Assembly (NCBI RefSeq): GCF_001552155.1
Contig: NZ_BCQQ01000004.1
Location: 33,432 to 97,431 of the forward strand
Origin: Actinomadura formosensis NBRC 14204
GTDB lineage: Bacteria; Actinomycetota; Actinomycetes; Streptosporangiales; Streptosporangiaceae
DNA length: 64,000 nt
Direction of reading: 5' to 3'
This document shows, piece by piece, positions 1-64,000 of this stretch; positions within the stretch are counted from its first letter, which is position 1, and each line of letters starts with the position of its first letter. Below the pieces are notes generated by a model that saw nothing but the letters and a program-made list of their open reading frames with translations, was not told the DNA's origin and did no database searches. A program made the position numbers and the translations under genes.

Positions 1-169
1 AGGAGTGGTCTTCGGAATCCATCCCCAGAGCGACGGTGCTGCATGATCACTGACAAGGTGGCCAGACAGGCACCTGCGGCCGACATCGCGGCAAGGCCGA
101 GGACGGGACGGCCGTCCACGACGCGGCCGGGTCGGCTGCACTGAAGCGCCCCGGGGTTCGACAGAGGCT
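1..169. other. Window edge, no assigned gene; probable IS end
   Basis: No gene can be assigned. On the minus strand a short hydrophobic reading frame runs off the left edge, too little to name. The bases at about 140-169 (TGAAGCGCCCCGG followed by GGTTCGACAGAGGCTC) lie directly beyond the stop of the transposase remnant and look like the right-hand terminus of the insertion element. The matching left terminus was not found. Confidence 0.25.
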
Positions 170-412
170 CTAGGTTGTGGCTGTGACCTGCAGTTCTGTG
201 TGGTTCTGGCGGTCGTAGAGGGCCTCGTATTCGTCGGGTGGTACGTGGCCGATCTCACCGTGGAGCCGGGTGGTGTTGTACCAGTCCACGTACTCGGCGG
301 TGGCCGGCTCGACGCCGGTCAGGTTCTCCACGGCCCACGCGGTTTGATCGGCTCGGTCTTGTACAAGCCGATCGCCGACTCCAGCAACGCGTCGCCGACG
401 GTGCCGATGGAT
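170..412 (-). pseudogene. IS3-family transposase (OrfB/integrase) C-terminal remnant, frameshifted
   Basis: The minus strand encodes the last part of an IS3-family DDE integrase. One frame reads SIGTVGDALLESAIGLYKTE followed by PIKPRGPW. After a frame change inside the GTGGAGAAC stretch, another frame continues with ENLTGVEPATAEYVDWYN and RLHGEIGHVPPDEYEALY to a TAG stop. This is the classic end of the catalytic domain, including the final Glu region (residues YVDWYN...RLH). The N-terminal three quarters, OrfA and the other terminus are absent, so the element cannot move. It marks an old insertion next to the ECF-sigma locus. Confidence 0.8.
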
Positions 413-491
413 TAAAAGGCGGTTCCACAGGCGCAAATGATCTGGACGCCCTCACACAGCCCGCGCCCGATCGAAAATGGGCGCCGGGGGA

Positions 492-521
492 TGCAACATT
501 GCGGGGCTCCCTGCGTCTCTT
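492..521 (+). promoter_or_regulatory. ECF-type promoter of the glycosyltransferase gene
   Basis: TGCAACAT (492-499), 13 bases, then GCGTCTCTT (513-521). The same two boxes with the same 13-base gap occur at 2071-2100 before the ECF sigma gene. GCAAC-type -35 and CGTC-type -10 elements are characteristic of ECF sigma promoters. The GTG at 525 begins three bases after the box, so the transcript is probably leaderless. Confidence 0.75.
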
Positions 522-524
522 GGC

Positions 525-2039
525 GTGAACTCAAAACTAGATCTGCTGCCCGGCGAACGCCCGGCCACGGCCGAGCACCCCGGCCCGCCCGCCGAAGACG
601 CAGGACGGCGCGGGGAGGCGGGGCGAGGGCAGCGGAGGGCCTGGCTCCTTCCCTCGGTGCCCGCCCTGCTGGCGCTGGCGATGGGCCTCTGGGGCGCCGG
701 ACGGCTGCCGCTGTGGCGTGACGAGGCGATCACGTCCGAGATCGCCCGCCGCTCGATCCCCGGCATCCTGTGGTGCGCCCGGCACATCGACGCCGTCCAC
801 GCCGCCTACTACCTGCTCATGCACTGTGTCGTGCAGGTCTTCGGGGCCGGCGAGTTCGCGCTGCGGCTCCCCTCGATCGCGGCGTTCGCGGCCACGGCGG
901 CGGGCATCACCGTCCTCGGCCGCAGGATCATGTCCGGGTCCGTCGGGCTGGTCGCCGGCCTGATCTGCACCGGGGCTCCGTTCGCCAGCCACTACGCGCA
1001 CGAGGCCCGGTCCTACTCGCTGGTCGCGGCGCTCACCGTGTGGCTGACCGTGCTGTTCGTGGACCTGGCGGAACGGGGCTCCCGGCGCCGGTACGCCGCC
1101 TACGGCGCGGGCATCGCCCTGCTGGGGCTGGTCCATCTGTTCGCACTGCTCATCCTGCCCGCCCACCTGGCGACCCTGCTGCTGACGCGCCGCGCCAGGA
1201 CGATGCTGCGCCGGTGGTCCGCCGCCGCGGCGGGAGCGGTCGTCGCGGTGAGCCCGCTGATCGCGCTGGCCGTGACCCAGCGCAACGCCCTGGACTGGCT
1301 GACACGCCCGGGATGGCGCGACGCCCTCTACCTGGCCGAGGCGTTCACCGGCCCCCCGATCGTGGCGTACCTGCTCGGCGCGGCAATGGCGGTGGGCCTG
1401 ATCACGGCGCGGCGCCGCGGCCCGATCGGCCTGCGGGCCCTGGCCTTGCCCTGGCTGCTGCTGCCCGCGACGGTGCTGCTCCTGGTCTCCCAGTTCCATC
1501 CCTTCTACACGAGCCGCTACGTGATCGGCAGCCTCCCCGCCATGGCGCTGCCGGCCGCCGCGGGACTGGCTCGGATGCCCTGCCGGACGTGGATCGTGCC
1601 GCTCGTCGCGATGGCCGTCCTGGTGGCACCGCTGCACGTCGCGCAGCGCCGTCCGGAGAACTGGTGGGACAACCTCCGCGGGGCCGCGGCGATCGTCGAG
1701 CGGGAGGCCCGGCCGGGTGACGCGATCCTCTTCCTCACGGCGGACCGGCGTTCTATCGCCGAGGCGTACCCGGACGCGTTCCGCGGGTTGCGCGACATCG
1801 CACTGCGGCGGACCCCCGCCCAGGCGGGCAATTTCGGCGGCACCGAGTTCGACCCTGCCGAGATCGGCCGCCGGCTGACCGGTGCCGCGACGACCCGGGT
1901 CTGGCTGCTGGAGGGGCCCTGGCGCATGCCGTCCCTGGTCCCGCGGGACCGCGCGAAGGTCGAGGTCCTCCAGCGGCACTTCCGGCAGGCCGGTGTCTGG
2001 CGCGTCCGCGGCATCACGCTGTCGCTGTTCCAGCGGTAG
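525..2039 (+). CDS. Polytopic glycosyltransferase, GT39/ArnT-like (504 aa)
   Basis: Integral membrane glycosyltransferase of the GT-C fold, which moves a sugar from a polyprenyl-phosphate donor to an extracytoplasmic acceptor. After a short cytoplasmic N-terminus and a first helix, the first outer loop carries the acidic LWRDEA motif expected of the catalytic Asp in GT39/GT83 enzymes. About ten further hydrophobic helices follow, then a roughly 130-residue soluble C-terminal part. An ATG at 477 is in frame but lies upstream of the promoter's -35 box, so the GTG at 525 is preferred and would be leaderless. Sharing its promoter with the sigma gene 30 bases downstream makes it a likely regulon member. 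Acceptor and donor are unknown. Confidence 0.75.
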   Translation: MNSKLDLLPGERPATAEHPGPPAEDAGRRGEAGRGQRRAWLLPSVPALLALAMGLWGAGRLPLWRDEAITSEIARRSIPGILWCARHIDAVHAAYYLLMHCVVQVFGAGEFALRLPSIAAFAATAAGITVLGRRIMSGSVGLVAGLICTGAPFASHYAHEARSYSLVAALTVWLTVLFVDLAERGSRRRYAAYGAGIALLGLVHLFALLILPAHLATLLLTRRARTMLRRWSAAAAGAVVAVSPLIALAVTQRNALDWLTRPGWRDALYLAEAFTGPPIVAYLLGAAMAVGLITARRRGPIGLRALALPWLLLPATVLLLVSQFHPFYTSRYVIGSLPAMALPAAAGLARMPCRTWIVPLVAMAVLVAPLHVAQRRPENWWDNLRGAAAIVEREARPGDAILFLTADRRSIAEAYPDAFRGLRDIALRRTPAQAGNFGGTEFDPAEIGRRLTGAATTRVWLLEGPWRMPSLVPRDRAKVEVLQRHFRQAGVWRVRGITLSLFQR

Positions 2040-2070
2040 ACGGCCCGCCCGGAAAAAGATCGGCCGCCCG

Positions 2071-2100
2071 TGCAACATCGGCGCCCCGGACGCGTCTCTT
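2071..2100 (+). promoter_or_regulatory. ECF-type autoregulatory promoter of the sigma gene
   Basis: TGCAACAT (2071-2078), 13 bases, GCGTCTCTT (2092-2100), with the sigma gene's GTG four bases further on. It is almost identical to the promoter at 492-521. Its position directly before an ECF sigma gene suggests autoregulation, and the start is leaderless. Confidence 0.8.
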
Positions 2101-2104
2101 CCCC

Positions 2105-2638
2105 GTGAGCCTCCTCAACTTCCGCCAGGACGGCCCCCCGGACCTGGTGGTGCCCTCCCCCGAGAGAGCGGTGACGCAGTTGTACGAAGCGCACGCCCTG
2201 GACCTCGTCAGGCTGGCCCTGGTGATGGTCGGCGACAGGCCGACGGCCGAGGACGTCGTCCAGGACTCCTTCCTCGGCCTGTACCGGCGGTGGGGCCGGC
2301 TGAAGGATCCCGGAAAGGCCCTGACCTACCTGAGGTCGTCGGTGCTCAACAACTGCCGGTCGGTGCTGCGCCGCCGGGGCCGCCGCCTTCTCGGCGCCCA
2401 GGACCCGCCCGTCGCGTCGGCGGAGAGCCGGGTCCTGGGCCTGGAGCAGGGCAAGGAGATCCTCGATGCGCTGCGCCGCCTGCCGCACCGGCAGCGGGAG
2501 ACGCTGGTGCTCCGGTTCGTCCTTGAACTGTCCGAGGAGGAGACCGCACAGATCATGCGGGTGAGCCGGGGCACCGTCCGGTCCAACACGTCCCGCGGGC
2601 GCACCGCCCTTGAGCGCATGCTGGGAGAGACCCTGTGA
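2105..2638 (+). CDS. ECF RNA polymerase sigma factor, SigE70-like (177 aa)
   Basis: Extracytoplasmic-function sigma factor that directs RNA polymerase to its own promoter class. The sigma-2 region is near residues 22-85 (LYEAHALDLVRLALVMVGD, AEDVVQDSF, WGRLKDPGKALTYLRSSVLN). The sigma-4 helix-turn-helix is near residues 115-170 (LPHRQRETLVLRFVLELSEE, VSRGTVRSNTSRG). Length and the SxxSRG recognition helix fit the actinomycete SigE70 subfamily. Its GTG follows the -10 box by four bases. The stop overlaps the next gene's GTG (GTGA), so sigma and membrane partner are translationally coupled. Confidence 0.9.
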   Translation: MSLLNFRQDGPPDLVVPSPERAVTQLYEAHALDLVRLALVMVGDRPTAEDVVQDSFLGLYRRWGRLKDPGKALTYLRSSVLNNCRSVLRRRGRRLLGAQDPPVASAESRVLGLEQGKEILDALRRLPHRQRETLVLRFVLELSEEETAQIMRVSRGTVRSNTSRGRTALERMLGETL

Positions 2639-3786
2639 ACGTCGAACGGCTGCTGAAGGACGCCGCCGCCGCCGAGACGCGCGAGGTGACGCGCGAGTCG
2701 CTGCCGCCCCTGACCCTGCCCGCCGCCCGCCGGCGCCGGCCGGCGGGACGTTGGCTCGTGCCGGTCGCCGCCGCCCTCACCATGATCGCGGTCGCGGCCG
2801 TGACCGTCACTCTCCGCGGCGCCCTGCGCGGCCCGGACGCGCTCGGCGAGCACGAAGGCCCCCCGTACTTCCTGGCGACCCACCGGAAGGGCGGCGTCGG
2901 GGTCTTCGACTCCTGGACCGGACGCGTGATCGCCGACATCTGGCCCCGCGCCGGGCACTACGCCGCGCTCACCGTCTCGGCCGACCGGCGCACCGCCTTC
3001 CTCGCCGACGAGACCGGCCCCTGCCGCACCCGCATCGACAAGGTGACCCTGCGCCGCGACGGGACCGTGGCGAGCAGGACGACCCTGCCCGGCGGGTTCG
3101 GCACCCGGGTGGAGGAGATGGCCGCCACGGCGGATGGCGGCCGCGTCGCGCTCGTCTTCAACAACCTCACCGGTTGCCGCGGCGACGACATGGCGGTCGT
3201 CGAATCCCCGTCCGGTGCCAGCCGGGGATGGCGTCTGCCGCCTCCGAGCGCCGACTCGCTGGGGTACGTGCAATCCCCGGCATGGGCGGCGGACGGTCGC
3301 ACCCTCTTCTTCGCTACCGACTTCTTCGCTACCGACGCTCCGGAGAGCCCCCCGGGGGAGAACCCAGGCTTCCTCCTGCGCGAGTTCGACACCCGCACGG
3401 CCGGCACCAGCCTCGTCCACGCCCGTGCCGCCCTGAGGAGCGTCGCCAATCTGTCCTCCTTCCGGCCCTCCCCGGACGGGCGTACCATCACGGCCATCGA
3501 GGAGAACACCGGCGACCACGGGACGCTCAGGTCCGTCGCGATCGTGGAACTGACCCTGCCCCTCAGGGACGGGTCCCGCAAGGCGCCCGTCCGCGAGCTC
3601 GCCCGCATGACGGCCCGGCAGATCGCGCCCGCGGCACCGGTGGATTTCCGGACCGCCCTCGACGCGACCGGCAGGCACCTCCTCGTCAGCTCGCGCCACG
3701 ACCGGGCCGTCTTCCGCATGGACGACGGCCGCTTCCGCCGCCTCCCCGACATGCACCGCACCGACCTGGGCCTGATCGCCTGGTAG
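2635..3786 (+). CDS. Single-pass membrane protein with propeller-like domain, probable sigma regulator (383 aa)
   Basis: Starts at a GTG overlapping the sigma stop by four bases. About 38 cytoplasmic residues precede one membrane helix (residues about 39-58). The remaining ~320 residues outside contain repeated beta-strand units such as FDSWTGRVIADI, VSADRRTAFLADE, FRPSPDGRTITAIEE and ALDATGRHLLVSS, typical of WD40/TolB-like propellers. The position after an ECF sigma suggests an anti-sigma or sensory partner, but no canonical zinc anti-sigma motif is visible. A perfect 15-bp tandem duplication at 3307-3336 gives FFATDFFATD. Function is inferred from context. Confidence 0.7.
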   Translation: MNVERLLKDAAAAETREVTRESLPPLTLPAARRRRPAGRWLVPVAAALTMIAVAAVTVTLRGALRGPDALGEHEGPPYFLATHRKGGVGVFDSWTGRVIADIWPRAGHYAALTVSADRRTAFLADETGPCRTRIDKVTLRRDGTVASRTTLPGGFGTRVEEMAATADGGRVALVFNNLTGCRGDDMAVVESPSGASRGWRLPPPSADSLGYVQSPAWAADGRTLFFATDFFATDAPESPPGENPGFLLREFDTRTAGTSLVHARAALRSVANLSSFRPSPDGRTITAIEENTGDHGTLRSVAIVELTLPLRDGSRKAPVRELARMTARQIAPAAPVDFRTALDATGRHLLVSSRHDRAVFRMDDGRFRRLPDMHRTDLGLIAW

Positions 3787-4157
3787 GTCCCGCATGCTCC
3801 GCGACCACGACGCCGTCCGGCCATGACCAGGCCCAGCGCCGCCACATGTACCTGGTGGGAGCTCCGTTGACGACAGGCGGCCCGGACGGCGTCACCGCTC
3901 GCGGTGGACGGGCAGGGACGTGCTCATCGCGTCGGCGTCGCCACCGGCCGCGCGACGACGTTCTGGTTCAAGGGGCCGACCAACGCCCTGGCCTGGTGAT
4001 CCCCCGCCTGACCGGCCAGTGCTCGTTCGGCTTCTCGTGCGGGCCCGGCCGGTCGGGGTATTGACGCCGGGTAGGGGAAAGGGCCGGTAGGCGAGGTGTC
4101 GGCGGGTGGGCTCGGAGTGCCGCGGGCGTTCAGGGATCTGGATGGAGGCGTTGAGTT
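3787..4157. other. 371-bp stretch without a convincing gene
   Basis: No complete gene is visible. A short plus-strand frame at about 3916-4002 reads GRAHRVGVATGRATT then FWFKGPTNALAW and a stop. It looks like the tail of a lost gene but could not be assigned. The last ~60 bases hold the leader and ribosome site of the DedA gene. Confidence 0.3.
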
Positions 4158-4814
4158 TTGTTCGCCTCGGTCGTGTCGTGGGTGGCCGGGTTGTCCGGGC
4201 CGGTCGTCTATGGGGTCGTCGCCGGGCTCGTGTTCTGTGAGGACGCACTGTTCTTCGGCTTCGTGCTGCCCGGTGAGACCGCCGTCGTCCTCGGCGGGGC
4301 GCTGGCCGCCCAGCAGAAGATCTCGGTCGTGTGGCTCGCCGTGATCGTGGTCCTGGCGGCGATCGCGGGGGACTTCGTCGGGTACCAGATCGGGCGCCAT
4401 GTCGGGCAGCCGATTCTGGACAGCCGTCCGCTCCGCCGCCACCGCGACCGCGTGGACGGCGCCCGCGACCTGATCCGGCGCAGGGGCGGTGCCGCCGTCT
4501 TCGCCGGACGGTTCGTCGCGTTCTTCCGCGCGATCATGCCCGCGCTGGCCGGGACCTCGGGGATGCCCAGCCGGGTGTTCCTGGTCTACAACGCCGCCGG
4601 AGGTCTGGTCTGGGGCGTGAGCTTCACGCTGCTCGGATACTTCGCCGGGCATGCTTATGCCCGGGTCGAGCATGTTGCCGGGCGGGTCACCGCGATCGTG
4701 ATCGTCGGTGTGGTCGTCCTCGCCGTTGTCATCTGGCGGCTTCGCGGTCACTTGCATCGGAAACGCGATGGCCACAGCGGTGCAGATGACCGTCGAGGAC
4801 CAAATTCCCGGTAA
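4158..4814 (+). CDS. DedA family membrane protein (218 aa)
   Basis: DedA/SNARE-associated (VTT) membrane protein, a family tied to lipid-carrier recycling and membrane homeostasis. Characteristic features are FFGFVLPGETAVVLGGALAA near residues 32-51, the GDFVGYQIGRHVG segment, and the FAGRFVAFFRAIMPALAGTS motif with the conserved Arg in a re-entrant helix. C-terminal helices (about 150-170 and 183-203) precede a charged tail. The start is a TTG with GGAGG nine bases upstream. No in-frame ATG gives a better start. It appears monocistronic. Confidence 0.88.
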   Translation: MFASVVSWVAGLSGPVVYGVVAGLVFCEDALFFGFVLPGETAVVLGGALAAQQKISVVWLAVIVVLAAIAGDFVGYQIGRHVGQPILDSRPLRRHRDRVDGARDLIRRRGGAAVFAGRFVAFFRAIMPALAGTSGMPSRVFLVYNAAGGLVWGVSFTLLGYFAGHAYARVEHVAGRVTAIVIVGVVVLAVVIWRLRGHLHRKRDGHSGADDRRGPNSR

Positions 4815-4954
4815 TGCTTTGCGCCGGGCATTCCGGTGAATTGTCGCGTGCCGTTCAAGGGCGGTGAAGGAAGGCGTTCGGCCTCGTTGCGGTCCGCCGG
4901 ACAGGGCATGGCGCTGTTGATGCGACCGTTCCGAGGACGAGGGGGGTTGCCGCC

Positions 4955-5041
4955 ATGAACGCACGGGCACGGCGGGTGCCCGGATCGGTTCAGCAGGCTG
5001 CCGGTCCTTCGGGCGGCGGACGCTCCGGTCGGTTCGAGTGA
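4955..5041 (+). CDS. Possible 28-aa leader peptide coupled to the transporter gene
   Basis: ATG at 4955 has a GGGGGG/GG-rich ribosome site five to eight bases upstream. It opens a 28-codon frame (MNARARRVPGSVQQ, then a Gly/Ser/Arg-rich tail ending RFE). The stop TGA overlaps the GTG of the transporter (GTGA at 5038-5041). Such four-base overlaps usually mean coupled translation. No homologous peptide is recognised, and it might be only a translated leader. Confidence 0.4.
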   Translation: MNARARRVPGSVQQAAGPSGGGRSGRFE

Positions 5042-5931
5042 ACGTCCTGGCGGTCGCGATCGCCCTGGCCGCCGCGGTGTTATTCGTGCTCGCGGCGGCG
5101 CTCCAGCACCACGCCGCGTTCCACGAGGTCCGGCACGGGCTGTTCGACGTGCGGCTGCTGTGGCGGCTGCTGCACCATCCGATCTGGATCGGCGGGCAGC
5201 TCACTGACCTGGTCGGGATCGCCCTGCACGCCACCGCGCTGCAGATCGGCGCGCTGGTCCTCGTCCAGCCCATCCAGGTCAGCGGGCTGCCGCTGTCGGT
5301 GCCGATGGAGGCCGCGCTCAACCGGCGCCGGCCCCACCGGCGCGAGCTGGGCGGGGCCGCGCTGGCCACGGCGGGGCTGGCCGCCTTCCTGGTCGCCGCC
5401 GCCCCGGAGGGTGGCATCAAACATCCGAGCGGCGTCGCGTGGTTCGCCAGCGGCGGGCTCGTCGCGGTGACTGTGATCGGCCTGCTCGCCCTGTCGCACC
5501 ACACGACCGGGGGATCGCGCTCGGGCGCCTCCGTGGGACTGGCCACCGGCGTCCTGTACGGGTTCACCGCCGCGCTGCTCAAGACCTGCACGAACATCCT
5601 GGCGACCCGTCCGCTCACGCTCCCGCTGCACTGGGAGGTGTACGTGCTCATCGGCGCCGGCATCGTCGGGATGCAACTCAACCAGAGCGCGTTCCAGCAC
5701 AGTTCGCTGGCGTCGCCGCTGACGGCGATGACGCTGGGCGAGCCGCTGGTCTCCGTCATCATCGGGCTCACCGCGTTCCACGAGCGGATCAGGACGTCCC
5801 CGCCGCGGCTGGCGATCATCTTCGTCGCCGCGCTCGCCATGGCCTACGGCATCTGGACGACCAGCACCACCTGGCAGCCGCCGGCGCGGCGGCCCGCGGC
5901 CGTCCCGCCGGACGACCAGGCCGACCGGTGA
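5038..5931 (+). CDS. DMT/EamA-like membrane transporter (297 aa)
   Basis: Multi-spanning protein with about nine to ten hydrophobic helices arranged as two repeats, as in drug/metabolite transporters and NIPA-like carriers. Recognisable stretches are VAIALAAAVLFVLAAALQHH at the N-terminus, ALVLVQPIQVSGLPLSVPME in the middle and SPLTAMTLGEPLVSVIIGLT late in the second half, the usual Pro/Gly-rich EamA signature. A Pro/Arg/Asp-rich tail ends the protein. Its GTG start overlaps the preceding short frame. The substrate cannot be told from sequence. Confidence 0.75.
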   Translation: MNVLAVAIALAAAVLFVLAAALQHHAAFHEVRHGLFDVRLLWRLLHHPIWIGGQLTDLVGIALHATALQIGALVLVQPIQVSGLPLSVPMEAALNRRRPHRRELGGAALATAGLAAFLVAAAPEGGIKHPSGVAWFASGGLVAVTVIGLLALSHHTTGGSRSGASVGLATGVLYGFTAALLKTCTNILATRPLTLPLHWEVYVLIGAGIVGMQLNQSAFQHSSLASPLTAMTLGEPLVSVIIGLTAFHERIRTSPPRLAIIFVAALAMAYGIWTTSTTWQPPARRPAAVPPDDQADR

Positions 5932-6156
5932 CGCCGCCTCAGCGTGGATTGACGGTGTCCTTGTAGTTGGGGCGGGACGGGGTGGGCGCGTCCGAGTGGC
6001 CCTGCGGCCATGGCCCGGATGAGCGTTTGGGTGACCTGCGTGACGGACCGGCGTCCGGCCTGGGTGACGCCGTGTCCGCAGAGGGGTCCGCGCATGGCGC
6101 AGACCCAGCGCATCGTGCCGGTCGCGAACACGGCCGCCCCCTGGCCGGTGGTGTAG
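5932..6156. other. Gap before the integrase remnant, no gene
   Basis: No full gene is seen. A minus-strand frame ends in APTPSRPNYKDTVNPR and a stop near 5941, possibly the tail of a lost gene. Short open frames elsewhere have no recognisable product. The region is probably decayed mobile DNA next to the tRNA gene. Confidence 0.25.
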
Positions 6157-6345
6157 GAGATGCTCGGGCATTCCAGCATCGTGCTGATCGCCGACACCTA
6201 CACCAGCGTGCTCCCCAAGCTCGCGCACACCGACCGCCGCCGCGCGTGCTGGTGGTCGATCCGCCTCAGCGTTTGTTGCGTGATTGAGAGCGTCCGCTCC
6301 CTGGTCCTGCGTCGTCCTCTGCAGAAAGGGCTAGCTGAGCATTAG
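6157..6345 (+). pseudogene. Tyrosine recombinase (phage-type integrase) C-terminal remnant
   Basis: After an in-frame TAG, the frame reads EMLGHSSIVLIADTYTSVLP then KLAHTDR. This is the end of a tyrosine recombinase, with the LGHSS box and the catalytic tyrosine in the DTYTSV motif. Nothing upstream supplies the Arg-His-Arg part of the active site, and the frame after position 6240 no longer resembles the family. It sits about 180 bp from the tRNA-Lys gene, so it may be left over from an integrative element that used that tRNA. Confidence 0.7.
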
Positions 6346-6525
6346 ACCGCGTCCGGTGCCGAGGAAGGGGACGGACGCCGGATCGCCGTTGCCCGGTCGC
6401 CGGTCGGAGCGGGAGGCCGTGGGAGCCGGCGGGCGTGTCCGCAGCCTGCTGTTTATGGCCTCAGGCCGGCCTCAGGCCAGATCTCCGGCGTACCCGAAGA
6501 AGGGTGTTCGCCCCGGTCAGGGTGG

Positions 6526-6598
6526 TGGGTCGCGTGGGACTCGAACCCACAACCTACGGATTAAAAGTCCGGAGCTCTGCCAATTGAGCTAGCGACCC
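6526..6598 (-). tRNA. tRNA-Lys (anticodon UUU)
   Basis: Read on the minus strand. The acceptor stem is GGGTCGC pairing with GCGACCC, the D-arm is GCTC...GAGC, and the anticodon loop CTTTTAA gives anticodon TTT. The T-arm is GTGGG TTCGAGT CCCAC, and the discriminator base is A. The outermost anticodon-stem pair (C:T) is mismatched. CCA is not encoded. Confidence 0.93.
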
Positions 6599-6641
6599 GT
6601 CCCGCAAGCGTACCGAGATCGGCGGGGGGTTCGCGACGTGG

Positions 6642-7928
<1,287 letters not shown>

Positions 7929-7952
7929 GCCTTCAGCGTGCATCATGTCGGG

Positions 7953-8351
7953 ATGACGGTGAAGCCCGACGAGATCCTGCAAGAGAATTTCGCGCCCTGG
8001 GTGCTGGACCTGGGCCTGGTCGCCGAGGAGGTGGGGGACGGGAAGGCGGTGCTGCGGCTGCCGTGGTCCGACCGGCTGGCCCGGGAGGGCGGCGCGCTGT
8101 CCGGGCAGGCCCTGATGGCGGCGGCCGACACGGCCGTGGTGCTGGCCGTTTCGGGCGCCAAGGGCGGGTTCGTGCCCATGACGACCGTGCAGCTCAACAC
8201 GTCTTTCCAGCGGCCCGTGACGGGACGCGACGTGCTGATCGAGGTCGAGTTGACGAAGCTGGGACGGACGCTGGCGTTCGCGGAGATCGACATGACCGTG
8301 GATTCCGTGACCGTGGCCCATGCGAGCGCCGTTTACGCGATCATCGGGTGA
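7953..8351 (+). CDS. PaaI-like hotdog-fold thioesterase (132 aa)
   Basis: Acyl-CoA thioesterase of the hotdog fold. Supporting segments are EGGALSGQALMAAADTAVVL, the central helix with the catalytic-type region, and TVQLNTSFQRPVTGRDVLIE, the usual strand after the helix in PaaI/DUF4442 proteins. The ATG at 7953 is chosen; in-frame GTG 7938 and ATG 7923 are alternatives. None has a clear ribosome site, so a leaderless mRNA is possible. One base separates its stop from the dienelactone hydrolase start, so the two form an operon, likely linked to the divergent P450. Confidence 0.8.
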   Translation: MTVKPDEILQENFAPWVLDLGLVAEEVGDGKAVLRLPWSDRLAREGGALSGQALMAAADTAVVLAVSGAKGGFVPMTTVQLNTSFQRPVTGRDVLIEVELTKLGRTLAFAEIDMTVDSVTVAHASAVYAIIG

Positions 8352-8352
8352 T

Positions 8353-9036
8353 ATGAGGCGCGTTGAGAAGGTTGCTGTTCCGGACGGTGAGTTCGACCTG
8401 CACGTATGGGGAGAGCGCGGGCCGGGGGTCCTGCTCCTCCAGGAGATCTTCGGGGTGGGCGACTACATGGAGGCGGTCGCCGGGGACCTGGTGGCGCTCG
8501 GATACGTGGCGGCGGCCCCCGACATGTTCTGGCGCATCCAGCCCAACTGGACGACCGCCCACGACGAAGAGGCTGTCCCCAAGGGGATGTCGATGGTCTC
8601 CCAGTTCGACTGGGAGAAGGGCGTAGAGGACGCGGTGGCCGCGCTGGAGGTTCTCAAGGGCCTGCCAGAGGTCGGCAAGGTCGGTGTCCTTGGCTTCTGC
8701 TTCGGCGGGACGCTCGCCTATCTGCTGGCGGCGAAGACCAAGGTCGATTCCCTGGTGTCGTTCTACGGGTCTGGTGTGCCCGGAATGCTGGACCAGTTCG
8801 ACGCCATCCAGGGCCCGGCGCAGTTCCACTTCGGTGGGTCCGACCCTTACATCCCCAGGGAGGACGTCGCCAGGGTGGAGCAGGCCGTGGCCGGACGGGA
8901 CGACATGGAGATCCACGTCCAAGAGGACGGCGGCCACGCCTTCCACAACCGGAAGGCGCCGATGTTCTACCAGCCGGAGCCCGCCGAACGGGCCTGGCGG
9001 CTCACCGAAGACTTCCTCGCCCGAACTCTGTCATAG
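8353..9036 (+). CDS. Dienelactone hydrolase family protein (227 aa)
   Basis: Alpha/beta-hydrolase of the DLH family, which hydrolyses lactone or ester bonds in ring-cleavage products. The nucleophile Cys is at residue 116 in GFCFGG, the acid is probably Asp in FGGSDPYIP, and the His is in EDGGHAFHN. Full family length (about 230 aa). The ATG at 8353 follows the thioesterase stop by one base. An upstream in-frame GTG would overlap the thioesterase and is less likely. It converges on the LuxR regulator with only five bases between stops. Confidence 0.9.
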   Translation: MRRVEKVAVPDGEFDLHVWGERGPGVLLLQEIFGVGDYMEAVAGDLVALGYVAAAPDMFWRIQPNWTTAHDEEAVPKGMSMVSQFDWEKGVEDAVAALEVLKGLPEVGKVGVLGFCFGGTLAYLLAAKTKVDSLVSFYGSGVPGMLDQFDAIQGPAQFHFGGSDPYIPREDVARVEQAVAGRDDMEIHVQEDGGHAFHNRKAPMFYQPEPAERAWRLTEDFLARTLS

Positions 9037-9041
9037 CGCGC

Positions 9042-11630
9042 TCATGCGGGTTCCAGGGTGAGGTGGGACAGTTCCTTGCGGGACGAGATGCCCAGCTTCG
9101 GGTACGCCTTGTAGAGGTGGTACTCGACCGTGCGCGGGCTCAGGAAGAGTTGGGCGGCTATCTCGCGGCTGCTGGTGCCCGCCGCCGCCAGGCGGACGAC
9201 CTGGAGTTCCTGCGGGGTGAGGCGGTCGAGGAGGTCCGGGGAGGCCGGCGCGGAAGTGCCCGACTCGCCCGTGGCCCGTAGTTCGGCGCGCGCGCGTTCC
9301 AGCCATGGTGTGGCGTGGAGGCGTCCGAAGATGGACGCCGCCGAGCGGAGCGGGACGCGGGCGTCCGAGCGGCGGCGGGCACGGCGCAGGTACTCGCCGT
9401 AGAGGAGTTCGGTGCGGGCCCGCTCGAACGGCCGTGACGACTGCTCGTGTAGCCGGATGGCCTGGAGGTACGGTTCCTCGCTGTCGTTCAGCAGGGCCTC
9501 GCAATGCAGGGCCACGGCGAGAGCCCATGGTTGCTCACCTGCCTCGGCCCAGGCACGGAACCGGGAGAACGCCGTGTCCGCGAGTGCGGGCTCACCGGAA
9601 CGTACCGCGGCCTCCACCTGGTCTGCGGCGTAGAGGACGTTGCCGTGCCGGTGCGGGCCGTGCGCGATCTCCTCCAGGCGGCGCAGGGCGTCGTCGTAGC
9701 GGCCGAGACCCAGGTCGAGGAGGGCGAGCGCGCCGTCGGCCGGTCCCGGCGGGGCGGAGACGGTCAGCTCGTGGAGCCGCGCCTCGTCGCCCTCGACCGC
9801 CGCGACGCGGGCCAGGACGGCGCCGAGGCGTCCCTCCCGGTGCGGCCGGCCGGTGTCGCGGGCCAGCGCGATCGCCTCGGCGACGGCGGCCTCCGCGTCC
9901 GCGTGCCGGCCGACCGCGATCAGCGTCTGCGCCTGTACCTGCAGGATCGTCGGCAGTTCGCCGACGAGGCCGTGTCGGCGGCAGTGCGCGGCCTCGGCGG
10001 CGGCCAGTTCGAGCGCCGCCGCGTCCGCGCCGGTGAGCAGCGCGAGCTGGGCGGCGCGCAGCCGGTCGCCGGTGCCGTCGCGCGCGGCGGTGATCTGTTC
10101 GGCGAGCAGCGGCAGGCCGCCCGCGTGGTCGCCGTCCGCGAGCAGCGCGAGGCCGCGGAGCGTCCGGTCGCCCGGCAGGAGTTCGGAGGCCCGCAGCACG
10201 GCGGGCAGCTCGCCGGACGTCCACCCGTACATGGCGCCGGTCCGCAGCATCGCCGCGCGCTCGTCCGCGGGGGCGTCGGCGGCGCGGTCGACGATCATGC
10301 GGGCCGCGGTGCGCGGATCGCCGCGCTCGTACTCGACGGCGGCGTGGACGCGGGCCAGCCGCGCCCGCGCGGCCGGGCACGCGGTGAGCTTCTCGGCGTG
10401 GACGGCGAGGTCCTCGGCCTCGTCCAGCCGTCCCGCCCCCAGGGTCAGCGACGCGGCGGCGGCGAGCCGGGCGGCGCGCTCCTCCCGGCCGGGCGTCAGG
10501 TCGGCGGCCTGCCGGTAGAGCGCGGCGGCCGTCGCGTGCCCGGCACGGCAGCGGGCGCGTTCGGCGGTCTCCTGCAGCTCGGTGGCGACGGCCTCGTCCG
10601 GGGCCAGGGCGGCGGCGGCGCGGTGCCGCGCGCGGCAGTCGAGGTCGTCGGCGGACTCGGCGAGCGCCCGGTGGACCTCGACGCGCCGCGCCGCGGTCGC
10701 GCCCTGGTACGCGGCCGCCCGGATCAGCGGATGCCGGAACGCGATGCTGTGCCCGGTGACCTCCACCAGCCGGGCGCATTCGGCCGCCCCCAGGTCGGCG
10801 AGGCCGGTGCCGAACGTGGCGGCGGCGGAGAGCAGGCTCGGCATGTAGCCGCGCCCCTCCGCCGCCGCGATCAGCAGCATCAGCCGGGCCTTCTCCGGCA
10901 GCCGGGCGATCTGCGCCTGGAACGACCCGAGGACGCGGTCGGCGACGGGCAGCGGCGTGCCCTCGGGCGGACGTTCCCCGGTGGCGGCGAACTCCTGCAG
11001 CGCGAGCGGGTTGCCGGCCGCCTCCCGCAGCACCCGGGCGCGGACGAGCGGCGGCAGGTCGCGCGCCGCGAGGAGCCGTTCGGCGTCGTGCCGGTCGAGC
11101 CGGCCGAGCCGCAGTTCGGGCAGGCCGGTGCCGGTGAACGCCTCGTCCCGCGCGGCGAACAGCATGACGACGCCCTCGGCGGCCAGCCGCCGCGCCGCGA
11201 ACAGCAGCGCCTCGCCGGTCGCCGTGTCGAGCCAGTGCGCGTCGTCGACGACGGCGAGGACGGGGCCGTCCTCGGCGAGGTCGGCGAGCAGCGTCAGCAC
11301 GGCGAGGCCGGTGCTGAATCGGCCCTGCCCGGCGGACGTCTCGCCGAGCGCGGCGCGCAGCGCGCCCGCCTGCGCGGGCGGGAGCGCGTCCAGCCGGTCG
11401 CGGACGGGCCACAGCATCTGGTTGAGGCCGGCGAACGCGATGCCGGACTCCGCCTCGATCCCGGTCGCCCGCAGCACCCGCGGCACGCGGCCGGCGGCCT
11501 GCGCGAGGAGCGCCGACTTGCCGATGCCGGCCTCGCCGCGCAGCACGAGGACGCCGCTGCGCCGGTGGTCGCGTGCGCCGTCGATCAGTGAGGTGAGCCG
11601 CGCCAGTTCGTCGTTCCGCCCGTAGAGCAC
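9042..11630 (-). CDS. LAL-type LuxR family transcriptional regulator with AAA ATPase (862 aa)
   Basis: Large ATP-binding regulator. The N-terminal P-loop is RGEAGIGKSALLAQA (about residues 28-42) with Walker B VLAVVDDAHWLD. A long alpha-helical repeat middle of TPR-like character (for example GHATAAALYRQAADLTPGRE) follows. The C-terminal GerE/LuxR helix-turn-helix is LTPQELQVVRLAAAG then SSREIAAQLFLSPRTVEYHL. LAL proteins typically activate catabolic or secondary-metabolite operons. It is divergent from the OYE-type reductase, with 101 bp between starts, which is a plausible target. That gap holds an imperfect CGGGGC...GCCCCG palindrome. Confidence 0.92.
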   Translation of the reverse strand: MLYGRNDELARLTSLIDGARDHRRSGVLVLRGEAGIGKSALLAQAAGRVPRVLRATGIEAESGIAFAGLNQMLWPVRDRLDALPPAQAGALRAALGETSAGQGRFSTGLAVLTLLADLAEDGPVLAVVDDAHWLDTATGEALLFAARRLAAEGVVMLFAARDEAFTGTGLPELRLGRLDRHDAERLLAARDLPPLVRARVLREAAGNPLALQEFAATGERPPEGTPLPVADRVLGSFQAQIARLPEKARLMLLIAAAEGRGYMPSLLSAAATFGTGLADLGAAECARLVEVTGHSIAFRHPLIRAAAYQGATAARRVEVHRALAESADDLDCRARHRAAAALAPDEAVATELQETAERARCRAGHATAAALYRQAADLTPGREERAARLAAAASLTLGAGRLDEAEDLAVHAEKLTACPAARARLARVHAAVEYERGDPRTAARMIVDRAADAPADERAAMLRTGAMYGWTSGELPAVLRASELLPGDRTLRGLALLADGDHAGGLPLLAEQITAARDGTGDRLRAAQLALLTGADAAALELAAAEAAHCRRHGLVGELPTILQVQAQTLIAVGRHADAEAAVAEAIALARDTGRPHREGRLGAVLARVAAVEGDEARLHELTVSAPPGPADGALALLDLGLGRYDDALRRLEEIAHGPHRHGNVLYAADQVEAAVRSGEPALADTAFSRFRAWAEAGEQPWALAVALHCEALLNDSEEPYLQAIRLHEQSSRPFERARTELLYGEYLRRARRRSDARVPLRSAASIFGRLHATPWLERARAELRATGESGTSAPASPDLLDRLTPQELQVVRLAAAGTSSREIAAQLFLSPRTVEYHLYKAYPKLGISSRKELSHLTLEPA

Positions 11631-11731
11631 GGCTCCAAACTACGGGGCCGGATACCGAAACCCTACGGATTCGCCCCGTGCCCGGTGGCTCGTACGTTCT
11701 TGATCAGCGATAACGCCGTCTGGAGGATGTC

Positions 11732-12805
11732 ATGCAGGAACTGTTCGAGCCGCTGTCGGCCGGGAAGCTGGAGTTGCCCAACCGCCTGGTGATGGCCCCG
11801 ATGACCCGCAGCCGGGCCGGCGCGGACGGCACCGTCGGCGAGCTGCACGCCGAGTACTACCGGCAGCGCGCCGGTGCCGGGCTGATCATCACGGAGGGGA
11901 CGCAGCCGAGCGTCCGGGGCCAGGGGTACATCCTGACGCCGGGCCTGCACTCGGACGACCAGGTGGCGGCGTGGCGGACGGTGACCGGCACCGTGCACGC
12001 CGAGGGCGGGCGGATCTTCGCGCAGCTGATGCACGCCGGGCGCGTCGGCCACCCCGTCCTGTACCCGGACGGAGGGCTGCCGCTGGGCCCGTCGCCGATC
12101 GCGTCCGGGGAGCAGTTGTTCACCCCCGAGGGGATGCTCGACCATCCCGTCCCGCGGGAGATGACCCTGGACGACATCGCGCGGGCGGTCGAGGAGTTCG
12201 GCGGCGCGGCGCGCAACGCGATCAGGGCCGGGTTCGACGGGGTCGAGCTGCACGGCGCGAACGGCTACCTGATCCAGCAGTTCCTCGCGGACGGCAGCAA
12301 CGTCCGGACCGACGCCTACGGCGGGACGGCCGGGAACCGCATCAGGTTCGCCGTCGAGGCCGTCCGGGCGGCGGCGGACGCGATCGGGCCGGAGCGGGTG
12401 GGCCTGCGCGTGTCGCCGGGCGGCAGGGCGAGCGGCGTCAGCGAGAGCGACACGCCCGAGCTGTACTCGGCGCTGGTCGCCGCCCTCGCGCCCCTCGGTC
12501 TCGCCTACCTGCACGTCCTGGAGGAGGGCGACCGGGAGACGACGCGGCGGATCCGCGCGGAGTGGCCGGGGACGCTGATCCTGAACCCGCATCCGACGCC
12601 GGAGTCGTTCCCCGCGAAGCCGGAGGACGGGGCCGAGGCGCTGCGGGACGGGGTGGCCGACGCGATCGCCTTCGGGGAGTTGTGGCTCGCCAACCCCGAC
12701 CTGCCCGCCCGCATCAGGGCCGGCGGCCCCTACAACAAGGCCGACCGGGCGACGTTCTACGGCGGCGACCACCGCGGCTACACCGACTACCCGACACTGG
12801 GCTGA
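11732..12805 (+). CDS. Old Yellow Enzyme family alkene reductase (357 aa)
   Basis: FMN-dependent NAD(P)H ene-reductase of the NemA/OYE type, reducing activated C=C bonds such as enones, maleimides or nitro-olefins. Features are PLSAGKLELPNRLVMAPMTR at the N-terminus, AQLMHAGRVGHP, the His/Asn pair binding the substrate carbonyl in GVELHGANGYLIQQFL, and IAFGELWLANPDLPAR near the phosphate site. Full family length. Upstream GGAGG precedes the ATG by about five bases. It is divergent from the LAL regulator and ends at a strong hairpin shared with the convergent NlpC gene. Confidence 0.93.
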   Translation: MQELFEPLSAGKLELPNRLVMAPMTRSRAGADGTVGELHAEYYRQRAGAGLIITEGTQPSVRGQGYILTPGLHSDDQVAAWRTVTGTVHAEGGRIFAQLMHAGRVGHPVLYPDGGLPLGPSPIASGEQLFTPEGMLDHPVPREMTLDDIARAVEEFGGAARNAIRAGFDGVELHGANGYLIQQFLADGSNVRTDAYGGTAGNRIRFAVEAVRAAADAIGPERVGLRVSPGGRASGVSESDTPELYSALVAALAPLGLAYLHVLEEGDRETTRRIRAEWPGTLILNPHPTPESFPAKPEDGAEALRDGVADAIAFGELWLANPDLPARIRAGGPYNKADRATFYGGDHRGYTDYPTLG

Positions 12806-12825
12806 ACGGGGGCGCCGAGCAGGGG

Positions 12826-12860
12826 AAAGGCCCCGCACCGGGCCGAGTGCGGGGCCTTTT
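12826..12860. terminator. Bidirectional intrinsic terminator
   Basis: Stem AAAGGCCCCGCAC / GTGCGGGGCCTTTT with an eight-base loop. A-rich on the left and T-rich on the right, so it can stop transcription from both the reductase gene and the convergent NlpC gene. Confidence 0.9.
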
Positions 12861-12870
12861 CGCGGCAGGG

Positions 12871-13449
12871 TCAAAGACCCGGCCGGACCGCGCCGCTGAA
12901 GTGGCGCTTGTAGTACCTCGTCAGCTTGATCTTCTGGACCCGCTTGCCGGAACTCGGCGCGTGGATCATGTAGCCGTGCCCGGCGTAGATCCCCATGTGG
13001 GACCGGCCGCCGTAGAAGAAGAGGAGGTCGCCCTTCACGGCGCCCTTCCAGGAGACCTTCTTCCTGACCGCGCGGTAGATCTGCTGGGTGGTGCGGGGCA
13101 GTTTCACCCCGGCCTTGCGCCAGGCGCCGCCGGCGAGGCCGGAGCAGTCCCAGTAGTAGGGCCCGGTCCCGCCGTAGCGGTACGGGTCGCCGATCTGCTT
13201 CGCCGCGTACTTCACGGCGTAGGCCGCGCGCTTCTTCTGCCTGGCGGCCCGGGACTGCTGCGCGGTGACCTGCGCGGGGACCGTCGCGGCCGCGGGCACC
13301 GCCGCCGACAGGGCCGCGGTCTTCTGCGGCGGGGCCGTCGCCTCGACCGGCCCTGCGGCGAGGACGCCCGCGCCGGACGCCGCGGTGGTGGTGAGGATGA
13401 GGCCGCCGGTGGCGATTCCGGTCTTCAGGGTGTTTCGGGGGGTATGCAG
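12871..13449 (-). CDS. Secreted NlpC/P60 peptidoglycan endopeptidase, non-ATG start (192 aa)
   Basis: Cell-wall hydrolase of the NlpC/P60 Cys-His type. The catalytic Cys is in YYWDCSGLAGGAW and the His in RSHMGIYAGHGYMIH. The first standard start codon in frame (GTG 13299) would remove the secretion signal. Upstream in the same frame is a good signal peptide (HTPRNTLKTGIATGGLILTT then TAASGAGVLAA). The only usable codons there are CTG (13447-13449) and ATT (13450-13452), with GGAG five or two bases before them. CTG is used here. The mature region is about 150 residues with a short basic Ala/Gln-rich linker. Confidence 0.85.
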   Translation of the reverse strand: MHTPRNTLKTGIATGGLILTTTAASGAGVLAAGPVEATAPPQKTAALSAAVPAAATVPAQVTAQQSRAARQKKRAAYAVKYAAKQIGDPYRYGGTGPYYWDCSGLAGGAWRKAGVKLPRTTQQIYRAVRKKVSWKGAVKGDLLFFYGGRSHMGIYAGHGYMIHAPSSGKRVQKIKLTRYYKRHFSGAVRPGL

Positions 13450-13467
13450 AATGACTCCAGACCTCGC

Positions 13468-13496
13468 GGGTGATGCCTACCGGGCAGCCGTCACCC
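13468..13496 (-). promoter_or_regulatory. Leader hairpin just upstream of the NlpC start
   Basis: GGGTGA / TCACCC with an inner TGCC / GGCA stem lies about ten bases before the GGAG ribosome site of the NlpC gene. It may be a leader structure affecting translation. It does not match a riboswitch consensus that could be recognised by eye. Confidence 0.35.
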
Positions 13497-13907
13497 ACCG
13501 GTCGTTCATGGGGGTTCTGGATGCGCGCGGCCGTTTCCGGAGCGTCATTGTTCGTAAACGCAGTGGAATTTCGGCCGCTTCCGGCTCCGTGCCTCTCGGC
13601 TGCACGGACTCGGCGATTCGACGGCGGCTTCCGGGCGGGGCCGGGGGAACGACCTGGGGGTCCGCTCCGGCCGTCCTCGGACGACCGGGCGCGTCGCCGC
13701 CGCGCGTCGGGGTGCGTGTTCTGTTATCCGGTTCCTGCCGGGACCTGTCGCCCGGCCGGCTGCTGTGCCGCATGAACCGGGCAGGAAGCTAGCCAGGGCC
13801 TGTCGAATCTGGCAAATCACGAAGCTATTTCGATCAGGTGCGGGCGGTCCGAATGAGACGGCGGTCCACCGCGCTGCCTGGATCAATTCAAAGCGCCTTC
13901 AGTGAAT

Positions 13908-13923
13908 TGTGAAGTGGATCACA
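13908..13923. promoter_or_regulatory. CRP-type operator, perfect palindrome
   Basis: TGTGA-AGTGGA-TCACA matches the TGTGA-N6-TCACA consensus of CRP-family regulators exactly. It lies 176 bp upstream of the glycosidase GTG, within the NlpC/glycosidase divergent region, so either gene may be the target. Confidence 0.65.
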
Positions 13924-13957
13924 GATCCGCCCGGACATCGTGGTTCATTTACCGACC

Positions 13958-13973
13958 TGTGATTTGCCGCACA
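13958..13973. promoter_or_regulatory. Second CRP-type operator, one mismatch
   Basis: TGTGA-TTTGCC-GCACA differs from the consensus at one position and is centred 50 bp from the perfect site at 13908-13923. That is close to five helical turns, so both would face the same side of the DNA. Confidence 0.5.
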
Positions 13974-14083
13974 TTTGGAGTCGCCCGGAGGGAGACCGGA
14001 TCCGGCCACGCCCGGCCGTTGCGGACACCGCCGCGCTCCCTGTAGTTGAAGGAGATTCATGTTCGGTGCCCGGAGGGAGACCC

Positions 14084-15397
14084 GTGTTCGGCACGTCGAG
14101 CAGAGCACGCATCGTCCGCGTCCTGACCGCTCTCACCCTCGTCCTCACCCTGACCGCCCCGCCCGGGGCGTCCGCCGAGGCGAGGCCCGCGACCGTCAGG
14201 TTCCCGCCCGGTTTTCTCTGGGGCGTGTCCACCTCCGGCTTCCAGAGCGAGGGACACTTCCCCGATAGCAACTGGACGAGGAACTCCGACCGCAAGGCGG
14301 ACCCCTACGGCAACTCCGTGGACTTCCGGCACCGCTACCCGTCCGACCTGAAGCTCGCCAAGGGCCTCGGCGTGAACGTCTTCCGGACGTCCATCGAGTG
14401 GGCCCGGGTCGAGCCGCGCCGGGGCCACCGCGACCCGAAGGCGCTCGCCTACTACGACGACCTCGTGCGCCGCATCAAGGCGAACGGGATGCGGCCCATG
14501 CTCACCCTCGACCACTGGGTGTATCCCGGCTGGGTCGTCGACCAGGGCGGCTGGAGCAACCCCCGCACGCGCGACGACTGGCTCCGCAACGCGCGCTTCG
14601 TCGTCAACCGCTACAAGGGCCAGGGCGTCATCTGGATCACGTTCAACGAGGCCACCATCCCCATCTTCAAGGAGATGACCGCCCACCCCGGCCAGATGAT
14701 GCAGATACGCGACGCCTTCATCAAGGCCCACCGGTCCGCCTACGACATGATCCACAAGATCGACCCGGGCGCCCCCGTCTCCAGCAACGTCGCCTATGGG
14801 TCGGTCCTCAACGGCTTCTTCGACGCGGCCCTGTTCAACGATGCCGCCGACAAGCTCGACTTCATCGGCATCGACTACTACTACGGCGCCAACCTGCAGA
14901 ACTTCACCTCGGCGCACATGCTCACCGGAGAGCCCTGGAAGGTGGACCCGGAGCCGGAGGGGCTGTACTACGTCCTCAAGAACTACCAGCGGCGGCTCCC
15001 GCACCTGCCCGTGTACATCGTCGAGAACGGCATGGCGACCGACAACGGCAAGCCGCGCAAGGACGGCTACACGCGCTCGGACAATCTCCGCGACCACATC
15101 TACTGGATCCAGCGTGCGATGGCCGACGGCGTGAAGATGATGGGCTACAACTACTGGAGCCTCACCGACAACTACGAGTGGGGCATTTACCGGCCACGGT
15201 TCGGCCTCTACACGGTGGACGTGCTGACAGACCCGACCTTGACGCGCCGCCCGACCGACGCCGTCCCCACCTACCGGTCGATCATCGCGAACCGGGGCGT
15301 TCCGTCCGGGTACGTCCCGGTGCGCAAGCCGGGCTGGTGCTCGATCGAGGATCCCGTCGCGACCTGCCTCGGCACGACCCCCACACCGCCCGCATGA
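14084..15397 (+). CDS. Secreted glycoside hydrolase family 1 protein (437 aa)
   Basis: Retaining beta-glycosidase with a cleavable signal peptide (residues 1-32, RVLTALTLVLTLTAPPGASA). GH1 landmarks are FPPGFLWGVSTSGFQSEG at the start of the barrel, WITFNEA for the acid/base Glu, YIVENGMA for the nucleophile Glu, and YNYWSLTDNYEWGIYRPRFG near the end. The usual TFNEP reads TFNEA here. The GTG at 14084 has GGAGGGA upstream. An ATG at 14059 also has a good ribosome site but is out of frame. CRP-type sites lie upstream. Secretion is unusual for GH1, where most members are cytoplasmic. Confidence 0.9.
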   Translation: MFGTSSRARIVRVLTALTLVLTLTAPPGASAEARPATVRFPPGFLWGVSTSGFQSEGHFPDSNWTRNSDRKADPYGNSVDFRHRYPSDLKLAKGLGVNVFRTSIEWARVEPRRGHRDPKALAYYDDLVRRIKANGMRPMLTLDHWVYPGWVVDQGGWSNPRTRDDWLRNARFVVNRYKGQGVIWITFNEATIPIFKEMTAHPGQMMQIRDAFIKAHRSAYDMIHKIDPGAPVSSNVAYGSVLNGFFDAALFNDAADKLDFIGIDYYYGANLQNFTSAHMLTGEPWKVDPEPEGLYYVLKNYQRRLPHLPVYIVENGMATDNGKPRKDGYTRSDNLRDHIYWIQRAMADGVKMMGYNYWSLTDNYEWGIYRPRFGLYTVDVLTDPTLTRRPTDAVPTYRSIIANRGVPSGYVPVRKPGWCSIEDPVATCLGTTPTPPA

Positions 15398-15475
15398 CCT
15401 GGACACCGCCCGCATGACCCGCGCGTCCCCGGGTACCGCCACCGCGACCGCAATCGACCAGGGGACGCGTGGGAC

Positions 15476-16090
15476 GTGCAGACGGAGCCGAGCACCCCGA
15501 CACGCGGGTCCGGCCTCCCGAGGTCCGGCTCGGCCGGCGTCGTGGACGGCTTGCTGACGGCTCTGAAACGGGCCGCCGCCGCGCTCCGCGAGGCCGGCAT
15601 CGACTACGCGCTCGCGGGCGGATTCGCCGCGTACGCGCATGGCGCGGCCCTACCCACCCATGACGTCGACTTCGTGGTGCGTGAGCGGGACGTCCAGGTG
15701 GCCTTGGGCGCACTGGCCGACGCGGGCATGACGCATGTGGAGAGCCCGGAGAACTGGCTGGCGAAAGTGTGCGATGGGGAGCACTACATCGACCTCATCC
15801 ACACCCCGTCCGGCCGACCGGTGGACGGAGAACTGCTGGGGCGGGCTGAGGAGATGACGGTCGGGGCGGTGTTCATGCCCGTCCTGACCGCCACCGACCT
15901 GATCATCATGCGGGTGCTGGCGTTCACCGAGACCGCCTGCGACTTCAGCGCGTTCCTGCACGTCGGCCGGGCCCTGCGGGAACAGGTGGACTGGCGCCGG
16001 GTTGCCGCGCAGACCGCGCAGTCCCCGTACGCCCATGCCTTCCTGACGCTGCTGGCCCGGCTCGGAGTGATCGAGGAGGACGCACTGTGA
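15476..16090 (+). CDS. Nucleotidyltransferase-fold protein (204 aa)
   Basis: Minimal nucleotidyltransferase-type protein. The core is ALAGGFAAYAHGAALPTHDVDFVV (residues about 44-66), with the GG helix start and the paired Asp residues (DVD) that bind metal in the AbiEii/DUF6036-like group. The start is a GTG at 15476 with a weak GGGAC ribosome site. A Ser/Gly-rich N-terminal stretch of about 25 residues may be mis-included. The stop overlaps the BON gene start (GTGA), giving an operon with it and the phosphoesterase. Substrate unknown. Confidence 0.7.
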   Translation: MQTEPSTPTRGSGLPRSGSAGVVDGLLTALKRAAAALREAGIDYALAGGFAAYAHGAALPTHDVDFVVRERDVQVALGALADAGMTHVESPENWLAKVCDGEHYIDLIHTPSGRPVDGELLGRAEEMTVGAVFMPVLTATDLIIMRVLAFTETACDFSAFLHVGRALREQVDWRRVAAQTAQSPYAHAFLTLLARLGVIEEDAL

Positions 16091-16332
16091 CCGGCATGTC
16101 GGAGTATCTGGCCGCGCACATCCAGGAGCGGCTCGCGGCGGACGCCTACGAGCTCGGCATCCGCGTGGACGTCCGTGGTGACGTCGTCCATCTGCGCGGC
16201 GAGGTGATGAGCGAGCAGCGGCGCCGGGAGGCCGAGGAGGCCGCCCGCGCCGCCGCCGAGGGCCGCGAGATCTGCAACGAGCTGCACGTCGTCGCGGTCG
16301 CCGAACCGGAGGCTGAGGAGCGGCTCTCATGA
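16087..16332 (+). CDS. BON-domain small protein (81 aa)
   Basis: Single BON-type domain: IQERLAADAYELGIRVDVRG then DVVHLRGEVMSEQRRREAEE and an AAEGREICNELHVV ending. These are the beta-alpha-beta features and the LxGxV strand typical of BON. No signal peptide, so cytoplasmic. It overlaps both neighbours by four bases (GTGA before, ATGA after) and is cotranscribed with them. The function of cytoplasmic BON domains is uncertain; lipid or small-ligand binding is the usual suggestion. Confidence 0.8.
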   Translation: MTGMSEYLAAHIQERLAADAYELGIRVDVRGDVVHLRGEVMSEQRRREAEEAARAAAEGREICNELHVVAVAEPEAEERLS

Positions 16333-17090
16333 TCCGGGTGGCGGCGGCCGGGGACCTGCACGTGGGGCCGGAGGTGGCGGGTGCGTACCGGGCGCGGCTG
16401 TCCGCGCTCGCCGGCCAGGCGGACGTGTTCCTGGTCGCCGGCGACCTGACCCGGCACGGGACGGCCGAGGAGGGCCGGATCGCCGCCGGTGAGCTGCGCG
16501 ATCTCGGCGTCCCGGTGATCGCCGTGCTCGGCAACCACGACTACCACTCGGGTGCCGAGGAGGAGATCACGGGCGTCCTGCGGGACGCCGGCGTGACCGT
16601 CCTCGAAGGCGGCGGGACGGTCCTCGACTGCACCGGGACACGGCTCGGCATCGCGGGCGGCAAGGGCTTCGGCGGCGGGTTCGAGGGCCGCTGCGCCAGC
16701 GACTTCGGCGAGCCCGAGATGAAGGCGTTCGTCCGGCACACCAGGGACTTCGCGGAACGGCTCGGCGCCTGCCTCCAGGACCTGGACGCCGACGTGACGG
16801 TCGCCCTCACGCACTACTCGCCGTCCGCCGACACCCTCGAAGGGGAGCCGCTGGAGATCTACCCGTTCCTCGGCAGCTACCTGCTGGGCGAGGCGATCGA
16901 CGCGGCCGGCGCCGACCTCGCCGTCCACGGCCACGCGCACAAGGGGACGGAGAAGGGCCTCACGTCCGGCGGGGTACGGGTGCGGAACGTGGCGCTGCCG
17001 GTGATCCAGCACGCCTACGCCCTGTACCGCCTGGACGTCCCCGAAGCCACATTCCGCCGCAGCGTCCGGGAACGCGTCTCCGCCTGGTGA
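16329..17090 (+). CDS. Calcineurin-like metallophosphoesterase (253 aa)
   Basis: Binuclear-metal phosphoesterase. The motifs occur in order: GDLHVG (metal 1), VAGDLTRHG, VLGNHDYH (Asn-His-Asp general-acid region), LTHYSP and VHGHAHKG. No signal peptide, so cytoplasmic. The substrate could be a nucleotide, phospholipid or phosphoprotein and cannot be told. The ATG overlaps the BON stop as ATGA. With the upstream nucleotidyltransferase and BON genes it forms a tight three-gene operon ending near 17090. Confidence 0.88.
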   Translation: MIRVAAAGDLHVGPEVAGAYRARLSALAGQADVFLVAGDLTRHGTAEEGRIAAGELRDLGVPVIAVLGNHDYHSGAEEEITGVLRDAGVTVLEGGGTVLDCTGTRLGIAGGKGFGGGFEGRCASDFGEPEMKAFVRHTRDFAERLGACLQDLDADVTVALTHYSPSADTLEGEPLEIYPFLGSYLLGEAIDAAGADLAVHGHAHKGTEKGLTSGGVRVRNVALPVIQHAYALYRLDVPEATFRRSVRERVSAW

Positions 17091-17280
17091 CGTTCGCTCT
17101 ACGTGATGCCGGTGGGCGGTCGCGAGATCACGAGAGGGGGAGTGGTCTCGCGGCCGTCCCACCACCCAGGCCGCCGAGCGGTAGAGGCACTGGCGGCCGT
17201 CGAGCCCCGGATACACGAGGCCCTTGCCGGCCCTCTGCCGTCCGTATCCCGGCTCCCAGGGTCGCTACGTTGCAGGTCCA

Positions 17281-18129
17281 TCAGCCCGGATGTATCTCCC
17301 CGCCGGCCGGTACGAGCGTCTGGCCGGTGTAGTAGGAGGACAGGCGGTTGGACGCGAAGAACACATAGGACGGCGCGATCTCGTCGGGATCGGCGTCACG
17401 TCCCATCGGTGCGTTCTTGCCGAAGCTCTCGACGCGTTCCTCGTCGAACGTCGCGGGAATGAGCGGTGTCCAGACCGGGCCGGGCGCGACGCAGTTGACG
17501 CGGATCTCCCGGTCCATGAGGTTCTGGGCGAGACTCGCCGCGAGGGACATCACGGCGCCCTTGCTCGCGGAGTAGTCGATGAGCGTCTTGTTGCCGCGCA
17601 GCCCGTTGATCGACCCGGTGATGATGATGGACGAGCCCGGCCCCATGTGGTCGAGGGCCTCCTGGACCGTCCAGAACACCGCGAACACGTTCACCTCGAA
17701 CGTCCGGCGGAGCTGCGCGTCGTCGATCTCCCGGACGTCCTTCACCGGCTCCTGTGTGCCGTGGTGCAGGACGAGCACGTCCAGCCCGCCGAGGTCGCGG
17801 ACGGTGTGCTCGACGACCTCGCGGCAGTGCCGCTCCTCGGCCATGTCGCCGCCGAACATGACGCAGCGCCGTCCCGCGGCCTCGACCAGGGACGCGGTGT
17901 GCCGGGCATCGTCGTCCTCCTCCAGGTACGTGATCGCGACATCGGCGCCCTCCTTGGCGAACGCGACCGCAGTGGCGCGCCCGATGCCGGAGTCGCCGCC
18001 GGTGATCAGCGCCCGGCGCCCTTGCAGCAGGTCGCTGCCGGTGTGGTCGCGCATCTCGTCGCGGGGTTCGGGTGCCATGTCCTCCGTCCGGCCGGGGTAG
18101 GACTGGCTCTGTGCGGGTCGCTCGCTCAT
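17281..18129 (-). CDS. SDR family oxidoreductase, YhdG/YhxC-like (282 aa)
   Basis: Short-chain dehydrogenase with a hydrophilic N-terminal extension (residues 1-38, MSERPAQSQSYPGRTEDMAP). The NAD(P) motif is ALITGGDSGIGRATAVAFA and the catalytic set is Ser in IIITGSING and Tyr-x-x-x-Lys in DYSASKGAV. The end TGQTLVPAGGEIHPG is typical of the glucose/ribitol dehydrogenase-like stress SDRs often called general stress protein 39. In its VLHHGTQ the usual NNAG motif reads LHHG, a real departure. Convergent with the phosphoesterase; about 190 bp between them appear empty. Confidence 0.87.
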   Translation of the reverse strand: MSERPAQSQSYPGRTEDMAPEPRDEMRDHTGSDLLQGRRALITGGDSGIGRATAVAFAKEGADVAITYLEEDDDARHTASLVEAAGRRCVMFGGDMAEERHCREVVEHTVRDLGGLDVLVLHHGTQEPVKDVREIDDAQLRRTFEVNVFAVFWTVQEALDHMGPGSSIIITGSINGLRGNKTLIDYSASKGAVMSLAASLAQNLMDREIRVNCVAPGPVWTPLIPATFDEERVESFGKNAPMGRDADPDEIAPSYVFFASNRLSSYYTGQTLVPAGGEIHPG

Positions 18130-18292
18130 GTGCAGGCGGGTGCCCGTGGCCGGGAGGGGCAAACGCGCCCCCTAGTGTGACCCATGGGTAACCACGCGCG
18201 CCCGTGATCGCCGGGGTGTGAGCGGTGCGTGCGACGCCGTCTGGATAGCATCACCCCGAACCACATTCGGTCCCTCACGTAAGGTGTCGCTT

Positions 18293-19066
18293 ATGGACCT
18301 GAACGGAGTTTCCGCCGTCGTATCCGGTGGCGCGAGCGGCCTCGGCGAGGCCACCGTCCGCGCGCTGGCCGCCGAAGGCGCCAAGGTGGTCGTCGCCGAC
18401 CTCAACGAGGACAAGGGCAAGGCCGTCGCCGACGAGGTCGGCGGCGTCTTCGTCAAGACGGACGTGTCGAACGAGGAGCAGGTGCAGGCCGCCGTCCAGG
18501 CCGCCGTCGACACCGGCGCCCCGCTGCGCGTCATCGTCAACAGCGCGGGCATCGGCTGGGCGTCGCGGACCGTGAACCGCGACGGCAGCCCGCACGACCT
18601 CGCGTCCTACGAGACCGTCATCCGGATCAACCTCATCGGCACCTTCAACCTGATGCGGATCGGCGCCGCCGCCATGGCCAAGACCGAGCCCGCCGACGCC
18701 GACGGCCAGCGCGGCGTGGTGATCAACACCGCGTCCGTCGCCGGCATCGAGGGGCAGACCGGGCAGGTCGCCTACTCGGCGTCCAAGGGCGGCATCATCG
18801 GCATGACGCTGCCCGCCGCGCGCGACCTCGCCGCGGTCGGCGTCCGGGTCAACACCGTCTGCCCCGGCATCATCGACACCCCGATCTACGGCGAGGGCGA
18901 GGGCGCGGAGGCGTTCAAGGCCAAGCTCGCCGCGCCCGTCCCGTTCCCGAAGCGGATGGGCAAGGCGTCGGAGTTCGCGCACCTCGTCAAGTCCCTGATC
19001 GAGAACGACTACATGAACGGCGAGACGATCCGCTTCGACGGCGGCATCCGCTTCCAGCCGAAGTGA
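18293..19066 (+). CDS. SDR 3-hydroxyacyl-CoA dehydrogenase-like protein (257 aa)
   Basis: Resembles type II 3-hydroxyacyl-CoA dehydrogenase (HSD17B10-like), oxidising 3-hydroxyacyl-CoA with NAD. Cofactor motif AVVSGGASGLGEATVRALA, NSAG motif VNSAGIGWAS, catalytic Ser in NTASVAGIEG and YxxxK in AYSASKGGI. The C-terminal GETIRFDGGIRF fits. The ATG at 18293 has AAGG nine bases upstream. It is seven bases from the following crotonase gene, so the two likely act in one beta-oxidation step sequence (hydration then oxidation). Confidence 0.88.
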   Translation: MDLNGVSAVVSGGASGLGEATVRALAAEGAKVVVADLNEDKGKAVADEVGGVFVKTDVSNEEQVQAAVQAAVDTGAPLRVIVNSAGIGWASRTVNRDGSPHDLASYETVIRINLIGTFNLMRIGAAAMAKTEPADADGQRGVVINTASVAGIEGQTGQVAYSASKGGIIGMTLPAARDLAAVGVRVNTVCPGIIDTPIYGEGEGAEAFKAKLAAPVPFPKRMGKASEFAHLVKSLIENDYMNGETIRFDGGIRFQPK

Positions 19067-19073
19067 GGCACGC

Positions 19074-19838
19074 ATGTCCGAAGCTGTTCTGACCGAGGAA
19101 GACGGCGCCGTCCTCATCGTCACCATCAACCGCCCCGAGGCCCGCAACGCGGTCAACGGCGAGGTGGCGAAGGGTCTCGCGGCGGCCGTGGACGAACTCG
19201 ACTCCCGCAAGGACCTGTCCATCGGCATCCTCACCGGCGCCGGCGGGACGTTCTGCGCGGGCATGGACCTCAAGGGCTTCCTGACCGGTGACAACCCGAC
19301 CGTCGAGGGCCGCGGGTTCGCCGGCATCACCGAGCGTCCGGCGGCCAAGCCGCTGATCGCCGCGGTCGAGGGCTACGCCCTGGCCGGCGGCTGCGAGGTC
19401 GCGCTGTCCTGCGACATGATCGTGGCCGCGCGGGACGCGCAGTTCGGGCTGCCCGAGCCGAAGCGCGGCCTCGTCGCGGGGGCCGGCGGCCTGCTGCGGC
19501 TGCCGCGGCGCATCCCGTTCCACATCGCCATGGAGATCGCCCTCACCGGCGACAAGTACCCGGCGGAGCGGATGGCCGAGGTGGGGCTCGTCAACCGGCT
19601 CGCCGAGCCGGGCGGCGCGCTCGCCGCGGCGAGGGAACTGGCCCTGAAGGTCGCCGAGAACGCCCCGCTGGCGCTCGCGGCGACCAAGAGGGTCATCGTC
19701 GAGTCCGCCGACTGGACGGCCGAGGAGGCGTGGAAGAAGCAGCAGGACATCATCCTGCCCGTCTTCACGTCCAAGGACGCCCAGGAGGGCCCGGCGGCGT
19801 TCGCCCAGAAGCGCAAGCCGAACTGGAAGGGCGAATAG
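19074..19838 (+). CDS. Crotonase/enoyl-CoA hydratase family protein (254 aa)
   Basis: Crotonase fold with oxyanion-hole segments GTFCAGMDLKGF and AVEGYALAGGCEVALSCDMI, and AFGLPEP-like strand QFGLPEPKRGLVAGAGGLLR. The second catalytic acid position reads PEPKRGL, so both the hydratase and isomerase classes remain possible. Full length for the family. Cotranscribed with the SDR gene seven bases upstream and followed by a hairpin terminator. Confidence 0.88.
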   Translation: MSEAVLTEEDGAVLIVTINRPEARNAVNGEVAKGLAAAVDELDSRKDLSIGILTGAGGTFCAGMDLKGFLTGDNPTVEGRGFAGITERPAAKPLIAAVEGYALAGGCEVALSCDMIVAARDAQFGLPEPKRGLVAGAGGLLRLPRRIPFHIAMEIALTGDKYPAERMAEVGLVNRLAEPGGALAAARELALKVAENAPLALAATKRVIVESADWTAEEAWKKQQDIILPVFTSKDAQEGPAAFAQKRKPNWKGE

Positions 19839-19851
19839 CCTCTCCCGTGCA

Positions 19852-19885
19852 GGACGCCCGGAACCGCCCGGTTCTGGGCGTCTTG
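19852..19885 (+). terminator. Intrinsic terminator after the crotonase gene
   Basis: GACGCCC ... GGGCGTC with an inner GAAC / GTTC stem, followed by TTG. It lies 14 bases after the stop codon. Confidence 0.75.
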
Positions 19886-20008
19886 ACGTCTGTGACCCAT
19901 GTGCCTGGTGCGTCCTGATCCGGCCGGATCGGGGGTTCCGCTTACCCGGAAGTAAGTAATGCCGTACTCTTTGGCGCACGCTTGCTGTGATCTTGGGAGT
20001 GGGAGCAT

Positions 20009-21085
20009 ATGAGACGCAACGCGGCGCTGGTGGCCGCCACCGCCCTGGCCTGCGGCGCCGGGACGGTCGCGCTGGCCGCCCCGGCGAACGCGGCCGGCTG
20101 GAGGAACATCTCCAGCGCGGCCCTGAGCTACAACGGCAGCCTCGACCGGGTCGACTTCGGCGCGAAGAACGCCGGATGGGCCGTCGGCGCCGCCGGCTCC
20201 TTCTTCAGCCCCCAAGCCAAGATCGTCCGGTGGACCGGCTCCGCCTGGGCCGCCGACAAGAGCCCGGTCGGCTTCACCCCGACCGACGTCGCCGTCTCCA
20301 GCGGGTCCAAGGCATGGATCATCGGCTACAACCTGGGCGGCACCCTCGGCCTCTACTGGAACGGCACCAAGTGGAGCCAGGTCGCCTACCCGATGGTGGG
20401 CTTCCCGACCGCCGTGTCCGCCGCCCCCGACGGCGCCGCCTACTCCATCGCCGGCGCCGACGCCGCCTCCGGCGGATTGAGCGCCGTCCTCCGCTGGACG
20501 GGCAGCGCGTGGGCCGAGACCAAGGTCCCACTGCCGGCGTCCTCGTCCATCACCGCGGTGGACGTCCGCGCCAAGAACGACGTGTGGCTCGCCGGCTCCA
20601 CGTCCGCCACCGGCACGTCCGTGACCGGCCTGGTGATGCACTTCAACGGCACGTCCTGGAAGAAGATCGACGTCCCCGGCTCCCTGGGCGTCCCCGGCTA
20701 CCAGGGCACCCTGCACCGCATCGTCGCCAACTCCCCGACGAACGTCTACGTCCTGCGCGTCCGGCAGAACGCCCAGATCACCAACGCGATCCAGCGCTAC
20801 AACGGCTCGACCTGGAAGACGGTCAGCACCCCGCTGAACGCGGCCGGCATCGGCCTGTCGTCCGACGCCAGGGGCGGTGTGGTCATGCTCCCGATCACCA
20901 CCGGGACCAAGACCCAGTACATGCACTACAACGGCTCGTCCTGGACGACCCTGAACGGCCCCGCCCGCACCGGCACCGTCCAGGCCACCGACGCCGACCC
21001 GCGCCCCGGCACCACCGCCATCGTGAGCGTCGGCACCGCCTCCCACCCCGACAAGAAGACCCCCTTCATCGAGTACTTCAGCTGA
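20009..21085 (+). CDS. Secreted propeller-like protein of unknown role (358 aa)
   Basis: Signal peptide of about 29 residues (ALVAATALACGAGTVALAAP, cut after ANAA). The mature protein repeats units ending in W-x-G-[ST]-x-W: VRWTGSAWAADKS, YWNGTKWSQV, LRWTGSAWAETK, HFNGTSWKKID, RYNGSTWKTVS and HYNGSSWTTLN. The spacing suggests a six- or seven-bladed beta-propeller such as Kelch or photosystem-stability-like folds. No catalytic motif is seen, so a cell-surface binding role is possible but unproven. It is preceded by a ~120-bp region holding an AAGTAAGTA motif. Confidence 0.75.
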   Translation: MRRNAALVAATALACGAGTVALAAPANAAGWRNISSAALSYNGSLDRVDFGAKNAGWAVGAAGSFFSPQAKIVRWTGSAWAADKSPVGFTPTDVAVSSGSKAWIIGYNLGGTLGLYWNGTKWSQVAYPMVGFPTAVSAAPDGAAYSIAGADAASGGLSAVLRWTGSAWAETKVPLPASSSITAVDVRAKNDVWLAGSTSATGTSVTGLVMHFNGTSWKKIDVPGSLGVPGYQGTLHRIVANSPTNVYVLRVRQNAQITNAIQRYNGSTWKTVSTPLNAAGIGLSSDARGGVVMLPITTGTKTQYMHYNGSSWTTLNGPARTGTVQATDADPRPGTTAIVSVGTASHPDKKTPFIEYFS

Positions 21086-21231
21086 CCCGACCCCGGACCT
21101 CCCGTCCCGCCCACCCGGCCGGACGGGCGTCCGCGTCCCCGGCCCCCACCCTTCGATCACGGTGCGCGGCGAACCCTAAGTGGAACGGGGGACTGCTAAG
21201 AGGCGCCGTTCCGCCGTCCGCCCAAGCGCGA

Positions 21232-21263
21232 CGATGCCCCCGGGAGGATTCCCGGGGGCATCG
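21232..21263. terminator. Perfect 14-bp hairpin terminator
   Basis: CGATGCCCCCGGGA / TCCCGGGGGCATCG with the loop GGAT. It sits 14 bases beyond the stop of the minus-strand 70-aa gene and 146 bp beyond the propeller gene, so it may serve both. Confidence 0.8.
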
Positions 21264-21277
21264 AAGAGCCGGAGTCG

Positions 21278-21490
21278 CTACCGCATCACGCCGTCGGACC
21301 TGGCGACCAGACGGGCCAGATGCCCGGCCATCTCCTCCTGGCGAGCGGCGATCTTGCCGATCTCGCCCAGCAGCAGATTGACGGCCGATCCCAACTCCTG
21401 CTTGAGGTGGTCCTTGGTGACCAGGTCCTTGAGGTCGTCCTTGGTGGCCAGGTCGGCCAGGGTGACCTGTTCCAGGGGCTTCGACACCAT
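21278..21490 (-). CDS. Small coiled-coil protein (70 aa)
   Basis: Hydrophilic, helix-rich protein with a heptad-like duplication (LADLATKDDLKDLVTKDHL) followed by GEIGKIAARQEEMAGHLARL. It resembles the short coiled-coil proteins found scattered in actinomycete and phage genomes, with no known function. The strong hairpin at its 3' end and a plausible GGAGAGG ribosome site before the ATG (minus strand AAGGAGAGGTAGCATC) support a real gene. Confidence 0.65.
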   Translation of the reverse strand: MVSKPLEQVTLADLATKDDLKDLVTKDHLKQELGSAVNLLLGEIGKIAARQEEMAGHLARLVARSDGVMR

Positions 21491-21678
21491 GACGGGATGC
21501 TACCTCTCCTTCAAGTTCCGGCACCTCCGCCGGACGGGGGGAAGCTCCATCCTCCCACACGTCGGGACTCTCCGTGTCCAAGTGATCACATAGAGCTTTG
21601 CTTTGTTGCCTGCGCGGAACCCTGTCGGACGCGGCTGCCATCCGGCGCCTGTTCGGGCGATGGCGGCTCGGGAGGGGG

Positions 21679-22104
21679 TCAGTCCCAGCGGGTGGAGCGT
21701 TGGCGTTTGACCGAGGAGCGGCGTTTCTTGTTCTCCAGGCGGCGCTCGTTGATTCCCCTCGGGACCTTCTTGGGGATGCGCTTCTTCGGGGGCGGGGCCG
21801 TCGCCTCGGCGAGGAGCGTCGCCAGGCGGGTGCGGGCGGCGTCCCGGTTGCGCTGCTGGGAGCGGTACTCCTCCGCGCGGATCGTGAGGACGCCGCGGAC
21901 GAGGCGGCCGGCGAGACGGTCCAGGGCGCGGGCTCGGAGGGGTTCGGGGAGGGACGGGGAGTTCGCGACGTCGAAGGAGAGTTCGGCGGCGGTGGCGCTG
22001 GTGTTGACGTGCTGCCCGCCCGGGCCCGAGGAGCGGGAGAAACGCCAGCTGAGCTCGGACTCGGGGATGGAGACCGAGCCGCGGACGTGGATCTGGCCGG
22101 GCAT
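21679..22104 (-). CDS. arfB: Alternative ribosome-rescue factor / peptidyl-tRNA hydrolase ArfB (141 aa)
   Basis: Class-I release-factor-like domain with the catalytic GGQ in SRSSGPGGQHVNTS (about residues 23-36) and the basic C-terminal tail (PPPKKRIPKKVPRG, ENKKRRSSVKRQRS) that enters the empty mRNA channel. It hydrolyses peptidyl-tRNA on stalled ribosomes without a stop codon. Length fits ArfB/YaeJ. It is divergent from the MpaB-type gene (79 bp between starts). Confidence 0.92.
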   Translation of the reverse strand: MPGQIHVRGSVSIPESELSWRFSRSSGPGGQHVNTSATAAELSFDVANSPSLPEPLRARALDRLAGRLVRGVLTIRAEEYRSQQRNRDAARTRLATLLAEATAPPPKKRIPKKVPRGINERRLENKKRRSSVKRQRSTRWD

Positions 22105-22183
22105 GTCCCCATTGTCGCAGGCAGGTGTGATCTTGTCGCTCGATTAACACCCCACTGGTGACAACTGCAAGTACTTACTTACA

Positions 22184-23017
22184 ATGATCGGCATGACCGA
22201 AGGACTCTTCCGGGACGGCGACCTCATCCGCGTCATCGCGCAGGAGGGCGCGCTCATCGCGGCGGGCGGGGCGGCCTCGCTGCTGCAGACGGCGCATCCC
22301 AAGGTGGCGCAGGGCGTGTACGACCACAGCTACACGGCGGACGATCCGCTCCGGCGCCTGCGCAACACGATGGGGTGGCTCTACACGGTGCAGTTCGGGA
22401 CGCGGGAGGAGGCCGAGACCCTCAGCGCGCTCGTCACGAAGGGACATGAGGCCATCACCGGACCCGGCTACGAGGCCAACGATCCCGAGTTGCAGGTGTG
22501 GGTCGCGTCCACGCTGTTCGCGGTGGCGACGCAGTTCTACCAGTTGCTGTTCCGCCGGACGTTCACCGAGGCCGAGCTTGCGGAGTTCTACGGGCAGAGC
22601 AAGGTCTACGCGACCATCCTGGGCTGCCCCGAGGAGCGGATGCCGGGGACCTACCGGGAGTTCCGCGCGTACTACGCGGACATGCTCAACGGCCTGGAGA
22701 TCAGCGACGCGTCGCGGGCGATCGCGGCGCGGGTGCTGCGCCCGAAGCTGCCCGGCGGGCCGCTGCACGCACCCGGTCTGATGGCGATCCGGCTGCTCAC
22801 GGCGGGGCTGACGCCGCCGCCGATCCGCGAGCAGTACGGGTGGAAGTGGGACGCGGGACGGGAGCGGCGGTTCCGGCTTCTCATCGCCGCGCTGGCCCTG
22901 GTGTATCCGCGGCTGCCGGTGCGGGTCCGGACGCTGCCGAGGGAGTACTACCTGCACTCGACGCGGCAGACGCTGGCCAAGATGAAGCGGAAGCCCGCGA
23001 TCGGGGTGCGGAGCTGA
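22184..23017 (+). CDS. Oxygenase MpaB family protein, DUF2236 (277 aa)
   Basis: DUF2236/MpaB domain protein, related to latex-clearing and MpaB oxygenases that use a haem. Family landmarks are GAASLLQTAHPKVAQGVYDHS with a His, VAATLFAVATQFYQLL-like WVASTLFAVATQFYQLLFRR, and YGQSKVYATILGCPEERMPG. The candidate haem-linked residues are the conserved His and Arg here. The ATG at 22184 is used, with ATG 22193 an alternative. No signal peptide. Its 5' region contains the sequence AAGTACTTACTTAC. Confidence 0.85.
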   Translation: MIGMTEGLFRDGDLIRVIAQEGALIAAGGAASLLQTAHPKVAQGVYDHSYTADDPLRRLRNTMGWLYTVQFGTREEAETLSALVTKGHEAITGPGYEANDPELQVWVASTLFAVATQFYQLLFRRTFTEAELAEFYGQSKVYATILGCPEERMPGTYREFRAYYADMLNGLEISDASRAIAARVLRPKLPGGPLHAPGLMAIRLLTAGLTPPPIREQYGWKWDAGRERRFRLLIAALALVYPRLPVRVRTLPREYYLHSTRQTLAKMKRKPAIGVRS

Positions 23018-23020
23018 ACG

Positions 23021-23050
23021 GCCGCGTGACCCGTGGAAGGGCCACGCGGC
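23021..23050. terminator. Terminator-like hairpin between convergent genes
   Basis: GCCGCGTG ... CACGCGGC with inner CCC / GGG, four bases after the MpaB-type stop. A poly-T run is lacking, which is common in high-GC actinomycetes. Confidence 0.5.
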
Positions 23051-23126
23051 GAAGCTGGCCAGGGCGCGGGCTCCCGGTTTCCGTCGAAACCGGGGCGCGC
23101 CCTGTACGACCACCTAAGCGCACTTT

Positions 23127-23143
23127 CCTGAACGTTTCCTGAA
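23127..23143. promoter_or_regulatory. 11-bp-phased direct repeat CCTGAA-N5-CCTGAA (downstream copy)
   Basis: CCTGAA at 23127 and 23138, exactly 11 bp apart, within TTTCCTGAACG-TTTCCTGAATG. The same pair with the same spacing occurs at 25469-25485 before the response-regulator gene. OmpR-family regulators commonly bind 11-bp direct repeats. The role of a copy downstream of the kinase gene is unclear. Confidence 0.4.
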
Positions 23144-23148
23144 TGCCG

Positions 23149-24690
23149 CTAGTCCTCGTCCATGGGGAGGACGACCCTGAACGTCGCCCCGCCGCCCGGA
23201 GCGGAGCCGGCCTCCACGAGCCCGTCGTGCGCGGCGACGATCGCGGCGACGATCGCGAGGCCGAGGCCGGTGCCGCCGTAGTCGCGGGAGCGGGCCTTGT
23301 CCGCCCGGTAGAACCGCTCGAAGACGCGTTCTGCCTGCTCAAGGGAGAGGCCGGGCCCCTCGTCCGCGACCGCGACGACCGCCGCCGGGGCGCCGCGCAG
23401 CGTGCCGGGGGCGAGCCGCACCTCGACCGGCGTGCCCCGCGGGGTGTGCGCGATCGCGTTGTTCAGCAGGTTGCCGATCACCTGGCGCAGCCGCGGTTCG
23501 TCCCCCCGCACCTGGTACGCCAGCCCTCCCTCGACCGAAAGGTCCATCTTGCGTTCGGGTGCAAGAACTCTCGCCTCCTGGACGGAGTCGGCCGCGACGG
23601 CGAGCAGATCGACCGGGCGCCGCTCGAACGGGCGCTGCCGGTCCAGCCGGGCGAGCAGCAGCAGGTCCTCCACGAGCAGCCCCATCCGGGACGCGGCCTC
23701 CTCGATGCGGCCGATCAGCCGGTCCAGTTCCGCCGGGCCGCGGGCCGCGCCCTGCCGGTAGAACTCGGCGAAACCGCGGATCGCGGTCAGCGGGGTGCGC
23801 AGCTCGTGGCCGGCGTCCGCGACGAACCGCCGCATCCGCTCCTCCGACCGCAGCGCCCTCTCCTGGGACCGCCGCGCCGCCGCCTCCGACTCGGCGCGGG
23901 CCCGGAACGCCGCCTCGATCTGCCCGAGCATCGTGTTCAGCGACCGGCCGAGCCTGCCCATCTCCGTTCGCGGATCACCTTCCGGGACACGCCGGGACAG
24001 GTCACCGGCCGCGATCGCGCCCGCGGTCTCCTCGACGGCCGCGAGCGGACGCAGGCTCGCCCGCACGACCCACACCCCCAGCGCGGCCAGCACGGCCAGC
24101 ACCAGCAGCCCCACGGTGGTGTCGATCACCACGAGCCGCCGGACGGTGCGGTCCACCTCGTCCAGGCTGAACGCCAGGATGAGTACGCCGCCGGGCAGCG
24201 GCTCGGCCAGGATGCGCCATTGTGAGCCGCGTGTTCCGGATACGGTGACCGGGCGGCCGATGTACTTGTTCAGGTTTGCCGGGAGTCGTGGACGGCCGGT
24301 CTCTCCCCATGCCGGGTTCTGGCCGAGTGCTCGTCCGTCGTCGGTGCGGACCTGCCCGTACATCTCGCTGGGGATGCGCACGACGATGTTGTCCTCGCCG
24401 CGCCGCAGTTGCGGGGCGGCCTGGCCGATCGCCCGTTCCACCGAGCCGCGCAGCTGGTCGTCGGTCCGCCCGATCAGGTACTGGCGCAGGACGGACGCGC
24501 CCGCCGCGCTCATCACCGTCATCCCGAGCGTGACCAGGACGAGCATGCCCGCGATCAGCTTGAGGCGCAGCGACGTCCGTCCCCATGACTGCGCCAGGGC
24601 GCGGCGCGGCGAGCGGGAGGGGCCGCGGGTGCCGGCCCGTTCCGGCGTCTCCGGCCGGGCCTGGGCGGACACCGGGACGCGGGTTTCCAT
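23149..24690 (-). CDS. Sensor histidine kinase with HAMP domain (513 aa)
   Basis: Membrane-bound sensor kinase. Transmembrane helix 1 is near residues 44-67 (LIAGMLVLVTLGMTVMSAAG) and an extracytoplasmic sensor of about 120 residues follows. Helix 2 (VIDTTVGLLVLAVLAALGVW) leads to HAMP (ASLRPLAAVEETAGAIAAGD). The HisKA phosphoacceptor is FVADAGHELRTPLTAIRGF, and the ATPase has N box LNNAIAHTPRG, G1 ADEGPGLS and G2 GGTGLGLAIV. The ATG overlaps the response-regulator stop (ATGA). The stimulus is unknown. CCTGAA repeats flank the operon on both sides. Confidence 0.93.
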   Translation of the reverse strand: METRVPVSAQARPETPERAGTRGPSRSPRRALAQSWGRTSLRLKLIAGMLVLVTLGMTVMSAAGASVLRQYLIGRTDDQLRGSVERAIGQAAPQLRRGEDNIVVRIPSEMYGQVRTDDGRALGQNPAWGETGRPRLPANLNKYIGRPVTVSGTRGSQWRILAEPLPGGVLILAFSLDEVDRTVRRLVVIDTTVGLLVLAVLAALGVWVVRASLRPLAAVEETAGAIAAGDLSRRVPEGDPRTEMGRLGRSLNTMLGQIEAAFRARAESEAAARRSQERALRSEERMRRFVADAGHELRTPLTAIRGFAEFYRQGAARGPAELDRLIGRIEEAASRMGLLVEDLLLLARLDRQRPFERRPVDLLAVAADSVQEARVLAPERKMDLSVEGGLAYQVRGDEPRLRQVIGNLLNNAIAHTPRGTPVEVRLAPGTLRGAPAAVVAVADEGPGLSLEQAERVFERFYRADKARSRDYGGTGLGLAIVAAIVAAHDGLVEAGSAPGGGATFRVVLPMDED

Positions 24691-25463
24691 CAGCCCGATC
24701 TCGACGGCTCACGCAGGACGTAACCCACGCCGCGCAGCGTGTGGATGAGGCGCGGCTCGGAATTGTCGACCTTGCGGCGCAGTGCGGACACGTACGACTC
24801 GACGATGCCCGCGTCGCCGCGGAAGTCGTAGTTCCACACGTGGTCGAGGATCTGCGCCTTGGACAGGACCCGCCCCGCGTTGGCCATGAAGTAGCGCAGC
24901 AGCTTGAACTCGGTCGGCGACAGCTGGATCGCGCGCCCGCCGCGCCACACCTCGTGGCTGTCCTCGTCCAGTTCCACGTCCGCGAACACCATGCGCGGCG
25001 GGGGATCGGTCACGCCGCCGCGGAACCGGCGCAGCACCGCGCGGATCCGGGCGATGACCTCCTCCAGGCTGAACGGCTTGGTGACGTAGTCGTCGCCGCC
25101 GATCGTCAGCCCCTTGATCCTGTCCTGCACGGCGTCCCGCGCGGTCAGGAACAGCACGGGCGTGTGGTCGCCGCCGGACCGCAGCCGCCGCGCGACGTCG
25201 AACCCGTCGATGTCGGGCAGCATCACGTCGAGGACGATCAGGTCCGGGCGGTGCCGCCGCGCCGACCGCACCGCGTCCGCCCCGTTGGTGGCCGTGATCA
25301 CGTCGAACCCGGTGAAGCGCAGGCTGCCGGCGAGAAGCTCCAGGATGTTGGGCTCGTCCTCGACGACGAGAAGGGTCGCCTCCGCCGTCGCCCTGCCGCC
25401 GCTGTTCGCCGTCCGTTCAGGCAATTGCACAGTCCCCCTCCGCATTGTCGCAGAGGATCCCAT
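24690..25463 (-). CDS. OmpR-family response regulator (257 aa)
   Basis: Receiver domain (LLVVEDEPNILELLAGSLR, phosphoacceptor Asp in LIVLDVMLPDIDG, switch Thr in VLFLTARD, Lys in YVTKPF) joined to a winged-helix DNA-binding domain (LSPTEFKLLRYFMANAGRVL, VESYVSALRRKVD, TLRGVGYVLRE). TcrX/TrcR-like in overall look. The ATG at 25463 is the longest start and ATG 25445 is possible. A TTCAGG-N5-TTCAGG repeat (as read on its strand) is just upstream and would suit autoregulation. Coupled to the kinase by a four-base overlap. Confidence 0.93.
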   Translation of the reverse strand: MGSSATMRRGTVQLPERTANSGGRATAEATLLVVEDEPNILELLAGSLRFTGFDVITATNGADAVRSARRHRPDLIVLDVMLPDIDGFDVARRLRSGGDHTPVLFLTARDAVQDRIKGLTIGGDDYVTKPFSLEEVIARIRAVLRRFRGGVTDPPPRMVFADVELDEDSHEVWRGGRAIQLSPTEFKLLRYFMANAGRVLSKAQILDHVWNYDFRGDAGIVESYVSALRRKVDNSEPRLIHTLRGVGYVLREPSRSG

Positions 25464-25468
25464 TCCAA

Positions 25469-25485
25469 CCTGAACGCCCCCTGAA
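25469..25485. promoter_or_regulatory. 11-bp-phased direct repeat CCTGAA-N5-CCTGAA (promoter copy)
   Basis: CCTGAA at 25469 and 25480, five bases upstream of the response-regulator start. The same motif and phasing recur at 23127-23143 beyond the kinase gene. A likely operator for the OmpR-type regulator encoded here. Confidence 0.5.
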
Positions 25486-25510
25486 AGCCCAGGGAGGCGT
25501 AGGGGCGGGC

Positions 25511-26041
25511 CTACCGGCGGAGGCCGCGGATCGCCCGCATGGCCTCCCGCCGGGCATCACCGGACAGGACGTCGACGTAAACGCGGCCGTCCAGGTGGCC
25601 GCACTCGTGCTGCAGGCAGCGGGCGAAGTACCCGGTGCCCTCCACGCGGACGGGCCCGCCCTTCATGTCCACGCCCTCGACGACGGCGTGCGCGTAGCGC
25701 GGCGTCTCGAACCGCAGGCCCGGCAGGGACAGGCAGCCTTCCGACTCGACCAGCCGCTCGCCGTCGGCCACCACCAGTTCCGGGTTGACGACATGACCGA
25801 TGTGGCGGCGTCCCCTGTCGTCCTCGCAGTCGTACACGAACACCCGCAGGCCGACCCCGATCTGGTTGGCGGCCAGCCCGGCGCCGTTCTCCTCGTACAT
25901 GGTGACGAACATGTCGTCGACGAGCCGCTCCAGGGACGCGTCGAACGTCCGGACCGGATCGCACTCGGTCCGCAGCACCGGATCCCCGAGAGACCTGACC
26001 GGCCGGACGTTCCCACGCCGCGAATGGCTCCGCTTCCTCAC
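25511..26041 (-). CDS. def: Peptide deformylase (176 aa)
   Basis: Removes the formyl group from nascent N-terminal fMet. Motif 1 is GAGLAANQIG, motif 2 EGCLSLPG (metal Cys) and motif 3 QHECGHLDG (metal His pair and catalytic Glu). The usual HExDH reads HECGH, with Gly in place of the common Asp. Length fits. The ATG at 26041 begins MRKRSHSRRGN, a basic extension before the first strand. The gene stands alone between the two-component operon and the DivIVA-like gene. Confidence 0.93.
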   Translation of the reverse strand: MRKRSHSRRGNVRPVRSLGDPVLRTECDPVRTFDASLERLVDDMFVTMYEENGAGLAANQIGVGLRVFVYDCEDDRGRRHIGHVVNPELVVADGERLVESEGCLSLPGLRFETPRYAHAVVEGVDMKGGPVRVEGTGYFARCLQHECGHLDGRVYVDVLSGDARREAMRAIRGLRR

Positions 26042-26094
26042 GCGAAGATCCTAAGCGCCCCCGAGGAACCGCCTGCCCCCGCCCGCGCGACGGA

Positions 26095-26120
26095 GTGCCC
26101 AGGGGTCGCCCCCTGGGCAC
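26095..26120 (-). terminator. Intrinsic terminator of the DivIVA-like gene
   Basis: GTGCCCAGGGG / CCCCTGGGCAC, a perfect 11-bp stem with the loop TCGC, four bases beyond the stop codon of the minus-strand gene. Confidence 0.85.
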
Positions 26121-26123
26121 TTC

Positions 26124-27089
26124 CTACAGTTCGATGGGGCCGCGCGATTGCTGGGGCGGGACCGGCGGCTGGGGCGGGGTGTGGTCCTCGGCCGGCCGGG
26201 CGGGCTTGGCCTGCGGCGGGGCGGGCGTTTCGGTGGCCGGGGGCTCGGGCTTCTTCATCGACGGTGCGGGTGCGGCCTGCGGTGCGGTGGCCGGGGCCGG
26301 AGCCGGGGCCGGGGCCGGCTTGGGCGCCGGGGCGGGCTTGGGGGCCGCGGCCGGCATCGGCTTGGCGGCGGACGCCTGCTTGCGGGGAGTGCTCTGGCGG
26401 ACGGCGTCCTCGACCATCTTCTCCAGCGGGCCCGCCTCGTTCTCGGCGGTGAGCAGCCGGTGCAGGGTGTCGCTGATCTCGGTGAGGCGCTGCAGGGCCT
26501 GGGTGTGGTTCTTGGTGAGCGCGGTGAGCCGCTGCGTGGCGCCCTCGTTGATCACGCTGGCGCGGCGTTCGGACGCGGTGAGGGTGCGCTCGGCCTCCAG
26601 CCGCGCGCTCGTCACCGTCTGCTCGGCCTCCTGCTTGGCCGACGACAGGACGCCCTCCGACTCCTTCTTGGCGGACGCGAGCACGTGCTCGGCCTTCTCC
26701 TGCGCCTGCGCGAGGTTCTTGTCGGCGTGCGCGCGGGCCTCGTCGATGATCCGCTTGGACTCCCGCTCGGCGTCCTCGCGGATCTCCGCCCCCTTGGACT
26801 CGGCCTGGGCGACCTTGTCCTGGGCCTCGTCCTCGGCGAGGTTGATGATCTGCCGGAGGCGGTCGCTGAGGTCGTCGCCGGTGGGCTTGCGCGCCTCCCT
26901 GAGCTCGGCCATCTCGCGGCGGATGCGCTCGGCGTCGTCCTGGGCACGGGCGAGCCGCGCCTCCAGTTCGCGGTGCTTCTGCTGGGCGCGGGCGATGTAG
27001 TCGTCGACCTGGCGGCGGTTGTAGCCGCGCATGACGATCTCGAAGGACTCTTCTTGGAGGAGATTCGGCAGGATCTCTTCGTTGCTCAT
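26124..27089 (-). CDS. DivIVA-domain coiled-coil protein, FilP/Scy-like (321 aa)
   Basis: N-terminal DivIVA-type domain (FEIVMRGYNRRQVDDYIARA, residues about 15-36, with the conserved Arg/Gly/Tyr). A long charged coiled coil runs from about residue 37 to 215, with heptad-rich repeats such as EDAERESKRIIDEARAHADK and SAKKESEGVLSSAKQEAEQT. The final ~90 residues are Pro/Ala-rich (PAPAPKPAPAPAPAPATAPQ). Such proteins organise the cell pole or act as filament-like scaffolds in actinomycetes. Divergent from the carbonic anhydrase gene. Confidence 0.88.
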   Translation of the reverse strand: MSNEEILPNLLQEESFEIVMRGYNRRQVDDYIARAQQKHRELEARLARAQDDAERIRREMAELREARKPTGDDLSDRLRQIINLAEDEAQDKVAQAESKGAEIREDAERESKRIIDEARAHADKNLAQAQEKAEHVLASAKKESEGVLSSAKQEAEQTVTSARLEAERTLTASERRASVINEGATQRLTALTKNHTQALQRLTEISDTLHRLLTAENEAGPLEKMVEDAVRQSTPRKQASAAKPMPAAAPKPAPAPKPAPAPAPAPATAPQAAPAPSMKKPEPPATETPAPPQAKPARPAEDHTPPQPPVPPQQSRGPIEL

Positions 27090-27387
27090 GGTGCCTTGGG
27101 GGGTCGTTGGCGGGGGTCATCACCCCGTCAGGGTCGGACGCGATAGCAGCCACACCCGCCTGAGCGGGCCCACATGGAAACGTCAGGACGACTCTCGTCC
27201 GGTCCACCCCGTTCGTGCAACCGGAACGCGCTTCTTGCTGCCGTTTCTTCATCTGGATGGAGTCGCCAAACTATCTAATCCCGGCAGAATCCGCGCCCCT
27301 CGCGGGATGGTGTGTCGGGCCGGAACCGGACCCGCGGGGCCGGGGCGCCGTCCAGGACGGGGCGGGACGCGTCCTAGCATCGGCGCC

Positions 27388-27909
27388 ATGAGCTACCTGG
27401 GAGCATTGGGTGAGGACCGGCCGAAGATCCACCCCGAGGCGTGGGTCGCGCCGGGTGCGGTCGTGGTCGGGCGGGTGACGCTGGGCCGCGCGTCCAGCGT
27501 CTGGTACGGCTCGGTGCTGCGCGGCGACGACGAGGAGATCGTGGTCGGCGACGAGTGCAACATCCAGGACCTCAGCTGCCTGCACGCCGACCCGGGCATG
27601 CCCGCGGTCCTGGAGGACCGCGTCAGCCTGGGCCACAAGGCGATGGTGCACGGCGCGCACGTCGAGACCGGCGCGCTCATCGGCATCGGCGCGATCGTGC
27701 TGAACGGCGCCCGCATCGGGTCCGGGACGCTGATCGCCGCCGGCGCGCTGGTGCCGCCCGGCAAGACGATCCCGGCCGGGGTGCTCGTCGCCGGGACGCC
27801 GGGCAAGATCGTCCGGGAGCTGAACGACGGCGACCGGCTCGTGCTGGAGCACACGCCCGCGGTCTACATGGAGAAGGCCGAGCGGCACCGCGCCGCCGAG
27901 TGGCGGTGA
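27388..27909 (+). CDS. Gamma carbonic anhydrase family protein (173 aa)
   Basis: Left-handed beta-helix protein of hexapeptide repeats (GAVVVGRVTLGRASSVWYGS, GVLVAGTPGKIVREL). The metal-ligand His residues are in LHADPG, SLGHKAMVHGAHVE. Such proteins (PaaY, YrdA, CaiE-like) may hydrate CO2 or hydrolyse acyl-CoA, and zinc binding is expected from the three His residues. The ATG at 27388 is taken, since the frame extends upstream without a ribosome site. It is preceded by a 298-bp divergent region with no gene. Confidence 0.88.
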   Translation: MSYLGALGEDRPKIHPEAWVAPGAVVVGRVTLGRASSVWYGSVLRGDDEEIVVGDECNIQDLSCLHADPGMPAVLEDRVSLGHKAMVHGAHVETGALIGIGAIVLNGARIGSGTLIAAGALVPPGKTIPAGVLVAGTPGKIVRELNDGDRLVLEHTPAVYMEKAERHRAAEWR

Positions 27910-27998
27910 TGTCAAGGCCGGTTCATCCTCCCGCTGACCTGGAGTGACACTGACACTGCGCCGGTCAGGGGCACCCCGCGCGGTTTCTGCTGACTACG

Positions 27999-30900
27999 AT
28001 GACCCTCGTGGTGTGGGGACCGGGCTATGGCAGTGCTCCGCCGCCCAGCCCGCAGCGGGGGCAGGATCCGTTCACGGAGGCGGAGCGGGACACACGGGCG
28101 ATGGTGGCCGCCGCGTGGTGGCCGTCGGCGCCTCCGCAGCAGCGCCACCACGCCATCGGCGGCCGCATGCTCGTGCTGCCGGACGGTACGTGGTGGCTGT
28201 TCGGCGCGTGGGCCCGCTGGTACCGGCTGCACCCGTCCGACGGGCAGTGGTACCTGTGCCCGCCGCCCCGCACGCCCGCCGTCCGGATGGCGGCGAGGCC
28301 CGCGCAGCAGGGGGCGGGGCGGACACCGGCGCTGCCGCCGCATGTGATCCCGGCGGGGCCCGACTTCGCCTACGACCCGCCGTCGGGGCTGCCGTTCGTC
28401 GGGCACGGGTTCGCGACCGAGTTGACCTCGCGCGTCCGGTCGACCCTGGAGTCCGCCGCCACGCTGCCCGCGTCCGATCATCCGCACTGGTGGCCCGACT
28501 TCACCGGCGAGACGCCGTCCACGGTCGTCGCCGCCTGGGGCGTGATGCTGTGGTGCTCGGCCGCCCCCGTGTTCGACGCGCGCCTGGACGCGCAGATGCT
28601 CGACCTCTGGAAGCCCTACCGCGCCAAACCCCTCCCGGATGTGGACGGCCCCCGGTGGCTCACCCCGCCCACGCTGGAGTCGCTCGTCGCGCTCTACGCC
28701 GAACGCCTGCGGGCGAGCCGGGTGGACGCGGCGGTCGTCGTCCTGCGGACGATGTGGGCCGTCGCCAGCGCGCTCCGCGAGGACGTCCGGTTCCAGATCC
28801 GGGCGGACGCGCTGCTCGCCATTCTCGGCACCACGCTCGCGAATCCGACCGTCGACTATGGGGCGCTGCCCTACGGGGATCAGGCGATCGTCCAGCAGTG
28901 GCTTACCCGGTGCCCACCGAACCTGGTCCCGTCGCTGAGGAACGAGAGTTCGCCCGGGGACAACTTCAGGCACGCCTTCTACACGCTCAGCGAGCTGATA
29001 GCCGACCTCTCCGGCGACCCCGCAGACCCGGCCTATCTGGAGCCTCGCCTGGTGGCCGCCGCGCTGCTCGCCGCCGATCTGAACGTCGTCCGTAAGGACA
29101 TGGTGGGCACCATCGTCCCTTGGCTGGACCCGGAGATCCGCTACACGGTGCAGGCGGTGGCGGAGCAGAAGGGGCATCCGCTGCGCCGCCTCTGGCCGGA
29201 GGACATGCGGCTCCCGCAGCCGCTGCGGTCGGCGGCCGGGTCCGGGCCGGGCGCCGAGTCGCTGCTGGCCGCGATGTACGAGGTCGATCTGGCCTGGTGC
29301 CGGCTCGGCGGGATGCCCGCGCGGCCGCGCGGCTTCCCCGTCCCGACCGCGATCATCGCCGGGATCATCGGCCGCGGCCGGGCCCGTGCCACGGCCGCGG
29401 CCACGATGTCCACGCCACCGCCCAACCCGGTGCCCGCGCGGCCGTCGCCGTTCCCCCTGCAGAGCCAGCCGGGCATCGCCCCGGGGACGCCTCCGCAGCC
29501 CCAGGGGACGCCGTCCGAGCCGGACCGCCCGTTCGTCCAGCCGCCCGCGCAGCACGAGCGGGAGCCCGGACGGGAGAACCCGCCCGCCGCCCAGAACCAG
29601 ATGGCCGGTCCCGGCCAGCAGGCCGCGTTCGCCCCGCCGGACCCGGTGATCAGCGCATCGTCCGGGGGCGAGCGGGACGAGTCGAGCGTCGCCCCGCCCT
29701 ACACCGAACTGGGTTTCCAGCGTCCCGCCGCCGCGCCGGTGCAGGGCCCGATGCAGGGCCCGATGCAGGGCCCGGCGCAGCCCCCGCCCGAGCCGGCCCA
29801 GGCGAGTCACGCGCCGGCTTCCGAGCGGCTCGGCGGCTACTCGCCGCCGGAGGAGGAGCGGGACGAGGACTTCGTGCCGCCGTACACGCAGCTGGGCTAC
29901 CAGCCCGCGGGCACCGCCCCGCCGGCCCAGCCCCCGGCCCGGACCCCGGCTGCACCTCCGACTCCGGCTGCACCTCCGACTCCGGCCGCGTCCCCGACTC
30001 CGGCCGCGTCCCCGACCCCGGCGGCGCCGCCCGAGCCGCAGCCCACCACGTTCGACGCGTACGCGACCCGCGTGGAGGGCTCGCACCGGGCCGCACCCGT
30101 CCCGGCCGGGCAGCCCCCGCGGCAGGACCAGCCGCCCGGCACGCGCATCCTCGGCCCCGGCGACCTCGACGAGGACGGCACCCTCCCCGACGGCCCGGCT
30201 CCCGACGGCCCGGACGGGCCCCCGCCGCCCGTTCCGGGCGCGGGCCCGGGGACGAAGGTCATGTCCAAGACGATGGTCGGCGACTTCGACTTCCTGGACG
30301 ACACGCCGTCCCCGGAACGTCCCGTCGAGGAGATCCCGCCGCCCAGCGACCGCAGCACCCGCCGCGTCCTGGAGCGGTTCGGGTTCGGGTTCGTCTACGG
30401 GGAGCACGACGCGTCCGTCCTGCTGGCGGACGTCCGCGCGCAGGCCGGGGAGTGGAACGCCCCGGCCGGCGAGGAGATCGAGCGGACCCGGGTGGACGGC
30501 GCGCCCAGCGCGATCAAGTCCGGCCTCCCCGGCGTGCTGCTGGTCGGCGACCCGCACTCGGGGCAGCGCCGGCTGTCCCGGATGATCGCGCTGACGCTGG
30601 CGAACGCCGGCCTCGGCGACGGGACGATCCGGGCGCACGACGCCGACGACGTCCGCGACGCGCCGCCGGAGCGGATCGGGCACCTTCTCGCCCAGCCGGG
30701 CCCCGTGATCCTGTTCGAGCGGCTGGACGTGGCGATCGCGGACGCCGCCGATCCGGGCGCCGTCGTCGGCGCGGTGCGCCGTGCCCGCCGCGACCCGGTG
30801 AACACCACGCCGGTGATCGCGACGTGTGAGCCGCGCGCGTACAAGCGGCTGCTGCGGGAGCATCCGAAGCTCGTGCAGGCGTTCCGCGTCCACCGGCTCC

Positions 30901-32000
30901 CGGACTTCGGCGACCTCGACAACCGGATGACGCTGCTGCACCTGCTGGCAGACGAGCGGCGCGTCACGATCGGCGCGTCGGCGCTGGAGGTGGCCAGGGC
31001 GGACCTGGAACGGCTCCGCGGCCCGGGTGACCTGGTCAACGCGCGCCTGGTCGAGGCGTACCTGGACCAGGCGGCCCAGCGGAACATGGAGCGCGCCGGG
31101 GCGTCCCACGACCGGCTGGTGCTCACCCCGGACGATCTCGCGGGCGTCGCGGAGGGCATCGAGCCGGCGCTGCGCCCGCCCGGCGACATCGACGGCTACC
31201 TGCGGCGGCTCGACCAGCTCACCGGGCTGGAGGACGTCAAGGAGGCCGTGCGGGAGCTGGCCGAGGAGGCGGCGCTCGCCGCCGACCGGGCCCGGTACGG
31301 GATGTCCGGCCAGGACGTCCGCCACCTGGTCTTCACCGGCCCGCCCGGCACCGGGAAGACGACCGTGGCGGGGCTCGTCGGCGGCATCTACGCGGCGCTG
31401 GGGGTGCTTCAGTCCGGCCATGTGGTGGCGTGCCGTCCCGTCCATCTGGCGGGACGCGACCAGGCCGACACCCGGCATCGGGTCGGGGGCATGGTCGACC
31501 AGGCGCTCGGCGGGGTGCTGCTCATCCAGGAGGCGTACCGGCTCGACCGGGCCCCGGCCGTGGTGGGCGAACTGCTCCGCCGGATGAACCAGAGCGGCGC
31601 CCGTTTCATCGTGGTCTGTTCGGGCCCGGCGGCGGAGATGGAGGGGTTCCTCGCGGGCAATCCGGCGTTCCGCGCCGAGTTCGGCCGCGTCCTGGAGTTC
31701 ACCGGGATGGGCGACCGCGACATGGTGCGGCTCTTCCAGAGCTACGCCGAACGCGACCTCTACATGCTGGACGAGGAACTGCGCGTCGAACTCCTGTCCC
31801 GGCTGGGGCAGATGCGCGAGGACCCGCGGTTCGCCTACGCGCGGACCGTCCGGGCGCTGTTCGAGCAGACGGTGGCGCGGCAGGCGGCCCGGCTGGCGGG
31901 CGCCGACGTCAACGCCGCGGCCGTGGCCCGGCTGACCGCCCGGGACCTGCCGGAGACACCGCTGGAGCAACTGCTCGGCGACTTCCGGTCCGGGGGCTGA
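27999..32000 (+). CDS. Large double-AAA protein, CbbX/EccA-like C-terminus (1333 aa)
   Basis: The N-terminal ~460 residues are an unrecognised, largely helical region. A Pro/Ala-rich linker (about 465-780) contains repeats. A first AAA-like domain follows whose P-loop reads GDPHSGQRRL (residue 850) with no Lys. The C-terminal AAA domain of CbbX/EccA/spoVK type has an intact P-loop, GPPGTGKTT, at residue 1114. Its Walker B reads GVLLIQEAYRL, so Gln (residue 1177) replaces the usual Asp. EccA-type proteins are ESX chaperones, but this one is about 20 kb from the ESX genes. Function unknown; a remodelling ATPase is likely. It starts at ATG 27999. Confidence 0.8.
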   Translation: MTLVVWGPGYGSAPPPSPQRGQDPFTEAERDTRAMVAAAWWPSAPPQQRHHAIGGRMLVLPDGTWWLFGAWARWYRLHPSDGQWYLCPPPRTPAVRMAARPAQQGAGRTPALPPHVIPAGPDFAYDPPSGLPFVGHGFATELTSRVRSTLESAATLPASDHPHWWPDFTGETPSTVVAAWGVMLWCSAAPVFDARLDAQMLDLWKPYRAKPLPDVDGPRWLTPPTLESLVALYAERLRASRVDAAVVVLRTMWAVASALREDVRFQIRADALLAILGTTLANPTVDYGALPYGDQAIVQQWLTRCPPNLVPSLRNESSPGDNFRHAFYTLSELIADLSGDPADPAYLEPRLVAAALLAADLNVVRKDMVGTIVPWLDPEIRYTVQAVAEQKGHPLRRLWPEDMRLPQPLRSAAGSGPGAESLLAAMYEVDLAWCRLGGMPARPRGFPVPTAIIAGIIGRGRARATAAATMSTPPPNPVPARPSPFPLQSQPGIAPGTPPQPQGTPSEPDRPFVQPPAQHEREPGRENPPAAQNQMAGPGQQAAFAPPDPVISASSGGERDESSVAPPYTELGFQRPAAAPVQGPMQGPMQGPAQPPPEPAQASHAPASERLGGYSPPEEERDEDFVPPYTQLGYQPAGTAPPAQPPARTPAAPPTPAAPPTPAASPTPAASPTPAAPPEPQPTTFDAYATRVEGSHRAAPVPAGQPPRQDQPPGTRILGPGDLDEDGTLPDGPAPDGPDGPPPPVPGAGPGTKVMSKTMVGDFDFLDDTPSPERPVEEIPPPSDRSTRRVLERFGFGFVYGEHDASVLLADVRAQAGEWNAPAGEEIERTRVDGAPSAIKSGLPGVLLVGDPHSGQRRLSRMIALTLANAGLGDGTIRAHDADDVRDAPPERIGHLLAQPGPVILFERLDVAIADAADPGAVVGAVRRARRDPVNTTPVIATCEPRAYKRLLREHPKLVQAFRVHRLPDFGDLDNRMTLLHLLADERRVTIGASALEVARADLERLRGPGDLVNARLVEAYLDQAAQRNMERAGASHDRLVLTPDDLAGVAEGIEPALRPPGDIDGYLRRLDQLTGLEDVKEAVRELAEEAALAADRARYGMSGQDVRHLVFTGPPGTGKTTVAGLVGGIYAALGVLQSGHVVACRPVHLAGRDQADTRHRVGGMVDQALGGVLLIQEAYRLDRAPAVVGELLRRMNQSGARFIVVCSGPAAEMEGFLAGNPAFRAEFGRVLEFTGMGDRDMVRLFQSYAERDLYMLDEELRVELLSRLGQMREDPRFAYARTVRALFEQTVARQAARLAGADVNAAAVARLTARDLPETPLEQLLGDFRSGG
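29728..29762 (+). repeat. Tandem repeat GPMQ in the linker
   Basis: The 12-base unit GGCCCGATGCAG is repeated with slight change (GPMQGPMQGPAQ) inside the double-AAA gene. Confidence 0.8.
29947..30024 (+). repeat. Tandem Pro/Thr/Ala repeat in the linker
   Basis: Repeats of an 18-base unit (CTCCGACTCCGGCTGCAC and variants) give PAAPPTPAAPPTPAASPTPA. Such arrays are prone to length change. In frame within the double-AAA gene. Confidence 0.8.
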
Positions 32001-32176
32001 GCGTCCCGGCCGTCCAGATTCGTCGCTGTTCGCCTGGTACATGTGCGTCAGCTGGGCATCACCCGGGAAGACCAGTGGCCAAGGTGGTCCGCGAATGGCC
32101 CTCTTGGGTCATGCGCCCGCCCGAGCCGTACGCGTAGCCTCGACTCGGGTGTGGGGAACGAACGGAGGTGGACGCG

Positions 32177-32365
32177 GTGCGCCGGAATCTCGATCTGCGC
32201 GTCCACGACCGTGTTGCGCTGGACGAGATCGAACTCTATGCCGAGATGCTCAGCGCGGTGGCGGCGGCGAAGCGGCCGCTGACCGTCGCGGAAATCGACA
32301 TGGTGCTCGGGGTACGTTCCGACGGAGCCGGTCGTCGCGAGCTGACATCCCACGACCGGACGTAG
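32177..32365 (+). CDS. Small conserved-looking protein of unknown function (62 aa)
   Basis: GTG at 32177 with GGAGG eight bases upstream; GTG at 32168 is closer to the ribosome site and less likely. The protein MRRNLDLRVHDRVALDEIEL then AEMLSAVAAAKRPLTVAEID is amphipathic and helical, ending in a hydrophilic tail. Nothing identifies a fold. Two strong hairpins follow. It lies 176 bp downstream of the double-AAA gene and may be co-expressed with it. Confidence 0.65.
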   Translation: MRRNLDLRVHDRVALDEIELYAEMLSAVAAAKRPLTVAEIDMVLGVRSDGAGRRELTSHDRT

Positions 32366-32371
32366 TTCCGG

Positions 32372-32397
32372 GGCCTGGGGGCGTATTCCCCCAGGCC
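32372..32397 (+). terminator. Hairpin after the small gene
   Basis: GGCCTGGGGG / CCCCCAGGCC, loop CGTATT, six bases after the stop. Confidence 0.7.
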
Positions 32398-32415
32398 GGA
32401 CGCGGCTTGCAGGTG

Positions 32416-32444
32416 CCGGGGACGCCGATTCGAGGCGTCCCCGG
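32416..32444 (+). terminator. Second hairpin after the small gene
   Basis: CCGGGGACGCC / GGCGTCCCCGG, loop GATTCGA. In tandem with the hairpin at 32372-32397, giving a double terminator. The 285 bp from here to 32729 hold no visible gene and serve as the leader of the phosphate operon. Confidence 0.65.
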
Positions 32445-32729
32445 TTCGTCGTCTCAGGCCCCGGCCCGGCCCGGACGACCACGTTCGGGAGTGTGAGCAA
32501 TCTCACTTCCGCTCACCGCGGCCCGCGCGGACGGCCGCCGCACAAGCCCTGAAACGGCGGACGTTCCTCCAGATAGACCGCCATGCGAGGGGTATGCACC
32601 TGGTGATCTAGGGCAGGCTGATAGGTGAGAGGATGGGTGACACCAGTCGAAGCTGGGGCAAAGGTTCTTTTTACGGCGGGTAGCGCCTACGATCCTCTGC
32701 GGACTGTTCCGGCACATCAGGAGAACGAC

Positions 32730-33347
32730 GTGCGCTTGCGTCTCACGCCGCGTGAGGACAGTTTCTACGACATGTTCGCCGACTCGGCGAACAACCTGGT
32801 CACCGGCGCCAGGCTGCTCGTGGAACTCATCAGCGACGGCGCCGACCGCGCGGCGATCGCGGAGAAGATGCGCGCCTGCGAGCATGCGGGCGACGAATGC
32901 ACCCATGCGATCATGCGCCGGTTGAACGAAACGTTCATCACGCCCTTCGACCGGGAGGACATCTACCAGCTCGCCTCCTCGCTCGACGACGTGATGGACG
33001 AGATGGAGGAGGCAGCCGACCTCGTCGTCCTCTACAAGATCGAAGAGTTCCCCAAAGGCATCGTCCACATGGTGGAAGTGCTGGAGCGCGCCGCCGAGCT
33101 GACCGCCGAGGCCATGCCGAGGCTGCGCTCGATGAAGGAGCTCAACGAGTACTGGATCGAGATCAACCGGCTTGAGAACCAGGGAGACCAGGCCTACCGG
33201 AAGCTGCTGGCGCACCTGTTCAGCGGCGAGTACGACACGCTGACCGTGCTGAAGCTGAAGCAGGTCATCGACCGGCTGGAGGACGCGGCCGACGCGTTCG
33301 AGCACGTCGCCAACACGGTCGAGACCATAGCGGTCAAGGAATCATGA
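32730..33347 (+). CDS. DUF47 (PhoU-like) phosphate-transport partner protein (205 aa)
   Basis: Four-helix DUF47 protein related to PhoU, the usual cytoplasmic partner of Pit transporters. Signature stretches are ADSANNLVTGARLLVELISD, CEHAGDECTHAIMRRLNETF, ITPFDREDIYQLASSLDDVM and DRLEDAADAFEHVANTVETI; the acidic residues bind metal. The GTG at 32730 has AGGAGA upstream. The stop overlaps the Pit gene (ATGA), so the two proteins are made in step. Confidence 0.93.
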   Translation: MRLRLTPREDSFYDMFADSANNLVTGARLLVELISDGADRAAIAEKMRACEHAGDECTHAIMRRLNETFITPFDREDIYQLASSLDDVMDEMEEAADLVVLYKIEEFPKGIVHMVEVLERAAELTAEAMPRLRSMKELNEYWIEINRLENQGDQAYRKLLAHLFSGEYDTLTVLKLKQVIDRLEDAADAFEHVANTVETIAVKES

Positions 33348-34510
33348 GCACGGCCGAAAAGCCCGGCGGGACCCTCGCCCAGGATCCGTCCCAGGAGGAG
33401 GATGCCGCCTCCCTCGGCGAGCAGGCCACGCGCCGTGTCTCCGGCCGCGCGTGGCTGCTGCTGCTCGCCGGTGTCGCACTGGTCATGCTGGCGGGCGCGC
33501 TCGGGCTCCGGACAGACGCGCAGATGGCCGTCCTCGTCCTGGTGGTCATCGTCGCGCTCGTCTTCGACTACACCAACGGGTTCCACGACGCGGCCAACGC
33601 CATCGCCACCGCGGTGTCCACCCGCGCGCTGACCCCGCGCGTCGCGCTCGGCATGGCCGCCGCCATGAACATGGTCGGCGCGCTGCTCGGCGTCGGCGTC
33701 GCCAAGACCGTCAGCGAGGTCATCAGCCCGCCGTCCGGCCTGCACGGGCTCACCGTGGTCGCCGCCGGCGTGCTCGGCGCGATCACCTGGAACATCATCA
33801 CCTGGTACTTCGGGCTTCCGTCGTCGTCCTCGCACGCCCTGATCGGCGGGGTGGTCGGCGCCGGGCTGGCGTCGCTGTCGTCGGTGAACTGGTCCACCGT
33901 GGTCGACAAGGTCGCGATCCCGATGGTGCTGTCGCCGGTCGTCGGCTTCTGCCTCGCCTACCTGGTGATGGTCGCGATCCTGTGGATCTTCCGGCACGCC
34001 AACCCGAGCCGGGTCGGCCGCCGGTTCCGCATCGCGCAGACCATGTCCGCCGCGTCCCTCGCGCTCGGCCACGGCCTGCAGGACGCCCAGAAGACGATGG
34101 GCATCATCGTCCTCGCGCTCGTCACCACCGGGCACGCCGACGGCAGCACGGTGCCCTGGTGGGTCGTCATCGCGTGCGCGGGCGCGCTGTCCGCCGGGAC
34201 GTACGCGGGCGGCTGGCGGATCATGCGGACGCTCGGCCGCAAGGTCATCGAAGTCGATCCGCCGAAGGGCTTCGCCGCCGAAGCGACGGCCTCCATCGTC
34301 CTCTACACCACCGCGTTCATCTGGCACGCTCCAATCTCCACCACCCACACGATCACTTCGGCGATCATGGGCGCCGGCGCGACGAAGCGGCTGTCGGCCG
34401 TCCGCTGGGGCGTCGCCGGCAACATCCTGATCGCCTGGGTCCTCACCATGCCCGCCGCCGCCGCGGTGGCCGCGGTCGTCTACTACCTCGTCCACTTCTT
34501 CGGGGCGTAG
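33344..34510 (+). CDS. pit: Low-affinity inorganic phosphate transporter, PiT family (388 aa)
   Basis: Polytopic phosphate/metal symporter with about ten membrane helices and duplicated GANDAAN-like motifs: DYTNGFHDAANAIATAV near the N-terminus and TTAFIWHAPISTTHTITSAI near the C-terminus. LGHGLQDAQKTMGIIVLALV in the middle is also characteristic. A cytoplasmic N-terminal tail of about 35 residues precedes helix 1. Operon with the DUF47 gene (4-bp overlap). Works alongside the high-affinity Pst system 3 kb downstream. Confidence 0.94.
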   Translation: MSTAEKPGGTLAQDPSQEEDAASLGEQATRRVSGRAWLLLLAGVALVMLAGALGLRTDAQMAVLVLVVIVALVFDYTNGFHDAANAIATAVSTRALTPRVALGMAAAMNMVGALLGVGVAKTVSEVISPPSGLHGLTVVAAGVLGAITWNIITWYFGLPSSSSHALIGGVVGAGLASLSSVNWSTVVDKVAIPMVLSPVVGFCLAYLVMVAILWIFRHANPSRVGRRFRIAQTMSAASLALGHGLQDAQKTMGIIVLALVTTGHADGSTVPWWVVIACAGALSAGTYAGGWRIMRTLGRKVIEVDPPKGFAAEATASIVLYTTAFIWHAPISTTHTITSAIMGAGATKRLSAVRWGVAGNILIAWVLTMPAAAAVAAVVYYLVHFFGA

Positions 34511-34560
34511 CCATCCAGGGGGGCGGCCCCTGAAGCTGTTGTGAGGCCGGTGTTCGTACG

Positions 34561-34610
34561 CGTGGCCCGGGGCGTTGGGCGCCGTTAGGCGTCCGGCGAC
34601 CCGGGCCACG
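34561..34610. terminator. Bidirectional terminator between convergent genes
   Basis: CGTGGCCCGGG ... CCCGGGCCACG encloses a structured insert. It lies between the stops of the Pit and 5'-nucleotidase genes and can act for both. Confidence 0.8.
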
Positions 34611-34618
34611 CTCATTTC

Positions 34619-36304
34619 TCACTGGCCGGAGATGCGGTTCAGCGGGGGTGGGGAGATGGTGCCCTGGGCGTTGAAGTAGGCGACCAGGGTGTCCAGGTCT
34701 ATGGGGCCGAGGACCTGGTTCTTGCCTTCGGTGAAGACGGTGAAGTCGTCGCCGCCGCCGAGTAGGAAGTTGTTCGCCGCGACCTTGTAGGTGGCGGACG
34801 GGTCGAGCGGGGCGCCGTCGATCGTGATCGCGGACACGCGGTCGCCGATGGGCTTGGAGCGGTCGATGGTGAAGTGCAGGTTCGCCGACGGCTGGAGGAT
34901 CTTCTCGCCCGCGGGCGTCCACTGCTGTTCGAGCAGGGCGTCGAGCTGCGCGCCGGTCAGCGACGTCACGCCCATCACGTTGCTGAACGGCTGGACGGCG
35001 AACGCCTCGCCGTAGGTGACGACGCCGTCGCCCTCCGAGCCGCTCGTCTTGTAGACCAGGTCGGTGCGGACGCCGCCGGGGTTCATCAGGGCGACCTGGG
35101 CGCCGAGGTCCTTGGTGCCGGCGAGCTGGCCGTCCGCGATGACGTCGCCGAGCGCGGTCTCACCCGCGGGGGACGGGGTCCGGGTCAGATCGGCGGTGAT
35201 CTTGCCGATGGGCTTGTCGGCGATGGCGGAGACGCGGTCCTTCCAGGTCTGGACGAACTTCTCCGTCGCCGGGTCCGGCGGGACGTCCCGCGTCACGACA
35301 TGGTTGTCGGCCTTCACCGAGGAGCGGACGATGTCGCCGGTGCGCCGGTCCACCTTGAGGTTCACCTCGGTGATCACGCGGCCGAAGGAGGAACCGGACG
35401 AGAACAGCCGCGGGTCGCCGTCCGGGTCCTTGACCGAGCAGATGTACTGCTGGTGCGTGTGCCCGGACAGCACCATGTCGATCTCGGGGTCGGCCTCCCG
35501 CGCGATGCGGGACCCGGCGCCGGGGACGGCGCCGCAGTCGTCCGGGCGGGTGCCGGGCCGCACCTGGTCGCCCTCGTGGACGAGCAGCACCATCGCGCGG
35601 ACGTGCCGGCGCTTCAGCTCGCGGGCGGCCCGGTTCGCGGCGGCGACCTCGTCATCGAACTTCAGGCCCTTGATGCCCCCCGGTGTGACGATGCTCGGGG
35701 TGGTCTTGGTGACGACGCCGATGAACCCGACGCGGACGCCGTTGATGCGCCGGATCGTCCACGGCTTCAGGATCGGGCGTTCCGCGTGGCCGCGCTGCTT
35801 CAGCACGTTCGCCGCCAGGTAGTCGAACTTCGCGCCGCGCCACGGGCCCGCGGGGGAGCAGCCGTCGACGGGGTGGCAGCCGCCGTTCTGGATGCGCAGC
35901 AGTTCCCGGTAGCCCTCGTCGAACTCGTGGTTGCCGACCGCGGACGCCGTCACGCCGATGTCGCCCATGAACTGCACGGACGGCTCGTCGTGGTAGGCGG
36001 CGGAGAGCAGCGGCGAGGCGCCGATCAGGTCGCCCTGCGCGACGGTCAGGGTGTCGGGGTTCCGCAGTTGCCTGAGGTGGGCCGCGATGTAGGCGGCGCC
36101 CCCGGCGAGGACGGTGTCGCCGTTCTCGTCGATGGCCCTGCCCGAGCTTCCGGACGGCGGCTCCAGGTTGCCGTGGAAGTCGTTCAGGGCGAGGAGCCGT
36201 ACGGACGCGGTCGGTGCGGGACGGGCGGCGGCGGGTTGCGCGGCCAGGCCCACGGCCGTCAGCCCCGCCGCGGCACAGGCCAGGATGGTGCGTCGTCGAG
36301 TCAT
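34619..36304 (-). CDS. Secreted 5'-nucleotidase/UshA-type metallophosphoesterase (561 aa)
   Basis: Signal peptide (TILACAAAGLTAVGLAAQPA, residues 5-24). The metallophosphoesterase domain carries LALNDFHGNLEP, AQGDLIGASPL, SAVGNHEFDEGY (Asn-His-Glu), VLLVHEGDQ and VLSGHTHQQYIC. A C-terminal 5'-nucleotidase substrate-binding domain follows with ALMNPGGVRTDL and GGGDDFTVF. It releases phosphate from extracellular nucleotides, fitting a phosphate-scavenging neighbourhood. The ATG at 36304 is the signal-peptide start; upstream in-frame codons would add an unneeded tail. Confidence 0.93.
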   Translation of the reverse strand: MTRRRTILACAAAGLTAVGLAAQPAAARPAPTASVRLLALNDFHGNLEPPSGSSGRAIDENGDTVLAGGAAYIAAHLRQLRNPDTLTVAQGDLIGASPLLSAAYHDEPSVQFMGDIGVTASAVGNHEFDEGYRELLRIQNGGCHPVDGCSPAGPWRGAKFDYLAANVLKQRGHAERPILKPWTIRRINGVRVGFIGVVTKTTPSIVTPGGIKGLKFDDEVAAANRAARELKRRHVRAMVLLVHEGDQVRPGTRPDDCGAVPGAGSRIAREADPEIDMVLSGHTHQQYICSVKDPDGDPRLFSSGSSFGRVITEVNLKVDRRTGDIVRSSVKADNHVVTRDVPPDPATEKFVQTWKDRVSAIADKPIGKITADLTRTPSPAGETALGDVIADGQLAGTKDLGAQVALMNPGGVRTDLVYKTSGSEGDGVVTYGEAFAVQPFSNVMGVTSLTGAQLDALLEQQWTPAGEKILQPSANLHFTIDRSKPIGDRVSAITIDGAPLDPSATYKVAANNFLLGGGDDFTVFTEGKNQVLGPIDLDTLVAYFNAQGTISPPPLNRISGQ

Positions 36305-36422
36305 TCTGCGGACGGTAGGTTCGCCCGGCATACGGATTCCGGCGGCGCGATGACGTTTTCGTGACAAATCGATCAGGGGCCCGGCCGATCAACACGTCCG
36401 TCCGGCTCATAGGGTGGCGAGC

Positions 36423-37289
36423 GTGAGTGAGCTGCGGGCGCGCGGGACGCTGGGGGAGACCGAGGCCGCGGAGGCGCTGGCGCTGGCCGAGGCGGCGGCG
36501 CGCGCCGACGGGGTGGGGCCGCTGTCCGAACATGCCGTGCTGGCGCTGCGCGGCGGCCGGTCCGGCCTGGCGATCTCCGAGAGCGGGACGATCGTGGCCT
36601 ATGCGCATCTCGACCCGGCGACCGAGGAGGAGCCCGCGGCGGGGGAACTGGTCGTCCATCCGGAGCATCGGCGCCGGGGGCACGGGCGGGCCCTGCTGCG
36701 GGCGCTGAAGGACGAGGCTCAGGGCCCGCTGCGGGTCTGGGCGCACGGTGATCTCCCGGCGGCGGCCGCGCTGGCGGGTTCGGAGGGCATGGCGCGGGTT
36801 CGCGCGCTGTTCCAGCTGCGGCGCCCGGCGTCCGATCCGCTGCCGGAGCCGCGCGTCGCCGGCGGCGTGACCGTCCGCACCTTCGAGCCCGGACGTGACG
36901 AGCGGGCGTGGCTGGAGGTCAACGCCCGCGCGTTCGCCGACCATCCCGAGCAGGGCGCCTGGACGATGGACGACGTCCGCGCACGCGAAGCCGAGGACTG
37001 GTTCGACCCGGACGGGTTCTTCCTCGCCGAACGCGATGGCCGGCTCGTCGGCTTCCACTGGACGAAGGTCCACCCGGGCGACATGGGCGAGGTCTACGTC
37101 GTGGGCGTCGACCCGGCCGCGCAGGGCCTCGGCCTAGGCCGCGCTCTTACCTTGAAGGGCCTGCATCACCTGCGCGACATCGGCATGGAGCAGATCATGC
37201 TCTACGTGGACGAGTCCAACGTCGCGGCCGTCCGCCTGTACGAGTCGCTCGGCTTCACCCGGTACGCCGTGGACGTCATGTACGCCTGA
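36423..37289 (+). CDS. mshD: Mycothiol synthase MshD (288 aa)
   Basis: Double GNAT acetyltransferase that adds the acetyl group to Cys-GlcN-Ins, the last step of mycothiol synthesis. The N-terminal GNAT domain has LVVHPEHRRRGHGRALLRAL. The active C-terminal domain has VYVVGVDPAAQGLGLGRALT with AcCoA-binding Gln/Gly residues and YVDESNVAAVRLYESLGFTR. Length matches the family. The GTG at 36423 is chosen over in-frame GTG 36414. It defines the organism as a mycothiol-making actinomycete. Confidence 0.95.
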   Translation: MSELRARGTLGETEAAEALALAEAAARADGVGPLSEHAVLALRGGRSGLAISESGTIVAYAHLDPATEEEPAAGELVVHPEHRRRGHGRALLRALKDEAQGPLRVWAHGDLPAAAALAGSEGMARVRALFQLRRPASDPLPEPRVAGGVTVRTFEPGRDERAWLEVNARAFADHPEQGAWTMDDVRAREAEDWFDPDGFFLAERDGRLVGFHWTKVHPGDMGEVYVVGVDPAAQGLGLGRALTLKGLHHLRDIGMEQIMLYVDESNVAAVRLYESLGFTRYAVDVMYA

Positions 37290-37290
37290 C

Positions 37291-37315
37291 CCCGGTTGAG
37301 CATGTCTCGACCGGG
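37291..37315 (+). terminator. Intrinsic terminator of mshD
   Basis: CCCGGTTGAG / CTCGACCGGG with the loop CATGT, one base after the mshD stop, followed by TGTTT. Confidence 0.75.
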
Positions 37316-37338
37316 TGTTTAGCCGGGTGAGCCGTGCT

Positions 37339-37437
37339 GTTCACCCGGTGTCCACCGTAAACCGGGACATTCTTCGCGACCATCCTCAAGTTCGTTCACC
37401 TGCCGTTCACCCGGATCGGGGCGGCTGGTCACCTCGC
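37339..37437 (+). promoter_or_regulatory. PHO box: 11-bp direct repeats upstream of pstS
   Basis: GTTCACCCGGT (37339) followed directly by GTCCACCGTAA (37350). A second set is GTTCACCTGCC (37394) and GTTCACCCGGA (37405), with in-phase GGTCACCTCGC at 37427. The 11-bp phasing and the GTTCACC core match PhoP operators of streptomycetes. The distance to pstS is about 100 bp from the last repeat. The first repeat also forms an inverted pair with CCGGGTGA at 37323. Confidence 0.88.
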
Positions 37438-37535
37438 CTGCTTAGCGTCGCATCCGACGGCGAACCCCACCCTCCGGCCGGCATGGGCCGGCGGCGCGGG
37501 CGAGCCGGCCGACGAAACTAAGAGGAGACCCTCCG

Positions 37536-38639
37536 GTGAAGAACGGTTCCCGACTCGCCGCCCTGGGCGGCGTGGTCGTCGCGGGAGCGCTGGCCCTGTC
37601 CGCCTGCGGGAGCGACGCCAACATGGCGGCCAGCGCGGGCAGCGCCCCGTCCGGTGACATCGACTGCGCGAAGGCCAGCGTCAACGCGGCCGGGTCCAGC
37701 GCGCAGAAGAACGCCATCGAAGAGTGGACGAAGCTCTACGCGAGCAAGTGCGCGGGCGCCAACCTGAACTACAACCCGAGCGGCTCCGGCGCCGGCATCC
37801 AGGCGTTCACCAGCGGGCAGGTGTCGTTCGCCGGTTCGGACTCGGCGCTCAAGCCCGAGGAGGCCGCCGCCGCGCGGAAGCGCTGCCAGGGGAGCGGCGC
37901 GCTGAACCTGCCGATGGTCGTCGGCCCCGTCGCGGTCGTCTACAACCTCCCGGGCGCGGACGCGCTGAAGCTGTCCCCCGAGAACATCGCCAAGATCTTC
38001 TCCGGCAAGATCACGAAGTGGAACGATCCGGCGCTCGCCCGGGAGAACGCGGGCGCCAGGCTCCCCGCCTCCGCCATCAAGCCGATCTACCGCTCGGACG
38101 AGTCCGGCACCACCGACAACTTCACGAACTACCTGAACACGGTCGCGCCGAAGATCTGGACGTGGGAGAAGGCCAAGAAGTGGCCGAACTCCACCGGCCA
38201 GGGCGCCGCCAAGTCCGACGGCGTCACCAGCCAGGTGAGGAGCACCGTGGGCGCGATCTCCTACGTGGAGATGTCGTACGCGGAGAACAACAGGCTGCAG
38301 ACCGCGCACGTGAAGAACGGCGCCGGCGAGTACGTCGAACTGTCGTCGGAGAGCGCGTCCAAGGCCGTCGCGGGGGCGAAGGCCGTCGGCACCGGCAACG
38401 ACGTCGCGCTGAAGATCGACTATGCGACCAAGGAGCCGGGCGCCTACCCGATCGTCCTGGTCACCTACGAGATCGTGTGTGAGAAGGGACTGCCCGCCGA
38501 GCAGGCCGGGTTCGTCAAGTCCTTCCTCACCTACACCTCCAGTGCGGACGGCCAGAAGATCCTGGCCGACCTCGGGTACGCGCCGCTGCCACCGAGCGTG
38601 CTCACCAAGGTCCAGGCGTCCGTGAAGGCCCTGTCCTGA
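37536..38639 (+). CDS. pstS: Phosphate ABC transporter substrate-binding lipoprotein PstS (367 aa)
   Basis: Extracellular phosphate-binding protein, anchored by a lipobox (GALALSAC, Cys at about residue 24) after a short signal. Phosphate-binding stretches are VNAAGSSAQKNAIEEW, YNPSGSGAGIQAFTSGQVSF with AGSDS, and PIYRSDESGTTDNFTNYL. The GTG at 37536 has AGGAGA upstream. Downstream of the PHO box, so induced on phosphate limitation. A hairpin separates it from pstC. Confidence 0.96.
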   Translation: MKNGSRLAALGGVVVAGALALSACGSDANMAASAGSAPSGDIDCAKASVNAAGSSAQKNAIEEWTKLYASKCAGANLNYNPSGSGAGIQAFTSGQVSFAGSDSALKPEEAAAARKRCQGSGALNLPMVVGPVAVVYNLPGADALKLSPENIAKIFSGKITKWNDPALARENAGARLPASAIKPIYRSDESGTTDNFTNYLNTVAPKIWTWEKAKKWPNSTGQGAAKSDGVTSQVRSTVGAISYVEMSYAENNRLQTAHVKNGAGEYVELSSESASKAVAGAKAVGTGNDVALKIDYATKEPGAYPIVLVTYEIVCEKGLPAEQAGFVKSFLTYTSSADGQKILADLGYAPLPPSVLTKVQASVKALS

Positions 38640-38660
38640 CGGCGGGCGACGGCACCCGCA

Positions 38661-38691
38661 GCCCCGCCGCCGAGCACCTCGGCGGCGGGGC
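38661..38691 (+). terminator. Perfect 14-bp hairpin between pstS and pstC
   Basis: GCCCCGCCGCCGAG / CTCGGCGGCGGGGC with a three-base loop, 21 bases after the pstS stop. It could partly terminate transcription or protect the pstS mRNA, allowing more PstS than PstC/A/B. Confidence 0.75.
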
Positions 38692-38728
38692 CGACGCGGG
38701 TTCCGGCGTGATCGAAGGAGGATCCCCC

Positions 38729-39706
38729 ATGACCACCGAGACCGGCGTCGAGGCACGCGCCGGCGCCCGGGACCGCGCCGCCGCGCCGATGAGCACCGGA
38801 CGGGCCGGAGACCGGATCTTCGCCGGCGCGGCCCGCGGCGCGGGCATCACCGTGCTCGCGATCGTCGCCGCGATCGCCGCGTTCCTCGTGTGGAAGGCGA
38901 TCCCGGCCCTGCGCGACAACCAGGCGAACTTCCTCACCAGCGAGGAATGGGACCCGAACGCGACGCCGCCGAGGTTCGGCATCGCCCAGCTGGCGTTCGG
39001 CACGCTGATCTCGTCGCTGCTCGCGATGCTCATCGCGACGCCGGTGGCGATCGGGATCGCGCTGTTCATCTCGTTCTACTCGCCGCGCCGGCTGGCCTCC
39101 GCCCTCGGCTACGTCGTCGACCTGCTCGCCGCGGTGCCGAGCATCGTCTACGGCCTGTGGGGGCTCGCCTTCCTGTCCAGGCACATGGAGGGCGTCAGCG
39201 CGTTCCTGAACGGCACGCTCGGCTGGATCCCGCTGTTCGGCGGCGACAGCCCCGGCAAGAACTCGATCTTCACCGCCTCGGTGGTGCTGGCGATCATGAT
39301 CCTGCCGATCATCTCGTCCCTGTCCCGCGAGGTGTTCCTGCAGGTCCCGCGCGCACACGTGGAGGCGGCACTGGCGATCGGCGCCACCCGCTGGGAGATG
39401 ATCCGGATGGCGGTGCTGCCGTACGGGCGGTCCGGCATGATCGGCGCCTCGATGCTGGGCCTCGGCCGCGCGATGGGCGAGACGATCGCGGTCGCGATGG
39501 TGCTGACGTTCGTGCCCGGCATCAACTGGCACATCCTGGCGGACGGCGGCGCGACGTTCGCCGCGAACATCGCCAACAGCTTCGCCGAGGCGTCCGTCAC
39601 CGGACGCGGCGCGCTGATCGCCTCCGGGCTCGTGCTGTTCGTGATCACCCTGGTCGTCAACATGGCCGCCCGCGCGGTCGTCGCGCGCCGGAAGGAGTTC
39701 GCGTGA
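38729..39706 (+). CDS. pstC: Phosphate ABC transporter permease PstC (325 aa)
   Basis: Inner-membrane permease with about six helices. The conserved EAA loop is [20 protein letters not shown] (about residues 212-231), followed by [20 protein letters not shown]. The ATG at 38729 follows GGAGGA. An upstream in-frame GTG at 38708 is less likely. Its stop overlaps the pstA start (GTGA). Works with PstA in the membrane channel. Confidence 0.95.
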
Positions 39707-40605
39707 CCACCCTTTCCTCCGGCACGGGCGCGGGCGGGAGCCTGGCCTCGGTCTCGCCTGCCCGCAAGCTCAAGGACCGGCTCGTCCAAGGGCTGGTCTA
39801 TCTGGCGTTCGCGCTCGCGGTCGTCCCGCTGCTGTCGGTGCTGTGGACGGTCGCCGTCAACGGCGCGAAGCGGCTCGACCCCACGTTCTTCCAGTTCTCG
39901 ATGAACGCGCTCAGCGGCAAGGACGCCGGAGGCGGCGCCTACCACGCCATCATCGGCACCCTGGAACAGGTCGCCATCACCACCGTGATCGCCGTCCCGC
40001 TCGCCATCCTCACCGCGATCTACCTGGTCGAGTACGCCGGCAACGGACGGCTCGGCAAGCTGATCAGCTTCACCGTGGACGTCATGACGGGCATCCCGTC
40101 GATCGTCGCGGGCCTGTTCGTGCTGGCGCTGTGGCTGCTCACGATGGGATTCGGCTTCTCCGGGTTCGCCGGTGCGCTGGCGCTGACCATCCTGATGATC
40201 CCGACGGTGGTGCGGGCCGCGGAGGAGATGCTGAAACTCGTCCCGAACGACCTGCGCGAGGCGTCCTACGCGCTCGGCGTGCCGCGCTGGCGGACGGTCT
40301 GCTTCGTCGTCCTGCCGACCGCGATGACCGGGATCATCACCGGGGTGATGCTGGCCGTCGCCCGCGTGATGGGCGAGACCGCGCCGCTGCTGCTCACGAT
40401 CTTCTTCACCAAGGCGATCAACAACGACCCGTTCAACGGCCCGCAGGCGTCGCTGCCCACCTTCATCTGGGAGCAGGCCGCCGACCCCAACCAGAACTCG
40501 ATCGACCGGGCCTGGACGGGCGCCCTCGTCCTGATCGGAATCATCATGCTGCTCAACCTGGTCGCCCGTCTCGTCGCCCGGCGCGCCGCGCCCGCGGGCC
40601 GGTAG
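39703..40605 (+). CDS. pstA: Phosphate ABC transporter permease PstA (300 aa)
   Basis: Second Pst permease subunit, about six helices. The EAA loop is [20 protein letters not shown]. The segment [20 protein letters not shown] and the [13 protein letters not shown] helix are family features. The GTG at 39703 overlaps the pstC stop. The frame remains open far upstream, but that part runs antisense-like through pstC and is not coding. Confidence 0.95.
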
Positions 40606-40622
40606 AAAGGAAACACGACTCC

Positions 40623-41399
40623 ATGGCCAAGCGGATCGAGGTCTCCGGGCTGCACGCCTACTACGGCGGCGTCCACGCCATCGAGGACATCTCGATGACG
40701 GTCGAGCCGCGCTCGGTGACGGCGTTCATCGGGCCGTCGGGCTGCGGCAAGTCCACGTTCCTGCGCACGCTGAACCGGATGCACGAGGTCATTCCGGGCG
40801 CCCGCGTCGAGGGCAAGGTCATGCTGGACGACGAGGACCTGTACGACTCGTCCGTCGACCCCGTCGCCGTCCGGCGCGTCGTCGGGATGGTGTTCCAGCG
40901 CCCCAACCCGTTCCCCACCATGTCGATCTACGACAACGTGGCGGCCGGTCTCAAACTGAACGGGGTGCGCCGCAAGGCCCGCCTGGACGAGATCGTCGAG
41001 GAGTCGCTGCGCGGCGCCAACCTGTGGAACGAGGTCAAGGACCGGCTCGGCAAGCCCGGCGCCGGTCTCTCCGGCGGCCAGCAGCAGCGCCTGTGCATCG
41101 CCCGCGCCATCGCCGTCCAGCCGCAGGTCCTGTTGATGGACGAGCCGTGCTCCGCGCTCGACCCGATCTCCACTCTCGCCATCGAGGACCTGATCGAGAA
41201 GCTGAAGACGCAGTACACGATCGTCATCGTCACCCACAACATGCAGCAGGCCGCCCGCGTCAGCGACCGCACGGCCTTCTTCAACATCGCCGGCACCGGC
41301 AGGCCGGGCAGGCTCATCGAGATCGACGACACCAGCAAGATCTTCACGAACCCCGAACAGAAGGCGACCGAGGACTACATCACCGGCCGCTTCGGCTGA
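40623..41399 (+). CDS. pstB: Phosphate ABC transporter ATP-binding protein PstB (258 aa)
   Basis: ATPase of the Pst importer. Walker A is GPSGCGKST, the Q-loop is VFQRPNPFP, the ABC signature is LSGGQQQR, Walker B is [12 protein letters not shown] and the H-loop is VTHNM. Length and the NPFP motif are typical of PstB. The ATG at 40623 has AAAGGAAA upstream. Last gene of the operon, convergent with glnR across 12 bases. Confidence 0.97.
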
Positions 41400-41411
41400 G
41401 GGGAAGGGGGA

Positions 41412-42128
41412 TCAGGTTCGGGCGGGGGCCTTTTCCTCGGTGTCGCCGGGGCGGTGGTCGGGGACGAAGCGGTAGCCCACGTTGCGGACGGTGCCGATCA
41501 GGGATTCGTATTCGGCGCCCAGTTTGGCGCGCAGGCGGCGGACGTGGACGTCGACGGTGCGGGTGCCGCCGAAGTAGTCGTAGCCCCAGACCTCCTGGAG
41601 GAGCTGGGCGCGGGTGAAGACCCGGCCCGGATGCTGGGCGAGGTACTTCAGCAGCTCGAACTCCTTGAAGGTGAGATCGAGGACGCGGCCGCGGAGGCGG
41701 GCGGTGTAGGTGGCCTCGTCGATGCTGAGGTCGCCGCTGCGGATCTCGCCGGGGCTGTCCTCCTGCTCGCCGGCCGTCGCGGCGCGTCCGACGGCGAGGC
41801 GCAGGCGGGCCTCGACCTCGGCGGGGCCGGCGGTCTGCAGCAGGACGTCGTCCAGGCCCCATTCGGGGCTGAGGGCGGCGAGGCCGCCTTCGGTGACGAT
41901 GGCGAGCAGCGGGCAGTCGAGTCCGGTGGTGCGCAGCAGGCGGCACAGGCTCTTGGCCTGGGCGAGGTCGCGGCGGGCGTCCACCAGCAGGACGTCGGCC
42001 GGTGGCGCGTCGATGAGCGCGGACGCCTCGGCGGGGGCGACCCGCGTGGAGTGCAGCAGAAGTCCGAGCGCCGGTAGGACCTCGTCGGAGGGCTCCAACG
42101 CGTTGGTCAGCAAGAGCAGGCTGCTCAA
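41412..42128 (-). CDS. glnR: Nitrogen-response regulator GlnR (238 aa)
   Basis: Orphan OmpR-type regulator that controls nitrogen assimilation in actinomycetes. The receiver-like domain ([57 protein letters not shown]) keeps one Asp but lacks the normal acidic pocket and partner kinase. The winged helix is [48 protein letters not shown]. The start is a TTG. From memory the sequence matches Streptomyces GlnR closely, so the name is given confidently. Confidence 0.93.
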
Positions 42129-42323
42129 GTGCCGTCTCCCGTCCCAAAGACGTAGGACCCGGACGGCTCATCCTCCAGCCTCGGCAACGGCCGGCGGCTC
42201 GAAGAACGAGGCGGCCATGAAGGGCCTTCCGGATGAACTCCATGGCCTCGTCGCCCGGATCCCTCACCCCGAGGATAACCGAGCCGTGTCCGCGGGCGGG
42301 GGACGGCCTGCGAGACTGGAACC

Positions 42324-42578
42324 ATGGCGAAGGGGACGATGCGGTACTGGGCGGCGGCCAAGGCGGCGGCCGGGACGCATGAGGAGCCGTACGAGGCGGG
42401 GACACTGGCGGAGGCGGTCGCCGACGCCAAGGCGAGGCGGGGCGAGGAGTTCGCGCGGGTCGTGCGGCGCAGTTCGTTCCTCATCGACGGGGATCCGGTC
42501 GGGAGCCGCCCGCACGAGTCCGTCCCGCTGCCCGAGGGCGGGGTCGTCGAGGTTCTGCCGCCGTTCGCGGGCGGGTGA
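42324..42578 (+). CDS. MoaD/ThiS-type sulfur-carrier protein (84 aa)
   Basis: Ubiquitin-like beta-grasp protein ending in the Gly-Gly needed for thiocarboxylate formation (VEVLPPFAGG). It begins MRYWAAAKAAAG, the normal first strand of MoaD-like proteins. Together with the neighbouring rhodanese it may move sulfur to molybdopterin, thiamin or cysteine. No partner adenylating enzyme is next to it. The region between it and glnR (about 195 bp) shows no gene. Confidence 0.88.
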   Translation: MAKGTMRYWAAAKAAAGTHEEPYEAGTLAEAVADAKARRGEEFARVVRRSSFLIDGDPVGSRPHESVPLPEGGVVEVLPPFAGG

Positions 42579-42665
42579 CGCAAGGTCATTCTCCGGCGCG
42601 ACTCGGTATGGGGGCGTCTGCGCATAAAGTGTGGCGAATCGCATGCCGAAGCCCGAAGGAGAAAC

Positions 42666-43388
42666 ATGCGGAAAGTGCTGCTGGTCCTGCTGATCTTCGC
42701 GGCGGTGGTGCTGGTCGCCGCGGACCGGATCGGCGTGCGGGTCGCGCAGGACCAGATCGGCCGGCAGGTGGCCGCGCAGTACAACCTGCGGCAGCAGCCG
42801 GACGTCACCATCCACGGCTTTCCGTTCCTGACGCAGGCGGTGGGCGGCGAGTACGAGCACATCGAGGTCTCCATCGGGGACTGGACGGAACGGGGCGTCA
42901 CCGTCAGCGGCGTCAAGGTCGACATGCGGGGGGTGAACGCGCCGCTGTCGGAGGTCAGCCAGGGCAGCGCCGCGAACGTGACCGCGCGGACGGCGACCGC
43001 GTCCGCCGTCGTCCCCTACGCCGTGATCCAGAAGGAGGCGCCGAAGGAGGTCAAGCGGATCGGGCCGAAGGGCGACGACCTCTCGGTCGACCTCACCGGC
43101 AGCATCCTCGGCTTCCCGCTCTCCGGCACCGCGGTCGTACAGGTCAAGCCGACCGCGAAGGGCATCGCGATCTCGCCGGTGTCGGTCGGGTCGGACGGCG
43201 CCGTGCAGATCCCGCTGGTGGCGGTGAAACAGCAGCTCACCTGGGTCGTGCCGGTCTCGGACCTGCCCGTCGGGTCGCGGATCAGCGAGATCCGGCCGAC
43301 ACCGGACGGGCTGCGCGTCTCCGCGACCGCCCAGAACGTCCGGCTGAACGATCTCCAGTCGGCGCAGAAGCAGGGCGGGGCCAGCTGA
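42666..43388 (+). CDS. DUF2993 (LmeA-like) membrane-anchored protein (240 aa)
   Basis: N-terminal membrane anchor (VLLVLLIFAAVVLVAADRIG) followed by an extracytoplasmic DUF2993 domain, a tubular lipid-binding fold. Supporting stretches are VAAQYNLRQQPDVTIHGFPF, VKVDMRGVNAPLSEV and PTAKGIAISPVSVG. LmeA of mycobacteria acts in lipoglycan (LM/LAM) assembly, so an envelope role is inferred. The ATG at 42666 has GAAGGAG upstream. Confidence 0.88.
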   Translation: MRKVLLVLLIFAAVVLVAADRIGVRVAQDQIGRQVAAQYNLRQQPDVTIHGFPFLTQAVGGEYEHIEVSIGDWTERGVTVSGVKVDMRGVNAPLSEVSQGSAANVTARTATASAVVPYAVIQKEAPKEVKRIGPKGDDLSVDLTGSILGFPLSGTAVVQVKPTAKGIAISPVSVGSDGAVQIPLVAVKQQLTWVVPVSDLPVGSRISEIRPTPDGLRVSATAQNVRLNDLQSAQKQGGAS

Positions 43389-43496
43389 ACCCGCCCGGCG
43401 ACGCGTACCTGCCGGTGGTGCGGGTCCGGCCGCGGACGAGGGTCGCTTCACGATGACCACCCGAACGGAAGAAGCCGCGTCCCGCCGGGGTTGAGC

Positions 43497-43928
43497 ATGA
43501 CGATGACCGGAGCATTGATCGCGGCGGCGGTCCTCGCCGCGGCCACGGTGTTCGGCCTCGTCCGCCGGCGCCGTGACGGTGTGCTGCGTACGCGGCGGGA
43601 GAAGGGCGGCGAGATGCCGGAGACCGTCCGGCCGGACGACGTGGGCGCCGAACTCGGTGAGAAGGCCACGCTCCTGCAGTTCTCCAGCGCGTTCTGCGCA
43701 CCCTGCCGCGCGACCCGCCGCGTCCTCGGCGAGGTGGCCGAGATGGTGGACGGTGTCGCGCATGTCGAGCTCGACGCCGAGTCGCACCTGGAACTCGTCC
43801 GCCGGCTGAACGTGGTGCGGACCCCGACCGTCCTCGTCCTGGACGCCGCCGGACGCGTCGTCCGCCGCGCCACCGGAGCGCCCCGCAAGCCCGACGTCGT
43901 CGCGGCCCTGGGCGAGGCCATCCAGTGA
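43497..43928 (+). CDS. Membrane-anchored thioredoxin-family protein (143 aa)
   Basis: N-terminal hydrophobic segment (MTMTGALIAAAVLAAATVFG) and a thioredoxin domain with the CAPC redox motif at residues 67-70 in SSAFCAPCRATRR. The cis-Pro is in VVRTPTVLVLD. ATG 43497 is preferred; TTG 43491 and ATG 43503 are alternatives. Probably delivers electrons within the sulfur cluster downstream. Confidence 0.87.
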   Translation: MTMTGALIAAAVLAAATVFGLVRRRRDGVLRTRREKGGEMPETVRPDDVGAELGEKATLLQFSSAFCAPCRATRRVLGEVAEMVDGVAHVELDAESHLELVRRLNVVRTPTVLVLDAAGRVVRRATGAPRKPDVVAALGEAIQ

Positions 43929-43969
43929 GCCCGCGACCTGCGCTCACTGTCTCGGAAGACGAGACGGAT

Positions 43970-43998
43970 GTGACAGGCACTGGAATGCCGCTTAACAT
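43970..43998 (+). promoter_or_regulatory. Sigma-70-type promoter before the Cys leader
   Basis: GTGACA (43970-43975), 17 bases, TAACAT (43993-43998). The housekeeping-type spacing and position suit the leader-peptide transcript beginning near 44005. Confidence 0.5.
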
Positions 43999-44026
43999 CG
44001 TGTCCGTGCGTTACTGGACAGAGCAG

Positions 44027-44092
44027 ATGCTCACGAAGCGTCGCGCGGTCGACTTCTGCCGCGTGGCCGCCTCGCTCTGTCGCATGGCCTGA
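44027..44092 (+). CDS. Cys-containing leader peptide of the sulfur operon (21 aa)
   Basis: ATG CTC ... TGA encodes MLTKRRAVDFCRVAASLCRM plus Ala, with Cys at residues 11 and 18. Short leader peptides of this sort (xxRRAVDxCRVASxLCR) precede sulfur and cysteine operons in many actinomycetes. In mycobacteria a Cys-rich upstream frame attenuates such an operon in response to cysteine. It ends 78 bases before the DUF4395 gene. A promoter lies just upstream. No clear antiterminator hairpin is visible. Confidence 0.75.
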   Translation: MLTKRRAVDFCRVAASLCRMA

Positions 44093-44170
44093 GGCATCGA
44101 GCCCCTCCGCCCCCGAGCATTTTCCACTTCCAGCTCGTACGCACGCTTCCACTCCGCCAGGAGTACCCCA

Positions 44171-44608
44171 ATGCAGGTTGATCCGCGTGGGCAGCGCTTC
44201 GGCGCGTCGGTCACGGCAGTCGTCCTCATCGTGGTGCTGGTGACCGGAAGCTGGGCCCTGCTCGCCGCTCAGGCCGTCGTGTTCGCCGTCGCGACCTTCC
44301 TCGGCCTCCGGTACGCCCCGTACGGACTGGCGTTCGCAGTGCTGATCCGTCCCCGGCTCGCTCCGCCCAGGGAACTGGAGGACGCCGCCGCGCCCCGCTT
44401 CGCACAGGGGGTCGGCCTCGCGTTCGCCCTGGCCGGAACGGTCGGCTACGGGACGGGGACCACCTGGCTCGGCATCGGTGCCACCGCCCTCGCACTGGCG
44501 GCGGCGTTCCTGAACGCGGTGTTCGGGTTCTGCCTCGGCTGCGAGATGTACCTGCTGTTCCGACGTATCACCGCGAAAGTCCGCTCCGAGAGGGAGGTTC
44601 CCGTATGA
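44171..44608 (+). CDS. DUF4395 membrane protein (145 aa)
   Basis: DUF4395 protein with about four membrane helices. Features are VDPRGQRFGASVTAVVLIVV at the start and the Cys motif FGFCLGCEMYLL near the end, which is characteristic. RBS CAGGAG precedes the ATG. The stop overlaps the rhodanese start (ATGA), and the family is nearly always coupled to a sulfurtransferase or thioredoxin. Probably moves or handles a thiol/sulfur species at the membrane. Confidence 0.9.
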   Translation: MQVDPRGQRFGASVTAVVLIVVLVTGSWALLAAQAVVFAVATFLGLRYAPYGLAFAVLIRPRLAPPRELEDAAAPRFAQGVGLAFALAGTVGYGTGTTWLGIGATALALAAAFLNAVFGFCLGCEMYLLFRRITAKVRSEREVPV

Positions 44609-45444
44609 GCCGCTCAGACGTCCTGGTGGACACCAGTTGGGTCGAGTCCCACCTGGACGACCCGGGCCTGATCCTCGTCGAGGTCGACGAGGACGTGTCC
44701 GCCTACGACAAGGGCCACATCCGTGGCGCCGTGAAGATCGACTGGAAGACCGAGCTGCAGGACCCGGTCCGCCGCGACTTCGTGGACAAGACCGGGTTCG
44801 AGCAGCTGCTGTCCGCCAAGGGCATCGCCAACGACGACCTGGTGATCCTGTACGGCGGTAACAACAACTGGTTCGCCGCCTACGCCTACTGGTACTTCAA
44901 GCTGTACGGCCACGACAAGGTGAAGCTGCTCGACGGTGGCCGCAAGAAGTGGGAGCTGGAGTCCCGCGAGCTCGTCACCGACGTCCCGTCCCGTCCGAAG
45001 ACCGAGTACAAGGCCAAGGACCAGGACCTGGCGATCCGCGCCTTCCGCGACGAGGTCGTGGACGCGATCGGCAAGCAGAACCTGATCGACGTCCGGTCCC
45101 CGGACGAGTTCAGCGGCAAGCTGCTCGCCCCGGCGCACCTGCCGCAGGAGCAGTCGCAGCGGCCCGGTCACGTGCCGACCGCGCGCAGCATCCCGTGGTC
45201 GAAGGCGGCCAACGACGACGGCACGTTCAAGTCGGACGAGGAGCTCCGGCAGCTCTACACCGAGGCCGGCGTCGACCTGAACAAGGCCACCATCGCCTAC
45301 TGCCGCATCGGCGAGCGTTCCTCCCACACCTGGTTCGCGCTGCGTGAGCTGCTCGGCCTGGAGAACGTGAAGAACTACGACGGTTCCTGGACCGAGTACG
45401 GCTCGCTCGTCGGCGTGCCGATCGAGCTCGGCGCCCCCAAGTAA
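44605..45444 (+). CDS. Sulfurtransferase, two-domain rhodanese (279 aa)
   Basis: Thiosulfate sulfurtransferase of the CysA/SseA type, two rhodanese domains. The first (VDEDVSAYDKGHIRGAVKID) is inactive-like. The second carries the catalytic Cys (residue 233) in YCRIGERSSHTWF. The linker carries DVRSPDEFSGKLLAPAHLPQ. It moves sulfane sulfur to cyanide or a protein acceptor. Overlaps the DUF4395 stop by four bases and is followed by DUF1416. Confidence 0.93.
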   Translation: MSRSDVLVDTSWVESHLDDPGLILVEVDEDVSAYDKGHIRGAVKIDWKTELQDPVRRDFVDKTGFEQLLSAKGIANDDLVILYGGNNNWFAAYAYWYFKLYGHDKVKLLDGGRKKWELESRELVTDVPSRPKTEYKAKDQDLAIRAFRDEVVDAIGKQNLIDVRSPDEFSGKLLAPAHLPQEQSQRPGHVPTARSIPWSKAANDDGTFKSDEELRQLYTEAGVDLNKATIAYCRIGERSSHTWFALRELLGLENVKNYDGSWTEYGSLVGVPIELGAPK

Positions 45445-45475
45445 GCCCGCGCACTTTCCCAGAGCTGGAGGAGCA

Positions 45476-45784
45476 ATGACCCAGGGTTGCGCAGCACCCG
45501 AGCAGACGGCGCACCTGCCCGCGACCGTCGACCTGGCCAACGAGGCCGTCATCCAGGGCACCGTCACCCGTGACGGCGCCCCCGTGTCCAGCGCCTACGC
45601 CCGCCTGCTCGACTCGTCCGGCGAGTTCACCGCCGAGGTGGTCACGGGCGAGGAGGGCGTGTTCCGGTTCTTCGCCGCCGACGGCGACTGGACCGTCCGC
45701 GTCCTCGCCGCCGGCGGGGTGAGCGTCGACACCGCCGTCACCGCCGCGACCGGCACGGTCGCCGGCCTGGAAGTGAAGATCTGA
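45476..45784 (+). CDS. DUF1416 family protein (102 aa)
   Basis: DUF1416 small protein, nearly always downstream of the sulfurtransferase in actinomycetes. It starts MTQGCAAPEQ with a Cys at residue 5, then carries a transthyretin-like beta sandwich (VIQGTVTRDGAPVSSAYARL, FRFFAADGDWTVRVL). Role unknown. AGGAG precedes the ATG. A clear terminator follows. Confidence 0.9.
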   Translation: MTQGCAAPEQTAHLPATVDLANEAVIQGTVTRDGAPVSSAYARLLDSSGEFTAEVVTGEEGVFRFFAADGDWTVRVLAAGGVSVDTAVTAATGTVAGLEVKI

Positions 45785-45803
45785 CCCGGGCCCGTCCCGC
45801 GAA

Positions 45804-45829
45804 CCCCGCCGTCCCACCGGACGGCGGGG
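45804..45829 (+). terminator. Intrinsic terminator of the sulfur operon
   Basis: CCCCGCCGTCC / GGACGGCGGGG with a four-base loop, followed by TTTCG. Confidence 0.88.
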
Positions 45830-45869
45830 TTTCGTCATACGAACCCCGGACGGTTTACGATCAGCGGCG

Positions 45870-47174
45870 ATGTCCTGGCCGTCCGCGCATTCCCCGCTGA
45901 TCCTCCCGTGGGCCGCACTGAAGCTCGCGGGACGGTTCATCGTGCCGCTGACCCTCTGGTTCACCGTGGGCGAGCTGCTCCGGTACGGCGCCATGTACGC
46001 GGGCTACCGGCTCGGGATGATGAAGGGCACGGCCGCGTCCGTCGCGCCGATCGTCACCATCGGCCTGCTCGTGGTGATCGCGCTGACGGTCACGGTGCTG
46101 ATGGTGCACAGCGTCCGGGAGGGCCTGGACGTGGTGCAGGCGCGCGAGGCGGACGGCGACCTGACGCCCTGGGCGGTCGGCAACGAGGAGCCGGTGCTCG
46201 GCGCGATCGGCCGGGCGGCGCTCCCGTTCGTCATCTTCTACCTGGCGTGGGGCCTGCAGAGCGAGGACGCGCGCGAGTTCGCGTCGGCGGCGGCGAGCCG
46301 CGGGCTCGCCGAAGGCGGCCTCGAAGGGCAGATCAAGGGCGCCGGGATGCTGCTGTCGCTGGAGAAGCACGTCGGTCTCGCGATCGGCCTCACCGCCGGG
46401 CTGTTCGTGCTGAAGGTGCTGGCGGAATGGCGGCTGGAGGAGCGGCTGCCCCGCGCCGTCGGCGCCCTCGTCGCCCTCCTGGAGATCAACTTTGCGCTGT
46501 TCGGCATCTTCACCATCGACCACCTGCGCAACCTGGGCGCCGACTGGTTCACCGCGCGGGAGGCGTGGGGCTGGCTGACCGGCCTCGCGGGCCCGGCCTT
46601 CGGGCTGTGGGGGCCGTTCAAGGACGCGGTGCTCGGCGCGCTGATCTGGCTGGTGATCGCCGGGGTGATCCTCGGACTGGACGCGGGGGACGAGCGGGTC
46701 GTCCTCGGCGGGAGCCGGGCGGCGCGGCGGCTGGCGCGGGCCGGTGCGATCGACCGGGTGAACAGCCCCCGCGAGCTGCTGACACGCGGGTTCCGGGAGA
46801 TGTGGCTGCCCGCCTGGTACGGGCTGCGGCTCGTCCGCCGGTCCGGGGTGCTGCCGTTCGCCACGTTCTGCCTGCTGTTCGCGGGGCTGCATGTGGGGGA
46901 GGACGCGGGCCGCCGGCTGGTGTACGAGCTGATCGGCCCGCACGAGGTGACGTGGTGGATGCAGTGGCTGCCGGCCATCGGCTACGGGACGGGCCTGGTC
47001 TTCGAGATCCTGCGCGTGTGCCTGCTGGCGGCGGCGTTCAACCTCGTGATGGCGCGGGTCAGCGAGAGAAACGCAGCGAAGCCAGTGGGTCCCCCGGCTT
47101 CTTCCGTGTCTCCTTCGGCGCCTGAATCCGCAGCTCCAGCGAGTCCGCCTTGGCACGGGGCACCGTCCCCCTGA
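45870..47174 (+). CDS. Polytopic membrane protein of unknown function (434 aa)
   Basis: Around eight hydrophobic helices (for example LTLWFTVGELLRYGAMYAGY, APIVTIGLLVVIALTVTVLM, ALIWLVIAGVILGLDAG, FATFCLLFAGLHVGEDAG). No transporter or enzyme motif is recognised. The final ~35 residues are Pro/Ser/Ala-rich and are encoded opposite the end of the convergent gene (116-bp overlap). An earlier true end cannot be excluded. Stands alone. Confidence 0.6.
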   Translation: MSWPSAHSPLILPWAALKLAGRFIVPLTLWFTVGELLRYGAMYAGYRLGMMKGTAASVAPIVTIGLLVVIALTVTVLMVHSVREGLDVVQAREADGDLTPWAVGNEEPVLGAIGRAALPFVIFYLAWGLQSEDAREFASAAASRGLAEGGLEGQIKGAGMLLSLEKHVGLAIGLTAGLFVLKVLAEWRLEERLPRAVGALVALLEINFALFGIFTIDHLRNLGADWFTAREAWGWLTGLAGPAFGLWGPFKDAVLGALIWLVIAGVILGLDAGDERVVLGGSRAARRLARAGAIDRVNSPRELLTRGFREMWLPAWYGLRLVRRSGVLPFATFCLLFAGLHVGEDAGRRLVYELIGPHEVTWWMQWLPAIGYGTGLVFEILRVCLLAAAFNLVMARVSERNAAKPVGPPASSVSPSAPESAAPASPPWHGAPSP

Positions 47175-47628
47175 CGGTGATGCGCATCGCGACGCCCGCC
47201 TTGGGCCGGGCCGTCGTGAGCCCGGCCGCGGACCATTCGCGGCCGTCATCGTCGTGGAGCCGGTACGCCAGGCCGTAGGAGCCGACCGCCTTGGCGCTGG
47301 CGTCGTCCGAGGGGAGGACGCCGAGATCGAGCCGCAGCTCGACCACATCGCCCCGCCCGCCGCCGAGCGGCCCGGCCGTCCGCCGGTCGAGGATCTTCCA
47401 CTTGGCGCCGGCCAGGACGCCGGTCCGGCCTTCGGGGACGGTCGTCACCCTCTCGGGCGGTTTCAGGAACCGCCGGACCTTGTCGGTCTCGTCCACCCAC
47501 CGCAGGGCGAGGAGCGCCGACATCGCGCACACGAGGGCGATCACCTCCACGATGCGCCGGTCGAGGGGACGCATCCGGGACCGTCCGGGCAGCGGAATCC
47601 CGTCGGGCCGGGTCACGGAGGCCGTCAT
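47059..47628 (-). CDS. Membrane-anchored protein, unknown function (189 aa)
   Basis: Third gene of a tight minus-strand operon. A basic N-terminal stretch precedes one membrane helix (RRIVEVIALVCAMSALLALR). An extracytoplasmic beta-rich part follows (GAKWKILDRRTAGPLGGGRG, VELRLDLGVLPSDDASAKAV, AMRITVRGTVPRAKADSLEL). The ATG overlaps the previous stop (ATGA). The C-terminus overlaps the convergent membrane gene. It resembles its two operon neighbours in layout, suggesting related folds. Confidence 0.6.
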   Translation of the reverse strand: MTASVTRPDGIPLPGRSRMRPLDRRIVEVIALVCAMSALLALRWVDETDKVRRFLKPPERVTTVPEGRTGVLAGAKWKILDRRTAGPLGGGRGDVVELRLDLGVLPSDDASAKAVGSYGLAYRLHDDDGREWSAAGLTTARPKAGVAMRITVRGTVPRAKADSLELRIQAPKETRKKPGDPLASLRFSR

Positions 47629-48227
47629 GAGTTCTCCGCCCTGACCTTGTACCGATCGGTCGCTCCCCGCACCAGGCGGGCCGCCCGGTCCTTGTCGAGC
47701 TTGAGGTCGATGTCCGCCGCCGCGGAAAGCTGCGGCAGCAGCCCGCCGGTGCCCACGACCAGATGCGCCCCGGCCACCCGCTGCTTCGGCAGCTCGAACA
47801 GCAGTTTCGTGGACGTCCAGATCATCGGCTCGAACGTCGGCTGGTTCAGCAGGACGGACCTGGCCCGCGGGTCCTGCCCGAACGTGTAGCCGCCGGGCGT
47901 CTCCAGCGCCGCCGACGCCAGTCGCAGCGGCTTCCACCGTGCCGTCGCCCGGAGATGCACGATGAGGTAGACGCCGTCCGTCCCGACGGCGGGTGTGGCC
48001 CCGAGCGAGAACCCCGGCTCCACCGACCGCGCCGCGTCGACCCTGTCGACCCGCACGCTGAAGTCGCGGGTCGTGACCTGCTCGCCGATCGTCCCGCCGG
48101 TCCGGATCGGGTCCAGCGCCCCCGCCCTGACCTCGGGCCGGACCGAGTGCAGCCACATCGCACCGGCGAGCAGGACCGTCCCGCCGAGCCCGGCCCCGCC
48201 GCGCAGCAATACCTCCCGCGTGTTCAC
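47625..48227 (-). CDS. Membrane-anchored protein, unknown function (200 aa)
   Basis: Second gene of the operon. One N-terminal helix (LLRGGAGLGGTVLLAGAMWL) precedes an extracytoplasmic domain with strands such as TTRDFSVRVDRVDAARSVEP, GVYLIVHLRATARWKPLRLA and TKLLFELPKQRVAGAHLVVG. This pattern resembles DUF4352/TRF2-like accessory domains. The start GTG overlaps the preceding stop (GTGA), and its own stop overlaps the next start (ATGA). Function unknown. Confidence 0.6.
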   Translation of the reverse strand: MNTREVLLRGGAGLGGTVLLAGAMWLHSVRPEVRAGALDPIRTGGTIGEQVTTRDFSVRVDRVDAARSVEPGFSLGATPAVGTDGVYLIVHLRATARWKPLRLASAALETPGGYTFGQDPRARSVLLNQPTFEPMIWTSTKLLFELPKQRVAGAHLVVGTGGLLPQLSAAADIDLKLDKDRAARLVRGATDRYKVRAENS

Positions 48228-48832
48228 CGCGGGCTCACCGCAAGCGTGAGGCGGCCGACGAGTTCATCGCTCTTGGGATCGACGATCCAGTTGAAGCTGC
48301 TGTCGGTGAATCCGTGCTCGTACTTCCACTTGCGCAGCCCCACGGTCAGCTTCGCCGGTGCGTCCGCCGGGCCCATCCCCCACATGGCGGACGCCTCCAC
48401 CGGCAGCCCAGGCTGCGTCGTGTCGGTCTTCGCCCCGCCCGCGACACCGTCGATCCGCTCGGGCTCGACCCATTTGCCGGCCCCGGTGCGCGCGACGACG
48501 CCCTCCGACAGCCCGCCGCTGCCGAGCGAGATGGTCTTCTTGCCCTTGTTGAGCACCCGCATCCGCACGATGAGGAACCGCTGCTCGCCGCTGCCGAACA
48601 TCCCGCCGGCGAGCCCGATCCGCGCGTCGCGGACGGTCACGCTGAAAAGCCCGAGGTCGAGCGGATCTCCCGCCTTCTTCGCGGGCTGCTTCGGCGTCTC
48701 CTTGAACCCGCCCGCGACCCACACCACCGGCACCAGGACGGCGACCACCCCCAGAACCGCCCCCGGCACGACCCACCGCCGCGCCCCCACGCGCTGCTCG
48801 GGATCTGGAGGAACCGGTGCCGTCGATCGCAT
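48224..48832 (-). CDS. Membrane-anchored DUF4352-like protein (202 aa)
   Basis: First gene of the three-gene operon. A short cytoplasmic tail, one helix (WVVPGAVLGVVAVLVPVVWV) and an immunoglobulin-like extracytoplasmic domain: LGLFSVTVRDARIGLAGGMF, RFLIVRMRVLNKGKKTISLG and FNWIVDPKSDELVGRLTLAV. These strands resemble DUF4352. The ATG at 48832 is chosen. Three such proteins in a row suggest one surface assembly. Confidence 0.6.
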   Translation of the reverse strand: MRSTAPVPPDPEQRVGARRWVVPGAVLGVVAVLVPVVWVAGGFKETPKQPAKKAGDPLDLGLFSVTVRDARIGLAGGMFGSGEQRFLIVRMRVLNKGKKTISLGSGGLSEGVVARTGAGKWVEPERIDGVAGGAKTDTTQPGLPVEASAMWGMGPADAPAKLTVGLRKWKYEHGFTDSSFNWIVDPKSDELVGRLTLAVSPR

Positions 48833-49090
48833 CCGCCCGATGGTAATACGAGGACACCGGCCGGCCGCTTCCCGAACCGCTGCGCACACTCGTCCTCGCG
48901 TCGCTGATCGGCGTGGAACTGATGACCCCCCGCCACCTGACCCCCATTTTCGGCCAGGCCATTGGTGACCGTAGGCAGGTCCATTTGCCCCCTATGATCA
49001 ACTAGCCGGAGGTGAACGCCTGCCTCCCGCACACAGCAAGGAGGGCTCTCTCGCACAGGGCCCGAAGGATGAGACACCTCCCTGGGACAA

Positions 49091-49969
49091 ATGACCTTCT
49101 CCAGCACCGCCCTGCGCCTGAACCTCGCCGCCCAATACGAGGTGCTGGACGCGGGCACCGGCTCCGTGCTCGCCCGGCTCGCGGAGGTGACGCGTGTCCG
49201 CTCACCCCGGGGCAACCTTCTGCGGCCCGACCCCGTCGCCGTCCCCCGGCTCACGTTCGCGCTCACCGCGCCGGACGGCTCGACACTGCTCTACATCGAC
49301 CGCGCCGAGCACCTGAAGCTCAACTTCGTCCCGCCGCAGACCGCGCTCGTGGACGCTGACGGAACCGTCCTTGGACGTGTGGACTACGACCGGTACTCAC
49401 TGGTCCGGGAGGCGCCGGCCGGGGGCCGCGGACTTGAGGCGTACACCGATGAGCGGGGGATGCGGGTGGCCCCCGCCGCCTGTGTCCTCGACCCCGGCGG
49501 CCGGCTGCTCCTGAACGTGGTCTACGAGACGCCGGAAGATGGCGGCCGCCCCCGCCTGCCCGACGGGCAGGACGCCCGCGTCACCCGCTGGGTCACCACT
49601 GAGGGCGTCCAGGTGGCGGAACGCCGCGACGGCGTCCTCGGCTTCGACGAACGGCTCACCGGGGCCTGGCGCGCCATGATCGTCGGCTCGTTCGTCGCGT
49701 TCGCCCTCGAATTCCATTTTTCCTGGGGCGGCACTTCCGCCCCCGAATCCGTGCCCGAGCCGTATCCGGGGCACGCGGGCCTTCACGCCGCTTATGCCGA
49801 ATATCAGCGGAGGGTCGTCGCCGAGTACAGGTCACCTGTCCGCACTCGCACCGGCCTGACCTTCCGTTCGGGCGTCATCTCTGATCAGCTCGACCACTTC
49901 TACAAAGTGGCTCTCCCCCTCATGCTCGTCGTCGCCACCGTCATCTTCCTCGTCCGCCACCTGACCTGA
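49091..49969 (+). CDS. LURP-one/scramblase-like protein with C-terminal anchor (292 aa)
   Basis: No family is certain. The body consists of repeated beta hairpins (YEVLDAGTGSVLARLAEVTR, RLTFALTAPDGSTLLYIDRA, TALVDADGTVLGRVDYDRYS), as in LURP-one-related and phospholipid-scramblase-like folds. One C-terminal helix anchors the protein (VALPLMLVVATVIFLVRHLT). The start is an ATG at 49091, about 258 bp from the divergent operon, whose intergenic region has TATGAT at about 48996. It may bind lipids at the membrane. Confidence 0.55.
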   Translation: MTFSSTALRLNLAAQYEVLDAGTGSVLARLAEVTRVRSPRGNLLRPDPVAVPRLTFALTAPDGSTLLYIDRAEHLKLNFVPPQTALVDADGTVLGRVDYDRYSLVREAPAGGRGLEAYTDERGMRVAPAACVLDPGGRLLLNVVYETPEDGGRPRLPDGQDARVTRWVTTEGVQVAERRDGVLGFDERLTGAWRAMIVGSFVAFALEFHFSWGGTSAPESVPEPYPGHAGLHAAYAEYQRRVVAEYRSPVRTRTGLTFRSGVISDQLDHFYKVALPLMLVVATVIFLVRHLT

Positions 49970-50074
49970 TGAAAGGCGCCGGGGCCACGCTGATCGTGGA
50001 CGACGGGACCCCTACACCTGGGCGCGCGGAACGGCGCTGCGGGCCAGCGCGGGCCGGTAGAGCCGGGCCCCTTG

Positions 50075-50508
50075 TAGTCGTCCATGGCCTCTCTCACGCG
50101 CTGCTGCTGGACGCCGAGTTCGTGGACGAGGTCCCGCATCTGCCCGGCGAAGCCGTTGGCGATCTTGTTGAGAGAGGCGATGGTCTTGGCTGAGGGGCGG
50201 CCGGAAGGTCGAACAGGGCGGTACTCGCTTCACGGACCTTGCGCTGGAAGTTCTGGCGGCACAGTTGACCGCGGCACGGATCGCCTCGCTGAGCTCCGCG
50301 ACCGGCCGCCGCAGCGCCCGGGGGCGAGGTCGATCTTGGTCACACCGTCCTCCGCCGTGCACTCGGTGACGGTGCGGCCGCCGGCGGCTCCCCCGCGCCG
50401 GATGGTGGCCCGGATGGACTCCTGCGCCTCGGTGAAGTCGCACATCTGCTTCTGCATGTCGCGCTGGAAGCGCTTGAACTCCGGCCCGAGACTGAACTCG
50501 GCCATCAT
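50075..50508 (-). pseudogene. Broken YbaB/EbfC-like gene
   Basis: Begins with a good ribosome site (AGGAGG) and MAEFSLGPEFKRFQRDMQKQ, continuing to TECTAEDGVTKIDLAP. The conserved protein then continues in other frames: RALRRPVAELSEAIRAAVN, then RQNFQRKVREASTALFDLP, then KTIASLNKIANGFAGQMRDL with VHELGVQQQRVREAMDDY. Each join needs a one- or two-base indel, so at least three frameshifts have accumulated. It is a decayed relative of the YbaB-like genes at 54267 and 60060. Confidence 0.75.
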
Positions 50509-50664
50509 CGCCTCCTGTTCTTGTGGGCGGTCTGGATGACACGGCTGGTGACGGACCGGTGCCATGGACGGCATTCACCAGATGCCATTACGCCGGCATG
50601 TCCGACCCGGCGCATGCCGGTAGGGTTCGTGTTGCTCTTGCCGCGATTCGGGTCTGGAGGAACG

Positions 50665-51819
50665 GTGCTGCGGCGTTCGTCGACACTCGCTCTCGCATCG
50701 GCCATCGCGTTGGGCGCGGCCTTCGTCCCTCCGCTCCGGGAGACACCGGCGAGGGCGGCGGGCTGCCCGGAGGAACTGGTCTACGGCAGTCCCGCGAAAG
50801 AGCTGCCGCGTCAACTCTGGCCGCAGGAACGGCTGAACTTCACGGACGTCTGGGAGCACACCCGCGGCAAAGGCGTCAAGGTCGCCGTCGTCGACAGCGG
50901 CGTGGACATCGGCCATCCGCAGCTGAGGGGGCACGTCAAGGCGTACGACGTGACGAGGAGCGGCCTTCAGGACTGCGTCGGCCACGGCACCGCGGTCGCC
51001 GGGATCATCGGCGCCCGGGACATGCGCGACAAGGGCATCCCGTTCGTCGGAGTCGCCCCCCAGGCCGAGATCATCTCGGTGAAGATGGCGGTGAAGCCCA
51101 CGGGCAACAGGTCGGAGTGGGCCGCGCAGGGGATCAGGAAGGCGGTCGACCTGGGCGCGAAGGTCATCAACGTCTCGTCCCAGTCGCCCGACCTGCCCGA
51201 TCTGCGGCAGGCCGTCCGCTACGCACAGAAGCACGACGTGGTGATCGTCTCGGTCGCCGGCAACCTCACCGACCAGACCAAGCAGACCCCGCAGAAGTCC
51301 TACCCGGCGAGCTACCCCGGTGTGATCTCCGTTGGCGCCCTCTCCAAGGACGGCACACTCGCCGGTTTCTCCAACACCGTCACCCCGGTCACCGTGACCG
51401 CCCCCGGACAGGCCGTCATCAGCACCTGGCCGCGCGACTCCTACAAGCTCGACGACGGCACCAGCCTCGCGGCCCCCTACGTCGCCGGCACCGCCGCGCT
51501 GGTCCGCGCCTTCAACCCGAACCTGAACTACCAGCAGGTCAAGCAGCGCATCGAGTCGACCGCCGACGGTGCCCAGGTACAAGGCACCGGTTCTGGCGTG
51601 GTGAACCCGCTCCGGGCCGTCACCACCGTCGGCACGGGCGGCGGGAACGCCAGCACCGCCCCCGCCGCCGGTGTCCAGCGTGTCTCCATCGACCAGCCGG
51701 TCCCCGAAGACCGCTTCGGCCGCAACATGGCCCTCGCCATCGCGGGCGTGGCCCTCGCCATCGCCGCCGCCCTAGGCGTCGCGGCCATGGTCGTTCCCGC
51801 CGCCCGCCGCCGCCACTGA
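50665..51819 (+). CDS. mycP: Type VII secretion-associated serine protease, mycosin (384 aa)
   Basis: Subtilisin-family membrane protease of ESX systems. Signal region (LALASAIALGAAFVPP), then catalytic Asp in VAVVDSGVDIGHPQL, His in GHGTAVAGIIGA and Ser in DGTSLAAPYVAG. A Gly/Ala-rich linker and one C-terminal membrane helix (ALAIAGVALAIAAALGVAAM) follow. The GTG at 50665 has GGAGG four bases upstream; earlier in-frame starts would overlap the broken YbaB gene. In ESX systems it processes secreted substrates and stabilises the channel. Confidence 0.92.
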   Translation: MLRRSSTLALASAIALGAAFVPPLRETPARAAGCPEELVYGSPAKELPRQLWPQERLNFTDVWEHTRGKGVKVAVVDSGVDIGHPQLRGHVKAYDVTRSGLQDCVGHGTAVAGIIGARDMRDKGIPFVGVAPQAEIISVKMAVKPTGNRSEWAAQGIRKAVDLGAKVINVSSQSPDLPDLRQAVRYAQKHDVVIVSVAGNLTDQTKQTPQKSYPASYPGVISVGALSKDGTLAGFSNTVTPVTVTAPGQAVISTWPRDSYKLDDGTSLAAPYVAGTAALVRAFNPNLNYQQVKQRIESTADGAQVQGTGSGVVNPLRAVTTVGTGGGNASTAPAAGVQRVSIDQPVPEDRFGRNMALAIAGVALAIAAALGVAAMVVPAARRRH

Positions 51820-51855
51820 CCTTTGGGTCGGCGGTCGCCGATCGTGGGTGCCGCT

Positions 51856-53052
51856 TCAGACTTGGCGGGTGATGCGCACGGCGATGGGCAGAGCGAGCGC
51901 GAGCGGGCGGAGCGGCTCTGGGCACTCCGGTGAGAACTCCAGCCACATGCGGCTGTTGTCGGCCTTGCTCTTCGTCCGCAGGGAGGCGACCTCCCGGCCG
52001 GTGGTGTCGGTGACGGCATAGCGGCCTCCATCCTGGTGGACGGTGCCGAGCAGCGTGCCACCGGCCGAGCGCAGAGACATCTCCCCACGCCCGCCGAGTT
52101 CGCCGAGGCTGTTCCCGTCCGCGTCGAGGACGGTCATACGCTCCCTGCCCAGAGTCCGGGGCATCCGGTTGATGATGAGCATGGTGCGCGCATGGGGATC
52201 GCGCAGGACGATGCTCCTGCGTCTCTTGTTTGGGTTGGTGGCGAAGAAGCTCGCTCCCTCCGTCGACTTCTTCATCAGCCGGCCGCAGGCCTGGGCCAGG
52301 AGAGCGCCTCCGCGTTCGTTGCGGTAGCGGCCTTCGCCGTTCACGAGGACGCGGTCGGCGTCGAACAGCGCACGCGGCGACGGTCCTGGCACCTCCTGGC
52401 CGCGGTCGTCCAGCACGCGCCAGGTACCGCCGAGGATCTCGATGGTCGCGGCGTGCACCGCCTCCAGCCAGCCGGCCGGCAGCGAACGGTCCCGCAGCAG
52501 CGTGGCCACCGCCTCCTTCTGGTCTCGCCGTCCGACCTTGGTCACGGTGTCGATGCCGGGTGCCGCCGCCGGGTCGTACCAGGTCGTCCATACCGGGTCG
52601 CTGATCGGCCAGGTCAGCCCGACCGCGTGCACAGCGCTCGACGGGATCGTCGCCTCGTCGTCACGGTGGCGCAACGCGATGCCGTCCCCCCTGATGGTGA
52701 CGATGAGACGGCTCCTATGCACGGTGAGCGCCCAGATGACACCGACCAGGCCGACCATCAGGCCACCGCCGCCGTAGACGATGAGGGGCCCCGCGACCGT
52801 GCCGGCGTAGCTGGTGGGCAATGTGGACGCGCAGAGACCGAGGCCGATCAACGGACCGGCCACCGCCATGGCGAACGGCCACCGGTAGGCTCGCGGCCCC
52901 AGGGTGACCCGGAGTTCCGGTGCGCCCTTCACGCCCGGCGTCCGCCGGGCGAGGCCCGCCTGGCCGGCCCATCGCCTGCGCCACCAGATCCGGGCGGCCA
53001 CCGGGCAGCCGACGGCGGCGACCAGGGCGACCAGCGGCAAGAACGACTGCAT
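51856..53052 (-). CDS. Membrane protein with LURP-one-like domain (398 aa)
   Basis: N-terminal helix (LPLVALVAAVGCPVAARIWW), a second pair of helices near residues 60-110 (WPFAMAVAGPLIGLGLCAST, GGGGLMVGLVGVIWALTVH), and a C-terminal beta-rich domain. That domain reads RSIVLRDPHARTMLIINRMP, MTVLDADGNSLGELGGRGEM and GRYAVTDTTGREVASLRTKS, a scramblase/LURP-one-like pattern. The ATG is two bases after the 41-aa frame. Converges on mycP, 36 bp apart. Probably part of the ESX-associated operon; role unknown. Confidence 0.65.
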   Translation of the reverse strand: MQSFLPLVALVAAVGCPVAARIWWRRRWAGQAGLARRTPGVKGAPELRVTLGPRAYRWPFAMAVAGPLIGLGLCASTLPTSYAGTVAGPLIVYGGGGLMVGLVGVIWALTVHRSRLIVTIRGDGIALRHRDDEATIPSSAVHAVGLTWPISDPVWTTWYDPAAAPGIDTVTKVGRRDQKEAVATLLRDRSLPAGWLEAVHAATIEILGGTWRVLDDRGQEVPGPSPRALFDADRVLVNGEGRYRNERGGALLAQACGRLMKKSTEGASFFATNPNKRRRSIVLRDPHARTMLIINRMPRTLGRERMTVLDADGNSLGELGGRGEMSLRSAGGTLLGTVHQDGGRYAVTDTTGREVASLRTKSKADNSRMWLEFSPECPEPLRPLALALPIAVRITRQV

Positions 53053-53054
53053 GC

Positions 53055-53180
53055 TCAGACCTTCAGGGTGCTCGCAGCCTCCGCGCCATCACGGCGCTGG
53101 GCGACCACGTGCAGTTTCTGCCGGACGTCGTGGAGTTCCTCGACCCGGGCCTTGAGGTCCTGATCCGCCCACTCGGTCAT
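53055..53180 (-). CDS. Small protein upstream of the LURP-like gene (41 aa)
   Basis: MTEWADQDLKARVEELHDVR then QKLHVVAQRRDGAEAASTLK and Val. Hydrophilic and helical, with a stop two bases before the next ATG. Its ATG overlaps the stop of the 53177-53380 frame (ATGA). Could be a real small protein or a gene fragment. Confidence 0.45.
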   Translation of the reverse strand: MTEWADQDLKARVEELHDVRQKLHVVAQRRDGAEAASTLKV

Positions 53181-53380
53181 GACGGCATGCGCCGTCGCAG
53201 TTCGAAGCCGTACAACATGAAGGCGTCCGTGCTGATGTCATGGGGAGCACCGTTGAGGGTGTAGCGGGCCCCCTTGAGGAGGCCCATCGCACTGTGCCTC
53301 GTGTTTGTCGGCAAGGACGCGAATCGTCTCGGCCGGGTGCTCATGTTCCACGTCGAGTACTCCGCCCTTCCGTTGATCAC
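53177..53380 (-). CDS. Short frame, possible gene remnant (67 aa)
   Basis: GTG-started frame reading VINGRAEYSTWNMSTRPRRF, later LLKGARYTLNGAPHDISTDA and FMLYGFELRRRMPS. It ends in an ATGA overlap with the next frame. Upstream the frame is closed by a TAG, so the beginning of the original gene may be lost. No family is recognised. Confidence 0.35.
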   Translation of the reverse strand: MINGRAEYSTWNMSTRPRRFASLPTNTRHSAMGLLKGARYTLNGAPHDISTDAFMLYGFELRRRMPS

Positions 53381-53701
53381 GTACCGCCTCGTGATGGAGT
53401 ATGACGGACTGGTATGCCCCTACGGGCTCTGATTGAAGACCGCCCGGCTGCCGACCACCAGAGCGTTGGTTGATGCTCTGGCAGACACATGTCCGAGACG
53501 TCAAGACCGCGCACGACCGGATCCCAAGATGGCTGTTGGCGGGCGAGTGACCACATCGATTGCCCTGCACGGCCGAATCGCAGCGGCGGGGACCGCAGCC
53601 CGTGTTGGTGAAGTCCGTGATTAACGACATGACGCTGCTCTGCTGAGGCCACTACCGGCGCCGTGACGGTGACGGCTCGACTGACGATGTCGCTCAGGCG
53701 C
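53381..53701. other. 320-bp stretch with decayed or non-coding sequence
   Basis: No intact gene. Short minus-strand frames (for example RFGRAGQSMWSLARQQPSWD) are present but switch frames and cannot be assigned. It looks like decayed coding DNA inside the ESX-like operon. Confidence 0.35.
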
Positions 53702-54208
53702 TCAACGCATTGAGGTGGAATCGTTCCACAATGGACCCGCCGATCCGCGGACGGCGGCTTTGATGGTTTCGGCATCCTCCTTGAAAGCGCCCAGCTCGCA
53801 CACTTTGACCGCAGCGTGTTCCGACCTCCATTCCGGGTGGTACATGCGGTAGGGCAGTTGCATTGGTGCTTGCTTGGGCCAAGCCATCAACCAGTCGCCC
53901 TTGGCGCGACCGGGTGCCTGAACGATCCGAACCTCCTCCAACTGAGTCCAGAGAATCCGAGTCGCCTGGCCGCGTGCTCTCACCTCCATCCCCCCGTCGT
54001 CCACCCGGAACTCCATCGGATGGTAGGCGTACGGGAGCAGGAGCACGCCACCGACGAGAAGGACGAAAAAGAAGATGATCAGCGTAAAGCTAATGACTGG
54101 ATCCAGGCCGAGGAAGGTGCCCGCGACCATTAGTACTGCCAGCCCCAGTGCCCCCAGGGTGGACTGCCATATCGGTTTCTTCTCTGCGTAGAAGACATCA
54201 GATTGCAT
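53702..54208 (-). CDS. Small membrane protein, PH-like (168 aa)
   Basis: Two adjacent membrane helices (GALGLAVLMVAGTFLGLDPV and SFTLIIFFFVLLVGGVLLLP). A soluble beta-rich part of about 95 residues follows (HPMEFRVDDGGMEVRARGQA, RILWTQLEEVRIVQAPGRA), a layout like the bacterial PH-domain membrane proteins. The ATG at 54208 is used; GTG 54217 is possible. Lies 58 bp after the YbaB-like gene in the same direction. GC content is lower than the surroundings. Confidence 0.65.
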   Translation of the reverse strand: MQSDVFYAEKKPIWQSTLGALGLAVLMVAGTFLGLDPVISFTLIIFFFVLLVGGVLLLPYAYHPMEFRVDDGGMEVRARGQATRILWTQLEEVRIVQAPGRAKGDWLMAWPKQAPMQLPYRMYHPEWRSEHAAVKVCELGAFKEDAETIKAAVRGSAGPLWNDSTSMR

Positions 54209-54266
54209 CAGCCTCACCGGATGCTGCTGTTGTGGGTGCCGTACCGCCTAAAGAACCGGCGTCCGG

Positions 54267-54716
54267 CTATCCCATCATCTTGCGAAGTCTGTCGAGTTGC
54301 TCGGCTGCGGCCCGGGCAGGATTCTCTGAGCGGGCTACGGCGGCGGTACTCTGTTCGATACGGTCAGAGACCTCTTGGATGGTTCCCTTGGAAACCATTT
54401 CTTCCAGCCGAGTGACATCCCCCGTTAGTGGCGCCATCAGTTCCTGACTCTTCGTGGCCAGGGACTGCTGTGCGGCGAGTATGGTCTTGGTGATCTCTTC
54501 GGACAGTGCTTCGGATCCTTGCTTCATGGCTCGCGGATTGATGTCGAGTCGGTCGAGCATCCCGTTGGGCTGCACAGTGACCCGGATGTAACCGTCCTCA
54601 CTCTCCGCCTCACCTGTGAGTTCGCTGAGTTGGTCAACGACGGCGAGTGCCTGCTTCACTTGCTTCTGAATCCGGTCGATTTCCCGGTCGAGTTCGGGGT
54701 TTCCGGTGCCTGCCAC
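54267..54716 (-). CDS. YbaB/EbfC family nucleoid-type protein (149 aa)
   Basis: Full YbaB-like fold: helix (NPELDREIDRIQKQVKQALA), strands (EDGYIRVTVQPNGMLDRLDI, with NPRAMKQGSEALSEEITKTI), then a C-terminal helical tail. YbaB-like proteins recur in actinomycete ESX clusters, where EspL of ESX-1 is related. The sequence is less GC-rich than the average. Lies between the WXG-like membrane gene and the PH-like gene. Confidence 0.82.
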   Translation of the reverse strand: MAGTGNPELDREIDRIQKQVKQALAVVDQLSELTGEAESEDGYIRVTVQPNGMLDRLDINPRAMKQGSEALSEEITKTILAAQQSLATKSQELMAPLTGDVTRLEEMVSKGTIQEVSDRIEQSTAAVARSENPARAAAEQLDRLRKMMG

Positions 54717-54758
54717 TCTTTCTCCTGGTTCTGATGGAATTTGTGTCTACTTCGCAGA

Positions 54759-55841
54759 CTATGCCTGGGGAACGGGAACCGTGGGCTGAGCCCAGTCGAT
54801 GTTGATGTCCTTGAAGGACGTCCCGCCGCCCAGGTTGACCTCCAGCTTGGCGAAGTTCAGGCCCGCCGCCGAAGCAATGTCCTGCAGCGGACCGATGGCG
54901 ATCCCGGCCACCCCCAGGACGGCCGTGACCGAGGCGGCGGTTCCGGCCGACAGGATTGCGCCCTGAATCAACTTTGCGATCCTGAAGAAGATTCCGACGT
55001 AAGGAGTGTTCTCGCCAATCGAGAAGGCTATGATTGCCGCTAGAGAAATCATTGCGAAGCCGAACATGGCGTTCTGAATGAAGTGCAGTTGCTGAACAAG
55101 TTCGGTCAGCGCTTGGCTGTTCTTGTCGGCGGCGGCGGCGGTCTGTTCAACTTCTTTCTTGAAGATCTCGGCCCAGTTGTCGAATGCGCTCTTGGAGTCG
55201 CCTTCCCAATTCTTGTCGAGCGTCTTGGCAATGCCTTCCCAGGTGCCTCCAGTCACTCCTTCTAGATTGGTTTTGGCTGCGTTCCAGCCGCCGATCGCCT
55301 CTTGTATATCGCTGTCTATTGGCGTGAAAAGCGCCCAGAGGATGGTGGACGCGATCGCGGTAGGGGCAAGGGTCTTTGAGGCTCCGTTGGCCGTGGCTAT
55401 GGCTATGTTCTTGGCGAGCAGTGCGCCGATTCCGGCTCCCGCCCAGCCCGCACCCGTGAGGGCGCCTTCCTTCGGCGCAAAGCCCCAGGAGCTGGAAGGT
55501 TTGGTGTATTGACTCTTGGGAGCGCGCTTGGCTCTGGTGTCGGCGGAGTTGGCGATCTCGGCCTTTGCAATGGTGTTGGCGACCTTCACCAGCCCCTCCG
55601 ACGCGGTCTTGAGTTGCTTGGCTCCCGCGTCAATGCTGTTAGAGAGGGTGCTTCGTGAGCTCTCGTAGGAACTTGAGAAGAGAAAGTGGCAGATCACGCC
55701 GAAGGCGAGGGGGTTCAGGTCGCAGGCCTTCTCGGTGTACTCATGGGCCACCTTCATATAGGAGAGCGGTTCGGAGGACATTTCTCCCGCGGTCTCAGCG
55801 ATCTTTTCTGCGTGCGCGCGAAGCTCTTTGGAAGGTGCCAT
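54759..55841 (-). CDS. WXG100-like protein with membrane helices, probable ESX substrate (360 aa)
   Basis: Two helical N-terminal regions. The second carries a WXG-like turn, NWEGDSKSAFDNW (about residues 217-229), flanked by long amphipathic helices. Hydrophobic segments near residues 167-185 and 262-330 (AMFGFAMISLAAIIAFSIGE, LIQGAILSAGTAASVTAVLG) could span the membrane. WEGDxxxAFD recurs in the 61435 gene. It precedes YbaB in transcription and follows eccC, as ESX substrates often do. Base composition is visibly lower in GC. Substrate or structural role uncertain. Confidence 0.7.
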   Translation of the reverse strand: MAPSKELRAHAEKIAETAGEMSSEPLSYMKVAHEYTEKACDLNPLAFGVICHFLFSSSYESSRSTLSNSIDAGAKQLKTASEGLVKVANTIAKAEIANSADTRAKRAPKSQYTKPSSSWGFAPKEGALTGAGWAGAGIGALLAKNIAIATANGASKTLAPTAIASTILWALFTPIDSDIQEAIGGWNAAKTNLEGVTGGTWEGIAKTLDKNWEGDSKSAFDNWAEIFKKEVEQTAAAADKNSQALTELVQQLHFIQNAMFGFAMISLAAIIAFSIGENTPYVGIFFRIAKLIQGAILSAGTAASVTAVLGVAGIAIGPLQDIASAAGLNFAKLEVNLGGGTSFKDINIDWAQPTVPVPQA

Positions 55842-55902
55842 CGAAACCTCCTGGTGGTGTGTCTTGATGAGCTCGCCGGTCTTTATGTCTAACGAAGGAT
55901 CT

Positions 55903-58900
55903 CTAGGAAATGGGGTCGTCGCGGTGGGCGGTTTGGATTAGGCGGGTGCCGGTGCGGCGGTCTATGTGGTAGCCGCGGCCGGGGGGGAGCTTGTGGGGCT
56001 TGATGTTGCCGAGCAGGATGCCCTCGTCCTTGTTGCCGGACATCAGCAGGCCAGGCGACGCCATTTCCTTGATGCGGGTGATGGCCGGGTCGAACATGCC
56101 GCGGCCGGCGCCGCCCATGGCGCGGGCGAGGATGATGTGCAGGCCGATGTCGCGGGCCTGCGGGAGGAGTTCGACGAGGGGACGCAGCGGGTTGTCGGAC
56201 GTGGCGACCATCTCGTAGTCGTCGATGATGAGGAACAGGTCGGCGCCCGTCCACCACGAGCGGGAGCGGAGCTGGTCGGGGGTCAGGTCGGCCGGTGGGA
56301 GCCGCTGCATCATCGCGCCGCGGATGTCGTTGACCAGTGAGGTCGCCGCCGGCGCGGAGGCGCCGAAGCCGATCTGGTGTTCGGTGTTGGCGACGTCCAG
56401 CAGCGAGCGTCCGTAGTCGATGAAGATGATGCGGGCCTGGTCGGGGGTGTAGCGGCTGGTGATGCCGGTGGCGATGTGCCGCAGCAGGTTGGACTTGCCG
56501 CATTCGGCGTCGCCGAGCACCAGGAAGTGCGGGTCCTGGGTGAAGTCGAGGTAGACGGGGGAGAGCGACTCCTCGTCGATGCCGATGGGGATGCGCATGC
56601 CGGTCTCGGCCGGGGTCGGCAGCGACGACACCGGCAGGACGTCCGGCAGCATGCGGACCTGCGGGGCGCGCTGGCCGGTCCACGCCTCGTTGACCGCCTG
56701 CACCATCTTGAGGACGCCGTCGTTCAGCGACTCGTCGGCGCCGCCGCCGTCGAGGCGGGGGACGGCGGTGAGGAAGTGGTAGCCGTCGCGGGACAGGCCG
56801 CGGCCGGGACGTCCCTCGGGGACGTTGTCGGCGAGCTTCCGGTCGATCTCCGACTCGTACGGGTCGCCGAGCCGCAGCTCCAGCTTGGTGCCGAACAGGT
56901 CGCGGATGTTGCTGCGGAACTCGGTCCACTTGTTGGACGAGGCGATGATGTGGATCCCGTACCCGAGGCCGCGGGCGGCGAGCTGGGTGATGGTGTCCTG
57001 TGTGGCCTCGTAGTCCTGGCGGAGCGTCAGCCAGTTGTCCACGACGAGGAACACGTCGCCGTAGCCGTCGCCGGGGTGCTCGCCGGACGCGCGCATCCGC
57101 CGGTAGGTCGCGATGCCGTCGATGCCGCGCTCGGCGAACTCCCGCTCGCGCTGCTCCAGCAGCCCGCTGACCTCGGCGACCGTCCGGCGGACCCGGTCGG
57201 CGTCCAGGCGGGTGGCGATCCCGCCGACGTGCGGCAGGTCGGCCAGCGCGGCGAGCGCGCCGCCACCGAAGTCGAGGCAGTAGAACTGCACCTCGGCGGG
57301 GGTGTGGGTGAGGGCGAGGGACGCCATCAGCGTCCGGATCGTGGTCGACTTGCCGCTCTGCGGACCGCCGGCGATGCCGACGTGGCCGGCGCCGCCGGAC
57401 AGCTCCAGCCAGTACGGGTCCCGGCGCTGGTGGAACGGCTTGTCGACGATGCCCGCCATGGCGTAGAGCTTGCCGCGGCCCTCCCAGCCGGCCGTCGTGA
57501 GCCCGTACTCGCGGGTGACCTGCAGCGGCGGGAGCATCTCGTTCAGCGCGGGCGGCTCGTCCAGCGGCGGCAGCCAGATCTGGTGCGCCTTCGCGCCGTG
57601 GCCGGCCAGTTGCCGGACCACCACGTCGAACAGCGCATCCTTGGACTTGTTCTCCTCCGGCTCCGGTGCGGGCGCGTCCGGCTGTTCGACCACCTGCGGC
57701 CGCATGTAGTTCGCCAGGTACGGGACGACCTGGGCGGCGACCTGGCCGGTCTGCCGGCCGGTGTCCTGCTTGTGGGGCTGCTCGTCCACCGGGCCCGACA
57801 CGTACGCCGCCTTGAACCGCACCATCGGCTCGGTCGCGAACTTCAGGTAGCCGTTACCGGGCGCGGGGGGCAGTTCGTAGGCGTCGGGGACGCCGAGGAC
57901 GACCCGCGATTCCATCGCCGAGAACGTCCGCAGGCCGATCCGGTAGGACAGGTGCGTGTCGAGGCCGCGCAGCTTGCCCTCCTCCAGGCGCTGCGAGGCG
58001 AGCAGCAGGTGGACGCCGAGCGACCGGCCGAGCCGTCCGATCATGACGAACAGCTCGGCGAAGTCGGGCTTGGCGGACAGCAGTTCGGAGAACTCGTCCA
58101 GGACCAGGAACAGCGTCGGCATCGGCGGCAGGTCGGCGCCGTCCAGCCGGGCCTTCTCGTAGTCGCGCAGCGAGGCGTAGTTGCCCATGGCCCGCAGGTA
58201 CTCCTGCCGCCGCACCATCTCGCCGTGCAGCGCGTCGTACATGCGGTCGACCAGCGGGAGCTCGTCCTCCAGGTTGGTGATGATGGCGGAGACGTGCTCC
58301 AGGCCGTCCATCCCGAGGAACGTCGCGCCGCCCTTGAAGTCGACGAGGACGAAGTTGAGGATGTCGGGCGCGTGCGTCATGGCGAGGCCCAGCACCAGCG
58401 TGCGCAGCAGCTCCGACTTGCCGGAACCGGTGGCGCCGATGCACAGGCCGTGCGGTCCCATGCCGCCCTGCGCCGACTCCTTGATGTCGAGTTCGATGGG
58501 GCGCCCGTCGGCGTCCAGCCCGATCGGCACCCGGAACCGGTTGCGCTGGGCGCGCGGCCGCCACACCCGCGCCGGGTCGACCTCGTACGGGTTCTCGACG
58601 CCGAGGAGGGACGTCAGCGTCATGTTGCCCGACAGGACGTCCTCTTCCTCGGTGGTGTCGTTCGTGCTGCTGCGGAACGGCGACAGCTGGCGGGCGAGGC
58701 TCTCCGCCTGCGGGATGCTCACACCGTCGGGGGCGCCGATCGAGGACGGGACGTCCTTGCCGGCCCGGTCCTTCTTCAGCATGTGGACCTTGCCGGCGGC
58801 GACGTTCAGCCGCAGCGTCCCGCCCTCGGTGGTGAAGCCGACGGTCTGGCCGAGGTCGATGACGCAGACGCCCTCGATGCCGTCGGCGGCGAGCTGCGAG

Positions 58901-59880
58901 TCGTAGGACGCCATGCCGCCGTCCACCACGACCACGTGCAACGGCAGTTCACCGGACGGACGGCCCGCCACGAACCGGGAGCGGTCCTTCACCTCCGGCC
59001 CGAGCAGGACCTCCAGCTCCGACATCGTCGGCGCGATCCTGCGGATCTGCCCCGCGGCGTCGTGCTCGGTGGGGTGCAGCGCGTGGGGCAGCCACTTCAC
59101 CCAGTCCCAGTGCGGAAGGTGCTCCTGGGACGTGCAGACGCTGATCTGCACGTCGTCGGGGGAGTGGAACGTCGCGATCTGCATGAGCATGGCGCGGAGC
59201 ATGGCCCGCCCCGCCTCCACGTCCCCGGACAGGAAGATCCGCGAGAACGAGCGGAGGTTGATCGCGACGGGCAGCGCCGGGACGGTCGAGTGCGTCCGGA
59301 TGAAGCGCCGCAGCGCGCCGGCGCTCATCGGCTCCAGGTCCTCGATGGGCTTGGTCTCCGGCGCGATCAGCTGGACGGCGAGCCGCTGCGGGCCCGCCCC
59401 GACCCGCACCTGGCCGAAGTCGCCGTCCTCGGCGCGCCGCTCCCACAGCCGGGAGCTCATCACGATCGACCACAGCCGCGTCGGGTCCGGGTTGTACCAC
59501 TCCAGGGCCTCGCGCTGCTGGGTGGCGGCCTTGCGCACCTTTGTCCGGACCTGCCCGAGATAACGCAGGTAGTCGCGCCGTTCGCTGTTCAGTTTCGATT
59601 TGCGTTCGCCGGACTTCTGGCCGACCTGGCTGAACATCATGCCGAACATCGACAGGCCCATCATCCCGCCCGCGACCATCTGCAGCGGGTTGGAGTTGGG
59701 GTTCAGGAACATGAACGCCATCGCGCCCGAGCCCGCCGCCATCGGCAGGTACATGAGCACGCTGCGGAACCCGTCGGTGGTGATTTCAGGCAGCTCGGGC
59801 GGTGATTCCAGCAGGACCTCGCCCCGTGGCATCTCCGGCGGCTTCCGGCGTTCTTTGCGCCGCACCAGTACCGTGCTCAC
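55903..59880 (-). CDS. eccC: Type VII secretion ATPase EccC, fused EccCa/EccCb form (1325 aa)
   Basis: FtsK/SpoIIIE-type motor of ESX secretion. Two N-terminal helices (YLPMAAGSGAMAFMF, LQMVAGGMMGLSMFGMMF) anchor it. ATPase 1 has P-loop GATGSGKSE, LVDFKGGATF and FLVLDEFSELL. ATPase 2 has GGPQSGKSTT and VFLVVDNW. ATPase 3 has GDAECGKSN and LFLIIDDYE. The linker region PPYL-like text is absent. The single 1325-residue chain is normal for actinomycete EccC. Divergent from a YbaB-like gene across 179 bp. EccB, EccD and EccE are not in the window. Confidence 0.95.
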   Translation of the reverse strand: MSTVLVRRKERRKPPEMPRGEVLLESPPELPEITTDGFRSVLMYLPMAAGSGAMAFMFLNPNSNPLQMVAGGMMGLSMFGMMFSQVGQKSGERKSKLNSERRDYLRYLGQVRTKVRKAATQQREALEWYNPDPTRLWSIVMSSRLWERRAEDGDFGQVRVGAGPQRLAVQLIAPETKPIEDLEPMSAGALRRFIRTHSTVPALPVAINLRSFSRIFLSGDVEAGRAMLRAMLMQIATFHSPDDVQISVCTSQEHLPHWDWVKWLPHALHPTEHDAAGQIRRIAPTMSELEVLLGPEVKDRSRFVAGRPSGELPLHVVVVDGGMASYDSQLAADGIEGVCVIDLGQTVGFTTEGGTLRLNVAAGKVHMLKKDRAGKDVPSSIGAPDGVSIPQAESLARQLSPFRSSTNDTTEEEDVLSGNMTLTSLLGVENPYEVDPARVWRPRAQRNRFRVPIGLDADGRPIELDIKESAQGGMGPHGLCIGATGSGKSELLRTLVLGLAMTHAPDILNFVLVDFKGGATFLGMDGLEHVSAIITNLEDELPLVDRMYDALHGEMVRRQEYLRAMGNYASLRDYEKARLDGADLPPMPTLFLVLDEFSELLSAKPDFAELFVMIGRLGRSLGVHLLLASQRLEEGKLRGLDTHLSYRIGLRTFSAMESRVVLGVPDAYELPPAPGNGYLKFATEPMVRFKAAYVSGPVDEQPHKQDTGRQTGQVAAQVVPYLANYMRPQVVEQPDAPAPEPEENKSKDALFDVVVRQLAGHGAKAHQIWLPPLDEPPALNEMLPPLQVTREYGLTTAGWEGRGKLYAMAGIVDKPFHQRRDPYWLELSGGAGHVGIAGGPQSGKSTTIRTLMASLALTHTPAEVQFYCLDFGGGALAALADLPHVGGIATRLDADRVRRTVAEVSGLLEQREREFAERGIDGIATYRRMRASGEHPGDGYGDVFLVVDNWLTLRQDYEATQDTITQLAARGLGYGIHIIASSNKWTEFRSNIRDLFGTKLELRLGDPYESEIDRKLADNVPEGRPGRGLSRDGYHFLTAVPRLDGGGADESLNDGVLKMVQAVNEAWTGQRAPQVRMLPDVLPVSSLPTPAETGMRIPIGIDEESLSPVYLDFTQDPHFLVLGDAECGKSNLLRHIATGITSRYTPDQARIIFIDYGRSLLDVANTEHQIGFGASAPAATSLVNDIRGAMMQRLPPADLTPDQLRSRSWWTGADLFLIIDDYEMVATSDNPLRPLVELLPQARDIGLHIILARAMGGAGRGMFDPAITRIKEMASPGLLMSGNKDEGILLGNIKPHKLPPGRGYHIDRRTGTRLIQTAHRDDPIS

Positions 59881-60059
59881 TGGACCGGGCTCCCCTCTGG
59901 CCGTCAGTCGTCGCAGCCCGACATCATACGGATAAAGTGCGTCCCCCGGCTTTCAGGACAGCACGCTAAAGCGAATCGGACGCCCGGCGCCACGCCCAGA
60001 CCAGTGGGAACACCAATCGTCGCCAGGCGGCGGAGAACCTACAGAACTCGGAGACCACG

Positions 60060-60512
60060 ATGTTCGGACCGGACGGCCTCGACCTCGGCGACCTGCTGCG
60101 CCAGTCGCAGGAGCGGATGGCCAAACTCGCCGCGGTGCGGGAGCAGATGGCGGGGCTTCAGGGCCGCGCGGAGTCGCAGGACGGCCGCATCAGCGTGACG
60201 AGCACGGCCGAGGACCCGCTCGCCGAGATCAAGATCGACCCCAGGGCGATGCGGATGGGGTCGGAGGAGCTGGCGGCCACGCTCCAGGAGACGGCCCGGC
60301 GCGCCCGCCAGGACCTCGACGCGCAGGTGCAGAAGATCACCGCCGACCAGTTCGGCGGCACCGAGAACCCGATGGACGTGCTCAAGGACCAGGACGCGCT
60401 GAAGAAGTCCCTCACCGACATGCAGGGCGTCTTCGAGCAGGCCGGGCGCCAGTCCCAGCAGATGATGGACGAGCTGCACCGAAAGCTCGGCCTCCGGGAC
60501 ACCGGCAAATGA
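60060..60512 (+). CDS. YbaB/EbfC family protein (150 aa)
   Basis: YbaB-like: helix GDLLRQSQERMAKLAAVREQ, strands DGRISVTSTAEDPLAEIKID with PRAMRMGSEELAATLQETAR, then a long helical tail ending in LHRKLGLRDTG. Shares the I(D/N)PRAM motif with the 54267 gene. First gene of a plus-strand operon divergent from eccC. ATGA overlap with the next gene. Confidence 0.85.
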   Translation: MFGPDGLDLGDLLRQSQERMAKLAAVREQMAGLQGRAESQDGRISVTSTAEDPLAEIKIDPRAMRMGSEELAATLQETARRARQDLDAQVQKITADQFGGTENPMDVLKDQDALKKSLTDMQGVFEQAGRQSQQMMDELHRKLGLRDTGK

Positions 60513-60940
60513 CGGCCCGGTGGGGTGAGGCGGTGCTCGCCGCGGAGCCGTTGCGGCGGCGCGTGTCCGACGACTCCGGGACGCGGGCCCTGATCGTCGC
60601 CGCCCTGCTGGTCTTCCTGGCCGGTGCCGTGGTGGCCGGGGTGCTGGCCTACACCGGGCGCTGGCGGTCGTGGTACCCGGGCCGGTTCCGGGTGACCTTC
60701 ATGCCGCTGGCGGCGCCGTGGTTCGCGGCCGCCGCCCTGCTGATGGCCGGCCTGGTGGGGCTGGACTTCCTGCTGGACCCGATCCCGGCCGGCCTGGCGC
60801 TGCTCGGTGTCGCGCTGGCGATCGCCTGCCTGCTCGTCGCCGGTGTCTACGCGATCCATCCCCCGCGGCGCATGCTCCCCCGCTGGATCAGGCATCTGGA
60901 AGGGGACGGCTCGCCGTCCGGACCGGCGGGCGGCCGTTGA
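60509..60940 (+). CDS. Small polytopic membrane protein (143 aa)
   Basis: About four hydrophobic helices (LIVAALLVFLAGAVVAGVLA, WFAAAALLMAGLVGLDFLLD, LALLGVALAIACLLVAGVYA), with a loop RWRSWYPGRFRVTF. No family recognised. The ATG overlaps the YbaB stop and the stop overlaps the next ATG by one base (TGATG). Context suggests an ESX accessory membrane protein. Confidence 0.6.
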   Translation: MTARWGEAVLAAEPLRRRVSDDSGTRALIVAALLVFLAGAVVAGVLAYTGRWRSWYPGRFRVTFMPLAAPWFAAAALLMAGLVGLDFLLDPIPAGLALLGVALAIACLLVAGVYAIHPPRRMLPRWIRHLEGDGSPSGPAGGR

Positions 60941-61431
60941 TGAGGCGGCCGGCCCGGAGCGGTTCTCCCCCCGCCGGCGCGGGCTCCCGCGCGTGGCTCA
61001 ACATCGCCGTCCTGGGAGCCGCCGCGCTGGTGGGCCTGGTGGTCCTCGCGCGGCCGCTGTGGTGGTACGCGACCGGCACACCGACGAAGGCGGCGGTGGA
61101 GCGCTGCGACGATCCCGGCCGGAGGCCGCTGGTCTGCGGCGGGACGTGGACCCTGCCGGACGGTACCGAGCACCACGGCCGGATCGCCGGGGCGGGAGAG
61201 GGCGACGAGGGGAAGACCGTCCCCGTACGCGCCTCCGCGTCCCATGCCGCGACGTTCTCCCTGCGGCTCGTGTACGGTCCCGCCCTCGTGCTGCTCGTGG
61301 CCGCGTTCTTCGGCTACGTCTCCTACCGGCAGCGAGCCGTCGCGCGAAAGAACGCGGGAGGGAACACGCGGGCGGACGCCCCGGGTGCGCGGCCCGCGGG
61401 GACGGATCCCGGGCAGGGCCTGTCCTCCTGA
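60940..61431 (+). CDS. Two-helix membrane protein with Cys-pair loop (163 aa)
   Basis: A helix near residues 20-40 (LNIAVLGAAALVGLVVLARP) and a second near 115-135 (LRLVYGPALVLLVAAFFGYV) enclose an outer loop with CDDPGRRPLVCGGTW, two Cys that could form a disulfide. The tail is Arg/Ala/Gly-rich. Last gene of the operon, convergent with the next gene across three bases. Function unknown. Confidence 0.6.
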   Translation: MRRPARSGSPPAGAGSRAWLNIAVLGAAALVGLVVLARPLWWYATGTPTKAAVERCDDPGRRPLVCGGTWTLPDGTEHHGRIAGAGEGDEGKTVPVRASASHAATFSLRLVYGPALVLLVAAFFGYVSYRQRAVARKNAGGNTRADAPGARPAGTDPGQGLSS

Positions 61432-61434
61432 GCG

Positions 61435-62370
61435 TCAGCGGTGGGGCTGGGTCTTGTCGACGTACTTCTTGCCCGCGTCGTCCTCCGAGCCGTAGGAGTC
61501 GCCCCAGTTCGCCCACGGGGTGGCGAGGATGTTGCCTCCGTTGAGGGTGTCCGCCGTCCCGAGCGTGGCGGCGAGCTTCTCGGGGACCGTCAGCGGCGCC
61601 ACCCGGGAGGTGAGCGGAACGCCCAGCCCGGTCGCCGGGTTCGCGCCGAAGACCTCCGACGTCCGCTTGGTCAGCAGGTAGGCGAGAGCGCCCTTGAGCA
61701 TGTCGTCGGCGCCGTTCATCGTCGCCTTCCCGAAGGTCGCGAAGACCTCGGAGTTGCCGTTGAACAGCTGGCCGACCATGTTCGTGCCGAGGAAGACGCC
61801 CCAGACCGCGGCCGCGCCCACCGAGATCTTCTCGATGATCGTCGAGCTGACGTTGAGGACCTTGTAGGCCATGGACGCGAACTGGTTCGCCTGGGCCTCC
61901 AGCTCCAGCGCGGCGGGCGCGCCGACGATGGTCCCGGCCGCGATGCAGATCGCCGTTGCGAAGATCGCCAGCAGCGTCATGATGATGAACATCAGGTAGA
62001 TGAAGACGCCGATCAGGACGGCGAGGATGTACAGCGCGACGATCACCGACCACGCCATGACGATGGAGAAGTCGAGCTGGTCGGAGTAGTCGTCCATCTT
62101 GCCGTCGAAGGCGGTGCGGTCGTCACCCTCCCAGGCGCTCGTGGAGACGCGCCGCGTCAGCTCCTCGATCTTCTGCTGCGCCTTCTCCAGCTGGTCGACC
62201 ATGTCCTTCCAGCCGTCGGCCGCCCGCCACAGCTTGCCGGGGTTCCCCTGCGCCTGGTAGACGATCGGCACGATCGGGATCGCGGCCGGAATGATCACCG
62301 ACACCCACAGCGACTCGAAGAACGCCGCCTTCGCCAGGCCCTCCGCGGCGTCCAGTGCCTCGGCCGCCAT
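61435..62370 (-). CDS. WXG100-like protein with membrane helices, probable ESX substrate (311 aa)
   Basis: Amphipathic N-terminal helices around a WXG-like turn, SAWEGDDRTAFDGKM (about residues 79-93). Two or three strong membrane helices follow (SIVMAWSVIVALYILAVLIG, VFIYLMFIIMTLLAIFATAI), then a soluble C-terminus ending YGSEDDAGKKYVDKTQPHR. WEGDxxxAFD matches the 54759 gene. Its ATG overlaps the stop of the 149-aa gene upstream (ATGA), suggesting a co-translated partner pair. Confidence 0.7.
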   Translation of the reverse strand: MAAEALDAAEGLAKAAFFESLWVSVIIPAAIPIVPIVYQAQGNPGKLWRAADGWKDMVDQLEKAQQKIEELTRRVSTSAWEGDDRTAFDGKMDDYSDQLDFSIVMAWSVIVALYILAVLIGVFIYLMFIIMTLLAIFATAICIAAGTIVGAPAALELEAQANQFASMAYKVLNVSSTIIEKISVGAAAVWGVFLGTNMVGQLFNGNSEVFATFGKATMNGADDMLKGALAYLLTKRTSEVFGANPATGLGVPLTSRVAPLTVPEKLAATLGTADTLNGGNILATPWANWGDSYGSEDDAGKKYVDKTQPHR

Positions 62371-62819
62371 CAGATCCCCTCAAGCGTCGACTGGCGCTCG
62401 GCCTCGTCCTGGATGCCGGCCGTCTTGACGAGCCTGTCGTTGATGTCCATCGCGTGCTTGCTCTTGTCGATGAGGTCCTGGTCGGCGAACTCGATCATCT
62501 GCGTGTACGTCAGGGCGGCCGAGATGGCGAACATGGTGTACGCGTCGGGCTGGGCGTCGCGGGGTTCGGCGTCGAGCTTGTAGCGCGCCTGCTTGAACAG
62601 CTCCATGAGCTCCTTCTCCACCGCGGCGCCGAGCTTCTTCAGTTCGTCCGGTGAGAACCGCACCTCCCCGCTCGTCTTGCCGGGCGGCGCCGGGGGCGCC
62701 TGCGGGGAGGGAGACGGGGTCGGTGTTGCGCCTCCCGGCGGCGTGGCGGGGTGGCCGGCGGCCGGGGCAGGGGCGGGGCTCGGGCCGTTCAGGAGGTCGG
62801 CGACTCTGTTCTCACCCAT
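62370..62819 (-). CDS. Helical protein with Pro-rich N-terminus, partner of the WXG-like gene (149 aa)
   Basis: Pro/Ala/Thr-rich N-terminal 45 residues (SPAPAPAAGHPATPPGGATP) are followed by a helical region (LKKLGAAVEKELMELFKQAR, YTMFAISAALTYTQMIEFAD, QDLIDKSKHAMDINDRLVKT). No defined family. The ATG at 62819 follows a clean leader. Likely acts with the WXG-like protein as an ESX substrate or chaperone. Confidence 0.6.
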   Translation of the reverse strand: MGENRVADLLNGPSPAPAPAAGHPATPPGGATPTPSPSPQAPPAPPGKTSGEVRFSPDELKKLGAAVEKELMELFKQARYKLDAEPRDAQPDAYTMFAISAALTYTQMIEFADQDLIDKSKHAMDINDRLVKTAGIQDEAERQSTLEGI

Positions 62820-62961
62820 GCGAAGGCCTCCGTTCTGTGAGCGGTGAGCGAACCTGAAGAGACAACGGGGCATCGACCGACGGTCGGATAGCCCCCATCA
62901 TGGCAGGCATCCACAGGGCGGCTTCGCGGCACAGAACTTCGTGCGACGCGAGGCCGCTCCG

Positions 62962-63486
62962 TCAGGTGCGGCCCTCCAGTTGGGCGAAGGCGACGTTCCA
63001 CCAGGACTCGGTGTCGGTGAAGGCGGCCGGGTCGAGGGCGCTCAGCTCCTCCCGGAGCCGTGCGGCGGGCAGGGCGCGGGTGGCCTTTCCCTGGTCGGCG
63101 CGGATGAGGCGTTCGAGATGGTAGAGGAACTCGACGAAGGCGCCGAGCGTGGAGTTGACGACCTCCAGCCCGGTGGTGTCGCCGAGGTCGAGGAGCATGA
63201 CCGCGCCGCTGTCACCGTCCAGGCAGTAGTACATCTTCTCGTCCGGGACGGCGCCGAGGACGAGGAGACCGAGTGGCTCGTTCTCGCCGACCTGTATTTC
63301 GAGGACGTTGAAGAGCTCGAAGTCGCCCTCGACGTATGCGGTGAACAGCAGCGGCACCTGGGCCGGTATGGCGGCCTCGGGCGGCAGGGCGCTCAGGTCG
63401 AACGTCATCCGCTCGACGCGGTCCGGGGGCAGGTAGAGGAGCCCGTCCTCACCCCACAGGCGCACCATGTCCTGATATTCGAGCAT
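62962..63486 (-). CDS. SUKH-4-like immunity protein (174 aa)
   Basis: Cytoplasmic protein with a SUKH-type pattern: MVRLWGEDGLLYLPPDRVER at the start, YCLDGDSGAVMLLDLGDTTG in the middle (strand-turn-strand reporting the bound face), and VNSTLGAFVEFLYHLERLIR. These features fit SUKH-4 family proteins, which neutralise secreted toxins. The start ATG overlaps the stop of the next gene upstream (TAATG). The toxin partner is not in the window. Confidence 0.75.
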   Translation of the reverse strand: MLEYQDMVRLWGEDGLLYLPPDRVERMTFDLSALPPEAAIPAQVPLLFTAYVEGDFELFNVLEIQVGENEPLGLLVLGAVPDEKMYYCLDGDSGAVMLLDLGDTTGLEVVNSTLGAFVEFLYHLERLIRADQGKATRALPAARLREELSALDPAAFTDTESWWNVAFAQLEGRT

Positions 63487-63992
63487 TAGGCTCCCTCAGT
63501 GATGAGTCCCTGGGCGACGAGGAAGTCGTACCAGCGGTCCTCGGGCGGAGCGGGGATCTGCTCGGCGTAGCCCGGGCCGAGGACGTACCGGTCGATGAAG
63601 TCGTCGATACCCCCGGTCAGCCGCTCGAAGCGGGAGTCGAAGGCGTACTCGGCGTCCATCTCGGGGAACCACCACACCGCCCCGGTGGCGCGCTCGACCA
63701 TGAAGGGGAAGTCCATGTTCCCCCCGAAGCACACCCAGGCGTCACGGCCACCGTCGAGGTCGTCGCAGTAGAACTGGTTGGCGCCGATGGTGCGGGTGGA
63801 GTGGACGGTGATGACGCCGGCGTACAGGCCGTCGGTCACCAGCAGCAGATCCCGCAGCTCCGGCGGAAGGCCGGTGAGGACGTCCGCGGAGCCGGACGCG
63901 CCGGGATTGAACTCGGCGAACATATAGGAATCGGGTCCCGATTCCAGGCTCTGCCGGATGGAATCGATCTTCTGGCGAAGCCGGTCGTTCAT
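63486..63992 (-). CDS. SMI1/KNR4 (SUKH) family immunity protein (168 aa)
   Basis: SUKH/Smi1-Knr4 fold: LPPELRDLLLVTDGLYAGVI (helix-strand with the LLxxxDGL core), VCFGGNMDFPFMVERATGAV and VWWFPEMDAEY, then FDSRFERLTGGIDDFIDRYV. SUKH proteins serve as immunity to polymorphic toxins. Immediate overlap with the SUKH-4 gene makes a tandem immunity pair. The ATG near the window edge gives a complete frame, but genes beyond 64000 are unseen. Confidence 0.82.
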   Translation of the reverse strand: MNDRLRQKIDSIRQSLESGPDSYMFAEFNPGASGSADVLTGLPPELRDLLLVTDGLYAGVITVHSTRTIGANQFYCDDLDGGRDAWVCFGGNMDFPFMVERATGAVWWFPEMDAEYAFDSRFERLTGGIDDFIDRYVLGPGYAEQIPAPPEDRWYDFLVAQGLITEGA

Positions 63993-64000
63993 TCGATGAT

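Follow-up and report, generated by a model that had tools for sequence, protein, structure and literature searches.

The structurally most studied ESX motor, that of Thermomonospora curvata, comes from the bacterial family to which the locus described here belongs; to our knowledge, little is known of what these environmental ESX systems export. The ESX (T7SSa) system of T. curvata is built on EccB, EccC, EccD, a mycosin and a WXG100 pair, and the same core was found here, carried by one locus in relatives and by two contigs in this Actinomadura genome. Unlike the T. curvata system, EccC is surrounded here by two slots for cargo cassettes, and neither EccE (PF11203; 69 of 123 first-look candidates scored) nor EspG (37 of 50 candidates scored) was matched in the genome. 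EccE occurred in one of 36 same-genus genomes, on a contig other than that of the EccB locus, and EspG in none of the 36 (the positive control, G042, was detected). Some ESX-4 variants lack EccE, as the cited part of PMC11217815 describes.

Three further systems offer partial likenesses. The mycobacterial ESX-1 sets EspA/EspC/EspD and EspE/EspF/EspH, with EspL, join larger and ~100-aa secreted proteins to a YbaB-like chaperone, according to the cited passages (PMC6107294, PMC6319747); the cassettes described here differ in being multiple, dispersed, exchanged between slots and accompanied by small membrane genes, and Pfam scans found no EspA or EspE family in 36 PPE-like proteins and EspC in 2 of 34 PE-like ones. 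Mycobacterial PE/PPE proteins with EspG share the order of a PE-like followed by a PPE-like gene and a C-terminal motif in most PE-like proteins, and structure models resemble theirs, for the PPE-like protein inseparably from BAR and other long-helix folds, whereas the window proteins stay below the Pfam cut-offs for PPE and PE, and a YbaB gene takes the place of EspG. The T7SSb LXG toxins with Lap and the SUKH polymorphic toxins also combine a helical partner, a WXG-like carrier, an exchangeable payload and immunity genes, but a YbaB gene is part of the cassette here, and separate ORFs encode carrier and payload (on another contig of this genome, C6, and in relative loci L054, L056 and L060).

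The window, that is, the whole stretch of 64,000 nucleotides analysed, runs to the end of its contig (C4), the last base of which is window base 64000. As a sequence-only reading had proposed, it encodes a three-ATPase EccC and a mycosin (Table 1). The three FtsK/SpoIIIE stretches of EccC are matched by NCBIfam EccCa (1001.7 bits) and EccCb (873.5 bits), both above cut-off, and its closest solved relative is T. curvata EccC (PDB 4nh0; 1954 bits); the mycosin reaches 267.5 bits with the NCBIfam mycosin model, just below the cut-off of 278.75. EccB and EccD are missing from the window, as that reading had noted, because the contig stops; both lie on C6 together with the WXG100 pair (EsxA/EsxB) and a second mycosin. 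The closest solved relative of EsxB is the T. curvata EsxA:EsxB pair (PDB 4lws; 2.9e-43). EccB is present once in the genome, as is a full-length EccC of this type. What the window holds of this ordinary ESX (T7SSa) locus is the half with EccC and the mycosin, broken off at the contig end.

Table 1. Features of the window, in window coordinates, with the match or property on which each assignment draws.
Position	Strand	Feature	Match or property
49091-49969	+	292-aa protein, family recurring around PPE-like cassettes	no Pfam match
50521-51819	+	Mycosin (MycP), a subtilase, bordering slot A on the left; uncertain start codon	Peptidase_S8 2.4e-47
51856-53052	-	398-aa membrane protein, cassette accessory, PH-like part	bPH_10 4.2e-5, below cut-off
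53702-54217	-	171-aa protein, slot A; candidate immunity/accessory	hydrophobic segments at residues 18-36, 37-55
54267-54716	-	YbaB-like protein 1, likely (predicted) chaperone of slot A cargo	YbaB_DNA_bd 3.5e-13, above cut-off
54759-55841	-	Natural fusion of PE-like domain (residues 3-102) and PPE/WXG100-like membrane protein; putative cargo	
55903-59880	-	EccC, three-ATPase motor, 1325 aa, three FtsK/SpoIIIE stretches	NCBIfam EccCa/EccCb
60060-60512	+	YbaB-like protein 2, likely (predicted) chaperone of slot B PE/PPE-like pair	YbaB_DNA_bd 6.1e-9, above cut-off
60509-60940	+	143-aa protein, three hydrophobic segments	recurs with slot B cassette
60940-61431	+	163-aa protein, two hydrophobic segments; candidate immunity/accessory	L053 counterpart
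61435-62370	-	PPE/WXG100-like putative cargo, four hydrophobic segments	PPE 3.8e-4, below cut-off
62370-62873	-	PE/WXG100-like partner, encoded immediately upstream of the PPE-like gene; uncertain start codon	
62962-63486	-	SUKH-4 immunity protein (predicted)	SUKH-4 2.8e-33
63486-63992	-	SUKH-4-like immunity protein (predicted); start 8 bases from contig end	SUKH-4 8.4e-4, below cut-off

Cassettes around EccC and their PE-like and PPE-like proteins

Two variable slots, A and B, flank EccC and hold cassettes of a small PE/WXG100-like gene, a membrane-spanning PPE/WXG100-like gene, a YbaB-like gene and small accessory genes; four further cassettes lie elsewhere in the genome. Relatives were represented by the best 80 of 125 loci, whose genes were called by a simple home-made caller, which leaves gene ends and some short genes uncertain there. 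Among these 80 loci, 97 YbaB-like genes (in 54 loci) and 66 PPE-like genes (in 46) were found. The cassette found in slot B of the window also occupies slot B in L050, L053 and L120, slot A in L057 and a site beyond the second mycosin in L067 (YbaB being absent from that piece), each time together with the 143-aa protein. The odd genes around EccC form exchangeable cassettes, the likely products of which are exported PE/PPE-like proteins, predicted YbaB-type helpers and probable immunity proteins.

The accessory genes gave few matches in first Pfam scans, PADLOC gave none for the seven proteins tested, and no account of cassettes like these beyond mycobacteria turned up in our literature search, which does not prove that there is none. 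The label 'scramblase-like' given earlier to two of the proteins finds no backing: the 292-aa protein has no Pfam match, being related instead to three proteins of L051, L058 and L117 (299-392 bits), and the 398-aa protein has only its sub-threshold bPH_10 match, with a C-terminus weakly similar to the 292-aa family (best 3.6e-6 in a small set). The 163-aa protein matches its positional counterpart in L053 (155 bits) and the N-terminal part of a 298-aa gene of the C18 cassette (3.8e-7, small set). A link between the 171-aa protein, which has no Pfam match, and the two-segment proteins of other cassettes was considered but dropped, as no similarity was detectable; among the latter, the C28 and C171 proteins do show relationship to one another.

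The two WXG-like membrane proteins recognised from sequence alone both carry hydrophobic segments and belong to one PPE/WXG100-like family, with WXG100 and PPE matches that stay below the Pfam cut-offs: the fusion protein of slot A matches WXG100 at residues 179-251 (6.1e-4), and the slot B protein scores 21.0 bits against 26 required for PPE (PF00823). In the 36-member family alignment, built from both window proteins and 34 of the 66 clustered genes, 12 members match PPE with an E-value no higher than 0.01 (best 5.6e-11) and 12 match WXG100; 2 of the 40 homologues listed for the window PPE-like protein carry PF00823. The structure model of the slot B protein resembles PPE15 and PPE41, at a level where PPE is inseparable from BAR and other long-helix folds. 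Its partner is modelled as a helical hairpin (TM 0.81 to PE25 by target length), and the profile of the PE-like family (33 of 34 proteins plus the window protein) matches PE25 marginally (0.0064); PE (PF00934) was not among the families matched by 34 members. This profile also matches residues 3-102 of the slot A fusion protein (3.9e-15, 43 bits), so that both cargo halves are joined in one natural fusion, the gene of which has a G+C content of 0.59 against ~0.70 in its surroundings. Furthermore, an aromatic-xxx-D/E motif lies close to the C-terminus of 27 of the 34 PE-like proteins (shuffled mean 9.8, maximum 17 in 200 shuffles).

Rather than being toxins, the PPE-like membrane proteins could be exported to serve in the envelope as structural elements, adhesins or channels, the small membrane genes then being assembly partners. 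This is quite possible, if somewhat short of an even chance: no toxin domain was recognised, and the C-termini of the PPE-like proteins in slot B are not visibly exchanged between species (71-81% identity in three), but in the C28 cassette a fragment of a PPE-like C-terminal half lies between two near-identical 180-aa genes, which is the layout of an orphan toxin/immunity array, and different cassettes carry different accessory genes between YbaB and the PPE-like gene.

YbaB-like proteins beside the predicted cargo genes

Both YbaB-like proteins expected from the sequence were recovered, each above the Pfam cut-off. In the tree, the slot B copy groups with same-cassette YbaB genes of four other species at 99. 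In the window's own genome, a YbaB gene lies no more than 2 kb from each of the six PPE-like genes found, a seventh non-housekeeping YbaB adjoins a WXG100_2 carrier, and the housekeeping YbaB is near neither kind of gene. Among the best 80 of 125 relative loci, a cargo gene lies within 3 kb of 74 of the 97 YbaB genes, compared with 49.1 in 500 shuffles (sd 4.4, maximum 61). At least two YbaB matches were found in 35 of 38 genomes with EccB versus 1 of 21 without it. The YbaB tree, from which a length limit excluded two two-domain proteins, tracks cargo class with 5 changes (shuffled mean 24.1; none of 200 as low); the signal of a mirror-tree test was weak.

As in EspD, EspH and EspL, a YbaB fold is thus combined with a gene position beside predicted substrate genes. 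EspH, which is predicted to be YbaB-like, binds EspE (PMC6107294), and a chaperone role has been proposed for EspH and EspD (PMC6107294, PMC6319747), in the portions of these papers cited. By analogy, the YbaB-like proteins here are likely to be dedicated chaperones of the PE/PPE-like cargo. That they are instead DNA-binding regulators of the ESX genes is unlikely. Such a role would fit their YbaB/EbfC family matches above the Pfam cut-off, their similarity to solved YbaB proteins (~2e-5) and the lower whiB6 expression that the cited text reports for an espL deletion in M. tuberculosis (PMC6319747); however, they score 21-22 bits with the NCBIfam YbaB/EbfC model (cut-off 49), their copies follow cargo class and move with the cargo to sites far from ESX, and for EspH and EspL, as far as the cited passages go, transcription of the partner genes is not the explanation (PMC6107294, PMC6319747).

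SUKH genes and the contig end

The two SUKH genes of the sequence-only reading held unequally: the match of the first is strong, while the second is weak alone and is helped by its homologues: among the 10 proteins listed, which include the query's own, 2 have SUKH-4 and one more is named Knr4/Smi1-like. The pair lies at the end of C4, facing a cassette on C6 that comprises YbaB, a small helical partner, a WXG100_2 carrier and, cut off by the contig end, a toxin-like ORF. Compared with Actinomadura kijaniata (L054), YbaB is 49%, the partner 68% and the carrier 64% identical, whereas the payload and the SUKH genes have no match; a conserved carrier with exchanged payload and immunity, as in polymorphic toxins, is thus seen in the one full-set comparison (L054). 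Payloads in relatives include a nucleotidyltransferase, a glutamine deamidase and RHS proteins. The payload ORF of C6 (L006 1809-2357) matched no Pfam, NCBIfam or PADLOC family; by eye, it looks like the end of an HNH-type nuclease.

The earlier suggestion of membrane-spanning WXG-type effectors with SUKH protection is therefore supported in outline, as cargo predicted from sequence. Its effector part gains from the single PPE/WXG100-like family in exchangeable cassettes, and its SUKH part from the position of the pair opposite carrier and toxin-like ORF; the proteins guarded against, though, are most likely not the PPE-like ones, and we infer that the target is the separate toxin-like ORF of C6.

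Gene order in relatives bears on how C4 and C6 are connected. Among the best 80 of 125 relative loci, EccD is present in 76; EccC and EccD occupy opposite strands in every one of these and lie within 500 bp of each other in 68. EccB was found on 59 of the 80 pieces, an EsxA-like gene on 68 and an EsxB-like gene on 65. A core split over two chromosomal loci, raised by the finding of EccB on C6, is unlikely because of this order. It is very improbable that C4 and C6 are non-adjacent and that a rearrangement divided the ESX genes of this strain: the contig ends do not overlap (longest shared word <15 bases), but the SUKH end of C4 and the toxin-like ORF running off C6 fit a carrier-payload-immunity order, and, once joined, the genes would stand in the order seen in slot B of L054 followed by that of slot B in L050, L053 and L120. 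That the ESX system is a reduced one lacking EccB and EccD, as their position outside the window suggested, can be set aside with near certainty, since both are in the genome, on C6, and both adjoin EccC in relatives; the seemingly stripped-down locus is a product of the contig end. The arrangement that the sequence-only reading had named as speaking against a variant, standard Ecc genes next to EccC with ordinary WXG100 pairs, is in essence what was found, EccE alone being absent.

Proposed mechanism and meaning

The window probably represents an ESX half with two slots of cassettes, each combining a predicted PE/PPE-like export pair with a likely YbaB-type chaperone and likely accessory or immunity genes. 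The YbaB-like protein would keep the PE/PPE-like pair soluble and deliver it to EccC, which would export it together with or after EsxA/EsxB; the exported PPE-like protein may then insert into, or act on, a membrane, and the neighbouring small membrane proteins would shield the producer cell. A second type of cassette, apparently divided by the assembly gap into YbaB, partner, WXG100_2 carrier and toxin-like ORF on C6 and the two SUKH genes at the window end, would deliver an exchangeable antibacterial toxin, with the SUKH pair as its immunity.

Should the cassettes prove to be genuine cargo modules, they would provide non-pathogen substrates for studying how EccC chooses its cargo, point to YbaB-type chaperones as a general alternative to EspG and link mycobacterial PE/PPE and Esp substrates to interbacterial conflict. 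More tentatively, and less likely than not, mobile toxin-immunity cassettes, each with its own YbaB-fold chaperone in place of EspG, may supply the PE/PPE-like membrane proteins that the ESX systems of Streptosporangiales export, and the EspA/E and PE/PPE substrates of mycobacteria may descend from, or share an origin with, such antibacterial cargo.

Core genes of the ESX locus

Of the genes named in the sequence-only reading, EccC, the mycosin and a pair each of YbaB-like proteins, hydrophobic WXG-like proteins and SUKH genes are present in the window; the label 'scramblase-like' was without family support. That reading had also regarded the locus as a reduced or unusual ESX system and had proposed that DNA beyond base 64000 be checked for EccB and EccD. 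Contig C4 is 97431 bases long and the window spans its bases 33432-97431, therefore the assembly holds no sequence past window base 64000; both genes were found instead on contig C6 of the same genome, which carries the only EccB.

Genes of the locus, core genes on C6 and YbaB matches in the genome
Feature	Location	Strand or order
292-aa family member	window 49091-49969	+
Mycosin	window 50521-51819	+
Slot A cargo, PPE-like with PE-like part	window 54759-55841	-
EccC	window 55903-59880	-
YbaB 2	window 60060-60512	+
Modelled cargo protein	window 61435-62370	
Slot B set	window slot B	YbaB 2, 143-aa membrane protein, PPE-like, PE-like
Core genes	C6	single strand, in order: EccD, EccB, 2 WXG100 proteins, 2 small or WXG-like genes, mycosin, MinD/ParA-type ATPase
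Carrier cassette	C6	opposite strand, from EccD to contig end: two-domain YbaB protein, 109-aa protein, 164-aa WXG100_2 protein, 183-aa ORF off contig edge
YbaB matches	window x2; C6 x2 (domains of one protein); C8 x1 (housekeeping); C28, C171, C21, C18 x1 each	

For comparison, the 80 best of the 125 loci that carry a related EccC were used; most belong to Actinomadura, Nonomuraea, Streptosporangium and kin. Of these 80, 76 had a called EccD, on the strand opposite to EccC every time and within 500 bp of it in 68 of the 76, and EccB was present on 59 of the 80 pieces. The typical order runs from a mycosin through slot A, EccC and slot B to EccD, EccB, the WXG100 pair, WXG-like genes and a second mycosin, slots A and B being variable positions that can carry cassettes of predicted cargo; in several Nonomuraea loci EccB is inverted or more distant. 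A mycosin lies on the far side of EccC in 55 loci (gap <1 kb in 23, at least 3 kb in 27). The solved EccC and EsxB from T. curvata are near relatives of, respectively, the window's EccC and the EsxB of C6. Given the core genes on C6, the gene order of relatives and this kinship, the locus is an ordinary ESX locus rather than a reduced one, and the system, judged by its core genes, is an ESX member. Neither EccE nor EspG had a match in this genome; among 36 same-genus genomes EccE gave a single weak match (G003), and EspG had no match in any of the 36 (positive control, G042).

Another EccC type, sharing about 40-42% identity with that of the window, was seen at L130, L132, L133, L134, L135, L137 and L138 (genomes G002, G038, G006, G037, G028 and G039), with a weak EccD-like gene and often a MinD-like ATPase nearby. 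As G027, G037, G038 and G039 all carry this type and have no EccB match, these genomes may harbour a type VII system without EccB. On C28, a 1514-aa EccC/EssC-like protein (L139:6674-11218; 29% identical over the match) lies away from the ESX locus, and in Streptosporangiaceae loci such as L106 and L110, genes of clusters c20 (21 loci) and c15 (23 loci) adjoin EccC, encoding a small protein and a WXG-like protein whose C-terminus is cell-wall-hydrolase-like by eye only.

Recurrence and identity of the predicted cargo

Clustering of genes over the 80 loci gave YbaB-like proteins as the largest cluster (97 genes, 54 loci), with 66 genes for PPE-like membrane proteins (46 loci) and 34 for their small partner (25 loci). 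The partner is the preceding same-strand gene for 33 of the 66 PPE-like genes, and a longer c35 or c39 protein takes this place for a further 12. The slot B set of the window was found again in slot B (L050, L053, L120), in slot A (L057) and, in L067, past the second mycosin, on a piece that stops before any YbaB. Slot A has a G+C of 0.59-0.60 at 54-56 kb versus about 0.70 elsewhere (down to 0.59-0.64 over 53000-55999; the remainder of 40-64 kb is at about 0.70), which is consistent with recent arrival.

PPE-like family members matched Pfam PPE in 12 of 36 cases and WXG100 in 12 of 36. Against structures, the family profile matched WXG100 at about 1e-4 to 1e-5, a designed coiled coil as well, and PPE15 at 0.07. 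The modelled cargo protein (mean pLDDT 72, pTM 0.60; first 220 residues confident) was similar to PPE15 and PPE41 in Foldseek at E-values that were not significant, and on a second look the likeness was not distinct. The small partner's profile matches PE25 at 0.006, and its model agrees with PE25 and WXG100 hairpins. Residues 3-102 of the slot A protein match the PE-like profile (3.9e-15), a natural fusion that argues that the PE-like and PPE-like parts function together. Of the 34 PE-like proteins, 27 show an aromatic-xxx-D/E motif at one alignment position, 13 of them with a strict Y, but the window's own protein lacks it; the motif has the same shape as a known export signal described in PMC6954902. 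Since scores fell short of the family cut-offs, the predicted cargo is PE/PPE-like and is not classed as PE/PPE. In the region L151:5371-7997 of C28, a 212-aa ORF consists of only the C-terminal half of the adjoining PPE-like protein and is flanked by two near-identical 180-aa membrane-protein genes, resembling an orphan toxin and immunity array.

Carrier and payload genes

The last gene of the window is SUKH-4-like and starts 8 bases from the contig end. On C6, the 183-aa ORF overlaps the WXG100_2 carrier by 8 bases; it has no family match and is HNH-like by eye only. At the same place in A. kijaniata, the YbaB, partner and carrier are 49, 68 and 64% identical, respectively, and the carrier is followed by an unrelated nucleotidyltransferase-like ORF plus a 116-aa gene. 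An RHS protein follows the carrier in L060, and in L078 a glutamine deamidase is fused to a WXG100_2 protein. Exchange of the payload on a conserved carrier is the mark of polymorphic toxins. In several species (L054:8375-9787, L060:1-1453, L056:1-1297), separate ORFs encode the 163-aa WXG100_2 carrier and the payload, thus the split is not one sequencing error.

Pairing of YbaB-like proteins with predicted cargo

The genome harbours nine YbaB matches and six genes matching the PPE-like profile (two in the window, the other four on C28, C171, C21 and C18, one per contig), a profile that also matches EsxB weakly. A YbaB gene lies within 2 kb of each of the six, and each has a PE-like gene directly before it or, in slot A, a PE-like part within the protein. 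Small two-segment membrane proteins or 292-aa family members, differing per cassette, sit between or beside the YbaB and PPE-like genes. Among 59 genomes, at least two YbaB matches were found in 35 of 38 with EccB versus 1 of 21 without, kinship within the genus being ignored; the exceptions are G004, G051 and G056 (EccB present) and G027 (EccB-less). G036, of the same order, has a 5.8-Mb genome with both EccB and EccE and 20 matches to YbaB.

Across the 80 loci, a cargo gene was found no more than 3 kb away from 74 of the 97 YbaB genes (23 have none so near), versus 49.1 (s.d. 4.4, maximum 61) in 500 shuffles of the accessory genes. Conversely, a YbaB gene lies within 3 kb of 42 of 66 PPE-like genes, 15 of 18 WXG100_2 genes and every one of the 7 genes in a third cargo family. 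In the tree of YbaB proteins (102 rows, of which 78 were labelled), the three cargo classes require 5 changes versus 24.1 when shuffled, to which near copies contribute; YbaB 2 clusters with its same-cassette counterparts from four other loci, one of which has the cassette in slot A, and not with its slot neighbours. The pairwise coevolution signal was weak.

According to the passages on EspH in PMC6107294, this M. marinum protein is YbaB-like by prediction, binds EspE and is required for EspE/EspF secretion, and its authors proposed that YbaB-like proteins are dedicated chaperones. The most economical reading, by analogy with EspH and its service to EspE/EspF, is that the YbaB-like proteins here would likewise be dedicated chaperones, standing where PE/PPE pairs otherwise have EspG.
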